DNA of 64,000 bases from Deltaproteobacteria bacterium (GTDB lineage Bacteria > Myxococcota > Myxococcia > Myxococcales > SZAS-1): NCBI GenBank assembly GCA_018266075.1, contig JAFEBB010000017.1:1-64000 (forward strand), written 5' to 3'. The notes below the pieces were generated by a model that was given only the letters and a program-made list of their open reading frames with translations, was not told the origin of the DNA and ran no database searches. A program made the translations under genes and the position numbers. This document shows positions 1 to 64,000 of the stretch, piece by piece; position 1 is the first letter of the stretch, and each line of letters opens with the position of its first letter.

Positions 1-315
1 CCGACGACGTCCGCCCACGGACCGACGACGTCCGCCCACGGACCGACGACGTCCGGGGCCGGACCGACGACGTCCGCCTATGGACCGACGACGTCCGCCC
101 ACGGACCGGTGACGTCCGCGAGCGGACCTACGACGTCCGGGGCCGGACCGACGACGTCCGGGGCCGGACCGACGAGGTCCGCGAGGGGACCGACGACGTC
201 CGGGCATGTACCGACGACGTCCGCGTGTGGACCGACGACGTCCGGGGGCGGACCCGCAAGGTCCCTGGGCGGACCGACGACGTCCGGGCATGTACCGACG
301 ACATCCGCCTTCAGA
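1..315. repeat. 21-bp tandem repeat array, about 15 units
   Basis: Units start every 21 nt at 1, 22, 43 and so on to 295, with core ccgacgacgtccg followed by a variable 8-nt tail such as cccacgga or gggccgga. The array runs off the left edge, so its full length is unknown. Because 21 is a multiple of three, every frame is open over long stretches and reads as a seven-residue repeat. One minus-strand frame is closed by a stop at 78-80, so I do not call a gene. Units are contiguous with no spacers. Units near 106, 127, 169 and 253 carry substitutions in the core, as in an ageing minisatellite. Confidence 0.9.
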
Positions 316-397
316 TCGCGGCGGGGAGCGGTTCCATAGATCGCTGACACCTGCAGCGGAGCTCGCTGTCAGGCGTGTCCGTGGCGCCAAGCTGCCT

Positions 398-912
398 TCA
401 CTTCTTCGCCGGAGGTTTCTCCAGCAAGCGGCGCACGGTCTTCACGTCCACCTCGAGCCGCCTCGCTGTCGCCGAGAGATTTTCGTTGCAGAGGGCGTAG
501 GCCCCGGCGGCGGCCGCCCGCATGATGTCGTCGAGCGTCGTCGGGCCGTTGTCCGGCTCGGCCGCGGCAGCCTGTGGCCGCGCGTTGCCCAGCTTGAGGT
601 CCCCCACCTCGATCTTTCCCGTGGGCGGGGCGTGGATGAGGGAGCGCTCCACCACGTTGCGCAGCTCGCGGACGTTGCCGCGCCTCTCCGCGGCCATGAG
701 GGTCGCGAGCGCCTCGCTGGTCCACTCTCTCGGCTCGTAGGGCATCTGCGCGGCCAGGGCGGGGACGAGCAGCGGAATGTCGAGGAACCGCTCCGAGAGC
801 GACGGCACCCGGATGTCCACCACCTGCAGCCGGAAGTAGAGGTCCTCGCGGAACCTCCCCTCGTGCATGTCCTTGGCGAGGTTGCGGTGCGTGGCGGCGA
901 TGATTGCTCCAA
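398..912 (-). pseudogene. Truncated sigma-54 (NtrC-type) activator, C-terminal half only
   Basis: The minus frame reads GAIIAATHRNLAKDMHEGRF and then REDLYFRLQVVDIRVPSL, the distal half of a sigma-54 AAA+ ATPase domain with the arginine-finger region. It continues through RGNVRELRNVVERSLI and ends in a Fis-like helix-turn-helix (NLSATARRLEVDVKTVRRLL), with a stop at 398-400. The Walker A and GAFTGA-containing half is missing. Upstream, at about 905-925, the sequence switches to an oppositely oriented IS3-family fragment, so the 5' part was evidently lost by insertion or deletion. The intact activator at 16772 shows what a complete family member looks like. Not functional as it stands. Confidence 0.8.
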
Positions 913-914
913 GA

Positions 915-1357
915 CCTTTCGTGATCCGAAACCTCGAGCACCAGGTGCGCGAACTCAAGCGACTGCTCGGCAAGAGGACGCTCGAGAACGAAATTCTGAA
1001 AGACGCGCTCGAGCTGACGCGCTCAAAAACAACTGCTCTCGCCCGGGACTCGCCGCGACGCGGAGGTACCCGGTGAAGCGCGTGGCTGAAGCGCTGGGCG
1101 TGTCGCGGTCGAATCTCGCGGAGAAGAAGCAGCGCAAGCCTCGCGGGCCGCACGCGAAGCCTGGTGACGCGGAGCTGCTTCTGCGCATTCGGGCCATCGT
1201 CGATGCGCGCGGGAGCTACGGCTATCGCCGCGTGACGGCGCTGCTCAACCGCGAAGGCAAGCCGCCTGTGAACTTCAAGCGCGTGTACCGCGTGAGCGTC
1301 GCCGTCCCCAGCACAGGAGAAGCCGCGAAGAAAGCGCCCCACGTCTTGGCGACTTGA
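915..1357 (+). mobile_element. IS3-family insertion sequence remnant (orfA end plus orfB start)
   Basis: One frame reads LEHQVRELKRLLGKRTLENE followed by ILKDALEL, the coiled-coil end of an IS3-family OrfA. The -1 frame then reads RYPVKRVAEALGVSRSNLAE, and later RIRAIVDARGSYGYRRVTAL, the N-terminal region of OrfB. The two are joined at about 1026-1032 by c-aaa-aac, a -1 slippery sequence of the kind used by IS3 elements. OrfB stops matching near 1295, before the DDE catalytic domain, so the element is dead. The first 60 or so residues of OrfA are also gone. No terminal inverted repeats are evident. Confidence 0.8.
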
Positions 1358-1449
1358 GGCCGGCTTCAGCTTGCCCGGGAAAGACCCACGCCAAGCTGGT
1401 CGAGCCGGTGGCGGTGGCAGCGCATCGTGCCGGAGCACGCGCCCGCCCC

Positions 1450-1486
1450 AAAAAACTCGGGGCGCCAGCCTTTCGGCCGACGCCCC
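1450..1486 (-). terminator. Rho-independent terminator of the protease gene
   Basis: On the minus strand a GC-rich stem of about 12 bp (outer arm ggggcg against cgcccc) closes a gaaa loop and is followed by gag and six T residues. It lies 26 nt past the stop codon at 1512. Confidence 0.8.
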
Positions 1487-1511
1487 GCGGTTCTTCATCT
1501 GCTCTCGCTAA

Positions 1512-3671
1512 CTAGCTGTTGCGACGGCGGCGGATGAGGGGCAGCAGCGCCATCAGCGCAAAGCCGATGTCGCTGGCGCCCGCGCTGCCGCAGCCGCCGC
1601 TCGACGCACCGCCGGTGGTGCTGCCCGTCGAACCGGCCGAGCCCGAGAGGTGCGAGCTGGTGCCGCCGCCGCTGTTGCCCGAGCCGTTGGTGCCCGAGCC
1701 CGAGCCGGTACTGGTGCCGCCGGTGGTGCCCGTGCCGTTCGTCGCGGTGCCACTGGCCGACGTGCCGGTGGTGGTGCCAGCGGTCGTGCCCGCAGTGAGG
1801 CCGGTGGTGGCGCTCGTGCCGTTGGTCTGGCCGGTGGTGGCGCCGCCGGTGGTGGTGCCGGTGGTGTTGGAGCCCGTGGTCGCGCCGTTGCCGCTGGTGA
1901 GGCCCGTGGTGCCGGTGGTGTTGGAGCCCGTGGTGCCGGCCGTGGTGCTGCCCGTGCTCGACGTGCCGCCGCCGCACTGCGAGGAGCACTGCGAGGTGCA
2001 CGCGGTGCCGCAGATGCAGGTGCCGATCGCGTTGAGCTCGTTCACCGCGGTCTGGCCCGCCGTGGTCTCGCACGCCTGCGCCGCCTGCTGCGTGGTTGCC
2101 GTCGAGAGGCAGTTGTTGAGGGTGACGCACGCCTGGTCGTTCAAGCAGGCCTGGGTCTGGCTCGAGCAGGTGCCGCTCTCCGCCGACTGCTCACAGGTGG
2201 TGCACGGATCAGAGCCAGTGGTGCCGCTCGTGCCCGTGGTGCCAGCGGTCGTGGTGCCGCCCTGGCAGGTTCCGGAGCTCGGGTAGCAGTACATCGAGCC
2301 GTTGCCGAAAAGGTTCACGCAGGTCGAGTTCGGATCGCTGCAGGTGTTGCCCGAGTTGCACGCCAACGCGCAGTAGCCCGAGCTGGCGCCCTGGCTCTCC
2401 GCCGCGCACGCGCCGCCGGTGCCGCACTGGCTGTCGCTCGTGCAGACCGAGCACTCCCCGCCGCTGCCCGTGGTGCCGGTGGTGGTACCGGCGCTGGTGC
2501 CCGTCGTGGTGCCCGTGGTGGACGTGCCGCCGCCGCACTGGGTGGCGCACTCCGACGTGCACGCGGTGTTGCAGATGCAGCTCGCGTAGGCGTTGAGCTC
2601 GTTGACCGCCGTCTGGCCCGCGGTGGTCTCGCATTGCTGGGCGGCGGTCTGAGTCGTGGCGTTGACGAGGCAGTTGTTCAGGGTGACGCAGGCCTGGTCG
2701 GCCTGACACGCCTGGACCTGGCTCGAGCAGGCGCCGCTCTGCGCCGACGTCTGGCAAGTCGTGCACGGATCGGTGCCCGTGGTGCCCGTGCTGCCGGTCG
2801 TGGTGGTGGAGCCCGTGGTGGTGGAGCCGGTGGTGGTCGAGGTGCTGCTGCCGCCCAGGTACTGGGTGATGAAGCCGTTGGTGCCCATGGCCGAGGTCAC
2901 GCGCACCGAGACGCCGTACTGCTGGCAGTTCTGGTCGCCGTAGGAGGTGACGGCGACCACCGTCTGCGAGCTCTGCGCCGCACCAGCTGGCAGAAGCGCC
3001 GGGCCGCCGGAGTCACCCGAGCACGGGCCGCCCACGCCATTGCCTTCGGTGTACTGGATGTACGTCGAGGTCACCTGCTGATCGACGGGCGCCGTGGCGT
3101 GGTAGCGCACGCTGTTGTTCTGGTTGGTCTCGGTGATGCCGTAGCCAACGTACTCCACGTTCACGCCCACCGAGAGGCCGTCGCTGCCCGAGGGCAGGGC
3201 GATCGTCGGCTGGCCTGAGGGCGCCGGAAAGGTGAGCATGCAGAAGTCGTGGTTCTGGTTGCCGGAGCTCGTGTACTGCGGGTCGAACTGCACCGAGCTC
3301 GCGTTGACCGCGAAGCCCTGCGAGGAGCTCGAGTTGTAGTCGTTGCCCTCGACCACGTAGAACGGCCGCGTGTCCGGGCTCCCCGTCTCACCACCGCAGC
3401 AGTGCGCCGCGGTGAGCACGTAACCCAAGCCGCCCGAGACCCGGACCACCGTGCCTGAACAGGCTGCGTCCAGGTTGTTGACGTTGTTGGTTGTGGAGAG
3501 CAACAGCGCCACCACGGCGGTGTGCGTGGTGTCGGTGGTGCCGTACACGATGCCCTGGCGATCGCGCGCCTGGCTGTTGAGGTGCGGGAGGTTCGTCGCC
3601 TGGCCGCAGGAGGTGAGGAGGATCGCGAGGACAGCGCTTCGCAGAGTGGTGATTCGATTCAGGGTCATCAT
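1512..3671 (-). CDS. Secreted trypsin-like (S1) serine protease with Cys-rich modules and MYXO-CTERM-like tail
   Basis: A 719-residue protein. Residues 1-24 form a signal sequence ending LLTSCG, a lipobox. An S1 protease domain follows (about 40-270) with LTAAHC (His), NHDFCML (Asp) and GDSGGP (Ser), so the triad is complete. The rest alternates Thr/Gly/Ser-rich linkers with three Cys-rich modules; the first and third are near-identical repeats (DPCTTC to TSQCSSQCGGG type) flanking a different one. The C-terminus, GGCGSAGASDIGFALMALLP followed by LIRRRR, resembles MYXO-CTERM: Gly-Cys motif, membrane helix, Arg cluster. Family knowledge says such tails are processed by myxosortases and tether or release proteins at the cell surface. 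Likely an extracellular or surface protease. ATG at 3671 or the adjacent 3668. Monocistronic with its own terminator. Confidence 0.88.
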   Translation of the reverse strand: MMTLNRITTLRSAVLAILLTSCGQATNLPHLNSQARDRQGIVYGTTDTTHTAVVALLLSTTNNVNNLDAACSGTVVRVSGGLGYVLTAAHCCGGETGSPDTRPFYVVEGNDYNSSSSQGFAVNASSVQFDPQYTSSGNQNHDFCMLTFPAPSGQPTIALPSGSDGLSVGVNVEYVGYGITETNQNNSVRYHATAPVDQQVTSTYIQYTEGNGVGGPCSGDSGGPALLPAGAAQSSQTVVAVTSYGDQNCQQYGVSVRVTSAMGTNGFITQYLGGSSTSTTTGSTTTGSTTTTGSTGTTGTDPCTTCQTSAQSGACSSQVQACQADQACVTLNNCLVNATTQTAAQQCETTAGQTAVNELNAYASCICNTACTSECATQCGGGTSTTGTTTGTSAGTTTGTTGSGGECSVCTSDSQCGTGGACAAESQGASSGYCALACNSGNTCSDPNSTCVNLFGNGSMYCYPSSGTCQGGTTTAGTTGTSGTTGSDPCTTCEQSAESGTCSSQTQACLNDQACVTLNNCLSTATTQQAAQACETTAGQTAVNELNAIGTCICGTACTSQCSSQCGGGTSSTGSTTAGTTGSNTTGTTGLTSGNGATTGSNTTGTTTGGATTGQTNGTSATTGLTAGTTAGTTTGTSASGTATNGTGTTGGTSTGSGSGTNGSGNSGGGTSSHLSGSAGSTGSTTGGASSGGCGSAGASDIGFALMALLPLIRRRRNS

Positions 3672-4074
3672 GGCTCTCGTCTTGTGAGGTCGGCCCTCAA
3701 AACGGCGCGGTGGTTAGCACTGGCCACCATGTGGGACGCAATGCGCATGAGTAGGCAAACCGTCGCCCGCCCATCCAAGGTCCTTGGAGAGGTTTTGCCG
3801 CTCGGTCAAGTGCCGAGGTTCCTTTCGAATTTTGGCTTCAGCGAATCGCAACAGCGCGATCTTCGGCGCCCGGCCGGGTGCTTGCCACAATGGAAAGGTG
3901 GCGTGGCCGTTTCGCCGATCAGGTGATCGCCCGCCGTGGCGCACCGCATGCGCGATGCGTTCGACGAAGGAGCAGCGGACGCAGCGCGTGCACCTCGCGC
4001 GGCCGAGCCTCCTCGGGAAATGCGTGGCCAGTAGCTTGCTATGGGCAAGACGCAGAACACGAAAGGCCCACACC
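3672..4074. other. Intergenic region with a 13-bp palindrome
   Basis: A 403-bp gap between the leftward protease gene and the rightward gene at 4075. I see no convincing coding frame in it. A perfect palindrome, ccaagg-t-ccttgg, at 3775-3787 could be an operator. No clear -35/-10 pair stands out. Confidence 0.4.
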
Positions 4075-4458
4075 ATGCCCCGCATGCTCGTCTGGATCGA
4101 CCGCGCCCACGCCAAGCTCTTCTCCTTCGAAGGCCCCGAAGCCCAGAAGGAGGAGCTGCACTGGTCGCACAACGATCACCACACCCACCGCCGCGGAAAC
4201 GAGGACAAGGAGTCGGCGAAGTTCTACGAGGAGGTGGCCCACCACGTCGCACGCGCGATGGAGGTGCTCATCGTCGGCCCGGGGATCGCCAAGCAGCACT
4301 TCGCGGCATTCCTCGAGCAGCACCACCCCGGCACGCGCCGGGCGGTGGTGGGCGTGGAGGCCATCGCGGCCGACCTCACCGACGGCGAGCTGCGCGACTA
4401 CGGCCGCCGCTACTTCGACCGCATCGACAGGATGACCGGGACCGCGCCCCTCGCCTGA
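4075..4458 (+). CDS. Release-factor-domain-like 'translational machinery' protein
   Basis: A 127-residue protein beginning MPRMLVWIDRAHAKLFSFEG. It has an acidic/His-rich middle (HNDHHTHRRGNEDKES) and ends with a segment containing ADLTDGELRDYGRRYFDRID. The pattern of a strand, a His-rich loop, then FYEEVAHHVA and VEVLIVGPGIAK-like segments matches the small bacterial proteins related to eRF1 domain 2 / host attachment proteins that are often named translational machinery protein. Their biochemical role is not settled. ATG at 4075; ATG 4084 is possible. Upstream sequence to 4071 is compatible with a ribosome site but not strong. It precedes cydA in the same direction with a 95-bp gap, so co-regulation with the oxidase is an inference. 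Confidence 0.65.
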   Translation: MPRMLVWIDRAHAKLFSFEGPEAQKEELHWSHNDHHTHRRGNEDKESAKFYEEVAHHVARAMEVLIVGPGIAKQHFAAFLEQHHPGTRRAVVGVEAIAADLTDGELRDYGRRYFDRIDRMTGTAPLA

Positions 4459-4553
4459 GGCGCCGCCACGAACGCCGCGCGCGCGAGGCGAGGCAAATTC
4501 CGAGCCGCGCGCCCGGCCCGTGGCTATCGTGTGCGCCGTCGCCGGAGGGGCGC

Positions 4554-5918
4554 ATGACGGACCCGCTGTTCTGGCACCGGGTGCAGTTCGGCTTCACGGT
4601 CACCTACCACTACCTGTTTCCCCAGCTCACCATGGGGCTGGCGCCGCTCATCGTCTACTTCCAGGCGATGGCCCTGCGCCGCAACGATGACCGCTACCGC
4701 CGCGCCGCCCGGTTCTGGGCGCGCATCTTCGCGGTGAACTTCGCGGTGGGCGTGGTCACCGGCATCCCCATGGAGTTCCAGTTCGGCACCAACTGGGCGC
4801 GCTTCAGCGCGTTCTCGGGCGGCGTCATCGGCCAGACGCTGGCCATGGAGGGCATGTTCGCCTTCTTCCTGGAGTCGAGCGTGCTCGGGCTCTTCCTCTA
4901 CGGAGAAGAGCGGCTGGGACCGAAGCTGCACCTCGCGAGCGCGGTCTTGCTGGCGCTGGGGGCGTGGCTCTCCGGCTACTTCATCATCGCCACCAACGCC
5001 TTCATGCAGCACCCCGTGGGCCACGTGGTCGGCCCCGACGGCACGCTCCAGCTCGGCAGCTTCTGGGCCTTCGTGCTCAACCCCTGGGCGTTCTGGCAGT
5101 ACGCGCACAACATGAGCGCGGCGATGATCACCGGCAGCTTCGTGGTCGCGGCGGTGGGCGCGCTCTATGCGCTCCAGGGCCTCCACCCGGAGCAGGCGGC
5201 GCTCTACCTGCGCACCGGCGTGGTGGTGGGGTTGGCCTTCAGCGTGCTCCAGCTCTTCCCCACCGGCGATCGCCACGGAAAGATGGTGGCCCAGCTGCAG
5301 CCCACCGCGCTCGCGGCCATGGAGGGCGCCTTCCACGGCGGGCCGCACGTGGGGCTGGCGATCATCGGCCAGCCCGACGTGGAGCATGATCGGCTGGAGA
5401 ACGCCATCGAGGTGCCGGGGATCCTCAGCTTCCTCGCCTACGGCACGTTCGGCCAGGACATCCGCGGGCTGGAGGAGTTTCCCCGCGACCAGTGGCCCGA
5501 CAACATCGAGGTGCTCTACTACGCGTACCACGTGATGGCCGGCCTGGGGACGCTCTTCATCGCCCTCATGGCCTGGGCCACCTTCAAGCTCTGGCGCGGC
5601 ACCCTGCTCGCCTCGCGCGCGACGCTGTGGATGCTCCTGCTCGCCGTGCCCTTCCCGTACATCGCCACCACCGCGGGCTGGACCACCGCCGAGCTCGGCC
5701 GGCAGCCGTGGCTGGTCTACGGCATCCTGCGCACGGTGGCCGGGACCTCGCCGCGCGTGTCCGCCGGGGACACGGTCTTCACCCTGCTCGGCTTCTGCGG
5801 GCTCTACCTGGTGCTGGGCCTGCTCTTCCTCTTCCTCGTGGCGCGCGAGCTCTCCCGCGGACCGGGCGCGCCGGTGGCCGAGCAGGAGCCGCGGGCCGCG
5901 CTGGGGGAGGCCCGCTGA
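4554..5918 (+). CDS. cydA: Cytochrome bd-type quinol oxidase subunit I
   Basis: A 454-residue, multi-helix membrane protein that oxidises quinol and, with CydB, reduces oxygen to water. The family's key residues are visible: His19 (VTYHY) for the oxygen-reducing haem, Glu99 and Glu107 in the FAFFLES helix region, His185 (QYAHNMSAA) and the Met of YHVMAGLG for haem b558, and the GRQPW signature near residue 385. It is shorter than E. coli CydA (about 520), consistent with a short Q-loop. ATG at 4554 follows a strong ggagggg site. It overlaps cydB by TGATG. Bd oxidases have high oxygen affinity and suit low-oxygen growth, in line with the rest of this island. Confidence 0.95.
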   Translation: MTDPLFWHRVQFGFTVTYHYLFPQLTMGLAPLIVYFQAMALRRNDDRYRRAARFWARIFAVNFAVGVVTGIPMEFQFGTNWARFSAFSGGVIGQTLAMEGMFAFFLESSVLGLFLYGEERLGPKLHLASAVLLALGAWLSGYFIIATNAFMQHPVGHVVGPDGTLQLGSFWAFVLNPWAFWQYAHNMSAAMITGSFVVAAVGALYALQGLHPEQAALYLRTGVVVGLAFSVLQLFPTGDRHGKMVAQLQPTALAAMEGAFHGGPHVGLAIIGQPDVEHDRLENAIEVPGILSFLAYGTFGQDIRGLEEFPRDQWPDNIEVLYYAYHVMAGLGTLFIALMAWATFKLWRGTLLASRATLWMLLLAVPFPYIATTAGWTTAELGRQPWLVYGILRTVAGTSPRVSAGDTVFTLLGFCGLYLVLGLLFLFLVARELSRGPGAPVAEQEPRAALGEAR

Positions 5919-6937
5919 TGGGCACGCTCTGGTACGGCATCGTCGCGTCGATGATCGGCGTGTACGTGGTGCTCGACGGCTTCGACCTCGGCGCGGGCGT
6001 GCTCCACCGCTTCATCGCCCAGACTGAGTCCGAGCGCCGCCAGGTGCTCGCTGCGTTCGGCCCCTATTGGGATGGAAACGAGGTGTGGCTCCTCGCCGCG
6101 GGCGGCACGCTCTTCTTTGCCTTCCCTCGCGCGTATGCGGTGGGCTTCTCCGGCTTCTACCTGCCGCTGATGCTGGTGCTCTGGCTGCTGGTGCTGCGCG
6201 GCGTCTCCATCGAGTTCCGCAGCCACCACGAGAGCGCGCTCTGGACCCTCTTCTGGGACTCCACGCTCAGCCTCTCGAGCGGGCTGCTGGCGGTGGTGTT
6301 CGGCGCCGCGCTGGGCAACATCATCCGCGGCGTGCCCATCGACGCCAGCGGCTACTTCTCGATGGGGTTCTTCGAGCTTCACGGCCCCGGCGTGCTCGAC
6401 GGCTACACGGTGTTGGTGGGCGCGTTCACCCTGGTGCTGCTCACCACGCACGGCGCGCTCTTCCTGAGCTGGAAGACCGAGGGCCCGGTGCAGACGCGCG
6501 CGCGCAAGGTGGCCCGCGTGGCTGGCGGGCTCGCCTTGGCGCTGCTGGTGGTGGCGACGGTAGCCAGCCACCTCGTTCAGCCCGCGCTGTTCGCGGTGAT
6601 GGGCAGCCGGCCCCTGGCCTGCGTGCTCGCGGGCGTCGCGGCCCTGGGCATCGCCGCGGCCGTGGTGGGCATCGTGCGCGGCCGCGACCTGCTCGCCTTC
6701 CTGGGCTCGAGCGCAACCATCGTGGGGATCCTCGCCGCCACCGCGGCGCTGCGCTACCCCATCCTGCTGCCCTCGACGATCGATCCGAGCCAGAGCATCG
6801 CCGTGCACAACGCCGCCGCCGGCGAGGCGGGGCTCGCGGCGGGGCTCTGGTGGTGGCCCATCGGCCTGGTGCTCGCCTGCGCGTACTTCACCTTTCTGTT
6901 TCATCGCTTCCGCGGCAAGGCGCGCGGAGGCCACTGA
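5918..6937 (+). CDS. cydB: Cytochrome bd-type quinol oxidase subunit II
   Basis: A 339-residue, eight- to nine-helix membrane protein. The N-terminus contains VVLDGFDLGAGVLHRF and YWDGNEVWLLAAGG, the standard CydB signatures, followed by the FYLPLMLVLWLLVLRGVSIE helix pair. It pairs with CydA. The ATG overlaps the cydA stop (TGATG at 5916-5920), so translation is probably coupled. Length is normal for the short bd family (about 335-380). The gene ends directly against the convergent cytochrome c'-like gene at 6938, leaving no room for a classical terminator between them. No CydX-like small subunit is obvious. Confidence 0.95.
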   Translation: MGTLWYGIVASMIGVYVVLDGFDLGAGVLHRFIAQTESERRQVLAAFGPYWDGNEVWLLAAGGTLFFAFPRAYAVGFSGFYLPLMLVLWLLVLRGVSIEFRSHHESALWTLFWDSTLSLSSGLLAVVFGAALGNIIRGVPIDASGYFSMGFFELHGPGVLDGYTVLVGAFTLVLLTTHGALFLSWKTEGPVQTRARKVARVAGGLALALLVVATVASHLVQPALFAVMGSRPLACVLAGVAALGIAAAVVGIVRGRDLLAFLGSSATIVGILAATAALRYPILLPSTIDPSQSIAVHNAAAGEAGLAAGLWWWPIGLVLACAYFTFLFHRFRGKARGGH

Positions 6938-7375
6938 TCACTTCTGCGGCGGCAGGTAGCTCGCGTGGCAGGCCAGGCAGCTCGAGGTGAGCTTGCCGAA
7001 GGCGTCGCCGAGGGCTTGCGGGGCGCGCTTCTGGGCCGCGGCCGAGACGTTGCGCGCGTTCTGCTGCATCGCCGCCTGCAGATCGAAGAACGGCTGCGGG
7101 ATGCGGCTGTTCACCGAGTCCAGGCCAGCCTTCTCGGGGCGCGCCCAGGTCGGCTGCGCGACGAGCTCGTCGGCGGCGGCGGCGGCCTTGTCGTACTGCA
7201 GCCGGAGCACCGCCTGGAAGAGCTCGCTGGTGGCGTGGACGTGCTCGTCCATGCCCTGGTGGATCAGCTTGCGCGCCAGGGGCGAGAGGGGATCCGCGGC
7301 CGGCGCCGCCGAGCGGGCGACGCCGACCCCGAACACGATCGCGCCGCAGAGTGCGGCGACGAGAGCGCGACTCAC
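6938..7375 (-). CDS. Exported cytochrome c'-like haem protein
   Basis: A 145-residue protein. Residues 1-22 are a signal peptide (ALVAALCGAIVFGVGVARSA). The mature part is helical and ends with a single haem-attachment motif, SCLACHASY, near the C-terminus. One CxxCH at the end of a four-helix protein is the layout of cytochromes c', periplasmic proteins that bind NO, CO or oxygen. The fifth haem ligand would be the CACH histidine. The start is GTG at 7375, overlapping the upstream stop as GTGA, so the two genes form an operon. Its position against cydAB suggests a role in respiratory or gas-stress defence; an electron-transfer role is also possible. Confidence 0.75.
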   Translation of the reverse strand: MSRALVAALCGAIVFGVGVARSAAPAADPLSPLARKLIHQGMDEHVHATSELFQAVLRLQYDKAAAAADELVAQPTWARPEKAGLDSVNSRIPQPFFDLQAAMQQNARNVSAAAQKRAPQALGDAFGKLTSSCLACHASYLPPQK

Positions 7376-7644
7376 GCCTGCGGACCCTTCTGGTACTTGA
7401 CCGCCGCCATGAAGCGCTTGAACCCGACCAGCAGCTCGTTCAGCGCGCCCACGGTGACGTGACCGGCCTTCTGCGCGTCGCGGACGAGCGAGTCGAACTG
7501 CGGCTCGATGCGGCTCCAGGCTTCCTTCGCTTCGAGGCCACCGAGGTGGGCCTGGACGCGGAGCTCGTCGCGGAGGGTCTTGAAGGCTTCGAGCTGCTCG
7601 CGGAGGAGATCGTTGTTCGACTTCGGGGTGGGCTGCGTGGCCAT
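7372..7644 (-). CDS. Small helical protein, operon partner of the cytochrome c'-like gene
   Basis: A 90-residue soluble protein with charged, heptad-like helices (DLLREQLEAFKTLRDELRVQ) and no signal peptide, metal motif or known domain that I recognise. ATG at 7644 has a clear aaggag site eight bases upstream. Its stop overlaps the GTG start of the exported cytochrome (GTGA), so the two are co-translated. Function unknown; a cytoplasmic partner or regulator of stress physiology is a guess. A 215-bp gap separates it from the divergent lipoprotein gene at 7860 and must hold both promoters. Confidence 0.7.
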   Translation of the reverse strand: MATQPTPKSNNDLLREQLEAFKTLRDELRVQAHLGGLEAKEAWSRIEPQFDSLVRDAQKAGHVTVGALNELLVGFKRFMAAVKYQKGPQA

Positions 7645-7859
7645 GTGTGGCTCCTTGTGAACGACGTGACGCGAAGGGAATGAGCAAGCAGCGTGCCTTG
7701 CGTACGTCCGCGGAATCCGGCGGCGCCCGACGCACGGTCTGCACCTTCGCCCCTCGACGCCTCCGCATCGCGCAAGGCATGCGCCGCCCAAGCGAAGCGA
7801 CGCCCGGATCGCGGTCGGCAAGGCAGTTGCACTGCTGCCCCTCCGAAAGGACGTGCATC

Positions 7860-8168
7860 GTGCGACTCGCCTCCCTCCTCCTTCTTCCTCTCGCCTTGAG
7901 CTGCGCCGCCCCGCTCGCGACGACGGCCGTGGCCGTCGGCGCCGCCTCCTACGAGCGCGAGCACGGCCGCTGCGTCGCCGCGTGCACTCCCGGGCACCAG
8001 TGCAACGCCGCCACCGGCCTCTGCGACCCCATCCCCTGCGCCAAGGGCTGCCCCGCGGGCCAGGCCTGCGTGCAAGGCCTCCGTGCTCCGCGCTGCGAGC
8101 CCACGGGCGCGCTCACCATCGAGAAGTCCACCAACACCCCCAACGCACCTGAAGGAGCTGCCCCGTGA
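7860..8168 (+). CDS. Small Cys-rich lipoprotein
   Basis: A 102-residue protein starting with GTG at 7860 behind a gaaagga site. LLLLPLALSC is a lipoprotein signal with cysteine at about residue 16. The mature part has paired cysteines (CVAACTPGHQCN, CDPIPCAKGCPAGQACVQG), like the short disulfide-rich modules common in myxobacterial surface proteins. The tail is Thr/Asn/Pro-rich. No enzymatic motif. Its stop overlaps the next start (GTGA at 8165-8168), coupling it to the universal stress protein gene. Function unknown; probably membrane-anchored in the periplasm or on the surface. Confidence 0.7.
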   Translation: MRLASLLLLPLALSCAAPLATTAVAVGAASYEREHGRCVAACTPGHQCNAATGLCDPIPCAKGCPAGQACVQGLRAPRCEPTGALTIEKSTNTPNAPEGAAP

Positions 8169-8602
8169 TTTCCAAGATCGTGGTCGGCGTCGATGGTTCG
8201 GATGGCGCGATGCAGGCGGCGCGGATGGCCGTGGAGATCGCCACCAAGTTCGAAGCGAAGGTCCTTCTCCAGTACGTCATTCCGCCCGTGACCCTGGCGC
8301 CCGAGCTGAACGGCGCGGAAGTCGGCATTGACGAGAGCAACCGGCGCGCGGCCGAAGCAGTGGTGGCCGAGCTGAAGAAGGCGCTGCAGAAGCCCGCACT
8401 CGCGATCGACACCGCCGTCGCCTTCGGCCCTGTGGCCGAGACGCTCGCCGACACCGCCGCCGCGCAGAACGCGAACCTGCTCGTGGTGGGCAGCCGCGGG
8501 CGAGGCGTCGTGGCCCGCGTGCTCCTCGGCAGCGTCGCCGATCGGCTGGGCCACATCTGCAACCGTCCGCTGCTCATCGTCCACGGCGCGAAGGCGCCCT
8601 AG
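8165..8602 (+). CDS. Universal stress protein (UspA family)
   Basis: A 145-residue single-domain Usp. It starts KIVVGVDGSDGAMQAARMAV, with the family's Asp-containing first strand, and carries the nucleotide-binding signature VVGSRGRGVVARVLLGSVAD, which fits G-2x-G-9x-G-S. That pattern predicts ATP binding. Such proteins accumulate in stress and oxygen limitation; their exact job varies. GTG start at 8165 overlaps the lipoprotein stop. A second family member lies at 21195. The neighbouring DksA-type protein and sigma factor make a compact stress-response block. Confidence 0.93.
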   Translation: MISKIVVGVDGSDGAMQAARMAVEIATKFEAKVLLQYVIPPVTLAPELNGAEVGIDESNRRAAEAVVAELKKALQKPALAIDTAVAFGPVAETLADTAAAQNANLLVVGSRGRGVVARVLLGSVADRLGHICNRPLLIVHGAKAP

Positions 8603-8623
8603 ATCCCACAACCGGAGAACGCC

Positions 8624-8983
8624 ATGACCCAGCACGAAGCCCTCGCCCACGAAGCCTTCAAGAAGCTCATCGCCCGCCGCCGCGCGCTTTTGCGTCTGGT
8701 GCCCGAGCTCGCGCAACAGGAACAGGCCGAGCGCGAGTCCGCGCCGAACGATTGGATCGACCGCGCGGTGTCCGTGGAGACCGAAACCCTCCTGAAGAAG
8801 CTGGCCGACACCGAGCGCAAGGAGCTCACCGAGATCGACGCGGCGCTGGAGCGCATCGCCAACCACCAGTTCGGGGTCTGCGAGGGCTGCGGTCGCAGCA
8901 TTCCCAAGCGGCGCCTGGAGGCCTTGCCCGAGGCGCGCACCTGCGTGGCCTGCGGCGAGGAGCGCGAGCGCGTCGCGGGCTGA
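8624..8983 (+). CDS. TraR/DksA-family zinc-finger protein
   Basis: A 119-residue protein with a long N-terminal helical region (residues 1-75, rich in Glu/Arg) and a C-terminal C4 zinc finger, FGVCEGCGRSIPKRRLEALP then CVACGEE. This is the layout of DksA/TraR proteins, which enter the RNA polymerase secondary channel and alter promoter kinetics, often with ppGpp. It is shorter than E. coli DksA (151), and a DxxDxA-type coiled-coil tip is not obvious, so a specialised regulator is more likely than the housekeeping DksA. Preceded by ggagaac at 8614-8620. Same direction as the Usp gene, 21-bp gap. Confidence 0.88.
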   Translation: MTQHEALAHEAFKKLIARRRALLRLVPELAQQEQAERESAPNDWIDRAVSVETETLLKKLADTERKELTEIDAALERIANHQFGVCEGCGRSIPKRRLEALPEARTCVACGEERERVAG

Positions 8984-9140
8984 TCGCGAGCGGGTGGGAA
9001 AGAGCCGGCGTCGGATCCGAGTGGATCCGGCGCCGGTCGCATTTTCAGCGCCCTCGATGAGGGCCATGCAGCTTCTGCGTGTGCCCTGCCCCCACGTCCC
9101 TTGGAGCGCGCGCGGCACCGAATCTGCAATCCATCCGCAC

Positions 9141-10001
9141 ATGACCACGACCACGCCCAAGAGCCTCCGAATGGAGAGCCGCCGCGCCGAGAGCGCCGCG
9201 CTCGATCGCCTCTTTGCCCAGGCCGGCCGCGCGCCCGCGCTCGAGCACGAGGAACAGCTCGACCTCGCCCGGCTCCATCGCCACGGCGACGCCGCTGCAG
9301 GCCAGGCGCTCGTGGTCGCGAATCTCCGCCTAGTGGTGAGCCTGGTGAACCGCCTGGGCGCGCGCATGCCCGGGCACAAGCTCGACCTGGTGCAAGAGGG
9401 CACCGAGGGCCTGCTCCGCGCGCTGCGCCACTTCGATCCCGATCGCGGCGTGGCCTTCAGCACCTACGCCGGCTGGTGGATCCGCGCGCACATCTTCCGC
9501 TACCTGCTCCTCAACTGGCGCCTGGTGCGCGTGGGAACGACGCGCGAGCACCGGCAGATCTTCTTCAACCTCGCGCGCGAGAAGCAGCGCCTCGAGAACC
9601 GCGGCGAAGTCGCCGACGCGCCCCGGCTCGCGCGCGCGCTGGGCACCACGCCCGAGCTGGTCGAGGACCTGGGGCGGCACCTCGCCCAGTCGGAGGCCAG
9701 TGAGGAGGTCGCCCTGGCGCTCTCCGCCGACGCGGAGGCGCAGCCCGACGCAATCCTGGAGCACCGCGAGATCCACGACGCGCTCGAGAAGCTCCTGGGA
9801 GAGTTCGAGGCAGAGCTGCCCGCGCGCGAGCGCAAGGTCGTCGGTCTGCGCTGGCGCGGCGAGGAGCCGACCACGTTGCGCGCCTGCGGAAAGAAGCTGG
9901 GCGTGAGCGGCGAGCGGGTGCGCCAGCTCGAGGCCGGCTTGCTGCAGCGCTTCACCCGGCGTGCGCGCGCCAAGCTCGCGCCCGCGCTCCTGTCCGCATG
10001 A
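9141..10001 (+). CDS. RNA polymerase sigma-70 family factor (RpoH/group 2-3-like)
   Basis: A 286-residue sigma factor. Region 2 is clear (VVANLRLVVSLVNRLGARMP, then LDLVQEGTEGLLRALRHFDP and FSTYAGWWIRAHIFRYLLLN), with the aromatic residues of 2.3 that melt promoters. Region 3 is reduced. Region 4 ends with LRACGKKLGVSGERVRQLEA, the helix-turn-helix for the -35 box. There is no region 1.1. Closest in layout to RpoH-type heat-shock/stress sigma factors. I choose ATG 9141 (MTTTTPKS); upstream starts would add a non-conserved leader. Stop overlaps the CBS gene (ATGA). Its presence here suggests a self-contained regulon. Confidence 0.88.
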   Translation: MTTTTPKSLRMESRRAESAALDRLFAQAGRAPALEHEEQLDLARLHRHGDAAAGQALVVANLRLVVSLVNRLGARMPGHKLDLVQEGTEGLLRALRHFDPDRGVAFSTYAGWWIRAHIFRYLLLNWRLVRVGTTREHRQIFFNLAREKQRLENRGEVADAPRLARALGTTPELVEDLGRHLAQSEASEEVALALSADAEAQPDAILEHREIHDALEKLLGEFEAELPARERKVVGLRWRGEEPTTLRACGKKLGVSGERVRQLEAGLLQRFTRRARAKLAPALLSA

Positions 10002-10441
10002 AAGCCGCGAGGCCCGCCATGATGCTCACCTGCGAAGAGGTGATGAAGAAGCCGCTGGTCACCGTCACCGAGAAGGACGACCTCGGCCTGGCCGTCGCGC
10101 TCCTGCAACACCACGGCTTTCGCCACCTGCCCGTGCTCCGCGAGCGCCGCCTGGTGGGGCTGCTCACCCAGACCGACCTCTGGCGCGCGAAGCACGACCT
10201 GGGCGCTGCGTCCATCACGCCGGTCTGCGACGCCATGGTCACGACCGTGAAGACCGTGCGCCGCCGCACGCCGGTGCGCCACGCAGCGCGGCTGATGATG
10301 GCCAACCACGTCTCCTGCCTGCCGGTGGTCGAGGAGGACGGCACCCTGGTGGGCCTGCTCACGGCGTCCGACCTGGTGGAGCTCGCCGCCGAGCTGGCCG
10401 AAGAGCTCGACCGCGAAGACATCGAGATCTGCCGCGGCTGA
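9998..10441 (+). CDS. Tandem CBS-domain protein
   Basis: A 147-residue protein made of two CBS domains (about 14-68 and 78-135). The first contains VTVTEKDDLGLAVALLQHHG and FRHLPVLRERRLVGLLTQTD; the second has TVRRRTPVRHAARLMMANHV and LPVVEEDGTLVGLLTASDLV. CBS pairs bind adenine nucleotides and act as energy or redox sensors. Stand-alone CBS pairs occur among hypoxia-induced proteins of other bacteria. ATG overlaps the sigma-factor stop (ATGA at 9998-10001), implying joint translation. Target unknown; control of the neighbouring sigma factor is a possible but unsupported idea. Confidence 0.9.
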   Translation: MKAARPAMMLTCEEVMKKPLVTVTEKDDLGLAVALLQHHGFRHLPVLRERRLVGLLTQTDLWRAKHDLGAASITPVCDAMVTTVKTVRRRTPVRHAARLMMANHVSCLPVVEEDGTLVGLLTASDLVELAAELAEELDREDIEICRG

Positions 10442-10459
10442 GCGCCGAAGGAGCGAACC

Positions 10460-11248
10460 ATGAACGTCCGACTTGCGCTGCTGTCCCCGCTGCTGCTGAT
10501 GGCCCACGCCGCGCCGGTGAGGTCCGGAACGCCCGCCGAGCTGCGCGATCTCGTGCCCGCCGTGGACGCGAGCCCCGACGAGCTCTCGAGCGCCGCGCAC
10601 GAGCTCCAGACCGCCGAGCTCCGCGCCGCCGTGCTGCGACAGCGGGTGATCCAGGAGGAGCTGGACACCGTCGATCGCCTCCAGGAGGTGCTCGACCAGG
10701 ACAAGTCGATCGAGGTCATGCCGCACGAGGTGGTGCGCCTCCGCGCGGAGCGCTCGCTGCTCACCAGCGCCGAGGAGGTCGCGGGGGATGCGGTGCTCGG
10801 GCTGCGCACCCGCTTCGGCGCCGACGCCATCGATGCGGCCGAGAAGCCCTGGAGCCGTCGCCGCGACCTGAACGTGCCTGGCCTGCTCGAGTCGGCGGAG
10901 CGTCGGGCCGCGCCAGGCGCCCGGGACAGCGTGCGCGCGCGCGTGGAGGCCGAGGTGGCCCGCGTGGCCCGCGCCGAGCACCGCCTGGATGACCTCGGCG
11001 AGTCCGTGCTGCCCGATGTCTCCGAGGCGCTCACCGCCGCGCTGGTCGACCTGTCCGACGGCGGGAGCATGCTGGACGTCCTCGAGGCGCTGGGGCAGAC
11101 GGCGCGCGTGCGCGGCGAGCTCGTGGATCAGGCCCTCGACCGCGAGGTGGCGCTGGTCCGGCTCGAGCTGCTCACCGGCCAGGTGCTCACGGGGGCGCCC
11201 GAGCCCCGGCGCTTCACGCCGGCGACGCAGGTGGGCAGCCTTCCGTAG
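10460..11248 (+). CDS. Exported helical protein of unknown function
   Basis: A 262-residue protein with a probable signal peptide (RLALLSPLLLMAHAAP) and then almost entirely amphipathic, Glu/Arg/Leu-rich helix, resembling the long helices of TolC-type or coiled-coil periplasmic proteins. I recognise no domain. ATG 10460 follows gaaggagcg. It sits between the CBS gene (18-bp gap) and the HAD-ATPase fusion (6-bp gap), so it is part of the same operon. An outer-membrane efflux-like fold is possible, but the protein is too short for a full TolC protomer. Confidence 0.6.
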   Translation: MNVRLALLSPLLLMAHAAPVRSGTPAELRDLVPAVDASPDELSSAAHELQTAELRAAVLRQRVIQEELDTVDRLQEVLDQDKSIEVMPHEVVRLRAERSLLTSAEEVAGDAVLGLRTRFGADAIDAAEKPWSRRRDLNVPGLLESAERRAAPGARDSVRARVEAEVARVARAEHRLDDLGESVLPDVSEALTAALVDLSDGGSMLDVLEALGQTARVRGELVDQALDREVALVRLELLTGQVLTGAPEPRRFTPATQVGSLP

Positions 11249-11254
11249 GACGCC

Positions 11255-12985
11255 ATGGGCTTCTCGTTCCACGCGGTCGCGACCGACTACGACGGCACCC
11301 TCACCCAGGGCGGCCGGCCGACCGACGCGGTGCTCGCCGCGCTCGCGCGCACGCGCGCCGCAGGGCGCCGGGTGGTCCTGGTGACCGGGCGCATCCTCGC
11401 CGAGCTGCAGCGCGACTTTCCCGACGTGGAGCAGCACTTCGACGCGCTCGTGCTCGAGAACGGCGCGGTGGTGAGGAGCGCGCTCGGGCATCGGCGCGTG
11501 GTTCTCGGCGTGTCCGAGGCGCTCGACGCGGCGCTGCGCGACGCCGGCATCGCCTTTCGACGCGGCGAGGCCATCCTCGCGACCCAGGCCGACGCGGCCG
11601 GCATCGCGCTGGGGGCCATCGCCAAGCTGGGGCTCGATGCGCAGCTCGTTCGAAATCGAAGCGAGCTGATGATCACGCCCTCGGGCGTCTCCAAGGGCAC
11701 CGGGGTGCGCGAGGCCCTGGGGGATCTCGGCGTCTCCGTGCACTGCGCGGTGGCCGTGGGCGACGCCGAGAACGACCACGCGCTCCTCGACGCCTGCGAG
11801 CTCGGCGTGGCCGTGGGCAACGCCGTGGACGCGCTCAAGGCTCGCGCCGACGTGGTGCTCGCCAAGCCCGCGGGCGAAGGGGTGATGGAGCTGCTCGAGG
11901 GGCCGATCTTGTCCGGCGCGTCGACGCTGAGGCCGCGGCGCTGGCAGGTGGAGCTCGGCCTGGGCCTCGACGGCGCACCGGTGCACATCCCCGGCTCGGG
12001 CGCGAACCTGCTCGTGGCCGGCGAGAGCGGCTGCGGCAAGAGCTACATGGCCGGGCTCATCACCGAGCGGCTCATCGGGCTGGGCTACTCGGCGTGCGTG
12101 ATCGACCCCGAGGGCGACTACGAGGCGCTCGGTCATCTGCGCGGCGTGATGGTCGTCGGCGGCGACTCACCCCTGCCGACCCCCGGCCAGCTCCCGGCCG
12201 CGCTCCGGCATCGGTTCGGCTCGCTGGTGGTCGACCTGTCGCACCTGCCGCCGGAGTCGCGCGCGGGCTACGTGAACGATGCGCTCGCCGAGCTCCAGCG
12301 GCTGCGCGAGGCCACCGGCTCGCCGCACTGGATCGTGGTCGACGAGGCGCACGTGCCCTTCGGCGAGGGCGCGCCCACGGACCCCGACCTCGATCTCGAT
12401 GAGAAGGGCCTGTGCCTCGTCACCTACCTGCCCGAGCGGCTCAAGCCGCACGTGCTCTCGGAGATGGATCTCTTCCTCTTCCCGCTGCCCAAGTCGGGGC
12501 GCGCGCGGCCGGGGCTGCTCGCGCCCGCGGGCGTGGACGTGGCGCCGCTGGTGACGCCGGGCCGCTCGGCGGTCCTGGTCGATGGGCGGGGAAGCCCACC
12601 GCGCACCTTCCACATCGCCGCGCGGCACAGCGTGCACGTGCGCCACTGGCACAAGTACATGCACGCGCAGCTCCCGGTGCACCTGCACTTCCTCTTCCGC
12701 GCGCCCGACAATGCCGTGCTCTGCGCCGCGGGAAACGTGAGCGAGCTCCACCACGACCTGCTCGGTGTGCCGGGCGCGTCGGTGGCCCACCACGCGGCGC
12801 AGGGCGACTTCTCGCGCTGGGCCGCGGGCTCGCTGCAGGATCGCGATCTCGCGGACGCGCTCGCGAAGGCCGAGCGCTCGCTCGGTCAGGGCACCGAGGC
12901 GGTGCGGCACGGGCTGCTCGAGGCCATCGAGCGGCGCTACCTCGAGGCCGGGCCGGCCGCCGCGCCCCGACCGATGGCGCGCTGA
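11255..12985 (+). CDS. HAD-family phosphatase fused to a HerA/FtsK-like P-loop ATPase
   Basis: A 576-residue fusion. Residues 1-210 are a HAD hydrolase of the Cof/IIB type: ATDYDGTLTQGG (nucleophile Asp), VVLVTGRILAEL, and AVAVGDAENDHALLDACELG (distal Asp pair). Residues 225-470 are a P-loop ATPase: GESGCGKSYMAG (Walker A near 255) and HWIVVDEAHVPF (Walker B near 362), with a DPEGDY segment typical of HerA/DUF87 ATPases. The last 100 residues are a separate His-rich, then helical, region. HAD IIB enzymes act on sugar phosphates or phosphoproteins; HerA-like ATPases move DNA or assemble machines. Why they are joined is unknown. Last gene of the 8165-12985 cluster. Confidence 0.8.
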   Translation: MGFSFHAVATDYDGTLTQGGRPTDAVLAALARTRAAGRRVVLVTGRILAELQRDFPDVEQHFDALVLENGAVVRSALGHRRVVLGVSEALDAALRDAGIAFRRGEAILATQADAAGIALGAIAKLGLDAQLVRNRSELMITPSGVSKGTGVREALGDLGVSVHCAVAVGDAENDHALLDACELGVAVGNAVDALKARADVVLAKPAGEGVMELLEGPILSGASTLRPRRWQVELGLGLDGAPVHIPGSGANLLVAGESGCGKSYMAGLITERLIGLGYSACVIDPEGDYEALGHLRGVMVVGGDSPLPTPGQLPAALRHRFGSLVVDLSHLPPESRAGYVNDALAELQRLREATGSPHWIVVDEAHVPFGEGAPTDPDLDLDEKGLCLVTYLPERLKPHVLSEMDLFLFPLPKSGRARPGLLAPAGVDVAPLVTPGRSAVLVDGRGSPPRTFHIAARHSVHVRHWHKYMHAQLPVHLHFLFRAPDNAVLCAAGNVSELHHDLLGVPGASVAHHAAQGDFSRWAAGSLQDRDLADALAKAERSLGQGTEAVRHGLLEAIERRYLEAGPAAAPRPMAR

Positions 12986-13104
12986 GCTTGCGCCACCCGC
13001 GCGCGCAACGCCCCGCGCGGACGTGGAAAACGCAAAGCGTGCGTCGAAATGCGCCCATTGGCCAGGCCTGGACTTTGCTCCCAAGGCCCGCGCCAGGAGG
13101 TTTG

Positions 13105-14700
13105 ATGGACGCCGTCGCAACGCCCACTCCCGCAGTCCCCAATGTGCCCGTCACCCAGCAGCCGGTGGGCACCAACCCCTTCACCGCCCGCTACTGGGTG
13201 GGCCAGATGGATCTGCGCGGCATCGCGCTCTTCCGCATCGGGCTGGGGCTCTTCCTCATCTTCGACCTGCTCGACTTCGCGCCCGACCTGCGCGCCTGGT
13301 TCAGCAACGAAGGCGTGCTGCCGCTCTCGCCGTTCCTCGGCCAGTGGGCGCGCAGCACCCGCTTCGTGCTGATGGACGCGTTCTCCACGCCGCTGCTCGT
13401 CTGGGTGTACTGGGCGATCGCGCTGGCGGTGTCGATCGCCGTGGTCCTCGGCTACCGCACGCGCCTCGCGAGCGTCCTCGCGTTCGTGCTCTTCGCGGGC
13501 TTTCAGGAGCGGTTGCCGCCGCTCTTCGACGGCTCGGACACCGTGCTCCGCCTGATGCTCTTCTGGCACATGCTCACCGCGAGCGGGAACGTGTGGAGCC
13601 TGGACGCGCTGCGCGCCGAGAAGGCCGGCCGGCCGCTCTCGCGCACCGGGATGGCGCTGCCCGTCCGCATGACCGGCGTGCAGATCGGCTGGATCTACTT
13701 CTGCTCGGTCTTCTGGAAGATGGGCGGCTGGAAGTGGCACGACGGCACCGCGGTGCACTACGGCCTGCACCTCTCGCACGTGTTCGCCCGCCCCTGGGCC
13801 GCCGCCCTCGCCGACGTGCTCCCGGTGGTGCAGTTCATCACCTACTTCACGCTGGTGCTGGAGGCGTCGTTCCTCTTCCTCACCCACTTCCCGTACAAGC
13901 CGCGGCTCTTCAAGGCCATCGCGCTGCTCGCGGGCGTGGCGCTGCACGGCGGCATCTTCCTCACCATCAACGTGGGCCACTTCTCGTTCTTGATGCCGCT
14001 CTGCTACGTGGCGATGTTCGAGGGCGACTGGGCGCAGTGGGTGGTGGACCACGCGTCGCGACTGCTGAAGCTGGACAGCTGGCGTGCGCGCTTCGAAGCC
14101 TGGGCGAGCACCATCCCGGCGCCGCGCGAGACCAGGCCGGGGTGGCCTCGCGCGCGCGCCTGGGGTTGGACAGCCGCCGGCGTCTGGTACGTGCTGGTGT
14201 GCTGGTACTCGATGCCCAAGACCGTGGTGCCCGCGCAGCCGCACGCGGTGGAGACCGCGATTCAGTACGCGTCGATGTGGAGCAGCTGGGACATGTTCGC
14301 GCCCAACCCGCTCTCGACCGACTACCACCTCTCCGCGCCCGCAGTGTTCGAGGACGGCTCGACCACGGACCTGCTCGGCGAGGGCGGCGACCAGCGCGGC
14401 TTCTTCTTCACCCGCTGGTGGAAGTACATGGAGAACGTGACCGGCGGCGGCGAGCTCTTGCCGCTGGAGTGGGGCCGGTACATGTGCCGCGAGCACAACC
14501 AGAACCTCAAGCCCGGCCAGCCGCGGCTGTACACGTTCACGCTCTACAAGGACAACATCGACATCCCCAAGATCGGCGAGCCGTGGCCGGCCGTGCAGCG
14601 TCAGAGCGTGTGGAACCACCGCTGCTTCGACTTGCCCGGCAACAAGCCCGGACCGAGCCTCCCGGTCGCCATGAACCAGGCGCCGAAGCGATTGCCGTAA
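13105..14700 (+). CDS. HTTM-domain membrane protein (gamma-carboxylase-like)
   Basis: A 531-residue multi-helix membrane protein. After a Pro-rich leader the first helix reads DLRGIALFRIGLGLFLIFDL, the usual opening of HTTM (horizontally transferred transmembrane) proteins related to vitamin K-dependent gamma-carboxylase. About eight membrane segments follow, including the conserved WKMGGWKWHDGTAVHYGLHL region. A soluble C-terminal part starts near 370 (MWSSWDMFAPNP). Bacterial members mostly have no proven activity. The start is ATG 13105 behind a perfect aggagg. A 119-bp gap separates it from the preceding cluster, so it probably has its own promoter. Confidence 0.8.
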   Translation: MDAVATPTPAVPNVPVTQQPVGTNPFTARYWVGQMDLRGIALFRIGLGLFLIFDLLDFAPDLRAWFSNEGVLPLSPFLGQWARSTRFVLMDAFSTPLLVWVYWAIALAVSIAVVLGYRTRLASVLAFVLFAGFQERLPPLFDGSDTVLRLMLFWHMLTASGNVWSLDALRAEKAGRPLSRTGMALPVRMTGVQIGWIYFCSVFWKMGGWKWHDGTAVHYGLHLSHVFARPWAAALADVLPVVQFITYFTLVLEASFLFLTHFPYKPRLFKAIALLAGVALHGGIFLTINVGHFSFLMPLCYVAMFEGDWAQWVVDHASRLLKLDSWRARFEAWASTIPAPRETRPGWPRARAWGWTAAGVWYVLVCWYSMPKTVVPAQPHAVETAIQYASMWSSWDMFAPNPLSTDYHLSAPAVFEDGSTTDLLGEGGDQRGFFFTRWWKYMENVTGGGELLPLEWGRYMCREHNQNLKPGQPRLYTFTLYKDNIDIPKIGEPWPAVQRQSVWNHRCFDLPGNKPGPSLPVAMNQAPKRLP

Positions 14701-14708
14701 CCGTTTGG

Positions 14709-15470
14709 TTAAGACGGCTGCTCGATGGCCACCCGGTTCCGGCCGCTGCGCTTGGCCTCGTAGAGCGCAGCGTCGGCGGCGGGCATGAGCGCATCCGGCG
14801 AGCGGTGCAGCGTGGCCACGCCGAACGACGCGGTCACCGGGACGAGGCCCGAGGCCACCGACACCGGCGTCTTCTCCAGCAGCGCGCGCGCTCGTTCGGC
14901 GACGCTGGCAGCCTCCGTCGCGTCCGCGCCCGGGCAGAGGATGGCGAACTCCTCGCCGCCCACCCGGGCCACGACGTCGATGGCGCGCACCGCACCAGCG
15001 AGCTGCTTGGCCGCGTGCGCGAGCACCAGGTCGCCCACCGCGTGGCCATGCGTGTCGTTCACGCGCTTGAAGTGATCGAGGTCCACCATCACCAGCGAGA
15101 GCGGCTCGCCGGTTCGCGTGGTGCGCGTCGACTCGCGGACCAACGCCTCGCGGAACGCGCGCACGTTCGGAAGCTGGGTGAGCGCATCGGTGCGGCTGAG
15201 CGCGTCGAGCTTGTCGTTCTGCGCCGCCAGTCGATCCGACAGCCGCCCCAACACGAGCCCGAAGACCGCAAACGCCAGCGCGGTCCCCATGGCCAGGTAG
15301 AGGTAGAGCCCGGGTTGCGCCGAGAGCGCCTGGACCGGGTGGGCGACATCTCCCGACAGGAGCAGCCAGCCCAGGGGCGAACCCAGCGCAACCGCCATTC
15401 CGACGAGGAGATACACGAGCGAGCGGCGCATGACCGTCTTTGAGCACGAGTCGTGCCGAGCCGTCGACAT
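14709..15470 (-). CDS. Membrane-anchored diguanylate cyclase (GGDEF)
   Basis: A 253-residue protein, or 240 if ATG 15431 is used. Two N-terminal membrane segments (LVYLLVGMAVALGSPLGWLL and YLYLAMGTALAFAVFGLVLG) precede a GGDEF domain: DALTQLPNVRAFREAL, LVMVDLDHFKRVNDTHGH, and VGGEEFAIL. GGEEF is a catalytically competent variant. An inhibitory-site RAID lies exactly five residues before it, so product inhibition is expected. It makes c-di-GMP from two GTP. No separate sensor domain. Convergent with the HTTM gene and divergent from the acetate-kinase-like gene. It confirms that the host uses c-di-GMP, which matters for the GGDEF-like domains in the prophage. Confidence 0.92.
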   Translation of the reverse strand: MSTARHDSCSKTVMRRSLVYLLVGMAVALGSPLGWLLLSGDVAHPVQALSAQPGLYLYLAMGTALAFAVFGLVLGRLSDRLAAQNDKLDALSRTDALTQLPNVRAFREALVRESTRTTRTGEPLSLVMVDLDHFKRVNDTHGHAVGDLVLAHAAKQLAGAVRAIDVVARVGGEEFAILCPGADATEAASVAERARALLEKTPVSVASGLVPVTASFGVATLHRSPDALMPAADAALYEAKRSGRNRVAIEQPS

Positions 15471-15541
15471 CGCCCGGCGCGCAACGCCTGCACCCGTCCA
15501 CCGCCGCCGCGCATGGTCCGGTCGTTGCAGCCGCGAGGGGC

Positions 15542-16648
15542 ATGAACATCCTCACGGTCAACGTCGGCAGCGGGTCGGTGCGGCTCTGTGCCCACGGCGG
15601 AGAGTCGGAGCGCTTCCGGCTCCGGGCGGCCACCCACCTGGGCATTGATGCGCCCCAGGAGCCCTCGGCCGCGCTCGCGCAGTTCCTCTCCTGGCATGGG
15701 CTGCCCCCGCCCGACGCCGTCGTCCATCGCGTGGTCCACGGCGGCGCCGAGATCCGCGGGCCATGCCTGCTCGACGGGCGCGCCGAGCAGGCCCTGGAGG
15801 CGCTGGCTCCGCTGGCGCCGCTCTACGTTCCGCGCGCGCTGGCGTGGCTCCGGGCGACGCGCGCGCTGCCGGGCTCGCCGCCGTGCTACGCCGTGCCCGA
15901 CACGGGCTTCTTCGCCGACCTTCCGCTCGAGGCCAGCACGTACCCGCTCCCGCGCGAGCTCACCGAGCGCCTGGGACTCCGGCGCTACGGCTTCCACGGC
16001 CTGGCGCACCGCTCGATGTTGCGCAGCTTCCAGACCTTGCGACCCGAGCTGCCCAGGGGCGGCAAGTTGGTGACCCTGCAGCTCGGCGCGGGCAGCTCGG
16101 CCGCGGCGATCCAGGACGGCAAGCCGGTGGACACGTCGATGGGCTTCTCGCCGCTCGAGGGCCTGGTGATGGCCACCCGCGCGGGCGACCTCGACCCGGG
16201 CGTGGTGCTGCACCTGATCCGCCGCGGAGGCATGGACGCGGAGGCCGTCGAGCGCATGCTCTCGAACGAGTCGGGCCTGCTCGGCCTCAGCGGGCTCTCG
16301 GGCGACGTGCGCACCCTCCGAGCGACGCAGACGGCCGCCGCGCAGCTCGCCCTCGACGTCTACACCCGCCGGGCGCGCAAGTACCTGGGCGGCTACCTGG
16401 CGCTGCTGGGTGGCGCCGACGGCATCGTCCTCGGCGGCGGCGTGGCCGAGCACGACCCGGATACGCGCTCGGCCATCCTGGGGGGCCTGGAGCCGCTCGG
16501 CATCGCGTTCGACGCCGAGGCCAACCGCGACGGCCGCGGCCGGCCCCTGCGCCTCTCCACGCCCGACAGCCGCACGCAGGTCTGGCTGGTGGCCGTGGAC
16601 GAGGCCATGGAGATGCTCCTCGAGGCCGCTCCCCTGCTTTCCGACTGA
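15542..16648 (+). CDS. ackA: Acetate-kinase-family protein, atypical
   Basis: A 368-residue acetokinase-fold protein, slightly short against the usual 400. Conserved blocks: NVGSGSVR (Asn7), DAVVHRVVHGG (Arg91), VPDTGFF (catalytic Asp148), FHGLAHRSM, DTSMGFSPLEGLVMATRAGD, SGLLGLSGLSGDVRTL (Arg241) and GGGVAEHDP (Glu384). The HLGNG block that supplies His180 in the archaeal enzyme reads QLGAG here, so that histidine and the following Asn are replaced. It may have altered substrate or activity. Acetate kinase homologues recur in oxygen-limitation gene islands with Usp and CBS genes. ATG 15542. Followed 123 bp later by the NtrC-type gene. Confidence 0.78.
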   Translation: MNILTVNVGSGSVRLCAHGGESERFRLRAATHLGIDAPQEPSAALAQFLSWHGLPPPDAVVHRVVHGGAEIRGPCLLDGRAEQALEALAPLAPLYVPRALAWLRATRALPGSPPCYAVPDTGFFADLPLEASTYPLPRELTERLGLRRYGFHGLAHRSMLRSFQTLRPELPRGGKLVTLQLGAGSSAAAIQDGKPVDTSMGFSPLEGLVMATRAGDLDPGVVLHLIRRGGMDAEAVERMLSNESGLLGLSGLSGDVRTLRATQTAAAQLALDVYTRRARKYLGGYLALLGGADGIVLGGGVAEHDPDTRSAILGGLEPLGIAFDAEANRDGRGRPLRLSTPDSRTQVWLVAVDEAMEMLLEAAPLLSD

Positions 16649-16743
16649 GTTGCGGGAAGCTCCACTTCGACGCAAAGCTTGCATCCCCAGCGCCTTCCAC
16701 CCCTCCGGACGCACGCTTTGCACCCCGGAAGGCCGAAAAAGGC

Positions 16744-16758
16744 TGGCGCAGGACTTGC
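16744..16758 (+). promoter_or_regulatory. Candidate sigma-54 promoter
   Basis: tggcgcaggacttgc matches the sigma-54 consensus (TGGC at -24, TTGC at -12) with exact spacing. Transcription would start near 16770, only about two bases before the ATG at 16772, giving an almost leaderless message. Confidence 0.5.
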
Positions 16759-16771
16759 GAAGTGGGCGGAC

Positions 16772-18199
<1,428 letters not shown>

Positions 18200-18215
18200 C
18201 CGGGTTTGGGTCGAC

Positions 18216-19307
18216 TCAGGCCGCGAGCGGCAGCCTCACCAGGAAGCGCGCGCCGCCCGTGGGCGCATCGTCCACGCTGATGGCGCCGCCGTGCTGCACC
18301 ACCACGTTGTGCACCATGGGCAGGCCGAGCCCGGAGCCGTTGGCCTTGGTGGTGAAGAACGGCTCGAAGATGCGCCCGCGGAGCTCCACGGGCACGCCGC
18401 TGCCGGAGTCGTCGACCTCCAGCACGGCCTCGCGCCCCTCGACGGCCACGCGCACGCGCACCCAGCCGCCCGAGCCCGCGGCGTCGACGGCGTTGAGCAC
18501 CAGGTTCACCAGCACTTGCTGGAGCTGATCCGCGCTGCCCAGGACCACCGCGCCCGGGCTGATCTCACGGTCCACGCGCACCTGGCGCTTCTGTGCCGCG
18601 CCCTCCAGCAGATCGAGCACGCGCGCGACCACCGGCGCGAGCTCCAGCCGCTCGGCCACGTACTCCTTCGGCTTCGCGAAGCTCAGGAACTCGGTGAGGG
18701 TGCGGTCGAGGCGCTTGATCTCGTCCTGCACCAGGCCCACAGGCTCGAGCAGGCCCTGCTGCTGCTCGGGCGGGAGCTTCTTGAGCCGGCGCTCGAGGAC
18801 GGTGAGCTGCAGCGCGGCGGCGTTGAGCGGATTTCGAATCTCGTGCGAGAGCCCAGCGGTCAGGGTGCCCACGGCGGCCAGCCGCTCCGCGAGCTGCGCG
18901 CGCCGCGAGAGCTCGGCCTTCTCCGCGTGGAGCCGCACCTGGCGCATGGCCTGCTCGAGCGTGAGCAGGAGCTGATCGGTCGCACAGGGCTTGAGCAGGT
19001 AGGCGAACGCGCCCGCGCGGACGGCGGCTGCGGCGGTCTCCACGGTCGCGAACCCCGTCAGCAGCACCACCTCGCCGCCGCAGATGCCCCGGAGCTCGGC
19101 GGCCAGCGCGGTTCCCTCGCCGTCGGGGAGGCGCAGGTCCACCAGCGCCACGTCGAAGCCGTCGGCCAGCGCGAGCTTGCGTGCCTCGGCGCAGCTCTGC
19201 GCGGTGGCCACCACGAAGCCCGAGTCCTCGAGGATCTCGCGGAGGTTCTCCAGCTGCGCGCCGTTGTCGTCGACGAGCAGCACCCGCGGCTTGGGCGCGG
19301 GGCTCAT
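18216..19307 (-). CDS. Receiver-histidine kinase hybrid
   Basis: A 363-residue soluble kinase. N-terminal receiver domain (1-120) with Asp13/Asp14 and phospho-acceptor Asp57 (ALVDLRLPDGEG). A short coiled linker leads to a HisKA domain with GLSHEIRNPLNAA (phospho-His) and a HATPase domain with VNLVLNAVDAA (N box), VDDSGSGVP (G1), FEPFFTTKANGSGLGLPMV (F and G2). It would be controlled by phosphorylation of its own receiver and in turn phosphorylate a response regulator, plausibly the NtrC protein ending at 18199, with which it converges. Third gene of a leftward operon; its ATG overlaps the stop of the double-receiver gene (19304-19307). Confidence 0.93.
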   Translation of the reverse strand: MSPAPKPRVLLVDDNGAQLENLREILEDSGFVVATAQSCAEARKLALADGFDVALVDLRLPDGEGTALAAELRGICGGEVVLLTGFATVETAAAAVRAGAFAYLLKPCATDQLLLTLEQAMRQVRLHAEKAELSRRAQLAERLAAVGTLTAGLSHEIRNPLNAAALQLTVLERRLKKLPPEQQQGLLEPVGLVQDEIKRLDRTLTEFLSFAKPKEYVAERLELAPVVARVLDLLEGAAQKRQVRVDREISPGAVVLGSADQLQQVLVNLVLNAVDAAGSGGWVRVRVAVEGREAVLEVDDSGSGVPVELRGRIFEPFFTTKANGSGLGLPMVHNVVVQHGGAISVDDAPTGGARFLVRLPLAA

Positions 19308-20014
19308 GCGGCGCTCCGGGCGCGGGCGTAGAGCTGGTCGATCTCCTGGAGCAGCGCGGCCGAGTCGAACGGCTTTCCAAAGACGCCGGCGTGCGGCACA
19401 GCGGGCATCATGTCGCGGTGGGCGGTGATCACCAGCCGCGGCACATCGGGGAAGCGCGCGGCGAAGCGACGCAGGGCCTCGCCGTCCGGGCCGCCGGGCA
19501 CGCGCACGTCCATCAGCGCCGCGAACGGACGCACCGGTCCGAGCCGGTCCGTCTCCACCACCGACGCCGCGGTGACCACGCCGAAGCCCTGGCCGCGCAA
19601 GAGCTCGCAGAGGTTGTCGCTCAGCGCCGGGTCATCCTCCACCAGCGCCACCAGCCCGCCGCGCTTGGCCGCCTCCAGCGTCGCCAGCACCGGGCCGATG
19701 GGCACCGGCTTGGCGAAGATCGCCAGGAGCCCCTCGCGCCGTGCCGAGGCGAGATCGTCGTCGGCGGTGTACGCGGTCATCACGCACGCGGGCAGATCCG
19801 GATCGAGCTGGCGGACGCGGTGCACCACCTCGGCGCCGTTGGCCACCGGCATCCGCATGTCGGTGAGGAGCGCGTCGAAGCGCTGGGCCTTCACCTGCGC
19901 CAGGGCAGCGTCGAGGCCGTCCACGGCCACCGCCTCGGCGCCCGCGTCGGAGATGATCTCCGCCAGGTTCTCGGCGAGCTGCAGGTTGTCGTCGATGATC
20001 AGGTAGCAGCGCAT
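19304..20014 (-). CDS. Double-receiver response regulator without output domain
   Basis: A 236-residue protein of two receiver domains. The first (1-115) has LIIDDN, phospho-acceptor Asp in ALLTDMRMPVANG and FAKPVP. The second (about 118-230) has LVEDD, Asp in ALMDVRVPGG and FGKPFD. No DNA-binding or enzyme domain. Such proteins pass phosphate between kinases or act as phosphate sinks. It lies between two kinase genes in one operon, so a relay role is the natural reading: globin kinase to this protein to the receiver-kinase. The junction with the upstream kinase gene is 6 bp. Confidence 0.9.
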   Translation of the reverse strand: MRCYLIIDDNLQLAENLAEIISDAGAEAVAVDGLDAALAQVKAQRFDALLTDMRMPVANGAEVVHRVRQLDPDLPACVMTAYTADDDLASARREGLLAIFAKPVPIGPVLATLEAAKRGGLVALVEDDPALSDNLCELLRGQGFGVVTAASVVETDRLGPVRPFAALMDVRVPGGPDGEALRRFAARFPDVPRLVITAHRDMMPAVPHAGVFGKPFDSAALLQEIDQLYARARSAA

Positions 20015-20020
20015 GGCAAC

Positions 20021-21154
20021 TCAGGCGGAAGGAAGCGTGACCACGAAGCGGGCGCCCCGCTCGCGCGGCGCGTAGACGATGGTGCCACCGTGGCGCTCCA
20101 CGATGCGCTTCACCAGCGCCAGGCCCAGGCCAATCCCGCGGGCCTTGGTGGTGACCAGCGGCTCGAAGAGGCGCGCGCGCACGTTCGCGGGGACACCCGG
20201 TCCGGTGTCCTCCACCGCGACCTGGAAGCGGCCGTCCTCGCGCGTGCCCTCCACGAAGACCTCGCCCGTCTCACCCAGCGCCTGCGACGCGTTCTCGATG
20301 AGGTTCACGAACACCTGCCGCAGCTGCACCGGATCGCCGGGCACCGCGGCCAGCGATTCCAGGTTCACGAAGTGGAGCGGCTTGGCGCCGAGGTTCACGG
20401 CACCCGCGGCGTCGCGGAGCACCTGGGCGAGCTCCACCCGCTCGCGCTGCAGCGGCCGGTCGCGGATCATGTCCAGCAGGTCGCTGATGATGTGGCTGGC
20501 GATGTCGAGCTGCTCGCCGATGCGCGTCATGTGCTTCTGCGCCTTCGGGTCCTCACCCACCTGCTTCTTCAAGATGAAGAGCGAGCTCTCGATGACGCCG
20601 AGCGGGTTGCGCAGCTCGTGGCCAATGGAGCCCACCAGCTGGCCGAAGGTGGAGAGCCGCTCCACGCGCGCCTGCTGCGCGAGCAGGTCCTCTCGGTAGG
20701 TGTGGAGCATGATCGCCAGCTCGATATCGAGCATCTTGTTGATGGAGCGGCGGGCGGCCACGCGCTGGGCGGCGTCGGGCTGGTGGCGCTCGAGCAGGTC
20801 GTTGAACTCGCGGCGCACCACGTTCATGGCGCCGAGCATGTAGTGCTGCGGCAGCGCGATGCGGACGTGCACCCGGCCGATGCGGGCGCGGGTCTCGTAG
20901 TACTTCTCGTCCCAGGGCCCCTGGAGCAGGTAGTCCATCCACGCGACGAGCGTGATCTTCAGCCGGCCCACCATCGACTCGCCGCCCTCGAGGGCCTTGC
21001 GGGCTTCATCGTGGGTGAGGATGCGGTCGTAGAACGTCTCGGCCACGGCCTTGAAGTGGGGCGCCAACAACGGGTGCGCTCCGCGAAGAGCGGCCTCGTC
21101 GGCGGCGTCAAATCCCACATATCGCTTCAACTCTTCGAACAGGGTCTCGCTCAC
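20021..21154 (-). CDS. Globin-coupled sensor histidine kinase (probable oxygen sensor)
   Basis: A 377-residue cytoplasmic kinase. Residues 1-150 form a globin-coupled sensor domain: [29 protein letters not shown], then [20 protein letters not shown], whose His (RVHVRI) is the expected proximal haem ligand. HisKA follows with [20 protein letters not shown], then HATPase with [19 protein letters not shown] and [19 protein letters not shown]. The domain should bind oxygen, CO or NO on haem and switch the kinase. First gene of the three-gene leftward operon. With cydAB and the cytochrome c'-like protein nearby, it is the best candidate for the sensor that controls this island. Confidence 0.92.
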
Positions 21155-21194
21155 GGTCGGAGATATATCGGGCCCCCGCCCACCCGTGCACGCA

Positions 21195-21647
21195 CTACCC
21201 GCGCACGGTGAGCACGGGCATCTGCGCGTGCCGGACGATCACCTCGGCCACCGAGCCGAGCAGCAGCCGCTTGACGCCCGTGCGGCCGTGGCTGCCCACG
21301 ATCACCAGGTCGAAATTCTTGTCGGCGGCGTAGTTGCAGATCTCCACGGCGGCCGGGCCGTCGGCGGTCACGAACTCGGCCGTGCAGCCGAGCGCCTGGA
21401 GCCGCTTCACCTCGGCCTTGGCTTCCTTGGCCACGCCCTCGCGCACCGCGTTCTGGAACTCGGCGGCGTTGAACGTCGAGCCCTCGACGCCCCCCGCGAA
21501 CTCGACGTACGTCGAGAGCGGCACCACGTGCATCAGCGTCACCTGGGCGCCGTAGAGCTTGGCCAGGCCGACGGCGGCGTCGGCGGCCGAGCGCGCGTAG
21601 GAGCTGAAGTCGGTGGCGACCAGGATCTTCTTGGGCTGGAAAGGCAT
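21195..21647 (-). CDS. Universal stress protein (UspA family)
   Basis: A 150-residue Usp domain. It starts [20 protein letters not shown] and carries the ATP-binding signature [20 protein letters not shown]. The middle ([20 protein letters not shown]) is the variable loop. ATG at 21647; cytoplasmic. Paralogous to the Usp at 8165 but not close to it in sequence. It lies 40 bp beyond the start of the globin kinase operon, on the same strand, and may be transcribed with it. Confidence 0.93.
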
Positions 21648-21774
21648 GCGGGACCTCGCAGTTTGGCGGCGAGGAAGTGCATGACCCAGGCCAGCGCCGC
21701 CCTCTGGGGCGCCGGGCCACGACGCGCGCACGGTTTGCGCTTCGGCGGGGCGACGCGCAGCGGCTGCGTGGGAA

Positions 21775-22656
21775 CTACCGCTGGATCTCGCCCAGCTTGC
21801 CGGCCTGGAAGTCGGCGACGGCCTGGTGGATCTCGGCCTCGGTGTTCATGACGAACGGCCCGTACCAGGCCACCGGCTCCTTGATGGGCACGCCGCTGAG
21901 GAGCAGGAGCTCTGCGGGCTGGGTGTGGGTCGCGTCGACGCCGAGCGTGACCTGGTCGCCCGGCCCGAGCACCGCGAGCTGGCCGTCGGGCACGGGCCGC
22001 GCTGCCACGCGCGCCTCGCCGCCGAAGACGTAGACCGCTGCGCCGTGCTGCGCAGGAATGGCCGTGGTCACGTTCGCGCCGGGCTGCAGGGTCCAGTGCT
22101 GGAGCATGATCGGCGTGCGGGTGTCGATCTTCGCGGACACGCCGAGCGCCTCGCCGGCGATCACGCGCACCGTGGCCTTGCCGTCCCCGCTCTTGCCGAC
22201 CGGGATCTGCTCCGGGCCGAGCTCCTGGTAGCGCGGGGCCATCATCTTGTCCGCCTTGGGCAGGTTCACCCAGATCTGGAAGCCGTGCATGCGGCCGCCC
22301 TGCTCGCGCATGCGCGCGGACGGCTCCTCCGAGTGCACCACCCCGCGGCCGGCGGTCATCCACTGCACGCCGCCGGGGACGATGCGGCCCCTGTGGCCCG
22401 CCGAGTCCTCGTGCTCCATCTCGCCCTGGAGCACGTAGGTCACCGTCTCGAAGCCGCGGTGGGGATGGTCGGGCGCGCCCACCGCCTGGCCGGGCGCGTA
22501 GTCCACCGGGCCCATCTCGTCGATCATCAGGAAGGGATCCACGCCCGGGACGCCGACGTTCGGGATGGGCCGGCGAACCCAGAAGCCCGCGCCCTCTTGC
22601 TGGCGGTTCGCGGTGACGACGCGGGAGACGGTGCGATCCTTGAGCGCGGTGGCCAT
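21775..22656 (-). CDS. Pirin-family bicupin protein
   Basis: A 293-residue protein with the pirin N-terminal cupin: APDHPHRGFETVTYVLQGEM and VQWMTAGRGVVHSEEP supply the three His and the Glu that bind iron. The second cupin is less conserved (about 180-280). Pirins bind Fe(II)/Fe(III); some have quercetinase activity, others act as redox-responsive regulators. ATG 22656 (MATALKDRTVSR) has ggagcccgcc just upstream. Last host gene before selC and the prophage. Confidence 0.92.
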   Translation of the reverse strand: MATALKDRTVSRVVTANRQQEGAGFWVRRPIPNVGVPGVDPFLMIDEMGPVDYAPGQAVGAPDHPHRGFETVTYVLQGEMEHEDSAGHRGRIVPGGVQWMTAGRGVVHSEEPSARMREQGGRMHGFQIWVNLPKADKMMAPRYQELGPEQIPVGKSGDGKATVRVIAGEALGVSAKIDTRTPIMLQHWTLQPGANVTTAIPAQHGAAVYVFGGEARVAARPVPDGQLAVLGPGDQVTLGVDATHTQPAELLLLSGVPIKEPVAWYGPFVMNTEAEIHQAVADFQAGKLGEIQR

Positions 22657-22744
22657 GGCGGGCTCCTCGATGAAACCAAAATGTAATGCAGCCGCGGCGC
22701 GGCGCTCGTCGGACCGGTCGGCGTTCGGGAGAGCGCGGGCAAAC

Positions 22745-22843
22745 TGGCGGTAGGCCACGGGAATCGAACCCGCCTTCAGCGCCTCTCAGCACCAAACACC
22801 GGTTTTGAAGACCGGGCCGGTCACCAGATCCGGAAGGCCTACC
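22745..22843 (-). tRNA. selC: tRNA-Sec (UCA), prophage integration site
   Basis: Read on the minus strand it begins ggtaggcc and ends ggcctacc, an eight-base-pair acceptor stem, with discriminator G and an encoded CCA at 22745-22748. The anticodon loop reads gtcttcaaaac, anticodon TCA. The body is about 96 nt, with a long variable arm (tgctgagaggc region) and a T arm with ggttcgattcc. Eight-bp acceptor stem, UCA anticodon and about 95 nt identify selenocysteine tRNA. The host therefore should read UGA as selenocysteine in some mRNAs. The phage integrase starts 90 bp away, on the tRNA's 5' side. Confidence 0.95.
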
Positions 22844-22884
22844 AGTTGTAATTACGCCTACTTGCCATGCTGAGTTTGCCTTCC

Positions 22885-22923
22885 GTTACGCAGTCGTGCG
22901 ACGGTTCCGCAACGGTTACGCAG
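22885..22923. repeat. Direct repeats upstream of the integrase
   Basis: gttacgcag occurs at 22885-22893 and 22915-22923, with a related gttccgca at 22904-22911. Candidate arm-type binding sites for the integrase, or an operator for its gene. The second copy overlaps the integrase ribosome site. Confidence 0.4.
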
Positions 22924-22932
22924 GAGCGGAAC

Positions 22933-24093
22933 ATGGGCGCCAATTGGGACGGCCGCTGGGAAGGCGGACGGATTCGCACCACGTCGGACGGCACGCGCGT
23001 CTGGATGATCGAACGCAGCATCGGCGGGGAACGCTACGTCATCTCGCTCAAGGTCTCCACCGAAAGGGAGGCTGATCTCGAGCTCGCTCTCTTCCTGAAG
23101 AACCCGGCTGCGTACAAGGCCGGGCTCGAGGGCAAGACGCCAGCGCCCACGGTGCCCGTGCTGGTCGACGACCAGGCCATCAAGGACTTCGTGGCATGGA
23201 AGCGCAGCGAGGGCTTCAACGAGCTCTACGTCCGCGACGAGTTGGAGAAGTACCTCACCGACTGGGCAGCCGTGCTGAAGACCCGTGACCTGAAGAAGGC
23301 TTCGACGCCCGAGCTCCGGCAGATGGTCGCGAAGTGGCCCACGGCCAAGCACCACCGGATCACGGCCATCAAGGCGTTCGCGGCCTGGTGCCGGAACGAA
23401 GTCGGAACGCTGACCTCACAGAACGATCCGACCCTGGACCTCAAGACGCCCAAGGCCAAGAAGAAGCGCGCCGAGGATGAGGAGAAGGCGTTCGAGATCG
23501 ACGAGGTCGAGTCGGTCTATCGCGCCATCGACTACCAGCTCGTCCGCGACATGGTGGTGCTCACGTTCAAGTTCGGGTTCCACCTCGCCGAGCTCAACCG
23601 CTTCGGCAAGGGCGCCGGCAAGCTCCGCGAGGTCGGCCCGTGGGAGGGTTGCCCGATCGTCGCGACAATCACGGTGAACCACAAGAACGGCGACCCACAC
23701 ACGGTCAGCCTCGACGCGCAGGGACTCGGCGCGGCACGCCGGCTCCGCGAGGCCGGCGGCTGCTCGAGGAGTTGGAGCTATCAGCACCTGGCCGAGGTCG
23801 CGACGCGCAATAAACTCCCTCGCCTCCTGCTCGGCTCAGGGCGCCACAGTTTCATCACCTGGACCCAGACGCCGGGCATGGGCGTGGTGAAGCACGATCC
23901 GCCTCAGCCGGCAGTTTCCCTCGCGGACGTGATGGCGGTGACCGGCCACCGCACCGCCTCGACGCCGCGCCACCACTACGACGAGGCGCAGCACATCCCC
24001 CACCTGCTCGAGTTGCCACTGCGGCTTCGCCATGCGGACGATCCGCCGCTCGACAAGGTGGTGAAGCTATCGACGAAGAGGAGCAGTTCATGA
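22933..24093 (+). CDS. int: Tyrosine-type site-specific recombinase (phage integrase)
   Basis: A 386-residue integrase. Residues 1-90 are an N-terminal arm-binding region, 90-170 a core-binding domain, and 190-350 the catalytic domain. Visible catalytic elements: Lys hairpin (NHKNGDPHTVSLD), GRHSF (second Arg plus His), MAVTGHRTAST and RHHYD (nucleophile Tyr). Two usual residues differ: the first Arg (normally GLRxxEL) is His in FGFHLAEL, and the first His of HxxRH is Gly in GSGRHSF. I choose ATG 22933 because an aggag site lies at 22922-22926; an upstream ATG at 22867 lacks one. Adjacent to selC, its presumed target. Overlaps the next gene (ATGA). Confidence 0.88.
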   Translation: MGANWDGRWEGGRIRTTSDGTRVWMIERSIGGERYVISLKVSTEREADLELALFLKNPAAYKAGLEGKTPAPTVPVLVDDQAIKDFVAWKRSEGFNELYVRDELEKYLTDWAAVLKTRDLKKASTPELRQMVAKWPTAKHHRITAIKAFAAWCRNEVGTLTSQNDPTLDLKTPKAKKKRAEDEEKAFEIDEVESVYRAIDYQLVRDMVVLTFKFGFHLAELNRFGKGAGKLREVGPWEGCPIVATITVNHKNGDPHTVSLDAQGLGAARRLREAGGCSRSWSYQHLAEVATRNKLPRLLLGSGRHSFITWTQTPGMGVVKHDPPQPAVSLADVMAVTGHRTASTPRHHYDEAQHIPHLLELPLRLRHADDPPLDKVVKLSTKRSSS

Positions 24094-24629
24094 CCTACCC
24101 GACCAAGGAAGAGATCCGGGCGATCCAGATGAAGGCCCGAGAGCGCGGCGTCTACGACGTGTGCCCTCGCTGCGGACACGTGCCCGAGGCCGGGCAGAAC
24201 AAGAAGCGGGAGCCGATCAACGATCCGCTCAACGGGAAGATGGAGCGGGCGATCTGCCCTGCGTGCGAGCACGTGTTCGTGGTCCGCACTCCGCTGCCCT
24301 CGGTGACGTTCAGGAGCTTCGCCCAAGCAGCCGCGAACCTCGGCCCGCTGGTGCGCGGCTACCACGAGGACCAGGCGGTCATCTCTCGCCTGTGTCGGGT
24401 GCGCGTGGAACTCGATCGGATGCTGCAGAACTACACGGACCCCAAGCGCCGCCGCGAGCTCAGCTACGACCAGGTCGCCACCGAGCTGCGCAGGGTCATC
24501 GACGTGTGCGAGGGCGTGAACGGCGAGACCGTCACAGACGCGATGCGCGAGGCGTACCGGCGCGTGCACACCGCGCCCAACCCCGTGCTGAAGGACGTGA
24601 GCTGGAAGCCAGCGGACCACGAGGACTGA
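24090..24629 (+). CDS. Zinc-ribbon protein coupled to the integrase
   Basis: A 179-residue protein. Residues 22-60 contain two CxxC pairs (DVCPRCGHVP and AICPACEHVF), a zinc ribbon. The remainder is helical and basic, without a domain I recognise. ATG overlaps the integrase stop (24090-24093), so the two are made together. A role as recombination accessory or regulator is possible; nothing in the sequence proves it. Confidence 0.7.
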   Translation: MTYPTKEEIRAIQMKARERGVYDVCPRCGHVPEAGQNKKREPINDPLNGKMERAICPACEHVFVVRTPLPSVTFRSFAQAAANLGPLVRGYHEDQAVISRLCRVRVELDRMLQNYTDPKRRRELSYDQVATELRRVIDVCEGVNGETVTDAMREAYRRVHTAPNPVLKDVSWKPADHED

Positions 24630-24661
24630 CCCGCGTCACCCCGGCTTGCTAGCTTCTGGGC

Positions 24662-24865
24662 ATGCCCGACGCCCCGTTCTGGAACGACATCCACGGCGAG
24701 CCCGGAGTGCCTGACGACATGGAGACGCTCAAGGCCGAGGTGCGGCGGCTGAGGCACGCGCTCATCCGCGTGCACGACAGGACCGACGACCTCACGTCTC
24801 AGCGCGGGCATGAGGTCCACGGGATCGCGCAGGAGGCGCTGAGGTGGGTGCGGCCTCGGACGTGA
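24662..24865 (+). CDS. Small acidic/basic helical protein
   Basis: A 67-residue protein; the core is a charged helix (DDMETLKAEVRRLRHALIRV). ATG 24662 follows the preceding stop by 32 bp. Codon use matches its neighbours and the frame is clean, but the ribosome site is weak. No known family. Confidence 0.45.
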   Translation: MPDAPFWNDIHGEPGVPDDMETLKAEVRRLRHALIRVHDRTDDLTSQRGHEVHGIAQEALRWVRPRT

Positions 24866-25186
24866 CGCCGCGTGGCTTCACCGTGGCCTCAGAGTGGCTT
24901 CACGTTGGGCGTCATAGGTCCCAGATGAAGCCGCAGTGAAGCTCGCTGCTCGAGCAGGCGCGCAACCCCTCGAAGCCCCGGCTGAGTTCTTGACCTGTCG
25001 CCGTCGAGCTACATGATCGACAAGGTTGCGAGGCGTCACGTTGTCAATGCCTCGCGAACATTGTTCATCATGTATGCCTTGCAGCGACCGGGGGCAGCGT
25101 GCAAATAGTCGCCTCAGAAGAATTGACCAGGAATTGGGCCACCGCGGTCAGTTTCAGCTCCCTCAAGCGTTTTGGTGGGTGAACCG
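24866..25186. other. Non-coding region upstream of hicBA-like genes
   Basis: A 321-bp stretch without a credible gene, less GC-rich than its surroundings. It holds direct repeats gtggcttcac at 24872-24881 and 24894-24903, an inverted repeat gcgaggc/gcctcgc at 25028-25034 and 25049-25055, and the perfect palindrome gaaca-t-tgttc at 25056-25066. The latter two are placed as operators for the toxin-antitoxin genes would be. Confidence 0.5.
25028..25066. promoter_or_regulatory. Candidate operator of the hicBA-like operon
   Basis: A 7-bp inverted repeat (gcgaggc, 14-nt spacer, gcctcgc) abuts an 11-bp perfect palindrome (gaacattgttc). HicB antitoxins autorepress by binding palindromes upstream of their operon; here the nearest start codon is 121 bp downstream, which leaves room for a promoter. 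Confidence 0.4.
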
Positions 25187-25648
25187 ATGAAACCGGAAAG
25201 GGTGAGCCATCTCTTGAAGCACATGGGCGACAGCGCGCAGTACCACCACTTCGATTACTGGGTGACCGTGCGTCCTTCCGAGGACGTGCCTGGCCAGTGG
25301 GTGGCGCATTGCCTCAACATCGACGTGGTTTCGCAGGGCAACAGCCTGGCGCACGCGTTCGAGATGATTATGGAGGCCAGCCTCCAGACTGTGATGGACG
25401 ACGTTGCAGCCGGTCGCGATCCGGATGAGCGTCGCGCGCCGCAGGAGTTCTGGACGGACCTGTGGAAGACGATGCCGAAGACCCGCACGTTCTCCCAGAT
25501 TCCGAAGGGCGCCAAGATCGCCTGCGCGATCGCGCAGCTCTATCTCGCGGTTCCTCGCGAGCTGGCGAAGGGCAAGAAGAAGCAGCCCGAGCCGATCCAC
25601 GAGGTCCCGGCCTTCTTTACGGTCGAGAACCACGCGAGCCACGCGTAG
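25187..25648 (+). CDS. HicB-like antitoxin
   Basis: A 153-residue protein. Residues 20-75 show the HicB RNase H-like fold pattern: FDYWVTVRPSEDVPGQWVAH, CLNIDVVSQGNSLAHAFEMI. The rest is a helical extension with a Lys-rich segment (ELAKGKKKQPEP), longer than typical HicB (about 80-140). HicB neutralises HicA. ATG 25187 is preferred over TTG 25172. It lies three nt before the HicA-like gene. Antitoxin-first order is the reverse of the E. coli hicAB order but occurs elsewhere. Confidence 0.75.
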   Translation: MKPERVSHLLKHMGDSAQYHHFDYWVTVRPSEDVPGQWVAHCLNIDVVSQGNSLAHAFEMIMEASLQTVMDDVAAGRDPDERRAPQEFWTDLWKTMPKTRTFSQIPKGAKIACAIAQLYLAVPRELAKGKKKQPEPIHEVPAFFTVENHASHA

Positions 25649-25651
25649 CGA

Positions 25652-25876
25652 ATGCCCGGGCGCCTGCGCGATATCGTGCGGGTGCTCGGCTCGCTTGGCA
25701 TCAGGGTAGAGAAGCCCAACAAGGGCTCTCATTGGAAGGCCATCCGCAACTCGGACGGCAAGACGTACCCGCTACCCTGCCACAACGGCGAGAAGTCCGA
25801 GCTCGACGACAAGTACCTCCGCGGGCTCTGCAACTGCTTCGGGTTCGACCTGACGGCATTCAAGAAGCTGCTCTAG
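25652..25876 (+). CDS. HicA-like mRNA interferase toxin
   Basis: A 74-residue protein with the HicA/YcfA double-stranded-RNA-binding-like pattern: RDIVRVLGSLGIRVEKPNKG, then SHWKAIRNSDGKTYPLPCHN. The His of GSHWK is the expected catalytic residue. HicA cleaves mRNA ribosome-independently. Immediately downstream of the HicB-like gene (ATG three bases after its stop). In a prophage such a pair may stabilise the element or act against superinfecting phage; which one is not shown. Confidence 0.78.
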   Translation: MPGRLRDIVRVLGSLGIRVEKPNKGSHWKAIRNSDGKTYPLPCHNGEKSELDDKYLRGLCNCFGFDLTAFKKLL

Positions 25877-25921
25877 CGGCACACGCCCTGCACTGCCCTC
25901 GCGCACGACGCGGGAGGCGTG

Positions 25922-26221
25922 ATGGACGGGCGGGAGAAAGCAGAAGCGCTGGCGCTGGCTTACGCGAGATTTCGCGCTGCGCAGATAACGGTCTGGGGCG
26001 TCGATCAACGTGATCGCGCTGCGGACAGGGCTGCACGCGCGGCGTACATGGACGCGATCGCGGGGCTCGAGGCGGCGGAACTTGCCGCCATTGCCCCAAA
26101 ACGAGAACGCCCCCGGCCAACGGCCGAGGGCAGCAGCGCATTCGGGCAGGGGGGCCACCCAGAAAGCGCCGCCGAGAGGAGTCTAGCGCACGACTCCCAC
26201 GCCTACTTCTTGAGTTCGTAG
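25922..26221 (+). CDS. Possible small Ala-rich protein
   Basis: A 99-residue frame with a helical Ala-rich N-terminus (EKAEALALAYARFRAAQITV) behind a gggagg-like site. Its last third spans the terminator of the opposite-strand late operon and overlaps the convergent gene end at 26203-26221, which argues against it. No family recognised. Confidence 0.35.
   Translation: MDGREKAEALALAYARFRAAQITVWGVDQRDRAADRAARAAYMDAIAGLEAAELAAIAPKRERPRPTAEGSSAFGQGGHPESAAERSLAHDSHAYFLSS
26098..26131 (-). terminator. Terminator at the end of the phage late operon
   Basis: On the minus strand gccctcggcc-gtt-ggccgggggc forms a GC-rich hairpin followed by gttctcgtttt. It lies about 70 bp after the last late gene (stop at 26203). 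Confidence 0.65.
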
Positions 26222-26628
26222 ACCGCGACGCCCCCGGCCGCGGCCCCGAGCACGAAGAGCGCCACGCCGATGCCGATCGCCACCTTGCCGCTGGGTGCGG
26301 TGACGATGGTGGGCGTGTTGGCGAGCGCCGCCTTCAGGTCCTTCACTTCCTGCTTCGTGCCCGCGAGTTGCCCCGCGAGCATGGCCGTCGCGTCCTTGGT
26401 GGTGAACGTGCCGTGAGCCGGAGCTCGTTGCCCCTGGCAGATCACCACCGGCTCGGCGGGTCCGCCGTCGGACGTGAACGTGAGCACCGGCCCGGCGTCC
26501 GGGTCGTAGGCTCCGGGCGCGCAGGGGTCCTCGCCGAGCGAGCTTCCCAGCCCCATGCCGATGCCCTGTGCGCGGGCCTGACTGGCCACGAGCACGAGAG
26601 CAGCGACAACGAGCGCGGCGGCCCTCAC
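26203..26628 (-). CDS. Exported protein with C-terminal membrane anchor (possible lysis protein)
   Basis: A 141-residue protein. Residues 1-20 are a signal peptide (RAAALVVAALVLVASQARAQ). A Cys-containing linker follows, with DPDAGPVLTFTSDGGPAEP, then a helical stretch (GQLAGTKQEVKDLKAALANT). The C-terminal membrane helix is VAIGIGVALFVLGAAAGGVA, ending YELKK. Signal plus C-terminal anchor plus periplasmic coiled region could bridge the envelope like a spanin, but it matches no spanin family I know. GTG 26628 overlaps the holin-like gene stop (GTGA). Last gene of the late operon. Confidence 0.6.
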   Translation of the reverse strand: MRAAALVVAALVLVASQARAQGIGMGLGSSLGEDPCAPGAYDPDAGPVLTFTSDGGPAEPVVICQGQRAPAHGTFTTKDATAMLAGQLAGTKQEVKDLKAALANTPTIVTAPSGKVAIGIGVALFVLGAAAGGVAVYELKK

Positions 26629-26936
26629 TGGGCCTCCGCCTTCTTCAGCGCGTCGGTCGCCGTGCCTGCGTTGGCGCTCGCCGCGGCCTGGATCGTCGCG
26701 GCGGTCACCTGGGCGTTGTGGGCGATCGCCGCAGAGTCGGTGGTTGCCGTGTGGTGGAACAGGCCGAGGATCACCGGGGCCGCCACGAGGCCGATGGACA
26801 CGAGCGCGTTCGGGTCGATGTGCAGGCCGTACTTTGCGAGCAGCATCGCCACGACCGTCGCGAGGCCCATCCACGTGCCGGGCTGCTTCAGCACCGAGGT
26901 CGGGTCCGGCGGGGCAACAGCGGTCGTGTCTGCCAT
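26625..26936 (-). CDS. Holin-like small membrane protein
   Basis: A 103-residue protein with two predicted membrane segments (WMGLATVVAMLLAKYGLHID and ALVSIGLVAAPVILGLFHHT) and a charged, Ala-rich C-terminal tail. Size, topology and place at the end of the late operon fit a phage holin, which would pore the inner membrane to time lysis. ATG 26936; stop overlaps the next gene. Confidence 0.65.
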   Translation of the reverse strand: MADTTAVAPPDPTSVLKQPGTWMGLATVVAMLLAKYGLHIDPNALVSIGLVAAPVILGLFHHTATTDSAAIAHNAQVTAATIQAAASANAGTATDALKKAEAQ

Positions 26937-26946
26937 GGTGTTCTCC

Positions 26947-27192
26947 TCAGCCGCGCCCGCGGCCATTCATCGGGTGTGGAGCTGACGCGCGGGGCACGTC
27001 GACCTGAGCCTCGAGCGAGGCCAGGCGCTCGCCGTGATCGCCGAGGAGCTCGTGCAGCTTGTCGACCTTCTCGCCCTGCTTCTCGATGGCCTTCTTCACG
27101 TCGCCGAACTGCTCACGCGCGAGGAAACCGACGAGAGCGATCAGCAGTGTCCCGAGGGCCATCGCGATGTGGATCGCCTGGTCGAGGGTCAT
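26947..27192 (-). CDS. Small single-span membrane protein with coiled coil
   Basis: An 81-residue protein. One membrane segment (IHIAMALGTLLIALVGFLAR) is followed by a coiled coil (FGDVKKAIEKQGEKVDKLHE to LASLEAQV). This is the layout of phage XhlA/holin-associated or spanin-like inner-membrane proteins. ATG 27192, two bp after the fibre gene's end. Together with the two genes downstream it forms a lysis cassette that lacks a recognisable endolysin. Confidence 0.6.
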   Translation of the reverse strand: MTLDQAIHIAMALGTLLIALVGFLAREQFGDVKKAIEKQGEKVDKLHELLGDHGERLASLEAQVDVPRASAPHPMNGRGRG

Positions 27193-27194
27193 GG

Positions 27195-28403
27195 TCAAAA
27201 CCACCACGCGCTGACGTTGTAGGAGCCGGCCGCCGTGCACGAGGTGCTCTTGAGCACGACCTCGATCTGGTCGTTGCTGTTGATGGTCACCGCGCACGTG
27301 CTTGAGGTTACGGACCCCGCCCCGCTCTTGGTGCATGGCCCAGAGACCTGAGCGCAGTCGCACGAGAACGTCACGTCACACAGATCGGTCGTCGTCGTTG
27401 AATCGTAGATCTCAAAGACCGTGTTCCCGTTGGTGTTGGTCGAGGCGCTCTGGGTAATTGCAGTCGCCGAGACGTGAACCACGACTCCCGCCATCACGTC
27501 GTACTGTGTGGCAAAGGCAGTGGCCGCCGCGAACCCCGTCGGGTTCACTCCCGAGATGCTGCCCGCCTCCTTCTGCCCGAACGCAGCCGCATCGGTGGCG
27601 GCAGACCCGTTCGCGATGTTGGTGACCTTGTTCGAGAGCGCGTTGACGCCCTTCGCAGTCACGCCGCCGTCCGCGATCACCAACCCGTTGAAGTACGCGC
27701 CGCCGCCGTAGTCGACGTTGGCCTTCTCGACGTTGTTGTTCCGGACCGAGAGGAGTTTGTCGCCAGCCGTGTTCAACGCCTGGTCGTTGTTGACGACGAC
27801 GCCCGGGAACGTTCCAGCCGATCCGTTCGCCGTATCGCCGCTCACCGTGACGCCCAGGTTGAGCCCTGCCGCAGTCACGAGATCGGTCTTCGCGCTGTTT
27901 GCGATGACGTTGCCCGCGGCGTTCACGTCGCCATGCGTGGAGAAGCCGCCGTCGGAGACCAGGAGGCCCTTCGCGTAGAGGCCGTCGACGGTCGCGCCGC
28001 CGTCGATGTCCACCTGTCCCGGTGAGTAGAGCCCGCCCGGCAGGGAGAGTTTGAGGCCGCCACCAATCTGGAACGTGCCCGCGTCGGGGTACTCGCAGTA
28101 CACCGTCCCGCCGTCCTGCATGTTGAAGCAGATCGTTCCGTCCGAAGGCTGAGGCGGCGCAACGGTCTGGCCGGCGAGCCCCCAGTAGTAGCCGTGGGTA
28201 ATCGCGTCGCGGAGGTCGTACTCGTTCTGCCCGATCTGGTTCACCTCGGCCGCGGTGAGCTTCTCGTTGGCCGGGATCGCCGGGTTCACCTGGTGGTCGC
28301 TCTTGCCCGTGGGCGCGCCCGCGCCGGCGTCGTAGACGAAGGACGTGGCCCAGCTCGAGGCGGGCACGGCGAGCACGAGGACGGCGAGAAGTACGCGCTT
28401 CAT
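27195..28403 (-). CDS. Tail-fibre-position protein with signal peptide
   Basis: A 402-residue protein. Residues 1-19 are a classic signal peptide (RVLLAVLVLAVPASSWA). The next part (VNPAIPANEKLTAAEVNQIG and YDLRDAITHGYYW) resembles the start of phage fibre/structural proteins. A long beta-rich region carries repeated tags (SDGGF, DIDGGATVDG, IADGGVTAKG), as in trimeric fibres. The C-terminal 100 residues are Thr/Ser/Cys-rich with five or more cysteines. ATG 28403 is favoured over GTG 28412: aggag lies at suitable spacing and the ATG overlaps the upstream stop. An exported tail fibre would be unusual, so surface display is also possible. Confidence 0.65.
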   Translation of the reverse strand: MKRVLLAVLVLAVPASSWATSFVYDAGAGAPTGKSDHQVNPAIPANEKLTAAEVNQIGQNEYDLRDAITHGYYWGLAGQTVAPPQPSDGTICFNMQDGGTVYCEYPDAGTFQIGGGLKLSLPGGLYSPGQVDIDGGATVDGLYAKGLLVSDGGFSTHGDVNAAGNVIANSAKTDLVTAAGLNLGVTVSGDTANGSAGTFPGVVVNNDQALNTAGDKLLSVRNNNVEKANVDYGGGAYFNGLVIADGGVTAKGVNALSNKVTNIANGSAATDAAAFGQKEAGSISGVNPTGFAAATAFATQYDVMAGVVVHVSATAITQSASTNTNGNTVFEIYDSTTTTDLCDVTFSCDCAQVSGPCTKSGAGSVTSSTCAVTINSNDQIEVVLKSTSCTAAGSYNVSAWWF

Positions 28404-29035
28404 TGGGGGCACTCCTGCGGCCAGCTCGATGAGCCAGCGAGTTCAACGCAAGCCTTCGGGAAGCAGCCCGCGCCAGCCCAACCTGGCTGCAGCGTGATGC
28501 CCGTGGGCGCGGCGCCGCCGTCGCTGAGCGAGCAGCTCGAGCCGGTGGAGCACGCGCACGGAAACGGCGCGTCGGAGCGCCCCTGCTGCCAGGCCTCGAT
28601 CACCGGCCCGCCGTCGACGCAGCCGCCGACCTGGTCGTCGTCGTAAACCACCTGGACGCCGGCGCCGAGGAAGCTCGGGCCTGGGTCGTGCCCGCCGTCG
28701 ACGATCGGCGCGCAGATCTGGATGCGCCAGTAGCTCGCGCCGTGGAGGGGCTGGCCGCCGTGGACGGAGAGCGCAACGAACCCGCCGTCGACGCCGAACA
28801 CCACCGACTCGCCAGCGGTGGCCGCGCCGCCGTCTGGCAGCGCGACAACCTGCGCACCGAGCGCGGGGAGCTTCGCGTCAGCGACGAGCGCGGTGGAGCG
28901 CACGAGAACGTCGGTCGGCTGCGGCGCGCGCGTGTAGAGCCATGCGCCAGCGCCGCCCGCGAGAGCGAGCGCGGTCAGCACCGCAGCCACGGTCTGCGCT
29001 GCGCCGGCCTTCGCGCCTTCGTCGATCTGGCTCAT
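28400..29035 (-). CDS. Membrane-anchored DGG-rich protein in the fibre module
   Basis: A 211-residue protein. A cytoplasmic start (MSQIDEGAKAG) is followed by one membrane helix (TVAAVLTALALAGGAGAWLY) and a soluble domain with several cysteines and repeated DGG motifs (ALPDGG, FGVDGG, IVDGG, CVDGG, LSDGG). No domain recognised. ATG 29035 overlaps the upstream stop. A type II membrane protein between two fibre-like genes is not expected for a virion component. Confidence 0.6.
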   Translation of the reverse strand: MSQIDEGAKAGAAQTVAAVLTALALAGGAGAWLYTRAPQPTDVLVRSTALVADAKLPALGAQVVALPDGGAATAGESVVFGVDGGFVALSVHGGQPLHGASYWRIQICAPIVDGGHDPGPSFLGAGVQVVYDDDQVGGCVDGGPVIEAWQQGRSDAPFPCACSTGSSCSLSDGGAAPTGITLQPGWAGAGCFPKACVELAGSSSWPQECPQ

Positions 29036-30972
29036 GGGTGGCACCGCTGCGCGGGCCCATCGGCGCACACGAGGGAGAGATGGCCGTAGAGAGCGTTGCT
29101 GCTCCCGTTGAACCCGCCGAGGTAGAGCGTCGAGACTTCCGAGCCCGGTTGCGTGAGTCGGGAGATCGTGTGCGTCTGCCCAGACCACGAGCACGACATG
29201 GTGCTTGCGTCCTGGCTTACGGCGTAGCGCGTCGGCAGGAGCTTCTGCGCGTCACCGAGGGTCGGCGACATGGCGTTGTTGGTGCCCGCGTTGTCGCTCA
29301 GGCAGTCGCCGTTCTGGTTCGTGGAGCCGGCAATCGCGGAAGGGTTCAAGCGGATCGCGGGCTGATAGTTCACATCGGAGCCGAGGACGGCCTGCCAGCT
29401 CGGGGCGCCGATGCCTTCGAGCTGCGCGACAGCCGCGAGGCTCCACGTGCCGTTCTTGAAGGTGATCGAGCTGGGCTTCGTCGCGGTCACCGCGTCGGCC
29501 GAGCGCGTGACGCTGGTGCCTGCAGTCGCGATGTCCGCCGAGCAGAAGGCGAGGTTCTCGGCCTGCCCCTGCCAGGCGTAGATCGTCGCCGCGCCCTGAG
29601 CCGCCTCGGAGGCGTCACGCAGGTCGACTCCGATCTGGAGATACCAAGTCGCCGCGGTCATCGTGCGCGACAGGCAGAAGTGCTGCCACGATGTTGAGAG
29701 CGTCGCCGTCGTCTGCGAGTAGGTGGCGCCGTCCGGCGTGGTGTTTAGGTAGAGGGTCGGCGTCCCGCTCGACGCCTTGAGCCAGACACCCTCGGACCAC
29801 GGCGCAGCCGAAGCCGTGAACCCTTGGGCCACGAGCGAATAGTTCCCGGCTCCGCTCACAGCCGGGAAGGCGATCTGATCCGCGGTCGTGGAGCCGTCTG
29901 GAGCGACAGCCGCATTGGCCGTCACCGTGGGCGCTGATACGCCGTGCCCGTTCTTCTGCCACGCCACGTTGTCGAACGCCTGCGACTGGAGAACGACGTT
30001 CGTACTGGCTCCCTCGACGTAGCCGCCGTCCGCGTCGGTGCGCAGCACGCCAGTCGGGAAGGTCCACTCACGCCCGTTGATCACGTCCGTCGCGGTGCTC
30101 GCACGCGAGACGCTCAACGTCTGGCCCGTGTTGGCGACGTGGCCGAAGAACCGCGACTCGATCGCCGTGAACAACGCATCGCTCGGCGTGGTGGTGCTCG
30201 CCCAGACCCAGAAGATCCCGCGCTTGCCTTGGTCGCTGCCAGGGCCAGCGGGGTCGCCGCGCCGGCCGATGTACGCGGTCGTGTTGGCTCCGTAGCCGAC
30301 GGTGGAGAGGCTGACGGACACGGCGCCAGCAAGGTCCAGTTTGCCGATCCACGTGGTTCCGGTGCGGCCGAAGCAGACGAGGTGCGCGCCACCAACGACC
30401 CCCGCGCCCACGGAGCCGAGAGCGCTGTTGAGAACGAACGTCCCGTCGCTCTTCCAGCCCTGGATCGCAACGTTGCCTCCGCCGTTGTCCACCGTGATCG
30501 CCCAGCCGGTCGCGGACGCGCCGCCGAGGCTTCCGGCCGAGAACATGCCGCCGGCACCCGCGATGTCATCGACCGTGAAAGCCACGCACGCCGAGAAGTC
30601 GCCCGCGAAGTTCAACGCGCTACCGCTGAGCGCGTAGACGTTGCTGACGGTGCTCGGCTCGGCGCCGTACATCGGATTCGACGCGAAGCCGTTCGGAAAC
30701 CACGGGCTCGCCGTGCCCCCCGATAGCTGCGTCACGGTGCCGACCATGCTCCACGGCTGGCCGCTCGCGTCGACGAGCTGCGTCCCGTTCCACGTGACGT
30801 TCGTGACCGTGTTCGCGTCGGTGTACGTCAGACCCGTCGCCGCGAACGTGTCGAGAAAGGCTGGAAGCCCCGCCGGAGAGATGAACGGCGCGGTCTCGAA
30901 CGGCGAGCCGTCCAGGGTGTTCGGGCTGTACGGCGCGGCCGCCAGCGCGAGGGCTAGCGCGAGGTGGATCAC
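29032..30972 (-). CDS. Large tail-fibre/lectin-like phage protein
   Basis: A 646-residue, beta-rich protein. A hydrophobic N-terminus (HLALALALAAAP) may be a weak signal. Residues about 120-270 look like a concanavalin/LamG-type jelly roll (ALNFAGDFSACVAFTVDD, YIGRRGDP, FWVWAST). Residues about 330-480 contain the phage carbohydrate-binding pattern AFDNVAWQKNGHGVSAPTVT followed by APDGSTTADQIAFP. A second jelly roll closes the protein. Likely receptor or polysaccharide binding. GTG 30972 overlaps the preceding gene by GTGA. Contains one DADGG motif shared with its neighbours. Confidence 0.7.
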   Translation of the reverse strand: MIHLALALALAAAPYSPNTLDGSPFETAPFISPAGLPAFLDTFAATGLTYTDANTVTNVTWNGTQLVDASGQPWSMVGTVTQLSGGTASPWFPNGFASNPMYGAEPSTVSNVYALSGSALNFAGDFSACVAFTVDDIAGAGGMFSAGSLGGASATGWAITVDNGGGNVAIQGWKSDGTFVLNSALGSVGAGVVGGAHLVCFGRTGTTWIGKLDLAGAVSVSLSTVGYGANTTAYIGRRGDPAGPGSDQGKRGIFWVWASTTTPSDALFTAIESRFFGHVANTGQTLSVSRASTATDVINGREWTFPTGVLRTDADGGYVEGASTNVVLQSQAFDNVAWQKNGHGVSAPTVTANAAVAPDGSTTADQIAFPAVSGAGNYSLVAQGFTASAAPWSEGVWLKASSGTPTLYLNTTPDGATYSQTTATLSTSWQHFCLSRTMTAATWYLQIGVDLRDASEAAQGAATIYAWQGQAENLAFCSADIATAGTSVTRSADAVTATKPSSITFKNGTWSLAAVAQLEGIGAPSWQAVLGSDVNYQPAIRLNPSAIAGSTNQNGDCLSDNAGTNNAMSPTLGDAQKLLPTRYAVSQDASTMSCSWSGQTHTISRLTQPGSEVSTLYLGGFNGSSNALYGHLSLVCADGPAQRCHP

Positions 30973-31340
30973 GGCGCCTCGGTGAGGATCGTCCCGCCGC
31001 CGGCAACCTGGTCAGCCGTAGTGGCGATGCACCAAATTTGGGTGTCCCACGGCATCGACGCGGACCACGTTGCGCCGGGAGTGATCGGCCGAGCCTTGCC
31101 AGCCAGCACGGAGGTTCCGCCGTCCGGGTACACCGGAGGCCCACCGTCGGCGTCGTTGCGGCCCAGCGCACAGTCGATGTTGTTGGGGCCGCGGTTGTAG
31201 AGCTCGAATCCGCTCGAGCCCTTCGTGCGCGGGATGTTCGTGGGCCCAGAGGCGAGCACCAAGTTTTCGCTGGTGCGGGTGAAACCGAGAGCCGCAGCCG
31301 CGAGAGCCGCAACGCCGATCAGGAGAAGCAGCTTCCGCAT
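30969..31340 (-). CDS. Small exported DGG-motif protein
   Basis: A 123-residue protein with a strong signal or anchor (KLLLLIGVAALAAAALGF). The mature part is a small beta-rich domain (LVLASGPTNIPRTKGSSGFE, NRGPNNIDCALGRNDADGGP, VYPDGGTSVL), reminiscent of short phage fibre-associated or decoration domains. ATG 31340, 55 bp after the giant gene's end. Stop overlaps the next gene. Confidence 0.6.
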   Translation of the reverse strand: MRKLLLLIGVAALAAAALGFTRTSENLVLASGPTNIPRTKGSSGFELYNRGPNNIDCALGRNDADGGPPVYPDGGTSVLAGKARPITPGATWSASMPWDTQIWCIATTADQVAGGGTILTEAP

Positions 31341-31394
31341 AGAGGCACCTCGACGGGTGCTCCCAGCGTCAGCGTCGATGTGTGCGAAATCGGC

Positions 31395-34300
31395 TCAGTG
31401 GCGGGTCAGCGACTGCGCGTCGGTGAGCGGGTTCGATGTCCTACCGTCCCCGTAGATCACGCCGCCGGCGACATCTCCCGGGCCACGGGCGTGCTGCTGC
31501 CCCGTGGCCAGGCCAGTGAGGTACTTGGCGGTGCCAACCGGCTTGCCCGTGGGAAGCGGCGTCAGCGGCGTGAAGATGCCCAACTGCTCGAGCGCATCCC
31601 ACGCGGCCTTGGCCTGCTTCTCCTTGTCGTGCTCCTGGATGCCCTGAACGAGCCCGCCGATCGTCTGCGCCACGTGCTGCGTGGTCGCGAGGCCGGGGCT
31701 CTGCCGGACGGAGATCTGCTTGTGGAGGAGCAGCGCGTCGACGGCCTCGCCGATGAAAGGCGGAAGGCTTGCCTGGAAGACGAGAGCCTTTCGGAAGAGC
31801 CAGTGGCCCCAGCCCTCTTCGTCCTCCCTGCCCTTCCCGCCCAGGTACTCGGACATTACGCCTTGGGTGAGAGTGAGCGCGAGCACCTTGCCGGCGAAGA
31901 GCGCCGCGGCTCCGCCCTTGGCGAGCGGGCTGCGTGCGCTGTCGGCGAAGGCCACGTGAACGTCTCGCGCCCACCGACGCTGCACGTTCAGCATCTTGTT
32001 CATGTAGCCGTAGAACATGAACAGGCCGCCGAGCATCGACTTGTCTCGGATGATGGCCGGCACGTCCGCTTGGGACTTGGAGATGTACCAGCGGCGGATC
32101 ATCGAGTCGGCTTCGCGCACGGCCGTGGCGTGGTCGTTGTGGGTCGCGAGCTCCTGGTTGTAGCGGGCGATCCACGCGGGCGTGGCCGTGAGCTTCTCGC
32201 CCCACTCGAGGGCCGCGAACGCCATGTGCTCCACCTCGCGCTGCAGCGGCGAGCCCTGAGAGCCCATCTCGTCGAAGCTCTTCCGGAGCAGCCCGCCGAC
32301 CTGCTCCTCGCGGAAGCGCAGCTCGGGGCTATTGGCCAGCGCCCACTCCCGCTTCGCGCTCCAGTCCGTCATGGTTCGACCCACGGCCTCGGCCATGAAG
32401 TCCGGGCGCACCTCGCCGGTGGTGGCGAGCGCGACGGGGTAGCTCAAGTGCGTGAGCGCCACGGGCAGATTCAGGCCCAGGCGCGCGACGGCGATGCGGC
32501 TCCGCAGCCAGCCCACGGCGCGCATGGCCGCGGTCTGGTTCGCCGCGACCGAGTTGGACTGCATGTTCGCCACGGCCTTGAGCCACGGATCGAACTGCTT
32601 CGTGTACTCCTTGCCCAGGTGGCGATCGACGAGCGACGCAAACTTGTCGCTGGCCACCACCTTCGCGGCGTCGCGCACCCAAGGCCGGTAAGCGATGTAG
32701 TGCAGCACGTTCGCGACGTGCCCAGGGACCACGTTCCAGTCGAGGTCAATCGCGTCCTCGAACCGCGCCGCGCGCTCCTGGGTGTGGCCCTTCGCCACCG
32801 AGGCGATGCCGTAGGTCTGAGGCGCAAGCATGTTCGCGGCGGCAGCTTCGACCTGGTGCAGCGCGAGCCGGGAGTTGGTTCGAGGGTCGTACTTGGCCGG
32901 GAAGTAGCCGCCCTTGTAGGTGCCGTGGCGGGTCACCACCTCGGTCGCAGGGACCTTCCCGGGCTCCACGCCAGTCTCGAGCTCGTGCACGCGGGCGATC
33001 TTCGGCCAGAGTGATTCGAGCGAATCCCACACGCCCTGCACCCAGTCCCACCCTTCCTTGGGCAGGACGCGGTCGAGGGTGCGCATCACCTGGTCCTCGT
33101 TCCAGCCGTAACCGTCGAGGAGGCGCTGCTTGTTGCCGGCGTTGCCCATGTTGAGCGCCATCATCAGCGCGTACTTGAGCGACACCTTGCCGTCGGCCTC
33201 GAGCCCGGACGCCTCGGCGAGGTCCTGGAACTTCTTGCTGGCCGCCAACTCCGAGATGTCCACCACCTCGTTGAGGCGCTTCTTGAGCGCGGGCGTGACC
33301 TCTTCCCAGTGCTTCTGCAGCCCGTCGAGGAACTCGCGGCCGAGGGCCTCCTTGGCGTCGCGAGACTTGAGCTGGCCGTCGATGAACAACTTGTGCAACA
33401 CAGAGTCGCGCTTGTTGCCCGTGAGCACGTCGAGCAGCGTCTCGATGTTCATCAGGTTGGAGTCGACCCACTGGAACGCACGGCGCGGCAGCGTGGCCGC
33501 CTTGCGCAGCGTCGCCTCCTCGCGGGCGCGGTCCATCCGTTCCTTGGTCGCCTTCGGCAGTCCCTCGAGCTGCTTGTTCGCGTCGGCGAAGAACTGGTCC
33601 ATCGACTGCCGCTTGCCCTCGGCCTCGATCGAGTTCTGCGTGTTCGCGGCGTGGCGGATGCTCTTCACCGCGTCGCGGACGTTCTGCGCGTCGTCGGGCG
33701 TGAGGTCGTTCCAGGACTTCGGCGCGGCCAGAAGAGCGCGCAGCGCGTCCGGGTCGAAGCCCAGGCTCTCCGGCGGAGTGGCCCCCACCAGCGCCTCGAG
33801 CGCGCCCTTGGGTTCCAAAGCCGGGTCGCGCGGTTGCAGCTTGATGGCCTGCAAGAGCGCGTCGTGCGCGTCGCGGTAGACGTGATCACCACCGGCTGCC
33901 ACGTCGGCCTTGCCGAGCTGCTGGCGCCACGGGTCGGCCGCGGACTGCTGGAGCTCGCGGAGAACGCCCTGGAAGTGCTCGCGCTGCTCCTTGGCCTCGC
34001 GCCACAGGAACATGTTCAGGAGGCGGGTCTCGTTCTCAGCCAGGGCCTCGTCGACCTTGCCCGCCTCGAAAGCCCGGCGCATCCGCTCGGAGGCGGTGCG
34101 CTCGTTGCGGCGGTAGCCACCGGCCGCACCCTCTCGGCCCGCGAGCAGATCCGACATCGTGAGCGTGGACACCATCGCGCGCGCAGTCGACCGCAGCGTC
34201 TCCTCGGAGAGCGGCGGAATCTCTCGCGCGCGGTCACCTGCGAGCATCTTGGCAAGACGACGGCGCTCGAGCAGCGCAGCGCGCACGGCCTCCGGGTTGT

Positions 34301-37300
34301 GAAGCGCGGCGATCGCCTCCTCGGCCAGCGCCTGCGGGCTCTCCAAAAGCGGCGCGGCGTGCAGGTCCGTCATCTGCGCTTTGACCTGGTTCTCCACTAG
34401 TGCCTTCCGCGAGTCGGCCGCCTGGATCTGGCGGAGCATCTCCTCGCCCGAGTCGAAGCCCAGGAGCGAGGCCAGCATGTCCGGAGGCATGCCGTGCTCG
34501 CCCTTCTTGGCGAAGAGGTTGCCGTGCTTCTCGACGATGGTCTTCACGAACTCCTTGCCGTTCGGCGCGAAGCCCTCGACGGTCGAGCGTCGGTCCAGGC
34601 GGTACGGTTCGCCGTGCTCGTCGAGGAGCTCCGGCGGGGTGTGGCCGCCAGGCATCTCGCCGTCTTTCAGGAACTTGATCGCCCGGTAGATCGGATCGTT
34701 GTCGAGCTTGTCGTTGACCTCGCCCCGGATGCGCTCGGCCTCACCGCGGAAGAAGTCGTTGTTCTCTTCCTTCTGGGCCGTGGCGATGCGGTGCACCATC
34801 TCCGCCCACGCCAGCGCGCGTTTCTTGCTCTCGGCGTCCTCGTAGGCTTTGCGCTCCTCGGGCGTGGCGTTCTCGAAGAGCGGAGAGAACGGCTGCGCCT
34901 TCGCGGCTGCGGCTGCCTTGGCCACCTCGTCCTCGGCGGCCACGAAGCGACCGAAGATCTGGCGCACCTCGTCGGTCATGCCGAGGTCTTCGCCGAAGCG
35001 CTTGCGGAAACCCTCGTCCAGGGACGCGGTCTTGTAGATGCGGGTGAGCCAGTTGGCGAAGCGCTGGAACACGCCCGCCAGCTCCACCGACGGCGTGCGG
35101 CCCTCCTGGAGGAACTTCTCCCAGGCGAACGTCGCGCGCTCTTCCTTGGCGCGGAGCTGCGTCTCGCGGGCCTGCTCGTCGTTGGTGAGACGGCGCTTGC
35201 CCTTGGTCTCGCCCAGGTCGATCAGTTCCTTGGTCTCGGCCACGCGCTGCTCGTGACTGTCGTAGCCCATGAACTTGATCAAGCCGGCGTAGTCGTTCTT
35301 GAGCAGCTCGGGCGCGTCCCCGCGCTGCGCCAGGTCGCCCATCACCTGGTTCAGGAAGTGAAAGGTTTCGTGGGCCAGCGTCGAGGTATCGGCGCCGGAG
35401 AAGATCCGGATGTTGAAGGTCCGGCGCTCGTTCGTGCCCGGGGGCGTGAAGTTGATTTCGCCGCGTCCACGGCGGGACTCGAGGGAGACTTCCGGCTGAC
35501 CGAGCGTGCCGCGGCCGCCGTTGTAGTCGTCGCCGAAGATGTCCTTGGCGAAGTTGCGGCGCATCTCGTCCGCCTGGTCCTGTGCGCGCGCGTGCTCGGC
35601 CGTGCCCGGCTTTGGGATCGGGTTGCCCCTCTCGCCGCCGCGGGACTGTCGCCGGAGCGCCTCGGTGTCGACGTAGCCGTCTTTCGGGTCGACGACGAAC
35701 TTGGCGAGCCGGTTCTCGAGGTCGCGCGGCAGGTCGCCGATCACCGAGCCGACGTGCTCGCCAGCGAGGTACGCGCGCACGCGGTCGAGGAACGCCGCTG
35801 CCTGCTTTCGACGCTCGGGGGACTTCAGGCGCGAGACAAGGCCATCCGCCGCGGCCATGTCGGACTCGGACGGAACGAACGCCTTGGCGTGGACCGTTAC
35901 TCCTGGTGCAACGTCGAGAGGTCGGTCGGCTCCTCCGACTGACCTTCCGCCTTCATCGACGCTCGAGCCTGCGCCTGGATTCGGGCCTTCTTCTCCTGGT
36001 TCGCCGCTTCCTGAAGGCCGAACATCTTGCCGACCTTCTGCATGGCCGCGCGCCGCTGCTCCCGGCTCATTCCCGGAGCCGACCAAGTCACCCCCCTCGT
36101 CCGGAGCGTGAGTCCCATCTCCGGGTGGGGTGTAGAAGAGTCGCTCGGGCTGGTCTTCGTTTCCGCGGAGGCCGGCGAGCTTGAGGTCTTCCTTGTGCTT
36201 GTTGAGGGCACGCTCTGCTTGGTTTTCATGGGCGGTCTCCCCGGTCCCGAATCCAAAGATAAGCGACTTGTAAGTCCAAGTGCCACCCCGGGCCTTGTCA
36301 GGCGCGACAACGTCGGTTTCTCTGGAGAAATCGAAGAGGCGGCCCAGGAACGTCTTCAGCGCGTCCTCGTCGTCGGCTTGAGCGAGGTACTCGTCCCCGT
36401 GGTCGTGGGCGAAATCCAGATCGAGGGCGCCGGTCGCCTCGGCGAGCTGTCCGAACCGCTCGAGCATTTCGTCGCCGAAGGCGTGGGCGTCTTCCTTGCC
36501 GATGTGCTTGGCGAGCTCCTCCTGGACGCGCTTCAACCCGTTCAGGTCGATCGCCGCGCGGAACTTCCGCTTGGGCAGCGCGTCGAAGCCCGCCCGCGTG
36601 AGTAGGCCCGTCTTCTGCTCGACGTGGATCTGCTGGAACACCTTCTCGCGGCCGGCGTCCGTGCTGGTCGCCTCGTCGAACGCCTTCTGGTGGTGCTCGC
36701 CGAGCTGCGCCTTCACGCGCTCGCCGGGGATGGTCGTGCCGGGGCCGTGGCCCTCGGGGAGCCCGAAGGGGCGCTCGCCACGACTCGCGCGGGTCGCGGG
36801 CACCGCCGGCTTGGTGATGTTGCCTGCCTCGTCGCGCTCTTCGGGCGAGCCCTCCGCGGCCACCTTGAACTTGTCGTGCTCGGTGCGCGCGGCCGTGAGC
36901 GCCGTGATTGGCTTGCCCTTGTCGTCGACGCCCTCCACGCCGGTCTTGCCGCTGATGCCGTATCCCTTGGCCTCCTCGGGGAGGTTCTCGCGGATGAGTT
37001 GGAGGAACGCCTCGCCTTCGGACGCATCCTTCACCGGGACCGCGAAGTCACCGCCCGTGCGGTACACGTTCGGGTCAATCTGGTGGGCAGCCTGGGCCAC
37101 CGCGCGCAGGAGCTCGTCGGCCTTGTTGTGGCCGCCCTTCTCCAGGTCGTCGTTCCGGAACTTCACACCCTCCACGCCGAAGTGCAGCACCGCCGGCTTG
37201 TTCGGGTCCTTGGGCTCGAGGTCTGCCGCGCGCTGGTTCCGAAGGCCCGTGACAGGGTCCTCGTAGTAGCGGCGGATCGCCACCTCGGTCTCGGGGTGTT

Positions 37301-39569
37301 CGAGGTGGTTCGCGTACTCCTGGCGCACCTCGTCGATCACCGGGTGTTCGGTCGGCTCAGTCTGGAGGTTGAGATCGTCCGGGTTGAAGGACGTGTCCAG
37401 CATCTGCCCGCGCGGCCCGCGGATGTTGAGTTCCTTCACGCGGCTGCGGAAAAGGTCGAGCGCGTCGGTGTCGGTGCCGTTCTCGCGGAAGCGCTCGGCC
37501 CACGTGTGGAACGTCGCAGCGACGATCCGGGCGTTCGCGTCGGCTTCCTTCTCGCTCACGCCAGCCGCTTCGGCCTTCTCGCGGTATTCGTCGTAGACCG
37601 CGCGCTGCGGCGCCTCCATCTCCTCGGGCGGAACCGTCGCGCGAGCTCGCATGTCCTTCTGGAACTGCTCGTCAGCCGCGCGCGCCTGCCGCGGCGTCTG
37701 GGCTTCGGAGAACAGCCGGGCGTCCTGGAAGAGCGCGCCGGCGCCCTCCTTGTCCTTCGCAGCGAATCGCACGTAGGGCGCGGCCGGAACGGTAAGCTCG
37801 CCGCCGGTGCGGTTGGCCGTCTCCCACGCCTCGCCCTGGTCGCCGACGAGCGACTTGGCGATCTCCGCCGGGTCGACGTTCCGCTCCTGGGCCAGGCGCA
37901 CCACGGCCTCGCGGTCGATCAGGACGTGGCTCGAGCGCGGGTCGGACGCGATCTGGCTCACCAGGTCGTCCACGTCCTTGGCGGGCATCCCGGGGATCGA
38001 GGCGGACTTCCCCGCCGCGTCGTTGATGGCCTGCAGGCGGGCCGAGCTCTCAGCGGTCGCTGCGGTCTGCGCCTTCTGAGCGTCGATCGCCCGATCAATC
38101 TTTGCCTGCTTGCCGGCTTGGTAGCCCTCGCCGACAGCGTGCACGCCCGAGAGCAGGAGCATGTCGCGGGCGGAGTTGGTCGCCCCGGAGAACGCGTCGT
38201 CGATGATGCTGCCCGGGTCCAGGTTGAAGCGCTGGCCCGAGAACAGCTTCGCGCCTTCGCGGCCCGAGCCTGAGAGTCCGCCCTGCACCAAGCCCAGGGC
38301 CAGGGCCGAGAGCTCGTGCGCGCCGAAGCGGCCACCGTAGCGCAGCACCGCCTCGGGCACGCCGCGCTCGAGCAGGAGCTTCTCCACGGCTCCGAGCGCC
38401 TTTTCGCCGATCACCTTGCCCAGGCGGTTACCGAAGGGCCCCATGGCCGACATCGCAGTGGAGGTCAGCCCCGCGGTCATCTCGGAGGCCCAGTGCGCCA
38501 CCTGCGGATCGAGCGGGTTACCGTCCGCGTCGCGCATCTGGGAGAACTCGCGGTTGAGCTGACCAAGCAGCAGCGTGTCGTTCACCGCGAACGAACCGCC
38601 GAACTGGCCCACCGTCGCGCCCAGCGCAGCACCACCAGCCGCTCCACCGAGGGCGCCCGGTCCGGTCTCGGACGTGCCAATCGCGCCGGCAATGGCGCCG
38701 CCAAGCCGACCGATCTGCCCGCCCGCGAGCCGCCCAACCTCGTCGACAGCCATCCAGGGGAGCGCCTGGGCAAGGCCGGTCGCCGCGTGCCCGACGGCCG
38801 ATTCCTCGCCGTAGCCCACGCCGCTGTGCTCGTTCTCGATCTGCTTCGCGGTCGCCGCGCTCTCGGCACCCTGCCACCCGCGCGCCACCATGGCCTCGCG
38901 AGCGTCCGCGTCGAGCATCCAGGCCGCGTCCTTGAACGCCGCGAACGGAGCGCGCCACGCCCATTCCAGGTTGCTCAGGTTGCGCAGGTCGTCCTTGACC
39001 GCGCCGGCGCGGAGCCCGTGCCCCTCGATGGCCCACTGCGCGAGCGCAGGGTTCGAGCGCGCCACGTCGAGCCAGCCCTTCGCAGTCTCGTCCGCGTGGG
39101 CCTTGTAGAAGTCGAGGTTGCGCTCGATCACGTCGGCCGGCACGCCGTAGAGCTCGGCGTAGTGCAGCACGTCGCGGGTGCGCGCCGCATCTGGGCCTGC
39201 CAGCTCCGCGCGCATCGAGAGAATCGGGCCAGCGGAGGCAGTCGAGGGCGCGGTGCCGTCGACCTTCGCGATCGCCGCGTCGAGGGCGTCGCGAGGCGCC
39301 TGGGGCTGCGCCGGCTCTTCCTTCGCCAGGTCCTCGACGGGCGTGGCCGGCTGTTCGGGCTGCTCCTCGCCCGCCACCGTGGGCTCGCGGATGGGGATCG
39401 ACGTGTTGAGCGGGTCCACGTCCTTTTTGCGCAAGCCGGCGTCGGCGTCGCGCGGTTGGGCGCTCGGGTTGGCGAGCTCGTCGCCATCCTGCGGAGCGGG
39501 GACGGACGGCTGCTCGAGCGGCGTGGCCGGGCCGTCGACTGCGGCGATCGCTTGGTCAAGCGCGTCCAT
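31395..39569 (-). CDS. Giant internal virion/polyvalent protein with two GGDEF-like domains and a zincin
   Basis: A 2724-residue protein, the largest gene here. Approximate layout: N-terminal tags LDQAIAAVDG (4-13) and LDAAIAKVDG (about 95); helical region to 270; Gly-rich hydrophobic segments (280-330, 370-440); GGDEF-like domain 1 (770-890: YEDPVTGLRNQRA, VEGVKFRND, YRTGGDFAV); GGDEF-like domain 2 (975-1130: KTGLLTRAGF, AIDLNGLKRV, HDHGDEYLAQA); Gly/Pro linker; zincin with LAHETFHFLN (HExxH near 1398) and AWEKFLQEG downstream; long helical region; conserved C-terminal part of large phage polyvalent proteins (about 2050-2724) with a late membrane-like segment. Position after two internal virion genes suggests ejection into the cell, as T7 gp16. 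Domain 1 lacks the metal-binding Asp and the Glu of GGDEF; domain 2 keeps both positions. Confidence 0.8.
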   Translation of the reverse strand: MDALDQAIAAVDGPATPLEQPSVPAPQDGDELANPSAQPRDADAGLRKKDVDPLNTSIPIREPTVAGEEQPEQPATPVEDLAKEEPAQPQAPRDALDAAIAKVDGTAPSTASAGPILSMRAELAGPDAARTRDVLHYAELYGVPADVIERNLDFYKAHADETAKGWLDVARSNPALAQWAIEGHGLRAGAVKDDLRNLSNLEWAWRAPFAAFKDAAWMLDADAREAMVARGWQGAESAATAKQIENEHSGVGYGEESAVGHAATGLAQALPWMAVDEVGRLAGGQIGRLGGAIAGAIGTSETGPGALGGAAGGAALGATVGQFGGSFAVNDTLLLGQLNREFSQMRDADGNPLDPQVAHWASEMTAGLTSTAMSAMGPFGNRLGKVIGEKALGAVEKLLLERGVPEAVLRYGGRFGAHELSALALGLVQGGLSGSGREGAKLFSGQRFNLDPGSIIDDAFSGATNSARDMLLLSGVHAVGEGYQAGKQAKIDRAIDAQKAQTAATAESSARLQAINDAAGKSASIPGMPAKDVDDLVSQIASDPRSSHVLIDREAVVRLAQERNVDPAEIAKSLVGDQGEAWETANRTGGELTVPAAPYVRFAAKDKEGAGALFQDARLFSEAQTPRQARAADEQFQKDMRARATVPPEEMEAPQRAVYDEYREKAEAAGVSEKEADANARIVAATFHTWAERFRENGTDTDALDLFRSRVKELNIRGPRGQMLDTSFNPDDLNLQTEPTEHPVIDEVRQEYANHLEHPETEVAIRRYYEDPVTGLRNQRAADLEPKDPNKPAVLHFGVEGVKFRNDDLEKGGHNKADELLRAVAQAAHQIDPNVYRTGGDFAVPVKDASEGEAFLQLIRENLPEEAKGYGISGKTGVEGVDDKGKPITALTAARTEHDKFKVAAEGSPEERDEAGNITKPAVPATRASRGERPFGLPEGHGPGTTIPGERVKAQLGEHHQKAFDEATSTDAGREKVFQQIHVEQKTGLLTRAGFDALPKRKFRAAIDLNGLKRVQEELAKHIGKEDAHAFGDEMLERFGQLAEATGALDLDFAHDHGDEYLAQADDEDALKTFLGRLFDFSRETDVVAPDKARGGTWTYKSLIFGFGTGETAHENQAERALNKHKEDLKLAGLRGNEDQPERLFYTPPGDGTHAPDEGGDLVGSGNEPGAAARGHAEGRQDVRPSGSGEPGEEGPNPGAGSSVDEGGRSVGGADRPLDVAPGVTVHAKAFVPSESDMAAADGLVSRLKSPERRKQAAAFLDRVRAYLAGEHVGSVIGDLPRDLENRLAKFVVDPKDGYVDTEALRRQSRGGERGNPIPKPGTAEHARAQDQADEMRRNFAKDIFGDDYNGGRGTLGQPEVSLESRRGRGEINFTPPGTNERRTFNIRIFSGADTSTLAHETFHFLNQVMGDLAQRGDAPELLKNDYAGLIKFMGYDSHEQRVAETKELIDLGETKGKRRLTNDEQARETQLRAKEERATFAWEKFLQEGRTPSVELAGVFQRFANWLTRIYKTASLDEGFRKRFGEDLGMTDEVRQIFGRFVAAEDEVAKAAAAAKAQPFSPLFENATPEERKAYEDAESKKRALAWAEMVHRIATAQKEENNDFFRGEAERIRGEVNDKLDNDPIYRAIKFLKDGEMPGGHTPPELLDEHGEPYRLDRRSTVEGFAPNGKEFVKTIVEKHGNLFAKKGEHGMPPDMLASLLGFDSGEEMLRQIQAADSRKALVENQVKAQMTDLHAAPLLESPQALAEEAIAALHNPEAVRAALLERRRLAKMLAGDRAREIPPLSEETLRSTARAMVSTLTMSDLLAGREGAAGGYRRNERTASERMRRAFEAGKVDEALAENETRLLNMFLWREAKEQREHFQGVLRELQQSAADPWRQQLGKADVAAGGDHVYRDAHDALLQAIKLQPRDPALEPKGALEALVGATPPESLGFDPDALRALLAAPKSWNDLTPDDAQNVRDAVKSIRHAANTQNSIEAEGKRQSMDQFFADANKQLEGLPKATKERMDRAREEATLRKAATLPRRAFQWVDSNLMNIETLLDVLTGNKRDSVLHKLFIDGQLKSRDAKEALGREFLDGLQKHWEEVTPALKKRLNEVVDISELAASKKFQDLAEASGLEADGKVSLKYALMMALNMGNAGNKQRLLDGYGWNEDQVMRTLDRVLPKEGWDWVQGVWDSLESLWPKIARVHELETGVEPGKVPATEVVTRHGTYKGGYFPAKYDPRTNSRLALHQVEAAAANMLAPQTYGIASVAKGHTQERAARFEDAIDLDWNVVPGHVANVLHYIAYRPWVRDAAKVVASDKFASLVDRHLGKEYTKQFDPWLKAVANMQSNSVAANQTAAMRAVGWLRSRIAVARLGLNLPVALTHLSYPVALATTGEVRPDFMAEAVGRTMTDWSAKREWALANSPELRFREEQVGGLLRKSFDEMGSQGSPLQREVEHMAFAALEWGEKLTATPAWIARYNQELATHNDHATAVREADSMIRRWYISKSQADVPAIIRDKSMLGGLFMFYGYMNKMLNVQRRWARDVHVAFADSARSPLAKGGAAALFAGKVLALTLTQGVMSEYLGGKGREDEEGWGHWLFRKALVFQASLPPFIGEAVDALLLHKQISVRQSPGLATTQHVAQTIGGLVQGIQEHDKEKQAKAAWDALEQLGIFTPLTPLPTGKPVGTAKYLTGLATGQQHARGPGDVAGGVIYGDGRTSNPLTDAQSLTRH

Positions 39570-41770
39570 CAGGTCCCCATGTCCTTGGTGAGTTGAGCGG
39601 TCTCATCCAGTGCCTGCTGGTCCTCGTCGGGCAGCGGGCTGGCGGTCCTCGCCTTCGCCGGAGGCGCGGATTTCTTCTTGGGCTCGGGCGCGGTCTTCTC
39701 CGGCGGCCGCAGCGACGCGTGGAGCGACGGCATCCCCTGGGTGATCGAGCCCGTGAGCACGCGCTGCACGTCGGGGTGGTCGTACTTGAAGCGGTCGTTC
39801 TGGCCCTGCGGCGAGGGTGCGGCGGGCTTGGCCGGAGCGACGCCACCGCCACCGGCCTTGAGGTACTCGAGGTAATACGCGCTGGCCTGGTCGGGCGAGA
39901 TGTCCGCCCCACCCTTGCGCGCCTTGAGCGCCTGCACGAAGTCGTCTGGGACCTTGAGCGGCGTCAGCTTCCCGCCCTCGCCGCGGTACTTGCCCGCGGT
40001 TTCATACTGCACCAGCGGGATGTCGTTGCTGCCCCAGAGCATCCCGGGCACGGGCACGCTGCGCATCTGCGGCGCCAGCGCCTTCTCGTACTCCTCGGTG
40101 GTGGGCTCTTCGCCCTTGTGGCTTGCCTTGAAGTCGCGGCGGAAGCGCTCGGCCGAGTCCGACATGGAGCGGAACGCAGCGGCCGAGTCGTCGTCCATCT
40201 TCTCGGGCTGCTCCTTGTCCCAGATCTTCCCGTGCCCCAGCTCGAGGATCACGCGCTGCGCGGTGACGGGGACCTTGGTGTCCTTGTCGCCCTTCGCGGC
40301 CGCTGCCTGGATCTCGGCGTACTTCTTCGACGCTGCCTCGTAGCCTTCCTTGCCGAGGGGTGCCGCGAAGCCGCGCGCGAACTCGTCGAAACTCATCCCG
40401 CCCTGCTTCGGGTCGTACTTCTCCGAGTGCGCCGCCATGTCCGCGAGCAGCTTGCCGGTGGCAATGTCCGCGGACGTGACCTCGTTGGACTTGCGGCCGC
40501 CGCGGGGCTGCTGCGACGCGCGCCAGCTCGCGTCCATCTGCTCGAGCCGATGCCAACCCTCGGGGTCGTTGGCCTGCATCCACGCCTTGGTCTGCGGCTG
40601 CACGTCGGACAGCGAGTGATTCGGAATCCAATCCGACATCGCCGTGCTGAATGCATTGGAGACCTTGCCGCGGTCTTCCTCGGCTGCCAGGCGGTAGTGC
40701 TTCTGAAACGCCTCTTCGGCCTGGGGCGTGCGCTGCTCCGTCGGGAGGGCCTCGAACTTGGTCACGGCCTGCGGAAGGTCGTGGAGCCCTCCGTCCTTGA
40801 CGGTCCCGGTCACCAGGTCGTGCCCGAGCTGCTCGGCCTCCACCTGCCCCGTCAGCGTCGTCACCACGTGGCCGAACGCGTCGGCCTTCGTGCCCAGGTC
40901 CGCACGGCGGGCGGCGTAGAACATCGCTGCGCCCTTGGCGTCCTTGGCGTCGATGAAGTGCTGCAGGACGTTCGCGGTCGCCTGCTCCTTGTACGCGGCC
41001 GACTGCTCCACGCCCTTCGGCCCATCCTCGATGGCCTTGATCGCGGTCTCTCCCGCAGCCGTCGTGCGGTCCAGCGAACCCACGATGTCGTCGTAGGTCG
41101 CGCCCGGCGCGGTGATGTCCCGGCCGAGCGTCTGCAGGCCGATGGCCATGGTGGCCTGTTTGGAGTCCTCGCCCGCGGCCTGGATCTGCTGCCCGCGGTG
41201 ACGCAGCACCACCTGCCGCGTGTCCTCCAGGTGGCCCATCGCCATCTTGCGAAACAGGGCCTTGGCGTCGTCGTTCGGGAGGTCCTGCTCGATCTCGTCC
41301 GCGCGGCCGGAGAGCCACTGCATCGTCGGGTGCGCGTAGCGCGAAGCATCCATCCCGCGCTCGTTCAGGAGCCCCTTCTGGCTGAGCCCCGACGTGCCGT
41401 CGAAAGCCGCGTCCGCGGCCTTCTGCGTGGGCGCGTAGGAAGCGCTGGGCGCGGTCCCGTCAGGGCCCGCCGTGGCCTGCGCAGGATCGGAGCTCGTGGG
41501 CGCAGTGGCATCGCCGCCCGCGGTGTCCGGACCGTAGAGCGCGCTGGTGGTGTCGTGCTTGAGCTGCGTGATCGCGTTCGCGGCGGTGATCGCGTCCGCG
41601 CGCTTCTTGGCCCGCATCACCTGCGTCACACCGGAGTCGATGCCCTGGCCCGCCCGCTCGATGCCCTCGCCGAGCGCCTCGAGCCCAGCCGCGTCGGAGA
41701 CGGGCTGCACGCGCACGCCCGGCATGTCGCCGGGGGCCACCTGGTTCTGTCCGAAGTCGGGGGCTCGCAT
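39569..41770 (-). CDS. Internal virion (ejection) protein, T7 gp15-like position
   Basis: A 733-residue, mostly helical protein with Pro/Ala-rich tails. It begins MRAPDFGQNQVAPGDMPGVR and QPVSDAAGLEALGEGIERAG, an opening I associate with internal core proteins of podovirus-type phages. No catalytic motif was found. It overlaps the giant gene by TGATG, and the upstream gene ends four bp before it. Order (small 183-residue protein, this, giant protein) mirrors T7 genes 14, 15 and 16, whose products leave the capsid and form a trans-envelope channel. Confidence 0.7.
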   Translation of the reverse strand: MRAPDFGQNQVAPGDMPGVRVQPVSDAAGLEALGEGIERAGQGIDSGVTQVMRAKKRADAITAANAITQLKHDTTSALYGPDTAGGDATAPTSSDPAQATAGPDGTAPSASYAPTQKAADAAFDGTSGLSQKGLLNERGMDASRYAHPTMQWLSGRADEIEQDLPNDDAKALFRKMAMGHLEDTRQVVLRHRGQQIQAAGEDSKQATMAIGLQTLGRDITAPGATYDDIVGSLDRTTAAGETAIKAIEDGPKGVEQSAAYKEQATANVLQHFIDAKDAKGAAMFYAARRADLGTKADAFGHVVTTLTGQVEAEQLGHDLVTGTVKDGGLHDLPQAVTKFEALPTEQRTPQAEEAFQKHYRLAAEEDRGKVSNAFSTAMSDWIPNHSLSDVQPQTKAWMQANDPEGWHRLEQMDASWRASQQPRGGRKSNEVTSADIATGKLLADMAAHSEKYDPKQGGMSFDEFARGFAAPLGKEGYEAASKKYAEIQAAAAKGDKDTKVPVTAQRVILELGHGKIWDKEQPEKMDDDSAAAFRSMSDSAERFRRDFKASHKGEEPTTEEYEKALAPQMRSVPVPGMLWGSNDIPLVQYETAGKYRGEGGKLTPLKVPDDFVQALKARKGGADISPDQASAYYLEYLKAGGGGVAPAKPAAPSPQGQNDRFKYDHPDVQRVLTGSITQGMPSLHASLRPPEKTAPEPKKKSAPPAKARTASPLPDEDQQALDETAQLTKDMGT

Positions 41771-41773
41771 GGG

Positions 41774-42325
41774 TCACTCGTCGAAGGCTGCGTCACCAGC
41801 CGATTGGCTGTCTGAGACATCCGGAGCGAAGAGGCTGCCCGCCCTGGCGATGTGGCCGAAGCCAGAGGCCGCCTCCCCCACGCCGCCGAGGATGCTTCCC
41901 ACTTCGGCTTGGCCGGACTCGCTCTCGTCGGCCGCGGCCTGAGCGCCGTACTGGTTCGCCATCACCTCGTGGCCCCACGCCTCCTGCATGGCGTTGTGCT
42001 GGGCCATGGTCACGTCCTGTTCGCTCACCGCGCGGGTGGCGGCCTGGAGCGCGGCCGGAGAGCCGCTGTTCACGTCGACGCCCGAAGCCCCGAACGCCGC
42101 ACGCTGGGTGCCGATCGTCTGGCTCGCGCGCATCCGGAGTTGGCCGGTCTGCCACGCGCCACGCTGGAGCGCGTTGCCCGCCTGGAGCTTGGCGAGCTGC
42201 TGGTTCTGAAGGTCAGCCTGCTTCTTCGCGGCGATGGCGTTCTGCTCGCCGATGCCCTTCACGACGCCGCCGAGGAGGGACGAGCCCAGGCCAACGGCGG
42301 CCGATGCGGTCAACGGGTCGCCCAT
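41774..42325 (-). CDS. Internal virion protein, T7 gp14-like
   Basis: A 183-residue protein. A Gly-rich hydrophobic start (AVGLGSSLLGGVVKGIGEQN) is followed by a long helix (AIAAKKQADLQNQQLAKLQA) and the segment RMRASQTIGTQRAAFGASGV then DVNSGSPAALQAATRA, a recurrent pattern in podophage internal virion proteins. The C-terminus is another Gly-rich stretch. Expected to insert into the outer envelope during DNA ejection. ATG 42325, two bp after the preceding stop. Confidence 0.75.
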   Translation of the reverse strand: MGDPLTASAAVGLGSSLLGGVVKGIGEQNAIAAKKQADLQNQQLAKLQAGNALQRGAWQTGQLRMRASQTIGTQRAAFGASGVDVNSGSPAALQAATRAVSEQDVTMAQHNAMQEAWGHEVMANQYGAQAAADESESGQAEVGSILGGVGEAASGFGHIARAGSLFAPDVSDSQSAGDAAFDE

Positions 42326-42327
42326 GG

Positions 42328-42786
42328 TCAGGCCCTCCAGACGACGGGGTGGAAGAGCTCACCGGACGCGCCCCAGGGCACGGCCGGACAGACCAAGCCG
42401 CCCAAGCGCTCCGCCCACCGGAGTGCGGCGTCGTAGCGGGCGTCGACGTGGGCCAGGAGCACGGGATAGGCGCGGAGCAAGCCAGTCACGACGCGCAGGC
42501 TCTCGCGCCAGAAGGCGCCCTTGTGGCGCGGGACGGCGTTGGTGGTGAGCAACCAGACAAGGTCGTACTCGCGCGGTCCGAGCGCGGTGGCGGCCGGACC
42601 GGGCGCGACGCCGCCGAGCGCCAGGAGCTCGCCGCCGGCCTCCACGGCGAAGGAAAGCTCCGAGAGGCGCAGCGAATCCTCCACTGCGGCCAGCAACTCG
42701 CGCCCCTGCACGCGCACCTCGGCCGCATCCTCGGGGCGCATGGCCGAAGCGAGGGAGAACGCGTCTCCAGCGCGCGGTGCGCGCAC
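42328..42786 (-). CDS. DUF2833/GNAT-like phage protein (T7 gp13-like)
   Basis: About 152 residues from GTG 42786. It reads RAGDAFSLASAMRPEDAAEV, LRLSELSFAVEAGGELLALG, then LTTNAVPRHKGAFWRESLRV and HVDARYDAALRWAERLGGLV, with a C-terminal GELFHPVVW. This GNAT-like pattern is typical of the small phage proteins grouped with T7 gp13 (DUF2833), found between tail and internal virion genes and needed for assembly in T7. The GTG start leaves seven bp after the nozzle gene; upstream in-frame codons overlap that gene and are not conserved. Confidence 0.75.
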   Translation of the reverse strand: MRAPRAGDAFSLASAMRPEDAAEVRVQGRELLAAVEDSLRLSELSFAVEAGGELLALGGVAPGPAATALGPREYDLVWLLTTNAVPRHKGAFWRESLRVVTGLLRAYPVLLAHVDARYDAALRWAERLGGLVCPAVPWGASGELFHPVVWRA

Positions 42787-42793
42787 GACGGCC

Positions 42794-45316
42794 TCACATC
42801 GAGCCAATGTCCACCTCGCGGGTGACGGCTCGCACCGTGAGCGGGAGCGGCAGGACCTGGCGCCAGCACACGCGCCCGGCCTTGGTGAACTTCGAGGAGA
42901 TGGTGGCGCGCGCGAGGTCGTCGTCCGAGGTTCCCGCCGAAGCAACGGGAGGGCTCACCGGGTCGAGGTGGCTGAAGTCCGCGCCCGCCCAGAACTGGCC
43001 GTTGCTCTTCACCTCGAGCGAGACCCGGCTCACGTTCTTCTGCTTTTCGCGCGCCACCGCGAGGTCGAGCGCCTCGCCCTCGGGCGAGTAGCCCAAGCCG
43101 ATGTAGACCAGGCTCGCCGTCTCGGTGGTGCCGGTGCCGGTGATCACACCCACGTCACCGTTCGACGCGACGGTCGTGGGCCCGTAGATGATGCCGTCGA
43201 CGATCACGTAGACGTTGCGATTGGCCAGGTAGTTGATGCCGTGGAACGTGAAGATCCCCGTTGGTCCCGAGGTGAACGGGCCCGAGCTCTTGATCCACGC
43301 GTCGAGGCAGATCGGTGTCCCGGTTCCCACCTCGCCTACTGCCACGGCCGCGCCAGCCTCCGTCTCGCCGATGCCGTCACCGATGTCGAACTCGAGGCCG
43401 CCGCCGGACTCGCCCGCGGTCTCCGTCGCCTCGTCGTCCAACTCGAGGCGTGAGCCCAGGCGCACAATCCAAGCCGGGCCGCCGCCCTCGTCCGCGAGCG
43501 CCACGTAGACCGCGTCGTAGCCGTCCTCGGGAATGGTGCAGACGCTGATGGCCTGCTGCGGGACGTTGTTTGCGTCGAGGCAGAGCTCGTGCGCCGCCCA
43601 AGCCCACATCTGTTCGTCGGGGCAGTAGACGCCGCTGAGGAGCACGCCGTCCTCGCGCACGGCCCAGACCTGCGCCCACGGGTCGTCCGCGTAGCACCAC
43701 TCGATGATCTGGTGACCGAGGAAGAAGTGCTCCGCCGCGAAGCTCACGTCTTCGGCGGGGTAAGTGCCGCGCGAGAAGTCGAACTCGATGGCGCGGGCGG
43801 CCGTGCCCTTGTCGCGCACGAAGAGCAGCTTATTGCCCACGATGGTCGGGGCAGCCCACGCCGAGCCGATGTCAGACTGCACGTGAGCGTCGATGCTCGA
43901 GGGCGTGAGCGGTCCACCGGACCCACTGGCGGTCCACACCTGGCCGTCCGTGCCGAGGAAGAGCTTGTCCTTGCCAAGCGCCCACCGCGCGAGCTCGCGG
44001 CGCCGAGCGGCCAAAGTGAAGAGCACCGAGTCTGCGTCGGTCGGGAGGAGCGGCTGATCAAAGTTGAAGTAATCGCCAACCGCGCTCGTGAAGACCTCGG
44101 CCGGGCGCTCTTCGGTGCCGAAGAACGTGAGACGGTCCTCGAAGAACGCGACGGAGATCGGCTGCTCGGTTCGCAGGAGGTTCCCGCTGCCGTCGTACAC
44201 GTTGAAGGGGTTGGTGCCCTTCGGCGGCTGCTCCGCGTAGTCGGGCGCGGCGCCATGGTCGATAAAGGTGGCCTGATTCGAGTCGCCCACCCAGCCGAAG
44301 ATCCCGTTACGCCCGCGATACACGCGGAACGTGACGAAGTTGGGGTTGGTGGGCAGGTACTGCGCCGGCACCGTCCCCGAGTACATCGTGATCGCCACGT
44401 TGCGGACCGTGGAGAGAGCCAGCGTGGCCGCGGTGGTGATCGACTGGTCGATCGACTGCCACTGGGTGGGGCTCGTGTTCGGGTAGTTGCCGTTGTTCGA
44501 GCCGACCAGCGAGACGTAGTAAACGCCCAGGTACTTGGCGAGCCAGTTCTTGGAATAGACGGCGACCGGGTCGAAGTCGGCGGCGCCAGTTAGGTAGAAG
44601 CCGCCACCCGTGCCGACCAACACGCCGAGGCTCTCGCTAACCTGCCCGGTCTCATTCTTGGTGATGGCCGTGACCATCCACTGCCACGCCTCGGGGATGG
44701 TCCCGTCCGTGGGCGTGCCTGTGTTGGTGGCGACCACGTCCAGAGAGGTTGCGTCGAGGTCGAGCACCGGCGAGATCGCGGCTGCGGTCTTGCTGAAGTC
44801 CATCGCCGAGAGCGACCACCGGCCGGCGTCCTGGCGCTCGAGGATCAGCGGGTCGTAACCAGCGCACGCCAGGAACAGGATGTCCCCGCTCTGCACGTAG
44901 CGGATCTTGTAGAGGTCCGCGGCGTGGTACGGCGAGGAGCCGTAGAGCGAGTTGTAGTAGGTGTTGAAGACGCGCTGGCCCTCAACCCACACCGAGAAAT
45001 ACTGCTCGCCGAACTCGAGCACGGCGTTCTGCTTGCCGTCCGTGTCCGAGAAGTAGAACGGGATGAGCCGCGGCCGCAGGCCCTGGATGACCTCCACCGC
45101 GCCCTGATTTGGAGGTGCGATGTTGATCTGGTTCGAGTTCGCTAGCCCCACGAACCGCGAGCCCGGCCGGCTGAGCCAGTCGCCGTGCTTGGTGATGATC
45201 GCGTCGCGGCACACGCGCAGACCGCGGCCGTAGCGCGGGCTCTCGGTGCGTCCGTAGAAGCTGGGCGCGAGCTCACCAGCGGCGAAGCTGGATTGGCGGA
45301 AGGGCTTGGCAGCCAT
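42794..45316 (-). CDS. Tail tubular protein B-like nozzle protein
   Basis: An 840-residue, beta-rich protein. The start KPFRQSSFAAGELAPSFYGR followed by YGRGLRVCRDAIITKHGDWL and SRPGSRFVG is the hallmark of podophage tail nozzle proteins (T7 gp12 type). Further diagnostic blocks: IPFYFSDTDGKQNAVLEFGE and PISVAFFEDRLTFFGTEERP. It forms the distal tail tube. ATG 45316 overlaps the adaptor gene stop (TGATG). Confidence 0.88.
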   Translation of the reverse strand: MAAKPFRQSSFAAGELAPSFYGRTESPRYGRGLRVCRDAIITKHGDWLSRPGSRFVGLANSNQINIAPPNQGAVEVIQGLRPRLIPFYFSDTDGKQNAVLEFGEQYFSVWVEGQRVFNTYYNSLYGSSPYHAADLYKIRYVQSGDILFLACAGYDPLILERQDAGRWSLSAMDFSKTAAAISPVLDLDATSLDVVATNTGTPTDGTIPEAWQWMVTAITKNETGQVSESLGVLVGTGGGFYLTGAADFDPVAVYSKNWLAKYLGVYYVSLVGSNNGNYPNTSPTQWQSIDQSITTAATLALSTVRNVAITMYSGTVPAQYLPTNPNFVTFRVYRGRNGIFGWVGDSNQATFIDHGAAPDYAEQPPKGTNPFNVYDGSGNLLRTEQPISVAFFEDRLTFFGTEERPAEVFTSAVGDYFNFDQPLLPTDADSVLFTLAARRRELARWALGKDKLFLGTDGQVWTASGSGGPLTPSSIDAHVQSDIGSAWAAPTIVGNKLLFVRDKGTAARAIEFDFSRGTYPAEDVSFAAEHFFLGHQIIEWCYADDPWAQVWAVREDGVLLSGVYCPDEQMWAWAAHELCLDANNVPQQAISVCTIPEDGYDAVYVALADEGGGPAWIVRLGSRLELDDEATETAGESGGGLEFDIGDGIGETEAGAAVAVGEVGTGTPICLDAWIKSSGPFTSGPTGIFTFHGINYLANRNVYVIVDGIIYGPTTVASNGDVGVITGTGTTETASLVYIGLGYSPEGEALDLAVAREKQKNVSRVSLEVKSNGQFWAGADFSHLDPVSPPVASAGTSDDDLARATISSKFTKAGRVCWRQVLPLPLTVRAVTREVDIGSM

Positions 45317-46170
45317 CAGCCCCTCGCAGCGATGAAGGAGCTATCCGGGCGCGGGTCGGGCTGGCGCATGTTGCCCTCGGCCGCCATCGCCGTGCGGAGC
45401 ACCGCCTGGGCCTTCTTGTCGAAGGCGTCGGCGAGCTCGGGGCGGCCGGCGAGGCTGAGGGCCAGCTCCGCGGCAAGGCGCCACTGCAGCGCGTCCGTGA
45501 ACAGCGCGGGGAACGTCGTCGCGTCGGTGATCTGCGCGGTGTAGACGAGGATCGCCGAGCTGGGGTCCGTGACCGACACCCACCACGCGCCATCGCTCTG
45601 CAGGTGGTTCAGGTTCGCCGCCTGGAGCGAGCGGTAGTAGAGCGCGCCCGTCGCGTCGGTGGTGATCGCGTTCTTGGCGTAGGTGACGGTGGAGTCCCAC
45701 GCAGCCGGGTCGTCCGCCCAGTCCGTGAAGATGTGGCCGTCCACGTGCTCGAACGACGGGAGTGGCACCTGGCCGTTGATGGCCGGGAGCAACGAGATCT
45801 GGGTGACGCCGAAGAGCCCGAGCAGGTTGCCCAGGAGCACCGGCGCCATGGTCGCGCCCGGCCGGAGGCCGTCGAAAATGTACTGGGGCTCGAGCAGGTC
45901 CGTGGGGTCGCTGTACGCGTGATCCCAGCCCGGCAGGTTCCCGGGCGCACTCGGCGTCAGCGTCGTGTCGAGCGCCAGGACCGCCACGCGGGTGGCCCAG
46001 CCCCACCTGAAGCGCGAGAGCAGCTTGTCGCGGACGCTCGGATAGAGCACCGCGCACACCGCCGCGGGCTGCGAGGCATCGTTCACCGGGTTGAGGTCGG
46101 TGATGAACTGCGTAATCCCGCAGCGAGCGAGGGCGATGTTGCAGACTGCGGCCTCAGCGGTGGTGGCCAC
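45316..46170 (-). CDS. Tail tubular protein A-like adaptor
   Basis: A 284-residue protein. It starts AEAAVCNIALARCGITQFIT and has VLYPSVRDKLLSRFRWGWAT, the N-terminal pattern of T7 gp11-type head-tail adaptors. A beta-rich insert lies at 120-215, and a helical end (LQWRLAAELALSLAGRPELA) closes it. It joins portal and nozzle. GTG 46170 has a good gaggagc site. The stop overlaps the nozzle gene start. Confidence 0.85.
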   Translation of the reverse strand: MATTAEAAVCNIALARCGITQFITDLNPVNDASQPAAVCAVLYPSVRDKLLSRFRWGWATRVAVLALDTTLTPSAPGNLPGWDHAYSDPTDLLEPQYIFDGLRPGATMAPVLLGNLLGLFGVTQISLLPAINGQVPLPSFEHVDGHIFTDWADDPAAWDSTVTYAKNAITTDATGALYYRSLQAANLNHLQSDGAWWVSVTDPSSAILVYTAQITDATTFPALFTDALQWRLAAELALSLAGRPELADAFDKKAQAVLRTAMAAEGNMRQPDPRPDSSFIAARG

Positions 46171-46202
46171 GATCGCTCCTCGCCCGGCCTACACCGCCAG
46201 GC

Positions 46203-46469
46203 TCAGCCCGCCTTCGGAGCCGACTTCGCCTTGCGCGCGGCGAGCTTCTCGTCCGCGGCCTTCTTGGCCTCGGCCTTGAGCTGCTCGTTGAGCGCGTCGG
46301 TGAGTGCCTTGTGCTCCTCGTGGGAGACCGGCTCGCCGTCCTCGTTGAGCCAGCCCGGAGGCGGGACCGAATGGCGGCCGCTGTCAGGCAGCGTCACCTC
46401 GGAGCCCACCGGGTAGAGGTGGCTGTTGGGGCCGTAGTAGGCCTCTCCCTGCACGATGTACTTGGCCAT
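46203..46469 (-). CDS. Small phage head/tail-module protein
   Basis: An 88-residue protein: a beta-rich N-terminus (KYIVQGEAYYGPNSHLYPVG) and a Lys/Ala-rich helical tail. Similar short proteins occur between cement and adaptor genes in podoviruses; their role is unknown. ATG 46469 with ggagcaagcc-type upstream sequence. Confidence 0.6.
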   Translation of the reverse strand: MAKYIVQGEAYYGPNSHLYPVGSEVTLPDSGRHSVPPPGWLNEDGEPVSHEEHKALTDALNEQLKAEAKKAADEKLAARKAKSAPKAG

Positions 46470-46496
46470 GGCTTGCTCCTGAGCAACGCGCCCCGG

Positions 46497-46928
46497 TTAC
46501 GCCGGGAACACGCTCCCGATGACGGCGGTGGTGATGTTGCCGACGGTGGTTGCGCCCACCACGACGTACCGGACGCCGACGTAGCGCTTGGTGATCCCAG
46601 TGGGGAATCGAGTCAGGCCGAATTTGTAGCCGGCCGTAAGGCTCGCCACGGCGATGGCCGGGGTGGACTCGAGCACGTCGGGCGAGCTCAGGTCGGAGTT
46701 GCTCGACTGGATGAAGTCGAGCTGAACCGAAGTGCCGTTCGCGAAGGCCGTCGTCACCCGCGAGTCGATCATCAGGTGCGAGTTGCCCGCGTCGCTCGGC
46801 GCCGTGTTGCCCTGCACGTCGCTGCCCGGGCTGCCCAGGTCGTAAGCGTTGGTGCAGTAGACGGTGGCTGCTCCGCCGCTGCCCACGTCCTGCTTGTCCG
46901 AGAGGATTGCCTGCAGATCTTCCAGCAT
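46497..46928 (-). CDS. Capsid cement/decoration protein, Bbp16-like
   Basis: A 143-residue protein starting MLEDLQAILSDKQDVGSGGA with LIDSRVTTAF-like and VQLDFIQSSNSDLSSPDVLE segments and a YVGVRYVVVGATT strand. This matches the Bbp16 family, the jelly-roll cement protein of Bordetella phage BPP-1 that locks capsomers. Directly downstream of the capsid gene, as in BPP-1. ATG 46928. Confidence 0.8.
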   Translation of the reverse strand: MLEDLQAILSDKQDVGSGGAATVYCTNAYDLGSPGSDVQGNTAPSDAGNSHLMIDSRVTTAFANGTSVQLDFIQSSNSDLSSPDVLESTPAIAVASLTAGYKFGLTRFPTGITKRYVGVRYVVVGATTVGNITTAVIGSVFPA

Positions 46929-46965
46929 GGTCGTTGCTCCGAGGCCGCTCGCGGCCCAGAAAGGG

Positions 46966-47982
46966 TTACGAGATCGCGGCCTCGGTCGTGGTCATCTGGT
47001 CGGCGATCTTCACGGGCACGCCGAGCAGCTTGATCACCGGCTTCCCGGCGACCTCCTCGTAGGTCAGCGTGGACTTGCTGATCGAGTTCACGGCCTGCTG
47101 GTGGAGGTACGTGGAGAGCTTGCGCGGCACGTACCAAACGAGGTTCACGAGGCCGGGCTGGAAGATGCGGTGGTACGCATCGATCGCGGCCATGATCAGG
47201 TCGTTCACCGGGCTGCCCACGGTGCCGCCGCTGATCGTGCTCATGTCGATGTTGCGGACCGCGGCCACGAAGCGCGGGTCCTTGATCACGAGACCCAGCT
47301 TCCAGGTCCAGTCGCTCACGAGGCCCACGAAGCGCTTGCCGTTGTTGCTGGGGTCGATGAGCTGCTGCCCCATGTCCTTGTGCTCGATGCCGCCCTTGCT
47401 CCCCTTCGGGAACATGAGGTGCACCGTCTCCTCGCCCCAGCCGACGAGCAGCATCGAGGCGTTGGTGTTCGAGCCGCCCGAGCCCCACTTCACGATCTGC
47501 TTGCCGAAGAGCGCGGTGGTGGTGCTCGCGAGGCGAGTCAGGAACCCGCTGAAGGTCGAGGGGTCGGTGCCCTTGTTGTCGTAGAGCGTCGAGGACTCGC
47601 CGCTCTGCGAGAAGGCCGACATGAAGGCCATGTCTTCCGACGCCCGGAAGGCGGGGCCGTTCCCGTTGAGGTTGGCCTCCTGCTCATCCACGATGCTCTG
47701 CGCGTTGAGCATCGTCACCGGCTCGGTGATCTGGTTGGTGGTGCTCTTGGTCGGAGCCACGCCCTCGTTGAAGCGGCGCTTGCCCACCGTGGGCAGGGTC
47801 TGGCGGAGCGTGAACTTGTAGCCGTCGGGCAGGTTGCCCTCGCGCACCGGCGCGTCGCCGATCAACGGCGTCAGCTTGGCGAGGTACTCGACGACCTTGG
47901 AGATCGCGCCGTCGGGGTCCGTGCGCCGGTAGAAGTCCACCAGCGAGGGGAAGGTGGCTCCGATGACTGCAGACGCTGCCAT
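46966..47982 (-). CDS. Major capsid protein, Bbp17-like
   Basis: A 338-residue protein between the scaffold and cement genes. It contains LVDFYRRTDPDGAISKVVEY, VNLVWYVPRKLSTYLHQQAV and a C-terminal EVAGKPVIKLLGVPVKIADQ strand set, which fits an HK97-fold capsid protein of BPP-1 type. The gene order scaffold-capsid-cement supports it more strongly than any single motif. ATG 47982. Confidence 0.82.
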   Translation of the reverse strand: MAASAVIGATFPSLVDFYRRTDPDGAISKVVEYLAKLTPLIGDAPVREGNLPDGYKFTLRQTLPTVGKRRFNEGVAPTKSTTNQITEPVTMLNAQSIVDEQEANLNGNGPAFRASEDMAFMSAFSQSGESSTLYDNKGTDPSTFSGFLTRLASTTTALFGKQIVKWGSGGSNTNASMLLVGWGEETVHLMFPKGSKGGIEHKDMGQQLIDPSNNGKRFVGLVSDWTWKLGLVIKDPRFVAAVRNIDMSTISGGTVGSPVNDLIMAAIDAYHRIFQPGLVNLVWYVPRKLSTYLHQQAVNSISKSTLTYEEVAGKPVIKLLGVPVKIADQMTTTEAAIS

Positions 47983-48002
47983 GGCTCAGCTCCTCAGCAG
48001 GC

Positions 48003-48710
48003 TCACGCCTGCGGATTCGGGTTCGTGTAGAGGCCCGCCATCGCCTCGAGAGGGGTGCGCTCGCCCTTCGCGGCGCCGTTGGCGCGCTGCGTGCCGGCGA
48101 TGGAGTCCTCGGCGAGCACGCGGCCCGCGCGAGCGAAGGCGCGGAACAGGGCCGGGTGATCGCCCAGGCCGAGTCCGGCGAGCGCCTTGCGGAGGTCGGT
48201 GCCGCCCAGCTTCTCGACGGCGATGCGCGCGAACTTCACGCTCTCGTCGAAGTGAGGGCCGCCCAGTTCCTTGTCGTTCTTGATCGCGTCGGCCCAGGAC
48301 TTCTGCTCGGCCACCTGCGCCGCAGCAGCCTGGCGGGCCGTCTCGGTCGACTTGAAGTAGGCGTCGGCAACCGCCTGGGCCTGCTTCTCGTTCAGGCCCT
48401 GGGCCTTCGCGAGCTCGCGGAGGCCACCCAGCGCGGGGTCGGTCTTCTCGATGCCCTCGGGGAGCTTGAACTCGAAGCTGTCGGCGAGCGCCGAAGTGGC
48501 AGCCTTCGCGGCGTCTGCGTCGGTCTTCGCGTCGGTCTTCTTCTCCGACGCGTTCGCACCAGCAGCCTGGCCGGTGGTCTTCGCGTCGGTGGTGGTTTCG
48601 GGCGCGCCGGTCAGCGCAGCGGTGTTGCTGGTGGAGGTGGCGCTCGTCCCGGTCGTGTCGGCGTTGCTGCCGGCGTTGCCCTGGGTGTTACCGCTCGTCG
48701 CCTCGGCCAT
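48003..48710 (-). CDS. Probable capsid scaffolding protein
   Basis: A 235-residue protein. The first 75 residues are Thr/Ala/Ser-rich and low complexity; the rest is helical (GLRELAKAQGLNEKQAQAVA, DAYFKSTETARQAAAAQVAE), with ALFRAFARAGRVLAEDS near the end. Helical, acidic, placed just before the capsid gene: the usual phage scaffold profile. ATG 48710; overlaps the preceding gene's end by 23 nt. Confidence 0.7.
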   Translation of the reverse strand: MAEATSGNTQGNAGSNADTTGTSATSTSNTAALTGAPETTTDAKTTGQAAGANASEKKTDAKTDADAAKAATSALADSFEFKLPEGIEKTDPALGGLRELAKAQGLNEKQAQAVADAYFKSTETARQAAAAQVAEQKSWADAIKNDKELGGPHFDESVKFARIAVEKLGGTDLRKALAGLGLGDHPALFRAFARAGRVLAEDSIAGTQRANGAAKGERTPLEAMAGLYTNPNPQA

Positions 48711-48999
48711 CGTGCTGCTCCCGGCCAGCGTCGACTTCTTGCTGGCGAGAGACAGCCTCAGTGACCATGTGGGCGTAATCGGCTGGAGCGACCATTCGGC
48801 ACTCGAGCATCAGGTCGCGACCGATCGAGCGGCGGCCTTCGAGGTACGCGGCGGCGTGCGTTTGCTCCCCTGCGAAACTCTTCGACATCAGCCCGGATTG
48901 GCCGTCGATCAGGTCCCAGATCCAGCGACGACCCGCAGCCGTGGCGAGCACTTCGCGGAGATCGTTCTCGTGCTGTAGCCGGCGGTTCTCGGGCGTCAC
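48688..48999 (-). CDS. Bbp19-family phage protein
   Basis: A 103-residue protein: HENDLREVLATAAGRRWIWD, LIDGQSGLMSKSFAGEQTHA, YLEGRRSIGRDLML. This pattern (ND-rich start, GRRFxWxLL, EGRRxxG) is that of Bbp19, a small protein encoded near the portal in BPP-1-like phages; function unknown. GTG 48999 overlaps the portal stop (GTGA). Confidence 0.72.
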   Translation of the reverse strand: MTPENRRLQHENDLREVLATAAGRRWIWDLIDGQSGLMSKSFAGEQTHAAAYLEGRRSIGRDLMLECRMVAPADYAHMVTEAVSRQQEVDAGREQHDGRGDER

Positions 49000-50717
49000 G
49001 GCTGGCCACCGTTGTCAGGAGCGCCCTGCGCTGCGGCGATGCCACCAAGCTGGCCCAACGCGGTGTCAGGGCCGGTGCTCGCCTGGCCGAGGTTCTTCGC
49101 GGCCTGCGCGGCGGCCAGCCCCTGCTTTGCGGCCGCTTCGGCTTGCTGCTGCTTCTGTCGCTGCGCGCGACGCTGCTGCACCTGCTCGGGCGGACGCATC
49201 ACCTTGGGGTTGGCGCCCAGCGAGCGGCCGGCCTCGTAGGCGACCTCGTCGAAGTCCACCACGTCGAGCACGTCCGGGTTGACCTGCGCGAGGTTGCCCA
49301 CGAACGAGGTGAACTGCTCGAGGCCGGAGAAGCCCGCGGCCTTCATCGCCTGGGCCATGATCGACGTGTACTCGACGCGCAGCGGCTGGCGAGCCAGGAC
49401 CTTCGGCGGCGGAGGCAGCAACCCTGCGGCGAGCGCAACGCCGTAGTAGCGCGACACCATCGGGTTGAGGAGCTCGTCCGTGAGCCGCTCGAGCACTGGC
49501 CCGAGTTGGAGCATCTTCTCTTCGTGGCGCTCGGCGACCTCGCGAGCGGTGACGGGCTGTCCCTGCTCGTCCTGCTCGCTCATCATCAGCCACAGGTTTG
49601 AGGAGAACGCGGCGTTGATCTTCTCCTCGCGCGCGCGGATTCGGCCTTCGAGCGCGGGGAGCGCCTGCGGGTTCACCTGGATCGCGGGCACCACCGATGG
49701 GCCCTTCAGGTCGTCCACGTAGTTCACGGCGCCGGGCAGCATCGACACCTGGCGCATCTGCATTTCCACGCCAGCGTTCACCGGCGGGTCGGCGAGGAGC
49801 TCCGCAACAAGCGAGCTCTTCCGCTCGAGGAGCTGGAGTTCCTTCACGTCGCCAAGCGCCTCGTAGCCCGGGCCGTAGCCGTAGGCATCGCTGAGGCTGG
49901 TCACCGCCCAGCGCGGGGCCACGACGGGGAAAACCTCGTAGCCCTTCTCGGAAAGCAGCGGCGCGCCGTCCTCAGCGTCCTTCTCCATCCAGCACGACGC
50001 GAACGGCATGTTCAGCGGGCCGGGCCGAGTGTGGTCGTATTCCTCGCGCGGGCAGACGACGTGCAGGACCTCGATCAGCGCGTCGTAGTTTCCGGCGTTG
50101 TAGAGGTCGCGCACCCGCTGGGAGACGACCTTCAGCGGCTGGCCCGGCTTCTCGAACTTCTTCACGAGCTGGCTGACGCTGAGCGAAGTCTCTCGGTAGA
50201 GCGTGTCGACCACGCCGCGGTCGGACAGCCCCAGCACGTACTCGCCGACCGGGATCGGGTACGCGCGAATCTGCCCGGGGCCGTCGTTGTCCAAGAACAT
50301 CGGACTGGTGCCGAAGACCGAGATGTCCGGATAGAGCACCTGCAACCCGTTGTAGAGGTTGCTCTTGAGCATCATCATCCGGAGCCGCTGCTCCACGATG
50401 CTCGTCCAACCCATCACCTCGTCGCGCTCGGCGAGGTCCGGATCTGCGGTGGTGATCGAGTACCAGGGCCGCGCCGGAGAGGTGATACCGGCCATCATCC
50501 CCGCGGCCTGCGTGCGCACGGCGATGGTGGCCGTGTTGTTGATGATCCGCGCTTCCTTCTTCTGGCCCGCGGTCGTCGCCTCGGTCTGGAAGAACCGCGA
50601 GCGGCGCGGGGCCATGTAGTACGAAAGGTCGCGGTACACCGGCTCCCAGCTCGAGCGGCGAATCGTGAGAAGCGCGTTGAAGCGCTTCATGTGGCGCTGA
50701 CGAAGGTCGCGACTCAC
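48996..50717 (-). CDS. Portal (head-tail connector) protein
   Basis: A 573-residue protein of the podovirus head-tail connecting family. Blocks: WEPVYRDLSYYMAPRRSRFF, AVRTQAAGMMAGITSPARPW, VLYPDISVFGTSPMFLD, FPVVAPRWAVTSLSDAYGYG, and EKINAAFSSNLWLMMSE with ERHEEKMLQLGPVLERLTDE. The C-terminal 70 residues are a Gln/Ala-rich basic coil. It forms the dodecameric DNA gate. GTG 50717 overlaps the small upstream gene by GTGA; its end overlaps the Bbp19-like gene. Confidence 0.92.
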   Translation of the reverse strand: MSRDLRQRHMKRFNALLTIRRSSWEPVYRDLSYYMAPRRSRFFQTEATTAGQKKEARIINNTATIAVRTQAAGMMAGITSPARPWYSITTADPDLAERDEVMGWTSIVEQRLRMMMLKSNLYNGLQVLYPDISVFGTSPMFLDNDGPGQIRAYPIPVGEYVLGLSDRGVVDTLYRETSLSVSQLVKKFEKPGQPLKVVSQRVRDLYNAGNYDALIEVLHVVCPREEYDHTRPGPLNMPFASCWMEKDAEDGAPLLSEKGYEVFPVVAPRWAVTSLSDAYGYGPGYEALGDVKELQLLERKSSLVAELLADPPVNAGVEMQMRQVSMLPGAVNYVDDLKGPSVVPAIQVNPQALPALEGRIRAREEKINAAFSSNLWLMMSEQDEQGQPVTAREVAERHEEKMLQLGPVLERLTDELLNPMVSRYYGVALAAGLLPPPPKVLARQPLRVEYTSIMAQAMKAAGFSGLEQFTSFVGNLAQVNPDVLDVVDFDEVAYEAGRSLGANPKVMRPPEQVQQRRAQRQKQQQAEAAAKQGLAAAQAAKNLGQASTGPDTALGQLGGIAAAQGAPDNGGQP

Positions 50718-50896
50718 GGCCCGCCTCCGAGCAACGAGCCCTGGGGCGGCGTCGTCAGGAACGTGGATTGAAGCCCGCGCTTCGCAGCGATGGACCGCAG
50801 CGCGGCGCGGCGACCCTGAATCAGCGCGTTGAGCTGGTCAGGCGCGGCCGGCGGTGAAGGAACATTCGTCTGAGCCGCAGCGGTGGGCGTGCCCAT
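50714..50896 (-). CDS. Small protein between terminase and portal
   Basis: A 60-residue protein ending LRSIAAKRGLQSTFLTTPPQ-GSLLGG. Short proteins with a basic helix and an STxLT-Gly-rich end are common directly upstream of podophage portals. ATG 50896 lies three bp from the terminase stop, and its stop overlaps the portal start. Function unknown. Confidence 0.65.
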   Translation of the reverse strand: MGTPTAAAQTNVPSPPAAPDQLNALIQGRRAALRSIAAKRGLQSTFLTTPPQGSLLGGGP

Positions 50897-50899
50897 GGT

Positions 50900-52372
50900 T
50901 CAGCCTCGAGCGTGGGGGTTGTAGTCGGCGGCGGAAGCGCGGCCAGGCCGGAGACCGAGCAGCGAGCGCGCGGCCACTGGGAACGCGAACGACAGGCAGA
51001 GCGCGTCGGCGCGGTTGGGGCTAGGAAGCCCGCGCGCCTTCGTGTCCTTCTTCGCCTCGAGCTGCAGCTTCCCGTCGAGGCGCGGGACCGTCTCCGGACC
51101 TAGGAGGTCGTCGCGCAGCACTTGGTCCTTGGGGATCGCGCCGCCTTCCTTGAGCCAGTCGCGCGCGGCCTTCCACATCTCGGCGCGCTTGTTGAGGCAG
51201 CCCGGATCGCGGGGAGCGTCGGCGAAGTTCACCGGGAGCCAACGGCGGCCGAGGGTCCGGCCCACGCTCACCACGCCCGTGCCGTAGCCGAGGTCGATGA
51301 AGACGGCGTCCGCTTGGTGCTCGTCCTCGAACGAGGCCAGCAGGTTGGCCACGTGCACGTCGTTGTCGTTCTTCGGCTGGGTGTGGAGGATTCGGAACGC
51401 GAGGCCCTGACGCAGGCCGATCACGATCTCGTCGTCGCCTTCCCAGGCGTTGTCGAGCGTGAGGATCTTCGGCGCGAAGTTGTACTGGCCCTCGCCGAGG
51501 TGCTTCCCGAAGGCCGCGTCCACGTCGGTCTCGGAGATGAACTGCGAGGCCGACTGCGCCGGAAACATCCCGCGCACGCGGACCTTCACGTAGTCGCTGT
51601 CCTCGCCGTTGTCGTCGATCAGCTTCTGGATCTGGGCCTTGTTCGTGCCCTCGACGGTGCGCGAGTCAATCTGCGAGGTGCGCCAGCGGTGCTTGAACTT
51701 CCGGAAGCACTCGCGGAAGCGGCCGGTGGCGCGCGTCGGGTTGCCGAAGACGCACCAGAGGATTTCCGTGCCCTCGTCGGTGAGCGCGCCCTCGGCGACC
51801 TCCCAGACCTTGTCAGCGATCTTCGAGGCCTCGTCGAACACGAGCAGGATGCGCTTGCCCTTGTTGTGCAGGCCCGCGAACGCCTCGGTGTTGTGCTCGG
51901 ACCAGGGGAGCGCGTCGATGCGCCAGGTCTTCTCGTGCGAAGGGTCGGCCGAATGCAGCGAGGTCGCGGTGCACGTGAACAGCTCGCGCGTGATGCTGAG
52001 CCGGTGCCACTTGGAGACCTCGGGCCAGGTCTTGGTGCGGAGCTGTGCTTCCGTGTTCGCGGTGACGACGCCGCGCGCGTCCTCGTGGGTCTCCAGCGCC
52101 CACTTCACCAGCCAGGACACGAGCGCTGACTTCCCGATGCCGTGGCCGGAGGCGACCGCCTCCTGAATGGCCTGATGCACCGTGGCGCCGTCGCGCAGCT
52201 TCGCGCCAACGGAATCCAGGACCTCGCGCTGCCACGGGCGTGGGCCGGCGGAGTGCTCAAGCTCCGTGCCCTTCTCGCCCCAGGGAAACGCGTACAGCAC
52301 GTAGCCCAGCGGGTCGTGCGTGAAGCCGGCCAGGTCCTCGGCCAGCGTGGCGAGGTCAGCGGCGCTGAGCAC
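50900..52372 (-). CDS. terL: Terminase large subunit
   Basis: A 490-residue packaging ATPase-nuclease. ATPase part: PRPWQREVLDSVG (adenine-binding), ASGHGIGKSALVSWLV (Walker A near 92), RILLVFDEASKI (Walker B), FGNPTRATGRFRECF (coupling motif). Nuclease part from about 300: LTLDNAWEGDDEIV (first acidic site), AVFIDLGYGTGVV (second), and a late PSPNRADALCLSF acidic site. Complete triad of RNase H-like metal ligands. GTG 52372, overlapping the small subunit by 17 nt. Confidence 0.93.
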   Translation of the reverse strand: MLSAADLATLAEDLAGFTHDPLGYVLYAFPWGEKGTELEHSAGPRPWQREVLDSVGAKLRDGATVHQAIQEAVASGHGIGKSALVSWLVKWALETHEDARGVVTANTEAQLRTKTWPEVSKWHRLSITRELFTCTATSLHSADPSHEKTWRIDALPWSEHNTEAFAGLHNKGKRILLVFDEASKIADKVWEVAEGALTDEGTEILWCVFGNPTRATGRFRECFRKFKHRWRTSQIDSRTVEGTNKAQIQKLIDDNGEDSDYVKVRVRGMFPAQSASQFISETDVDAAFGKHLGEGQYNFAPKILTLDNAWEGDDEIVIGLRQGLAFRILHTQPKNDNDVHVANLLASFEDEHQADAVFIDLGYGTGVVSVGRTLGRRWLPVNFADAPRDPGCLNKRAEMWKAARDWLKEGGAIPKDQVLRDDLLGPETVPRLDGKLQLEAKKDTKARGLPSPNRADALCLSFAFPVAARSLLGLRPGRASAADYNPHARG

Positions 52373-52868
52373 GGTCTCGCGCTCCCTTCAGCAGCTCCGC
52401 GAAGGCGCCTTCGAGCTCGTGCTTGTGCTTCTCCGTGAAGAGCTCGAGGTGCTTGCCCAGGTCGCGCCACGCCTCGAGACGGCTGGCCCACTTCACCTTG
52501 ACCGTGAAGCCCGGCTCGTTCGCGCCGTCGTGGTGGATGTCGACGCCCACGATCGCGTCGCGCACCTCGCGCGGCAGCTCGTGGATGGGCTTCAGCCGGT
52601 TGGTCTGAGGGTCGTAGGCGTCGGCGAGGTCGAACTGCGCGATTCGGGCGATGCCCTGGAGCACACGGTCAGCGGTGATCTCCAGCCGCGCGGCCTGCTT
52701 CCCCAGCGCCACGTCGACGGCCTCGCGCACGGCCGGATTGGCCATCAGGTGCGAGGCGATCTTGTTGGCCGTCCGGGGCGAGTACCCAGCGCGCTCAGCC
52801 GCTTTGGCCGCGCACTTGTCGACCAGGTACTCGGCGACGAAAGCCGCCTGTTTGCGCGTAAGGGACAC
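52356..52868 (-). CDS. terS: Terminase small subunit
   Basis: A 170-residue protein of the Terminase_2 family: LTRKQAAFVAEYLVDKCAAK, AAERAGYSPRTANKIASHLM, NPAVREAV form the N-terminal HTH that recognises phage DNA. The C-terminal part is a helical oligomerisation region. GTG 52868. First gene of the structural operon; 35 bp from the zinc-finger gene upstream. Confidence 0.9.
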   Translation of the reverse strand: MSLTRKQAAFVAEYLVDKCAAKAAERAGYSPRTANKIASHLMANPAVREAVDVALGKQAARLEITADRVLQGIARIAQFDLADAYDPQTNRLKPIHELPREVRDAIVGVDIHHDGANEPGFTVKVKWASRLEAWRDLGKHLELFTEKHKHELEGAFAELLKGARDRAQRR

Positions 52869-52903
52869 GGAACAGCGTCCCGGTCCATGTGGGCGAAATC
52901 GGC

Positions 52904-53251
52904 CTAGGCAGCCCGGCTCTTAGCCTTGGGCTTCTTCCACCCCAGCGACTCGGCGTACCCGAGCGCGGCCGCGAAGAGGTTTTGGGTGAGCCGGCGGAAG
53001 GCCCGGTCATCCTCGCTGGGCGCCGAGCAGTAATTGACCGCCGCCTCCTGGAGCCGGGCCGTGGGGCGCATGAGCTCGCGGCGCGGTCCCAGCTCGGTGA
53101 GCGGCTGCCCACGCTGGCGCTGGCTGTAGTGGCCCTGGCAGATGCTGTCTCGGAAGACGGGACGGCCGCACTCGTTCACGCCCACGTCGGCGGTGCACGT
53201 GTCGCTGAGGTCGGCCGAGCCGGTGGCGTTGTCGGCGAAGGACTTGCGCAT
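52904..53251 (-). CDS. Phage zinc-finger protein
   Basis: A 115-residue protein with CTADVGVNECGRPVFRDSIC followed by QGHYSQRQRGQPL, a C-x-C-x-C-GHY cluster seen in phage HNH-type and regulatory proteins (pattern C, C-GRP, LCxxHYxR). The rest is helical. No full HNH nuclease core. ATG 53251, overlapped by the upstream stop. Confidence 0.65.
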   Translation of the reverse strand: MRKSFADNATGSADLSDTCTADVGVNECGRPVFRDSICQGHYSQRQRGQPLTELGPRRELMRPTARLQEAAVNYCSAPSEDDRAFRRLTQNLFAAALGYAESLGWKKPKAKSRAA

Positions 53252-53574
53252 CAGTGCACCTCGTCGAGCGTGACGATCCGCTTCGGCTCGATGCCCTGGG
53301 CCTTCTGCGCCTCGGTGAACTGCGCGCGCACCTGGGCCAGCTTCGGCAGGAGGAGCCCGATGATCTCCTCGTCGGTCCGGCCCTGGCCCATGAGCATGAC
53401 CATGCCAGCGCTGACGACGTGGCCAGCCACCAGCGCCTTCGCACTGCCTTCGGGAATGCCCAGGCCGGAGAGCCGCTTCACGGTCCGATTCACTGATGCT
53501 TCGAGCGCGCGCAAGTAGCGCTCGCCGTCCGCCAGCGCCGCGGGCGCCGGGTCAGGAGACTTCGTGCTGTCCAA
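53251..53574 (-). CDS. Small helical phage protein of unknown function
   Basis: About 107 residues: RYLRALEASVNRTVKRLSGL, GSAKALVAGHVVSAGMVMLM, GRTDEEIIGLLLPKLAQVRA. TTG at 53574 is the best start I can find; the frame stays open upstream but loses coding character. Probably part of the early leftward operon. Stop overlaps the zinc-finger gene. Confidence 0.5.
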   Translation of the reverse strand: MDSTKSPDPAPAALADGERYLRALEASVNRTVKRLSGLGIPEGSAKALVAGHVVSAGMVMLMGQGRTDEEIIGLLLPKLAQVRAQFTEAQKAQGIEPKRIVTLDEVH

Positions 53575-53656
53575 GGGGGCTTTCTGCCTGCCGGAGCGCG
53601 ACCCGCCAGATCGACGGCGCCAGCAGGAAGACGCTACACGAGCGGACAAGCGAGCG

Positions 53657-53917
53657 CTAGCCGGCGTGAGCGCCAGACACGCACATAACGTCGAGGTCGC
53701 GGATCGTGTCTTTCTCGAGGACGGCAAGCCAGAACGCCGCACCCTCGTCGTGCTGACGCGCTTCGGAGAGGAGCCGGGATGCGCGGGCTGGATCGCGCGC
53801 AATCGCTGCCCGCAGGCGCTTCCAGTAGGCCTCGACCAGGTGCGCTTTGTGTGCCGACGCGGCCTGGCCTCGCAACAGGGCGTCGTGCTCGTCGGGCGTG
53901 AAGTGCGCGAACTGCAT
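53657..53917 (-). CDS. Small helical phage protein
   Basis: An 86-residue protein (FTPDEHDALLRGQAASAHKA, VEAYWKRLRAAIARDPARAS). ATG 53917 has a gaggaga-type site just upstream. No family recognised. Lies between unknown genes of the early operon. Confidence 0.5.
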   Translation of the reverse strand: MQFAHFTPDEHDALLRGQAASAHKAHLVEAYWKRLRAAIARDPARASRLLSEARQHDEGAAFWLAVLEKDTIRDLDVMCVSGAHAG

Positions 53918-54020
53918 GATGGGTCTCCTCCTACCCCTCTCGACAACAAGCCTACGCCGCCTGAACAGTGCGGAGTCAACCCGTCCCTATCGCCGTTCCG
54001 CGCGCGGGATAGAGCTCGCC

Positions 54021-54371
54021 TCACCACCTCGGCTTCCTGCCCTCGCGTCGCGCAGCGACGAGTTCCCACGCGACGGTGTGAGGGTCGGGCACCTTCTCGG
54101 TCGGATCGCCCATCTCCATGAACGCCTCGAGATCGACCGCGCGCACACGCCAGGCGCCAGCACGCTTGCTCGCCTTGATCTTCCCCTTCACGCAGTAGTC
54201 CCTCACCGTGTCCTCGGAGATGCCGGTGCGGGCGGCGACCTCGTCGGTCGTAAACCACCGCAGGTGATCGGGCGGTGGCGCGTGCACGCAACCAGCCGCG
54301 CGTGCGAGCTCCTCGCGCACCACGCGGCGGATGATCTCTTCGAGCACAGCTTCGATGGGTCCGGTGGGCAT
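54021..54371 (-). CDS. HTH (excisionase/MerR-like) DNA-binding protein
   Basis: A 116-residue protein. Residues 37-85 read RWFTTDEVAARTGISEDTVR, DYCVKGKIKASKRAGAWRVR, a helix-turn-helix_17 domain. The N-terminus is helical (VLEEIIRRVVREELARA). Possibly an excisionase or an early regulator. ATG 54371. It follows a second HTH_17 gene in the same operon. Confidence 0.78.
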   Translation of the reverse strand: MPTGPIEAVLEEIIRRVVREELARAAGCVHAPPPDHLRWFTTDEVAARTGISEDTVRDYCVKGKIKASKRAGAWRVRAVDLEAFMEMGDPTEKVPDPHTVAWELVAARREGRKPRW

Positions 54372-54385
54372 GGCCGGACCGTAGC

Positions 54386-54646
54386 TCAATCGGCGCGCCG
54401 CTTGGTCCTCGGCTGCGTGATCTTCACGGTCCGTGGCTGCGCGGTGCGCACCTTCACCCCGGGCCACTCCGCCGTGCTGAGGTTCTTCTCGACGAAGTTG
54501 TCGAGCGCCCAGCGAGGCACGAGCTTGCGCGCGCCCACCTTGAGCACAGTGAGCTGGCCGTCCGTGATCAGCCGGTACACCGTGGAGTAGTGCACGCGGA
54601 GCTCGTCGGCGACCTCGTAGACGGTGAGGTACTTGGGGTCGGGCAC
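54386..54646 (-). CDS. Excisionase-family HTH protein
   Basis: An 86-residue protein. YLTVYEVADELRVHYSTVYR and ITDGQLTVLKVGARKLVPRW form a helix-turn-helix_17 domain; the Lys/Arg/Thr-rich tail may contact DNA backbone. ATG 54646. One of three HTH_17 genes in the prophage (also 54021 and 63725); which, if any, is the excisionase is unknown. Confidence 0.78.
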   Translation of the reverse strand: MPDPKYLTVYEVADELRVHYSTVYRLITDGQLTVLKVGARKLVPRWALDNFVEKNLSTAEWPGVKVRTAQPRTVKITQPRTKRRAD

Positions 54647-54680
54647 GCTCGAGTTCTACCAGAGCGCCAGACCTCGGGGC

Positions 54681-54866
54681 CTAGGCCGCACCGGCGAAAT
54701 TCTTGAGCGCGGCGTGCACCTGCCTGACCAACTCCTGGCGAGCCTTCGTGACCTCTTGCTCGTCCAAGCCACCGACGAAGTTCGGAGCCTCGACGAGCAC
54801 CCTCAACGCCTGCAACGCGTCGGTGAGTTCCTTGCGCAGCTCCCGCTTCACCTCTTCTGTCGCCAT
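54681..54866 (-). CDS. Small coiled-coil phage protein
   Basis: A 61-residue protein that is one charged helix (EEVKRELRKELTDALQALRV) followed by another (VTKARQELVRQVHAALKNFA). ATG 54866. No family recognised. Confidence 0.5.
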   Translation of the reverse strand: MATEEVKRELRKELTDALQALRVLVEAPNFVGGLDEQEVTKARQELVRQVHAALKNFAGAA

Positions 54867-54955
54867 GGTCAACCCCCAAGTGAGTGCCCAGACGCTACCA
54901 CCGGGGTCAGACATCGCCGGGCGTGGGCGGTCTACTTTCGGCTACTCGAGCGCTG

Positions 54956-55558
54956 TCACGCTGCGGGCTCCCAGTCGTCGGGGTGAACTTCGTTCCACGC
55001 CTGCTTGTCCGCGCGGTCGACGTAGTCACCGAGCTTCTCCAACTTGAACAGCGCGCGGAAATCCCAAGGCGGGAGTTTGGTCATCTTCCCAGGCCAGTCG
55101 TCGCGCAGGTACAGCACCGACGCCTTGAGCAAGAGCTCGCGCGCCTTGGGCTTGGTGCACCCCTTGCGCTCGACGATGAAGTCGATTCGCTTTTTCATCT
55201 GAGCGTTGCACTCCCGGCTTGAGGCCAGGAAGCCGTGATCGTCCACCGCGTGCTCGGGCAGTAGTTTCATACGCTGGCCGTAGAGAATCTCGCGAAGGTC
55301 CTCGTGCTCCGAGGGCTCGCGCTCTGGCTTCTCTGGGGGCGTCGACTTGAGCTCGAGCTTGGGCCTGGCCGGATCGGGCGCTGGGTCGTCGTTCTCGGCG
55401 CCACCGTCGAGGGCGCTTTCCTCCGGCCTGGCCGGCTCGGGGCCACCACGATCGACCGGCGGAGCCTGCTCGGATTCCGGCGCCTCACCCCCGTCAGGGG
55501 CTGCCGCTCCGGCGCTGGCCGGAGAAGCAGTTAGATCGTCTAACGTCCCACGTCCCAC
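54956..55558 (-). CDS. C-terminal part of an interrupted phage replication protein
   Basis: From GTG 55558 a 200-residue product can be read, but the same frame is open right up to the UGA at 55727-55729 and still looks coding (AAREAAAATQPRGKRGRFSN, then RHDGPSPQNPPQAAP). No start with a ribosome site lies between. It is best seen as the distal 256 residues of the gene that starts at 56065. The Pro/Ala/Glu-rich linker is followed by a folded-looking domain (HEDLREILYGQRMKLLPEHA, RKGCTKPKARELLLKASVLY, DDWPGKMTKLPPWDFRALFK) that I do not recognise. Probably part of a replication or helicase-loading protein. Confidence 0.55.
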   Translation of the reverse strand: MGRGTLDDLTASPASAGAAAPDGGEAPESEQAPPVDRGGPEPARPEESALDGGAENDDPAPDPARPKLELKSTPPEKPEREPSEHEDLREILYGQRMKLLPEHAVDDHGFLASSRECNAQMKKRIDFIVERKGCTKPKARELLLKASVLYLRDDWPGKMTKLPPWDFRALFKLEKLGDYVDRADKQAWNEVHPDDWEPAA

Positions 55559-55703
55559 GTCTGGCGGTGCCGCGGCATCCGTGGTGCGGTGGCCGTTTTC
55601 ACCGTTATGCGGTGCCGTCTTCGGTGCCGCTTGCGGTGGATTCTGCGGTGAAGGACCGTCGTGGCGGTTGGAGAAGCGGCCCCTCTTGCCCCGCGGTTGG
55701 GTG

Positions 55704-55726
55704 GCTGCAGCGGCTTCCCGCGCAGC
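55704..55726 (-). promoter_or_regulatory. RNA hairpin directly after the in-frame UGA
   Basis: On the minus strand gctgc-gcgg-gaag-ccgc-t-gcagc folds into a 9-bp stem with one bulged base, starting at the base after the UGA. The apical loop is about 10 nt from the UGA, closer than in known bacterial SECIS elements. Confidence 0.4.
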
Positions 55727-56065
55727 TCACTTCGCGCGCGCCTTCGTCTCCGCCTCGGTCATCACCTCGCCGTTCCACTCCCACCAATCGTGGATTTCGA
55801 TCTCGCCATTCTCTTTGGCGTCCAGGAAGCCCGCGTCCACCGCGGCCTTCACGAAGACGCCGGGATCGCCGCCCCACTCGGCCGCAGCCTCGATCTCGCC
55901 TGCCGCGTGGCGCCCAGAGAACACGCCCTTGGTGCAGTGTTTGGAGCAGTAGGCGAACAGCGCCACGATGTACCAGCCGGCCTTCTTGTCGCCCAAGGCC
56001 AGGCATAGCCTGCGCGTCTTCGGGTGCTGCGGCAGTTCGTTACTCAGTGCGAACCAATCGATCAT
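55727..56065 (-). CDS. Phage replisome-organiser-like protein, N-terminal part ending at an in-frame UGA
   Basis: 112 residues from ATG 56065: DWFALSNELPQHPKTRRLCL, ALGDKKAGWYIVALFAYCSK, FVKAAVDAGFLDAKENGEIE, IHDWWEWNG. This is the winged-helix N-terminal domain of phage replication initiator/organiser proteins, which normally continue through a linker to a C-terminal domain. Here it ends ETKARAK-UGA, and the same frame reads on for 256 more codons to 54956. A TGG-to-TGA nonsense mutation is the simplest explanation. Readthrough or recoding is possible. Follows the RepA-like gene by five bp. Confidence 0.72.
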   Translation of the reverse strand: MIDWFALSNELPQHPKTRRLCLALGDKKAGWYIVALFAYCSKHCTKGVFSGRHAAGEIEAAAEWGGDPGVFVKAAVDAGFLDAKENGEIEIHDWWEWNGEVMTEAETKARAK

Positions 56066-56070
56066 CGCGC

Positions 56071-57294
56071 TTACCCCTCCTCGCCCTCGTCGTATTTCTC
56101 GCCCGCGCGCTTGTCGGCGGGTGATTGGTTGGTGCTCTTGTTCTCCGCTCGGATGGCCTCGATGGCTGCCCACACCGCCTGCTTCGACACGCCGGAGCCG
56201 TCGAGCAGGTTCTGGGCCTTCCGTGGCGTGATGCCCGGCAAACCGCACTCGCGCAGCACCTTCAAAGCCTTCGCAACGTCGTCGGGGTCGGCCTTCGCCA
56301 ACGGCGCGTCGGCCGCCTTTCGCTCCTCGCGCGCGGCGTAGACCTCGTCGGCGGTGAGCGTGCAGTCGCCGTTCCACTCCACCTCAACGTCGTTGTGCTG
56401 CTGGTTCCACTTCGTGGAGAAGTGCAGCCCCTTTCGGTGCGGCGCGTTCGGCTTGTTGACCACAAACACGCGCCTGTACTCCTCGTGCTCGGTGCCAGGC
56501 TCTACGCCCACCACCCAGGAAAGGCGCACGAAGTCGTGGAAGGCGCCTGCGCCTGCAGCCCGGTGCGCAGCGAGCGAGCCACGAGACTTGCTGGGGTGCC
56601 GGATCAGCACGATCGCGACGTTGTGCTCCTGGGCCACCCAGCGGAGCGCGTCGAGGTACTCGCGAACGTGCTGCGAGTTATTCATCTCGAGGCCCTTGTC
56701 CATCGTGGAGAGCACGCCGTCGATCACCACCAGGCGCACAGGCGCGTTCATCTCGTGGGCGTTGTGCTCGATCGTCTGGCTGAAGCGCAGCGTGCCGCTC
56801 GGGAAGCTGAAGCGGGGCTGGTTCCGGAGCCTGGAGTCGGCGAGCTCGAGCTTGAGCTTGCGCAGGTCGATGTTCCGAATCAGGCGCAGGTCCGCGCGCG
56901 CCGCTCGTAGGCGCTTGGTAACGGTCTTGTGCGGGCTCTCCTCGGTGGTGAAGTGAAGCGAGGCCGAGGGCGTTCCGATCGCGAGGCCGCCGGGCAGGTC
57001 GTGCCCGCGGCTGAGGCGGGCCTCGTGGTCGCAGATCACCGCGCTCTTGCCGTCGCCGCCGTAGCCTTCGAGGTTCGACACCTCGCCCAAGGGCCAGACG
57101 CGGTCGATCGCGTACTCCCAGTCCGCCGGCTCGATCTCCGAATACGGCGTGGTGGGGAATGGGTCGAACTTCAGCGGCGGCTTCTTCTCGCCCTGCCCCA
57201 CCACGCGCAGCGGCGTGGCGTTGTCGTAGGCGCGCTTGAACTCCTCAGTGGAGATCGACGCGATGTCCCGCTTGGGCGGCTTCTGCTCATTCAT
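56071..57294 (-). CDS. RepA-like replicative helicase/ATPase (AAA_25)
   Basis: A 407-residue RecA-fold ATPase. GYGGDGKSAVICDHEARLSR is the Walker A region; LVVIDGVLSTMDKGLEMNNS the Walker B region; VAIVLIRHPSKSRGS the sensor loop. A winged-helix-like C-terminus follows (LKVLRECGLPGITPRKAQNL, GVSKQAVWAAIEAI). Such proteins serve as phage or plasmid replicative helicases. ATG 57294 overlaps the primase gene by eight nt. Together with the primase and organiser it forms the replication module. Confidence 0.85.
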   Translation of the reverse strand: MNEQKPPKRDIASISTEEFKRAYDNATPLRVVGQGEKKPPLKFDPFPTTPYSEIEPADWEYAIDRVWPLGEVSNLEGYGGDGKSAVICDHEARLSRGHDLPGGLAIGTPSASLHFTTEESPHKTVTKRLRAARADLRLIRNIDLRKLKLELADSRLRNQPRFSFPSGTLRFSQTIEHNAHEMNAPVRLVVIDGVLSTMDKGLEMNNSQHVREYLDALRWVAQEHNVAIVLIRHPSKSRGSLAAHRAAGAGAFHDFVRLSWVVGVEPGTEHEEYRRVFVVNKPNAPHRKGLHFSTKWNQQHNDVEVEWNGDCTLTADEVYAAREERKAADAPLAKADPDDVAKALKVLRECGLPGITPRKAQNLLDGSGVSKQAVWAAIEAIRAENKSTNQSPADKRAGEKYDEGEEG

Positions 57295-58315
57295 GGCCCT
57301 GCTCCTCGAGATGAATCCGGCGAACGTCTGCCTCGCGTGGTAGGGCCGCGAGGATCTGCTGCACGTACTTCTCGCCCGTCTTGTCGGGGTGCGTGCCGAC
57401 CTTGAACTTCGTGCCCACGGGCCAGCGCACCTTCGCGAGCGCCTGCGCACCGCCGGAGGCGATGCCGATGATCGGGCAGGCCATTCGTGCCTCGCGCGTC
57501 TTCCGGATCGCAGCCAGGTGATCCGCCAAGCCCTCGCAGATCAACACCGAGTCGAAGTCGGAGCCCTTGGCGAGGTCGGGGTCGCCCTTCAAGAGGGCGT
57601 GGCCGTAGTGGTCAGCGAACAGCAACCCCGACGCCGCGCAGTTGGCCGGCCACCTGGTCTTCGGCTCCGAGCCGTCGATCGCGCGCGCGTGGAGCGACCC
57701 GAGGTCGCCGTTCGGCTCGTAAGCCCGAATTACCAACCGCCAGCTCGAGGACCACGACTGCGGCCACCACTTGGGCCAGGGATACTCGCGCGGCAAAGCG
57801 CGGCTCTCGTCGAGGCTCTCCTCGCTGTACGGGTAGAGGTTCCGCCCGCGGAGGTACGCGCCGACTTCGGCGTCCTGGTCGACGGTGCTGCAGGCGCTCC
57901 AGAGCTTCTCCATTTCGGCAAGCGGAGGGCGCTGGGGCGGCGGCCGAGTCGCGGCAACCGGGAGCGGCGGCAGAGGCTTGCGCGGCGAGCCGTCGGTGGG
58001 CGTGCACAGTCCAACCGCAGCCGCAGCCGCGACCACGTCAGCCCAGCGAGGATCTCCGCGGTCGAGCTCCGCGCCCACCGCGCGCCAGCGCACGAGGTCG
58101 ACAGCGTCGCCCCCCTTCAAGCACTCCCAGCAGCGCCAGCCGACTCCATCAGCGCGAACGCCAAGGGCGCCGCGCTTGTCGCCACGGGATGGGTGGCGTT
58201 TGGGCGCGCCGCAGCTCGGGCACGGCCCCAAGCCGCGCTTGGCGTCGCCCTCAAGGCCGAGAGCGAGGGCTGCGCGCACAACGCCGCAGCCGCGGATCTC
58301 CTCGAGCGCGCTCAC
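57287..58315 (-). CDS. Phage DNA primase (zinc finger plus TOPRIM)
   Basis: A 342-residue protein. Residues 30-65: GPCPSCGAPKRH and WRCWECLKGGDAVDL, a C4 zinc-binding domain. The TOPRIM part is in the second half: SVLICEGLADHLAAIRKTRE (acidic Glu) and GIASGGAQALAKVRWPVGTK, with THPDKTGEKYVQQIL. It makes RNA primers. GTG 58315 overlaps the upstream stop (GTGA). Upstream of the RepA-like ATPase, the usual primase-helicase order. Confidence 0.8.
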   Translation of the reverse strand: MSALEEIRGCGVVRAALALGLEGDAKRGLGPCPSCGAPKRHPSRGDKRGALGVRADGVGWRCWECLKGGDAVDLVRWRAVGAELDRGDPRWADVVAAAAAVGLCTPTDGSPRKPLPPLPVAATRPPPQRPPLAEMEKLWSACSTVDQDAEVGAYLRGRNLYPYSEESLDESRALPREYPWPKWWPQSWSSSWRLVIRAYEPNGDLGSLHARAIDGSEPKTRWPANCAASGLLFADHYGHALLKGDPDLAKGSDFDSVLICEGLADHLAAIRKTREARMACPIIGIASGGAQALAKVRWPVGTKFKVGTHPDKTGEKYVQQILAALPREADVRRIHLEEQGHE

Positions 58316-58695
58316 GCGACGCGCTCCTCGTAGACCATGCACACCGGGAACGTGGTGATGGGATCGGCGAGGATTCCCGCGTCGTTCATCTTCCAGTGCC
58401 GGTTGAAGGTCGAGAGCGCGGTGGCCGGCACCACCAGCACGGTGTCCTGGACCTTCACCAGGTAGTGCACGTCCCACGGCGCGCGGTCCTTCAGCTCGGA
58501 GTATTCCGCGCCAATGAAGGCGTCGCCGTCCGCAGCGACGGCGCAGAACGTCCGGCCGCCCGCCTTGATGGTGATGCTCCGCTCCTCGCGCAGCAGTCGC
58601 GCTGGCGTCTCGGGCGTGGCGTCGAACACCCGCATGGACGGCAGCGTCGAGAAGAGCTGCCGAGCCTCCTGAAGCCAGTCGATCTCGCTAACCAC
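58312..58695 (-). CDS. Phage protein of unknown function
   Basis: A 127-residue alpha/beta protein (WLQEARQLFSTLPSMRVFDA, ITIKAGGRTFCAVAADGDAF, VHYLVKVQDTVLVVPATALS). No domain recognised. ATG 58695 overlaps the previous gene by eight nt; stop overlaps the primase. Confidence 0.6.
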   Translation of the reverse strand: MVSEIDWLQEARQLFSTLPSMRVFDATPETPARLLREERSITIKAGGRTFCAVAADGDAFIGAEYSELKDRAPWDVHYLVKVQDTVLVVPATALSTFNRHWKMNDAGILADPITTFPVCMVYEERVA

Positions 58696-59041
58696 GGTTC
58701 TTGACCTCCTCGTCGCTCTCCAGCGTCGAGCGGAACGCGGTCAGCGTGGACCGCCAGGCGGTGAGCTCCATGTCGTGCGGCTGGGCGCCGGGCGGGACTG
58801 CGCGCTCAGGCGGCAACTCCGCCAACAGGATCTCGGTCACGAACCAGCTCGTGGCCCTTGCGACCTCGATGGAGTCCTTGCGCGCGCGGAGCACGCTCTC
58901 CATGAAGATGATGATCCGGCGCATCATGGCCGGCGTGATGTGCTGCCCCGCCGTGCCGCGCTCACACGCCGGGCACTCCACGCCGCAGCGCGGGCACTCC
59001 GACTTGGTCTCCACCACCGCCGCCTTGTTCTCGATCTCCAT
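58688..59041 (-). CDS. Phage zinc-binding protein, first gene of replication operon
   Basis: A 117-residue protein. ECPRCGVECPACERGTAGQH has two CxxC pairs (likely zinc). A helical body follows (MMRRIIIFMESVLRARKDSI, EILLAELPPERAVPP). ATG 59041 with gaggagcgggg just upstream. Leader gene of the leftward operon, downstream of the 321-bp control region. Function unknown. Confidence 0.62.
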   Translation of the reverse strand: MEIENKAAVVETKSECPRCGVECPACERGTAGQHITPAMMRRIIIFMESVLRARKDSIEVARATSWFVTEILLAELPPERAVPPGAQPHDMELTAWRSTLTAFRSTLESDEEVKNRG

Positions 59042-59362
59042 CCCCGCTCCTCGGAAAAAATTCGCCGGTGGCCCCCCGCTGGCGATCGGGGGACGCACCG
59101 GCTTGGGATTGCTCCCAACTTGTCCCGCTCGCCAGAACGGGGCCGCTCACGCGGCGAAAGCTCTAATTCGACTGTGCAAATACCCTCTCACCAGAAGCGC
59201 AGACGGGTGCCTGCGCCGGGCGAAAAGCCCAGTAATTGTTTAGGTTAAAGTCTGTAAGTTTTAAGTCGCGAGTTGAGTAGCAAGGCGCAACTTGCGCGTC
59301 AACGCGCCCGCCCGCTGACATTTCCTCACAAAGCCGCGTTTCGTTTTCTGCGTGCGCGAACC
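59042..59362. other. Control region between Cro-like gene and replication operon
   Basis: 321 bp without a credible gene. It includes an AT-rich island at about 59229-59270 (ttgtttaggttaaag, then taagttttaag) that contrasts with the surrounding GC, and GC-rich dyads near 59070-59100. Candidate leftward promoter, antitermination site or replication origin; the sequence does not decide. Confidence 0.45.
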
Positions 59363-59644
59363 TCATGCCGACCTCCGGCGCGGGGCCGTGCGGCGCGGCT
59401 TGTGGCGGCCGTCCTGGTTCTTCCACTCGGCGGGCGGCTTCCAACGCAGGAGTTCGTCGAGCGTCACCTTCCCGTTCGTGGCCTTCACGATCTCAAGACA
59501 GGCATCCGCTCCGACGTGTCGGCGCTTGCCAGTGAACAGGCGGGAAAGAGCCGAAGGGGACATGCCCACCAACCTTGCAAACGCCGTCTTTCCGATCGGC
59601 GGCGAGTGGTTGGACAGGAACTCTTCGAGTGGGTGAAGCGGCAT
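59363..59644 (-). CDS. Cro-like HTH regulator
   Basis: A 93-residue protein. KTAFARLVGMSPSALSRLFT and GKRRHVGADACLEIVKATNG form a Cro/C1-type helix-turn-helix; a basic tail (RHKPRRTAPRRRSA) follows. ATG 59644. Divergent from the larger repressor-like gene at 59769, an arrangement typical of the lysis-lysogeny switch. Probably the early lytic regulator. Confidence 0.78.
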   Translation of the reverse strand: MPLHPLEEFLSNHSPPIGKTAFARLVGMSPSALSRLFTGKRRHVGADACLEIVKATNGKVTLDELLRWKPPAEWKNQDGRHKPRRTAPRRRSA

Positions 59645-59651
59645 GGTTGAC

Positions 59652-59664
59652 GGACATTGTTGCC
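59652..59664. promoter_or_regulatory. Candidate immunity operator, Cro-like side
   Basis: ggacattgttgcc, a quasi-palindrome eight bp upstream of the Cro-like ATG. It resembles the site at 59723-59736. Confidence 0.4.
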
Positions 59665-59722
59665 ATATCCGGGATTTTTGTGCAATCAGCGCAACGTCGT
59701 CCCGCGGCGCAGGGCGCATTGA

Positions 59723-59736
59723 GGACAATTATTGCC
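59723..59736. promoter_or_regulatory. Candidate immunity operator, repressor side
   Basis: ggacaattattgcc, same ggaca...ttgcc half-site pattern as 59652-59664, lying 33 bp before the repressor-like ATG. Confidence 0.4.
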
Positions 59737-59768
59737 CCTTCGGCAAACGGCATGGCAGACTCGGCGCC

Positions 59769-60503
59769 ATGAAAAAGCGCCCGCCGCGATCCGCAAACGC
59801 CAGAGGGGTTTCCCCAACGGAGCAACCGCCCGACCAGGCGGAGCTCGCTGAAGCGTTGGACATGGTGGATGAGATTCGCTCCGCGCCACACGAAGTGGCC
59901 TCGTCATCAGAGGAGGCCAAGGCCCTCGAGAAGGAGGCAGTCGAGAACGCTGAGCGCGAACTCGCCAAGGCCAAGCCGAATGCGAAGTTTAGAGACCAAC
60001 TGCTCTCTTCTATTCGGATGGCGATGGCCAATGCCAATATCAACCAGACAGAGCTCGCGAAAAGGTCTGGACTGAGCAAGAGCGTGGTGAACCGTCTCCT
60101 GAAGGGAAGTCGCGGCTTCAACCTCGTTCAGCTTGAACTCTTGGCGAAGGGCCTTGGTTACTCGGCGACCGACATGGTCTCCGGTCGTATGGCCGAGCAG
60201 ATCCACCTGCAACACAACGCCCTTCAGCAGATTCAGCAGATCAAAGCGCAGACCGAGGAGCTTGATGAGAAGATGACGAAGACGTTGCGGCTTGCCGCGC
60301 TTCACCTTCCGGAGACTGAGAAGGCTCCGCCCAGCCTGATCGATTTCGTTCGGGCGCACCGTGAGCGCATCAGCCCGCGTGAAGTGAAGATTCTTTCGGC
60401 AGTGGGAGAGCAGCTGCACCAGGTCGGCGAGAATCCACCAGAGCAGTATTGGCTCGACCTCATCCGCTCCACGAGAAACGCCGACCCCTGGCCTCCCCGC
60501 TAG
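59769..60503 (+). CDS. Phage repressor-like XRE-family regulator
   Basis: A 244-residue protein. Residues 1-75 are charged and helical. Residues 78-130 are an XRE helix-turn-helix: MAMANANINQTELAKRSGLS, KSVVNRLLKGSRGFNLVQLE. The C-terminal 115 residues are a coiled coil (QHNALQQIQQIKAQTEELDE) and a helical end, not the LexA/S24 peptidase domain of lambda CI. So induction by RecA-triggered self-cleavage is unlikely. ATG 59769. Divergent from the Cro-like gene; probably the lysogeny repressor. Confidence 0.75.
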   Translation: MKKRPPRSANARGVSPTEQPPDQAELAEALDMVDEIRSAPHEVASSSEEAKALEKEAVENAERELAKAKPNAKFRDQLLSSIRMAMANANINQTELAKRSGLSKSVVNRLLKGSRGFNLVQLELLAKGLGYSATDMVSGRMAEQIHLQHNALQQIQQIKAQTEELDEKMTKTLRLAALHLPETEKAPPSLIDFVRAHRERISPREVKILSAVGEQLHQVGENPPEQYWLDLIRSTRNADPWPPR

Positions 60504-60547
60504 ACCCGATACTGGCAACTTTGACCCCACCATGAAAACAGTGCTGA

Positions 60548-60577
60548 TTGACTTTTTGCCAAAACTGGGATTATCGT
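60548..60577 (+). promoter_or_regulatory. Candidate sigma-70 promoter of the rightward operon
   Basis: ttgact at 60548 and tatcgt at 60572, 18-bp spacer. It lies 200 bp before the first rightward gene, leaving a long leader, in an AT-richer patch just after the repressor gene. Confidence 0.45.
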
Positions 60578-60777
60578 CCACCGCGTTGCTGAATTGCGGC
60601 GTGCGCGGAAACGGGTAGGTCGACGGTAGGCAGCACTGAGCCCCGAGGAGCTACGGCGAACCGGGGAGCGCGTAGGACGCCACAGCCAGCGACGAGAAGC
60701 GGCCCAGCGCCGCGGGCATTCCGCCCGCTGCTCCACGGCCGCCTTGCGCCCCGGTCTCCGGGGAAGGACTGGCGAGA

Positions 60778-61272
60778 ATGGTGGCATCCACGAAGAAGAA
60801 GGCGAAGGTCGTCGCGCTCGTGCCGGGCAAGACGTTGCTCGCGGAGTACTCCGAGACCTTCATGGTCCTGGCCGGCATGGCCACCGAGTCGCAGAACTTG
60901 AAAGCGGAGGCCCGCCTTCTGGAGCAGGTCGCATCCGAGGGCCCTCACCTGCGGGTCGAGTTCTACGAGGCGCTCGAGGACAAGGCCATCGCCGAGCGTG
61001 ACGCGCTCCTCCCCGGTCTCGTCGAGGCGCTGCTGGCCTTCCGGCAGGCCGAGGTGGCCGTGATCGCCTCCGGCAAACCCAGGAGCACCTACTTCGACGG
61101 ATGCGAATACACCGCCGATGAGGTCTCGAAGCAGGTGGCCGAAGCCGAGGCCGAGATCCGCGAACTGGCCACGCAGGAGCGCTCGCTGCGCGAGCTCGAT
61201 GCCGTCGACCAGGTGCGCGACAGCTTGAACGACGCGGCGGCGAAGGTCGCGAGCACGGCGGGGGTGCGCTGA
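60778..61272 (+). CDS. Unknown phage protein, mostly helical
   Basis: A 164-residue protein. Lys-rich start (MVASTKKKAKVVALVPGK), then helices (TFMVLAGMATESQNLKAEAR, EIRELATQERSLRELDAVDQ). No domain recognised. ATG 60778; its stop overlaps the next start (ATGATGG at 61270-61276), so the two genes form a unit. Clean codon usage supports a real gene. Confidence 0.6.
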   Translation: MVASTKKKAKVVALVPGKTLLAEYSETFMVLAGMATESQNLKAEARLLEQVASEGPHLRVEFYEALEDKAIAERDALLPGLVEALLAFRQAEVAVIASGKPRSTYFDGCEYTADEVSKQVAEAEAEIRELATQERSLRELDAVDQVRDSLNDAAAKVASTAGVR

Positions 61273-62258
61273 TGGTCGCCGCCAATGCGTCGGAGTACAC
61301 GCCGCGCGAGAGCCTCGACGCCGAGGCCAAGCAGGAGCCGAGCCGCTGGAAGCTGCTCAAGCGCGCCCTCGCCTTCCACCAGATGCGCGCCTACGAGCTA
61401 GAGGCGTACGGGCTGCGGCAGGAGCTTCGCAGCCTCTGGGCCGTCCGTGACGCGCTCGGGTCGAATGGTTCGCTGGAGGCCCTCAACATCCTCGACGACC
61501 GGATCTCCCAGAACGAGGACGCCCTCCCCGGCGTGCTTCGGGACCTGAAGAAGTCGATGCGGGCCTTTGAGCGCACCGACGCCAAGGTGGTGGACGCGGG
61601 CGGCCTGACGTTGGTCAAGGTCGGCCTCGGCGGCGATTCCTTCTGCGGCCACTACTACTACGACAGCGAGCTCCAGAACGTGCGGCAGACGCTGTCTGGG
61701 GACCTGGGCAGGCTCAAGAAGAAGCCCACCACCGCGCACGAGGACCTGGGCTTCTCGTCCCAGGCCGAGCTCGCGGCCGATTTCGAGCGGTTCCGCGAGG
61801 AGAAGAAGGCCGAGGCCCTCGTGCCCAGCGTCCAGGACGCCAACGTCCCCACCGCCCCGGCCGAGCCCAACACCGACACGCTCGCGCAAGCATTGGCGCG
61901 CAACGATCGGGTGGCCGCGTTCGAGGCGCTGCACGCGGTGGTGCTGATCCTCTCAGACCTCACCGAGGAGCGGGACAGCGACCACGCCCTGGCCGAGGGG
62001 CTGAACAACGAGACCAAGCGCCTGGAGCACGCCAAGCGTGAGCGGTCCGCCCAGGTGCAGATCGACGCCCTGACCGCCCAGCTTCGGAACGCGTTCACCA
62101 ACTACGTCAACGCCGACCTCGGAGCCGTGCTTCTCGGGTGCCAGCGCGTTGACGAGGTGCCGGCCCATGACGGTCTCCACGACCGCGAGGCGGATGTCGA
62201 GGCGGTGCTCGACATGGCGAACGCGTTCATCGCGGACGCTGCGAAGCGCGGGCTCTAG
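61272..62258 (+). CDS. Unknown 328-residue phage protein
   Basis: A helical protein with a short central beta segment containing LVKVGLGGDSFCGHYYYD. The N-terminal half has long helices (KLLKRALAFHQMRAYELEAY); the C-terminal half is coiled coil (NNETKRLEHAKRERSAQVQI). No catalytic motif recognised. Coupled to the gene before it and three bp from the next. A structural or regulatory role cannot be told apart. Confidence 0.6.
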   Translation: MVAANASEYTPRESLDAEAKQEPSRWKLLKRALAFHQMRAYELEAYGLRQELRSLWAVRDALGSNGSLEALNILDDRISQNEDALPGVLRDLKKSMRAFERTDAKVVDAGGLTLVKVGLGGDSFCGHYYYDSELQNVRQTLSGDLGRLKKKPTTAHEDLGFSSQAELAADFERFREEKKAEALVPSVQDANVPTAPAEPNTDTLAQALARNDRVAAFEALHAVVLILSDLTEERDSDHALAEGLNNETKRLEHAKRERSAQVQIDALTAQLRNAFTNYVNADLGAVLLGCQRVDEVPAHDGLHDREADVEAVLDMANAFIADAAKRGL

Positions 62259-62261
62259 GCC

Positions 62262-62570
62262 ATGGTCAGCCCCTACGACACCGCGAGCACTCCGCCCTCG
62301 AACGGCACCGTCACCAGCGACGCCGCGGCGGAGGCCATCAAGCCCAGCGCGGCCACCCTGCGCGCGCTGGTGCTCGCGGCTGTCAGCAACTCCGGGCCCC
62401 ACGGCGTGACCCGGCAGGAGATCGAGGAGCGCACGCAGCTTGAGGGCAACACGGTTCGGCCGCGCGTGAAGGAGCTACTCGCCGCTGGCCTGGTGGTGGA
62501 GACCGATCGCGTTCGCGACACGCGCAGCGGCAGGGCGGCTTTCGTGCTGGTGGCGAAGGAGTTCGCGTAG
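62262..62570 (+). CDS. Winged-helix DNA-binding protein
   Basis: A 102-residue protein. Residues 40-95 form a winged helix of MarR/DprA-like type: GVTRQEIEERTQLEGNTVRP, RVKELLAAGLVVETDRVRDT, RSGRAAFVLV (wing). ATG 62262, three bp after the preceding gene. Such domains appear in phage early regulators. Immediately upstream of the sigma factor. Confidence 0.72.
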   Translation: MVSPYDTASTPPSNGTVTSDAAAEAIKPSAATLRALVLAAVSNSGPHGVTRQEIEERTQLEGNTVRPRVKELLAAGLVVETDRVRDTRSGRAAFVLVAKEFA

Positions 62571-62573
62571 CCC

Positions 62574-63728
62574 ATGGACGACGCGGCGAACGACATGCTC
62601 GACAGGATCGCACGGCCGAAACTCGGCCCGGACGAACTTGTCGCGGCTGTCGCTCGAGCGCAGCGAGGCGACGCCCGCGCACGGGAAGAGGTGATCCGCT
62701 CGTGCTCGCGCTTCGTGGGGACGCGGGCCAGGCGAAAGCGCTGGCTGTTCCATGGTCGCGAGGACGATGCGCTTTCCATTGGCCTGGTGGGGTTGAACAG
62801 AGCGATCGACGCCTTCGACACCACCGCCGGAACCTCGTTCATCAACTACGCTCGCTGGAGCATCGATGGAACTCTGCTCAAGGTTGGGCGCCGAGGAGCA
62901 GCGCTGGTCTCAATTCCGGGGCGCCATGACCTCGAGCAACTGTTCAAACAGTTGGACGGGAACGAGAGCCTCGACGCTCCCCTCGTCGAAGACAAGCCGA
63001 ACGGGGCCACTCGCATCGACGGTCTCGCCGCCGACGGAGCCACGCCCGAAGACGCCTACCTCGCCGAGGAGGCGAAGCAGTCGGTGAATCAGCTTATCGA
63101 CCGTCTTCCGGACAGGATGCGGACCGTCATCCGCGCCAGGTTCATCGACGGGAAGTCGCTCTCAGAGATCGGCTCCTGGATGGGCATGAACCAGGACCAA
63201 GCACGCAAACTCGAGACAGCCGCCCTTCAGCGGCTCGCGAAGCTCGCGCACTCAGACAAGACGCCCGCGGAGATTCGCGAAGCGGTCGCCCTCCCGCCTG
63301 TTCGGGACTTCGTGGGCGGGGCATCTCCCGCGCAACAGGAGCACCAAATGCAGATCGACGAGCCCACCAGCCCTGCCTCAACGGCGGCGAACGAGTCGCC
63401 AGCGCCGGAGCCGAAGCGCGTGAAGCGTTGCGGCGGAGTGTGCTCGAGGTGCCCCAACCAAATCGGAAGGGAAAGCAGGACCGGGCTTTGCCGCGACTGC
63501 TGGCGCTCGAAAATGGGCGCGCAACTGACCGCGAACGGTGGCCGGATGCCGAAGAAGCCCGGCCCCAAGCCTAAGACCGCGCGCCAGAAGCCCGTGCTCT
63601 TCGACGTAAGCGCACTCAGCGACGAGGACCTGGCTGCGTGCGTGGCCGAGGCCGCCAAGCGCGCCCGCGAGGCAGAGCAGCGCGCGGCGGACTTGAAGTC
63701 GATGCTCAAGCGGGCGGGTGCGGCATGA
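62574..63728 (+). CDS. Phage-encoded sigma-70 family factor with zinc finger and coiled-coil tail
   Basis: A 384-residue protein. Region 2 at about 25-105: ARAREEVIRSCSRFVGTRAR, EDDALSIGLVGLNRAIDAFD, TSFINYARWSIDGTLL. Region 4 at about 165-225: LIDRLPDRMRTVIRARFIDG, KSLSEIGSWMGMNQDQARKL. After a linker, a C4 zinc finger (CGGVCSRCPNQIGRESRTGL with CRDCWRSKMG) and a Lys-rich patch lead to a coiled coil (DLAACVAEAAKRAREAEQRA). Sigma regions could redirect host RNA polymerase to late promoters; the added parts are unusual. ATG 62574. Stop overlaps the next gene (ATGA). Confidence 0.82.
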   Translation: MDDAANDMLDRIARPKLGPDELVAAVARAQRGDARAREEVIRSCSRFVGTRARRKRWLFHGREDDALSIGLVGLNRAIDAFDTTAGTSFINYARWSIDGTLLKVGRRGAALVSIPGRHDLEQLFKQLDGNESLDAPLVEDKPNGATRIDGLAADGATPEDAYLAEEAKQSVNQLIDRLPDRMRTVIRARFIDGKSLSEIGSWMGMNQDQARKLETAALQRLAKLAHSDKTPAEIREAVALPPVRDFVGGASPAQQEHQMQIDEPTSPASTAANESPAPEPKRVKRCGGVCSRCPNQIGRESRTGLCRDCWRSKMGAQLTANGGRMPKKPGPKPKTARQKPVLFDVSALSDEDLAACVAEAAKRAREAEQRAADLKSMLKRAGAA

Positions 63729-64000
63729 CCGACGAACTCGAGCGGCAGCTCCTGGAGGCCCTCCGGGCTCAAGCCGAGCGTGAGGAGCGCCTGGCTGCGG
63801 TCCTCATCAACCTGGAGAAGCGCCTCGCCGCCAACGACCAGACCACGGTCACAATCGAGCAGGCGATGGAGATCCTCGGCTGCGGCCGGAGCAAGGTGTT
63901 CGACCTCATCAAGGGCGGCCAGCTCCGCAAGGTGAAGGTGGGCCTGCACAGCCACGTGACGATGGATTCGATTCACTCGCTGCAGGGCGTGGTGCCGCGC
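63725..64000 (+). CDS. HTH_17 (excisionase-like) protein, partial at window edge
   Basis: At least 92 residues, no stop before the window ends. A helical start (MTDELERQLLEALRAQAERE) is followed by TVTIEQAMEILGCGRSKVFD and LIKGGQLRKVKVGLHSHVTM, a helix-turn-helix_17 domain. ATG overlaps the sigma-factor stop (63725-63728). Third such domain in the prophage. Confidence 0.72.
   Translation, partial: MTDELERQLLEALRAQAEREERLAAVLINLEKRLAANDQTTVTIEQAMEILGCGRSKVFDLIKGGQLRKVKVGLHSHVTMDSIHSLQGVVPR

Follow-up and report, generated by a model that had tools for sequence, protein, structure and literature searches.

GGDEF domains were reported in polyvalent proteins in 2017 by Iyer et al., in one case alongside zincin and ART domains, and the available portions of that paper also suggest an interference with host nucleotide signals and propose that polyvalent proteins are processed by zincin-like domains (PMC5512222). 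The one GGDEF example in these portions comes from a firmicute prophage, and neither gp16 nor BPP-1 is mentioned in them. Phage GGDEF proteins that stand alone have also been annotated, namely in Yuavirus, Vojvodinavirus and Bacillus phages. The statement of an earlier, sequence-only reading of the DNA studied here, that GGDEF modules of virion proteins are little described, was thus too strong. Ejected proteins have been studied in phage T7, whose gp16 passes through the envelope into the cell, with its C-terminal part modelled as six cytoplasmic copies (PMC8954989).

We analysed a giant ORF located in a window of 64 kb (the whole stretch of DNA that was studied). Its product carries two GGDEF-fold domains, the first of which (d1) is degenerate while the second (d2) has conserved catalytic residues. 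The best overall explanation of the results, which we hold with somewhat more confidence than doubt, is a giant ejection protein with a cargo slot occupied by tandem GGDEF domains, in which d2 would be a cyclase and d1 its partner.

The giant ORF and its prophage

The giant ORF was found with all the motifs quoted in the sequence-only reading, and its position and those of the other features of the window are given in Table 1. Residues 1368-2707 of its product match phrog_9880 (PHROG profiles, E 6e-183) and, judged by its sequence, the giant ORF belongs to the family of Bbp10 of phage BPP-1 (phrog_9880). It sits in a short-tailed, BPP-1-like (Rauchvirus-related) prophage. Going upstream from the giant ORF, one meets the gp15-position gene, the gp14-like gene, the genes of the two tail proteins, and those of the major head protein, the portal and the terminase, and the gene order gp14-gp15-gp16 of the structural cassette is matched at the giant ORF.

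Table 1. Coordinates of the features of the window, with the strand and the basis of each assignment.
Feature	Coordinates	Strand	Basis or description
tRNA-Sec gene	22745-22843	minus	directly adjoins the integrase-like ORF
Integrase-like ORF	22867-24093	plus	identity by reading its sequence
Giant ORF	31395..39569	minus	ATG start, 2724 aa; candidate ejection protein at the T7 gp16 position, phrog_9880 / Bbp10 family
HETFH motif, residues 1400-1404	35358..35372	minus	conserved HExxH...E domain, putative zincin metallopeptidase
Cargo slot, residues 709-1384	35418..37445	minus	follows the conserved N-terminal anchor and precedes the HExxH domain
d2, GGDEF with catalytic residues conserved, residues ~976-1133	36171..36644	minus	profiles, alignment
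d1, degenerate GGDEF, residues ~755-900	36870..37307	minus	profiles, alignment
LPD22 domain, residues 135-214	38928..39167	minus	Pfam PF18834, E 1.2e-9, 38.7 bits against a cut-off of 28.6
gp15-position protein, 733 aa	39569..41770	minus	directly upstream of the giant ORF; assigned by position
T7 gp14-like internal virion protein, 183 aa	41774..42325	minus	phrog_418, E 8e-23
Two tail proteins	42794..46170	minus	phrog_376, phrog_394
Major head protein	46966..47982	minus	phrog_212
Portal / head-tail adaptor	48996..50717	minus	phrog_332
Terminase large subunit	50900..52372	minus	phrog_2, E 3e-35

The gp14-like protein scored slightly under the cut-off against PF24072 (E 7e-6), and its homologues precede the giant ORF in related contigs; among the module-bearing loci checked, most have a gp14-like gene upstream of the giant ORF, as does L092, a locus described below. 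A gp15-size ORF was found before the giant ORF in most loci checked, and in L015 the giant ORF is preceded by a homologue of the gp15-position protein (phmmer E 1e-12). The place where the tRNA-Sec gene adjoins the integrase-like ORF is a likely site of prophage attachment; the end or region of tRNA-Sec was not found a second time within the window.

By analogy with T7, the product of the giant ORF is probably injected into bacteria at infection, and its placement for entry into the cell, already proposed from the sequence, agrees with its gp16 position and with its ejection-protein-like family. A late role in assembly or lysis, or the modification of the host by a protein expressed in the lysogen, would fit the name 'lysis protein' given to relatives in some database entries, and neither virion proteomics nor an assay of Bbp10-type proteins or their relatives was found in the open-access literature. 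The synteny with T7 gp14-like and gp15-position genes argues against such a role, as does the effector-type cargo of relatives, which resembles that of polyvalent proteins, and we consider it quite unlikely that the giant protein is not ejected.

Two GGDEF-fold domains and their active-site residues

The motifs of d1 start at residues 769 (YEDPVTGLRNQRA), 799 (VEGVKFRND) and 836 (YRTGGDFAV) of the giant ORF, and those of d2 start at residues 986 (KTGLLTRAGF), 1006 (AIDLNGLKRV) and 1055 (HDHGDEYLAQA). Searches of Pfam, NCBIfam and PDB with the window sequence alone gave sub-threshold GGDEF matches or none: d1 alone matched PF00990 below the threshold (E 0.015-0.027), and d2 alone gave no match to this profile. 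The GGDEF identity was therefore weak from the window sequence and was settled by the relatives. The results of the profile searches showed that d1 (11 members) matches solved diguanylate cyclases of the PDB with an E of 3.4e-10 and that d2 (11 members) matches PDB diguanylate cyclases with an E of 1.6e-8. PF00990 matched d1 in 6 of the 11 members and d2 in 8 of the 11 (best E 7e-9), the window member being without a match for d2.

An AlphaFold2 model of residues 750-1150, which covers both domains, reached a pLDDT of 90.2 and a pTM of 0.86. When this model was compared with the PDB by Foldseek, 78 chains were matched at E<=0.001, and the best 50 of these 78 were mostly GGDEF structures; SadC, PleD, DcsBis and T. 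maritima GGDEF structures were among the matches, with a probability of 1.00. In the comparison with viral predicted structures at E<=0.001, the named matches were phage proteins whose annotation is GGDEF or diguanylate cyclase, and Gp350 of Bacillus phage G was also among them. Profiles and model together confirmed that d1 and d2 are two GGDEF-fold domains, and the palm fold expected by the sequence-only reading was the fold predicted. The top viral fold match of the model was an unnamed protein of 1143 aa (BFVD A0A516M277_1, E 8.8e-12).

Cas10 and mCpol (Panoptes) share the palm fold (PMC12657218) and were considered for this reason. Kinship of d1-d2 with them was unsupported, as the sequence profiles match GGDEF proteins and no Cas10 or mCpol, and as the superposition on Cas10 was poor (TM 0.26-0.30, rmsd 16-17 Å) and does not support a match of the domain arrangement. 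A likeness to Cas10 Palm1/Palm2 in function only would make the pair an asymmetric twin-palm synthase, with d1 holding the acceptor nucleotide and d2 the metals, whose product would be a linear or non-c-di-GMP (oligo)nucleotide serving as a decoy for defences that rely on nucleotides. A degenerate palm next to an active one in a fixed order, the confident joint model, the Cas10 chains of type III-D complexes among the Foldseek matches and the genes annotated as antirestriction that adjoin related stand-alone phage GGDEF genes are in line with such an enzyme, but in view of the profiles and the superposition we regard it as unlikely. We give the same low credence to the idea that this synthase, once ejected, delivers a source of signal or decoy nucleotide before phage gene expression as an early counter to nucleotide-based defence.

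The metal-binding Asp of d2 (D1008) was kept in all 15 rows covering that position, and G1058-D1059-E1060, followed by Y1061 in the window, were kept in 16 of 16 aligned members, the relatives in this survey being 23-45% identical to the window. The first Gly of GGDEF is replaced by H or S in d2 across the family, so that the complete GGDEF word is absent. The guanine-contacting Asn and Asp are retained in most d2 members, whereas in the d2 of the window a Q replaces the usual Asn, and an insertion of eight residues is located immediately before the GD motif. No RxxD I-site was seen. Judging from these residues, d2 looks capable of catalysis.

In d1 of the window, the metal-binding Asp is replaced by G798 and the GGDEF motif is reduced to GGD-F (residues 839-842), without the Glu. 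This Glu is absent from 14 of 14 members, the alignment showing a deletion of one residue there (GGD-F, GTN-F or GTD-F). In 13 of 14, G, S or T stands in place of the metal-binding Asp, which L026 is the sole member to retain. N806 and the following G-H are conserved in all 11 aligned members, at positions close to the guanine base in canonical GGDEF domains such as that of PleD. By these residues d1 is a pseudo-domain, with a GGDEF fold by homology, and would be no cyclase by itself. The contrast drawn earlier between a domain without metal-binding Asp and GGDEF Glu and a possibly active one with both thus extends to the family, and random substitution at the metal-binding positions did not occur across homologues. 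A conserved R-G motif, which reads RxxRGxxPxG in many members, is located between d1 and d2 (residues 181-182 of the window module) and may mark where d1 ends, belong to a linker or serve as a cleavage site.

Some degenerate GGDEF domains, such as those of PdeA and LapD, are known to bind GTP or to have a regulatory role. A catalytically silent module, with GTP bound by d1 and either GTP or c-di-GMP by d2, would be a nucleotide sensor or sink coupling ejection or release by the protease to the nucleotide state of the host. The presence of N806 and of the G-H in all aligned members of a domain without a metal site points in this direction, and so does the deviation of the window d2 at the guanine-contacting Asn. 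However, a pure binder would need neither the metal-binding Asp nor the GDE, both of which were found in every d2 despite deep divergence, and we find a silent module doubtful.

The cargo slot and the origin of the pair

The distance between the N-terminal anchor and the HExxH domain, which defines the slot, varied from 32 to 1408 aa across 86 family proteins, a survey that includes a few duplicate contigs, and the GGDEF pair falls within the slot in the members measured. The slots of relatives (loci L002 and L028-L106) contain an ART-PolyVal ADP-ribosyltransferase, a PBECR5 nuclease, ddrB-ParB, LPD5/LPD1/MuF_C or DUF7178, and GNAT-like matches were also found in them; those of L066 and L085 have no known domain, and in many phrog_9880 family members the slot is nearly empty. 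The protein L092:8636-16024, of the same family, has a slot with a single intact GGDEF domain (E 2.9e-16), with FFDANNF and GGDEF. This domain groups with ordinary GGDEF domains in the tree, on a long branch, and was apparently acquired separately from the tandem module. The variation of slot contents among relatives argues that the GGDEF pair is an exchangeable effector cargo. Such a view explains the large length variation among phrog_9880 family proteins and predicts undescribed injected effectors in the slots of other family members.

The zincin placed after the GGDEF domains by the sequence-only reading was upheld in part. The H, E and H of the motif and the downstream E1477/E1484 are invariant in 24 of 24 relatives, but the zincin fold was supported neither by a profile search, which did not confirm it, nor by structure: the AlphaFold2 model of the segment, which may miss N-terminal strands, had a pLDDT of 75.7, and Foldseek returned no PDB match below an E of 0.4.

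Both GGDEF domains occur in two proteins encoded in whole genomes from the same taxonomic order, L011 (an Archangium MAG contig) and L012. A scan with a four-sequence d2 alignment led to 12 viral loci, and d1 was located just before d2 in 12 of 12. The pair is present in 14 distinct giant proteins (L081 included, near-identical contigs counted once), to which two d2-only fragments are added. Scans of viral contigs and genome contigs with single sequences gave no match, and using the d1 profile by itself in such a scan was equally fruitless. Two candidates were rejected: L007/L014 is an ordinary GGDEF protein and no relative, and the match to Caulobacter phage Quill_5.2 is due to chance, its gp030 giving no GGDEF score. 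A d2-like fragment with GDEY was also seen in a Myxococcales MAG (L013:3032-4657), where the upstream part is out of frame as a result of either a low-coverage assembly or a broken gene.

In a maximum-likelihood tree, d1 and d2 form separate clades with supports of 99/99 and 98/95, and a single pairing event with joint inheritance thereafter is therefore enough to account for the pair. One compact GGDEF protein of Yuavirus, which stands alone, is matched by d1 and d2 alike, as would be expected if a phage-type GGDEF had been duplicated. The stand-alone GGDEF genes of two Mesyanzhinovviridae genomes, L003:7941-8411 (Yuavirus) and L115:1333-1791 (Vojvodinavirus), are each followed by a gene annotated as antirestriction. 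The tandem module is uncommon, being found in 3 of 80 sampled phrog_9880-family loci, in addition to the single-GGDEF case of L092, and its presence in a minority of the family makes it accessory. A decaying insertion, in which d1 and d2 are relics serving as a spacer or as structural mass of the ejection protein, would agree with the scores of both window domains below the Pfam cut-offs and with the almost empty slot of many family members. The preservation of the pair in 14 distinct proteins, the invariance of the catalytic positions of d2 and the joint inheritance seen in the clade structure speak against decay, which we hold to be very unlikely.

Proposed mechanism and comparison with known systems

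In the reading that we prefer, that of a giant ejection protein with tandem GGDEF cargo, the module would have arisen once, been inherited as a pair and come to fill the slot of an ejection protein. The giant protein would be packaged and would enter the cell with the DNA, by analogy with T7 gp16, and the putative-zincin HExxH domain may release the cargo. The d2 domain would then be catalytically active as a nucleotide cyclase, with GTP as its most likely substrate, given that the metal-binding Asp, the GDE loop and mostly the guanine-contacting Asn and Asp are kept, while d1, with its metal site lost and its base-binding residues kept, would be a regulatory or half-site partner. The level of c-di-GMP or of a related nucleotide would consequently rise early, which may alter host physiology or interfere with nucleotide-based defence. 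Since each chain has a single metal-competent domain, making c-di-GMP would require the d2 domains of different chains to pair, and a ring of ejection-protein copies could supply the second d2 normally needed for a cyclic product.

The host genome has 18 GGDEF loci, so c-di-GMP signalling is probably present to be disturbed; the host GGDEF protein pointed out earlier at 14709 does exist, as just one among these 18. If d2 is active after ejection, the phage would alter the level of a second messenger of its host with an enzyme carried by the particle, before transcription. The d1-d2 module is small (~400 aa) and has a confident model and exact residues for mutation, which makes the proposal testable.

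Our search of the open-access literature did not find a description of the degenerate/active GGDEF pair, of its location in a Bbp10-type protein or of a variable slot with exchangeable effectors. T7 gp16 occupies the same place after gp14/gp15-type genes, and an envelope-spanning role is expected by this comparison; however, no Pfam or PHROG match indicates homology of the giant ORF to T7 gp16, and the giant ORF is twice the size of gp16. BPP-1 Bbp10, HU1, Caulobacter phage Jess A and Cobetia phage Carin1 have a homologous HExxH and C-terminal part, and in Bbp10 and its relatives the gene order after the gp14-like gene is the same as here. The slot is of about 190-230 aa without GGDEF in Bbp10, HU1 and Jess A, whereas that of Carin1 is of 900 aa with PBECR5.

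The stand-alone GGDEF proteins of Yuavirus and Vojvodinavirus (YuA gp44, Churro_042 and that of Bordetella phage CN1) have one domain, which d1 and d2 both match, but are encoded by a separate gene of ~155 aa without fusion, and Churro_042 has an intact metal-binding Asp and SGDEF. Bacterial diguanylate cyclases (PleD, SadC, DcsBis, T. maritima DGC; PF00990) share the palm fold, the metal-binding Asp and the G-D-E with d2. They differ from d2, in which the first Gly is replaced, an I-site was not seen, the usual sensor domain is missing and a degenerate partner lies in cis.

Polyvalent proteins, as presented in the available portions of PMC5512222, are also giant and multidomain, with HExxH, LPD22 and effectors, and include the prophage protein of Acetonema longum (WP_004096050.1), in which GGDEF, zincin and ART domains are combined. 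The giant ORF has the domain make-up of such a protein, with its LPD22, its HExxH, its GGDEF pair and the effectors in the slots of its relatives. Compared with the polyvalent proteins of these portions, it is set apart by a degenerate/active GGDEF pair carried by a Bbp10-type protein at the gp16 position.
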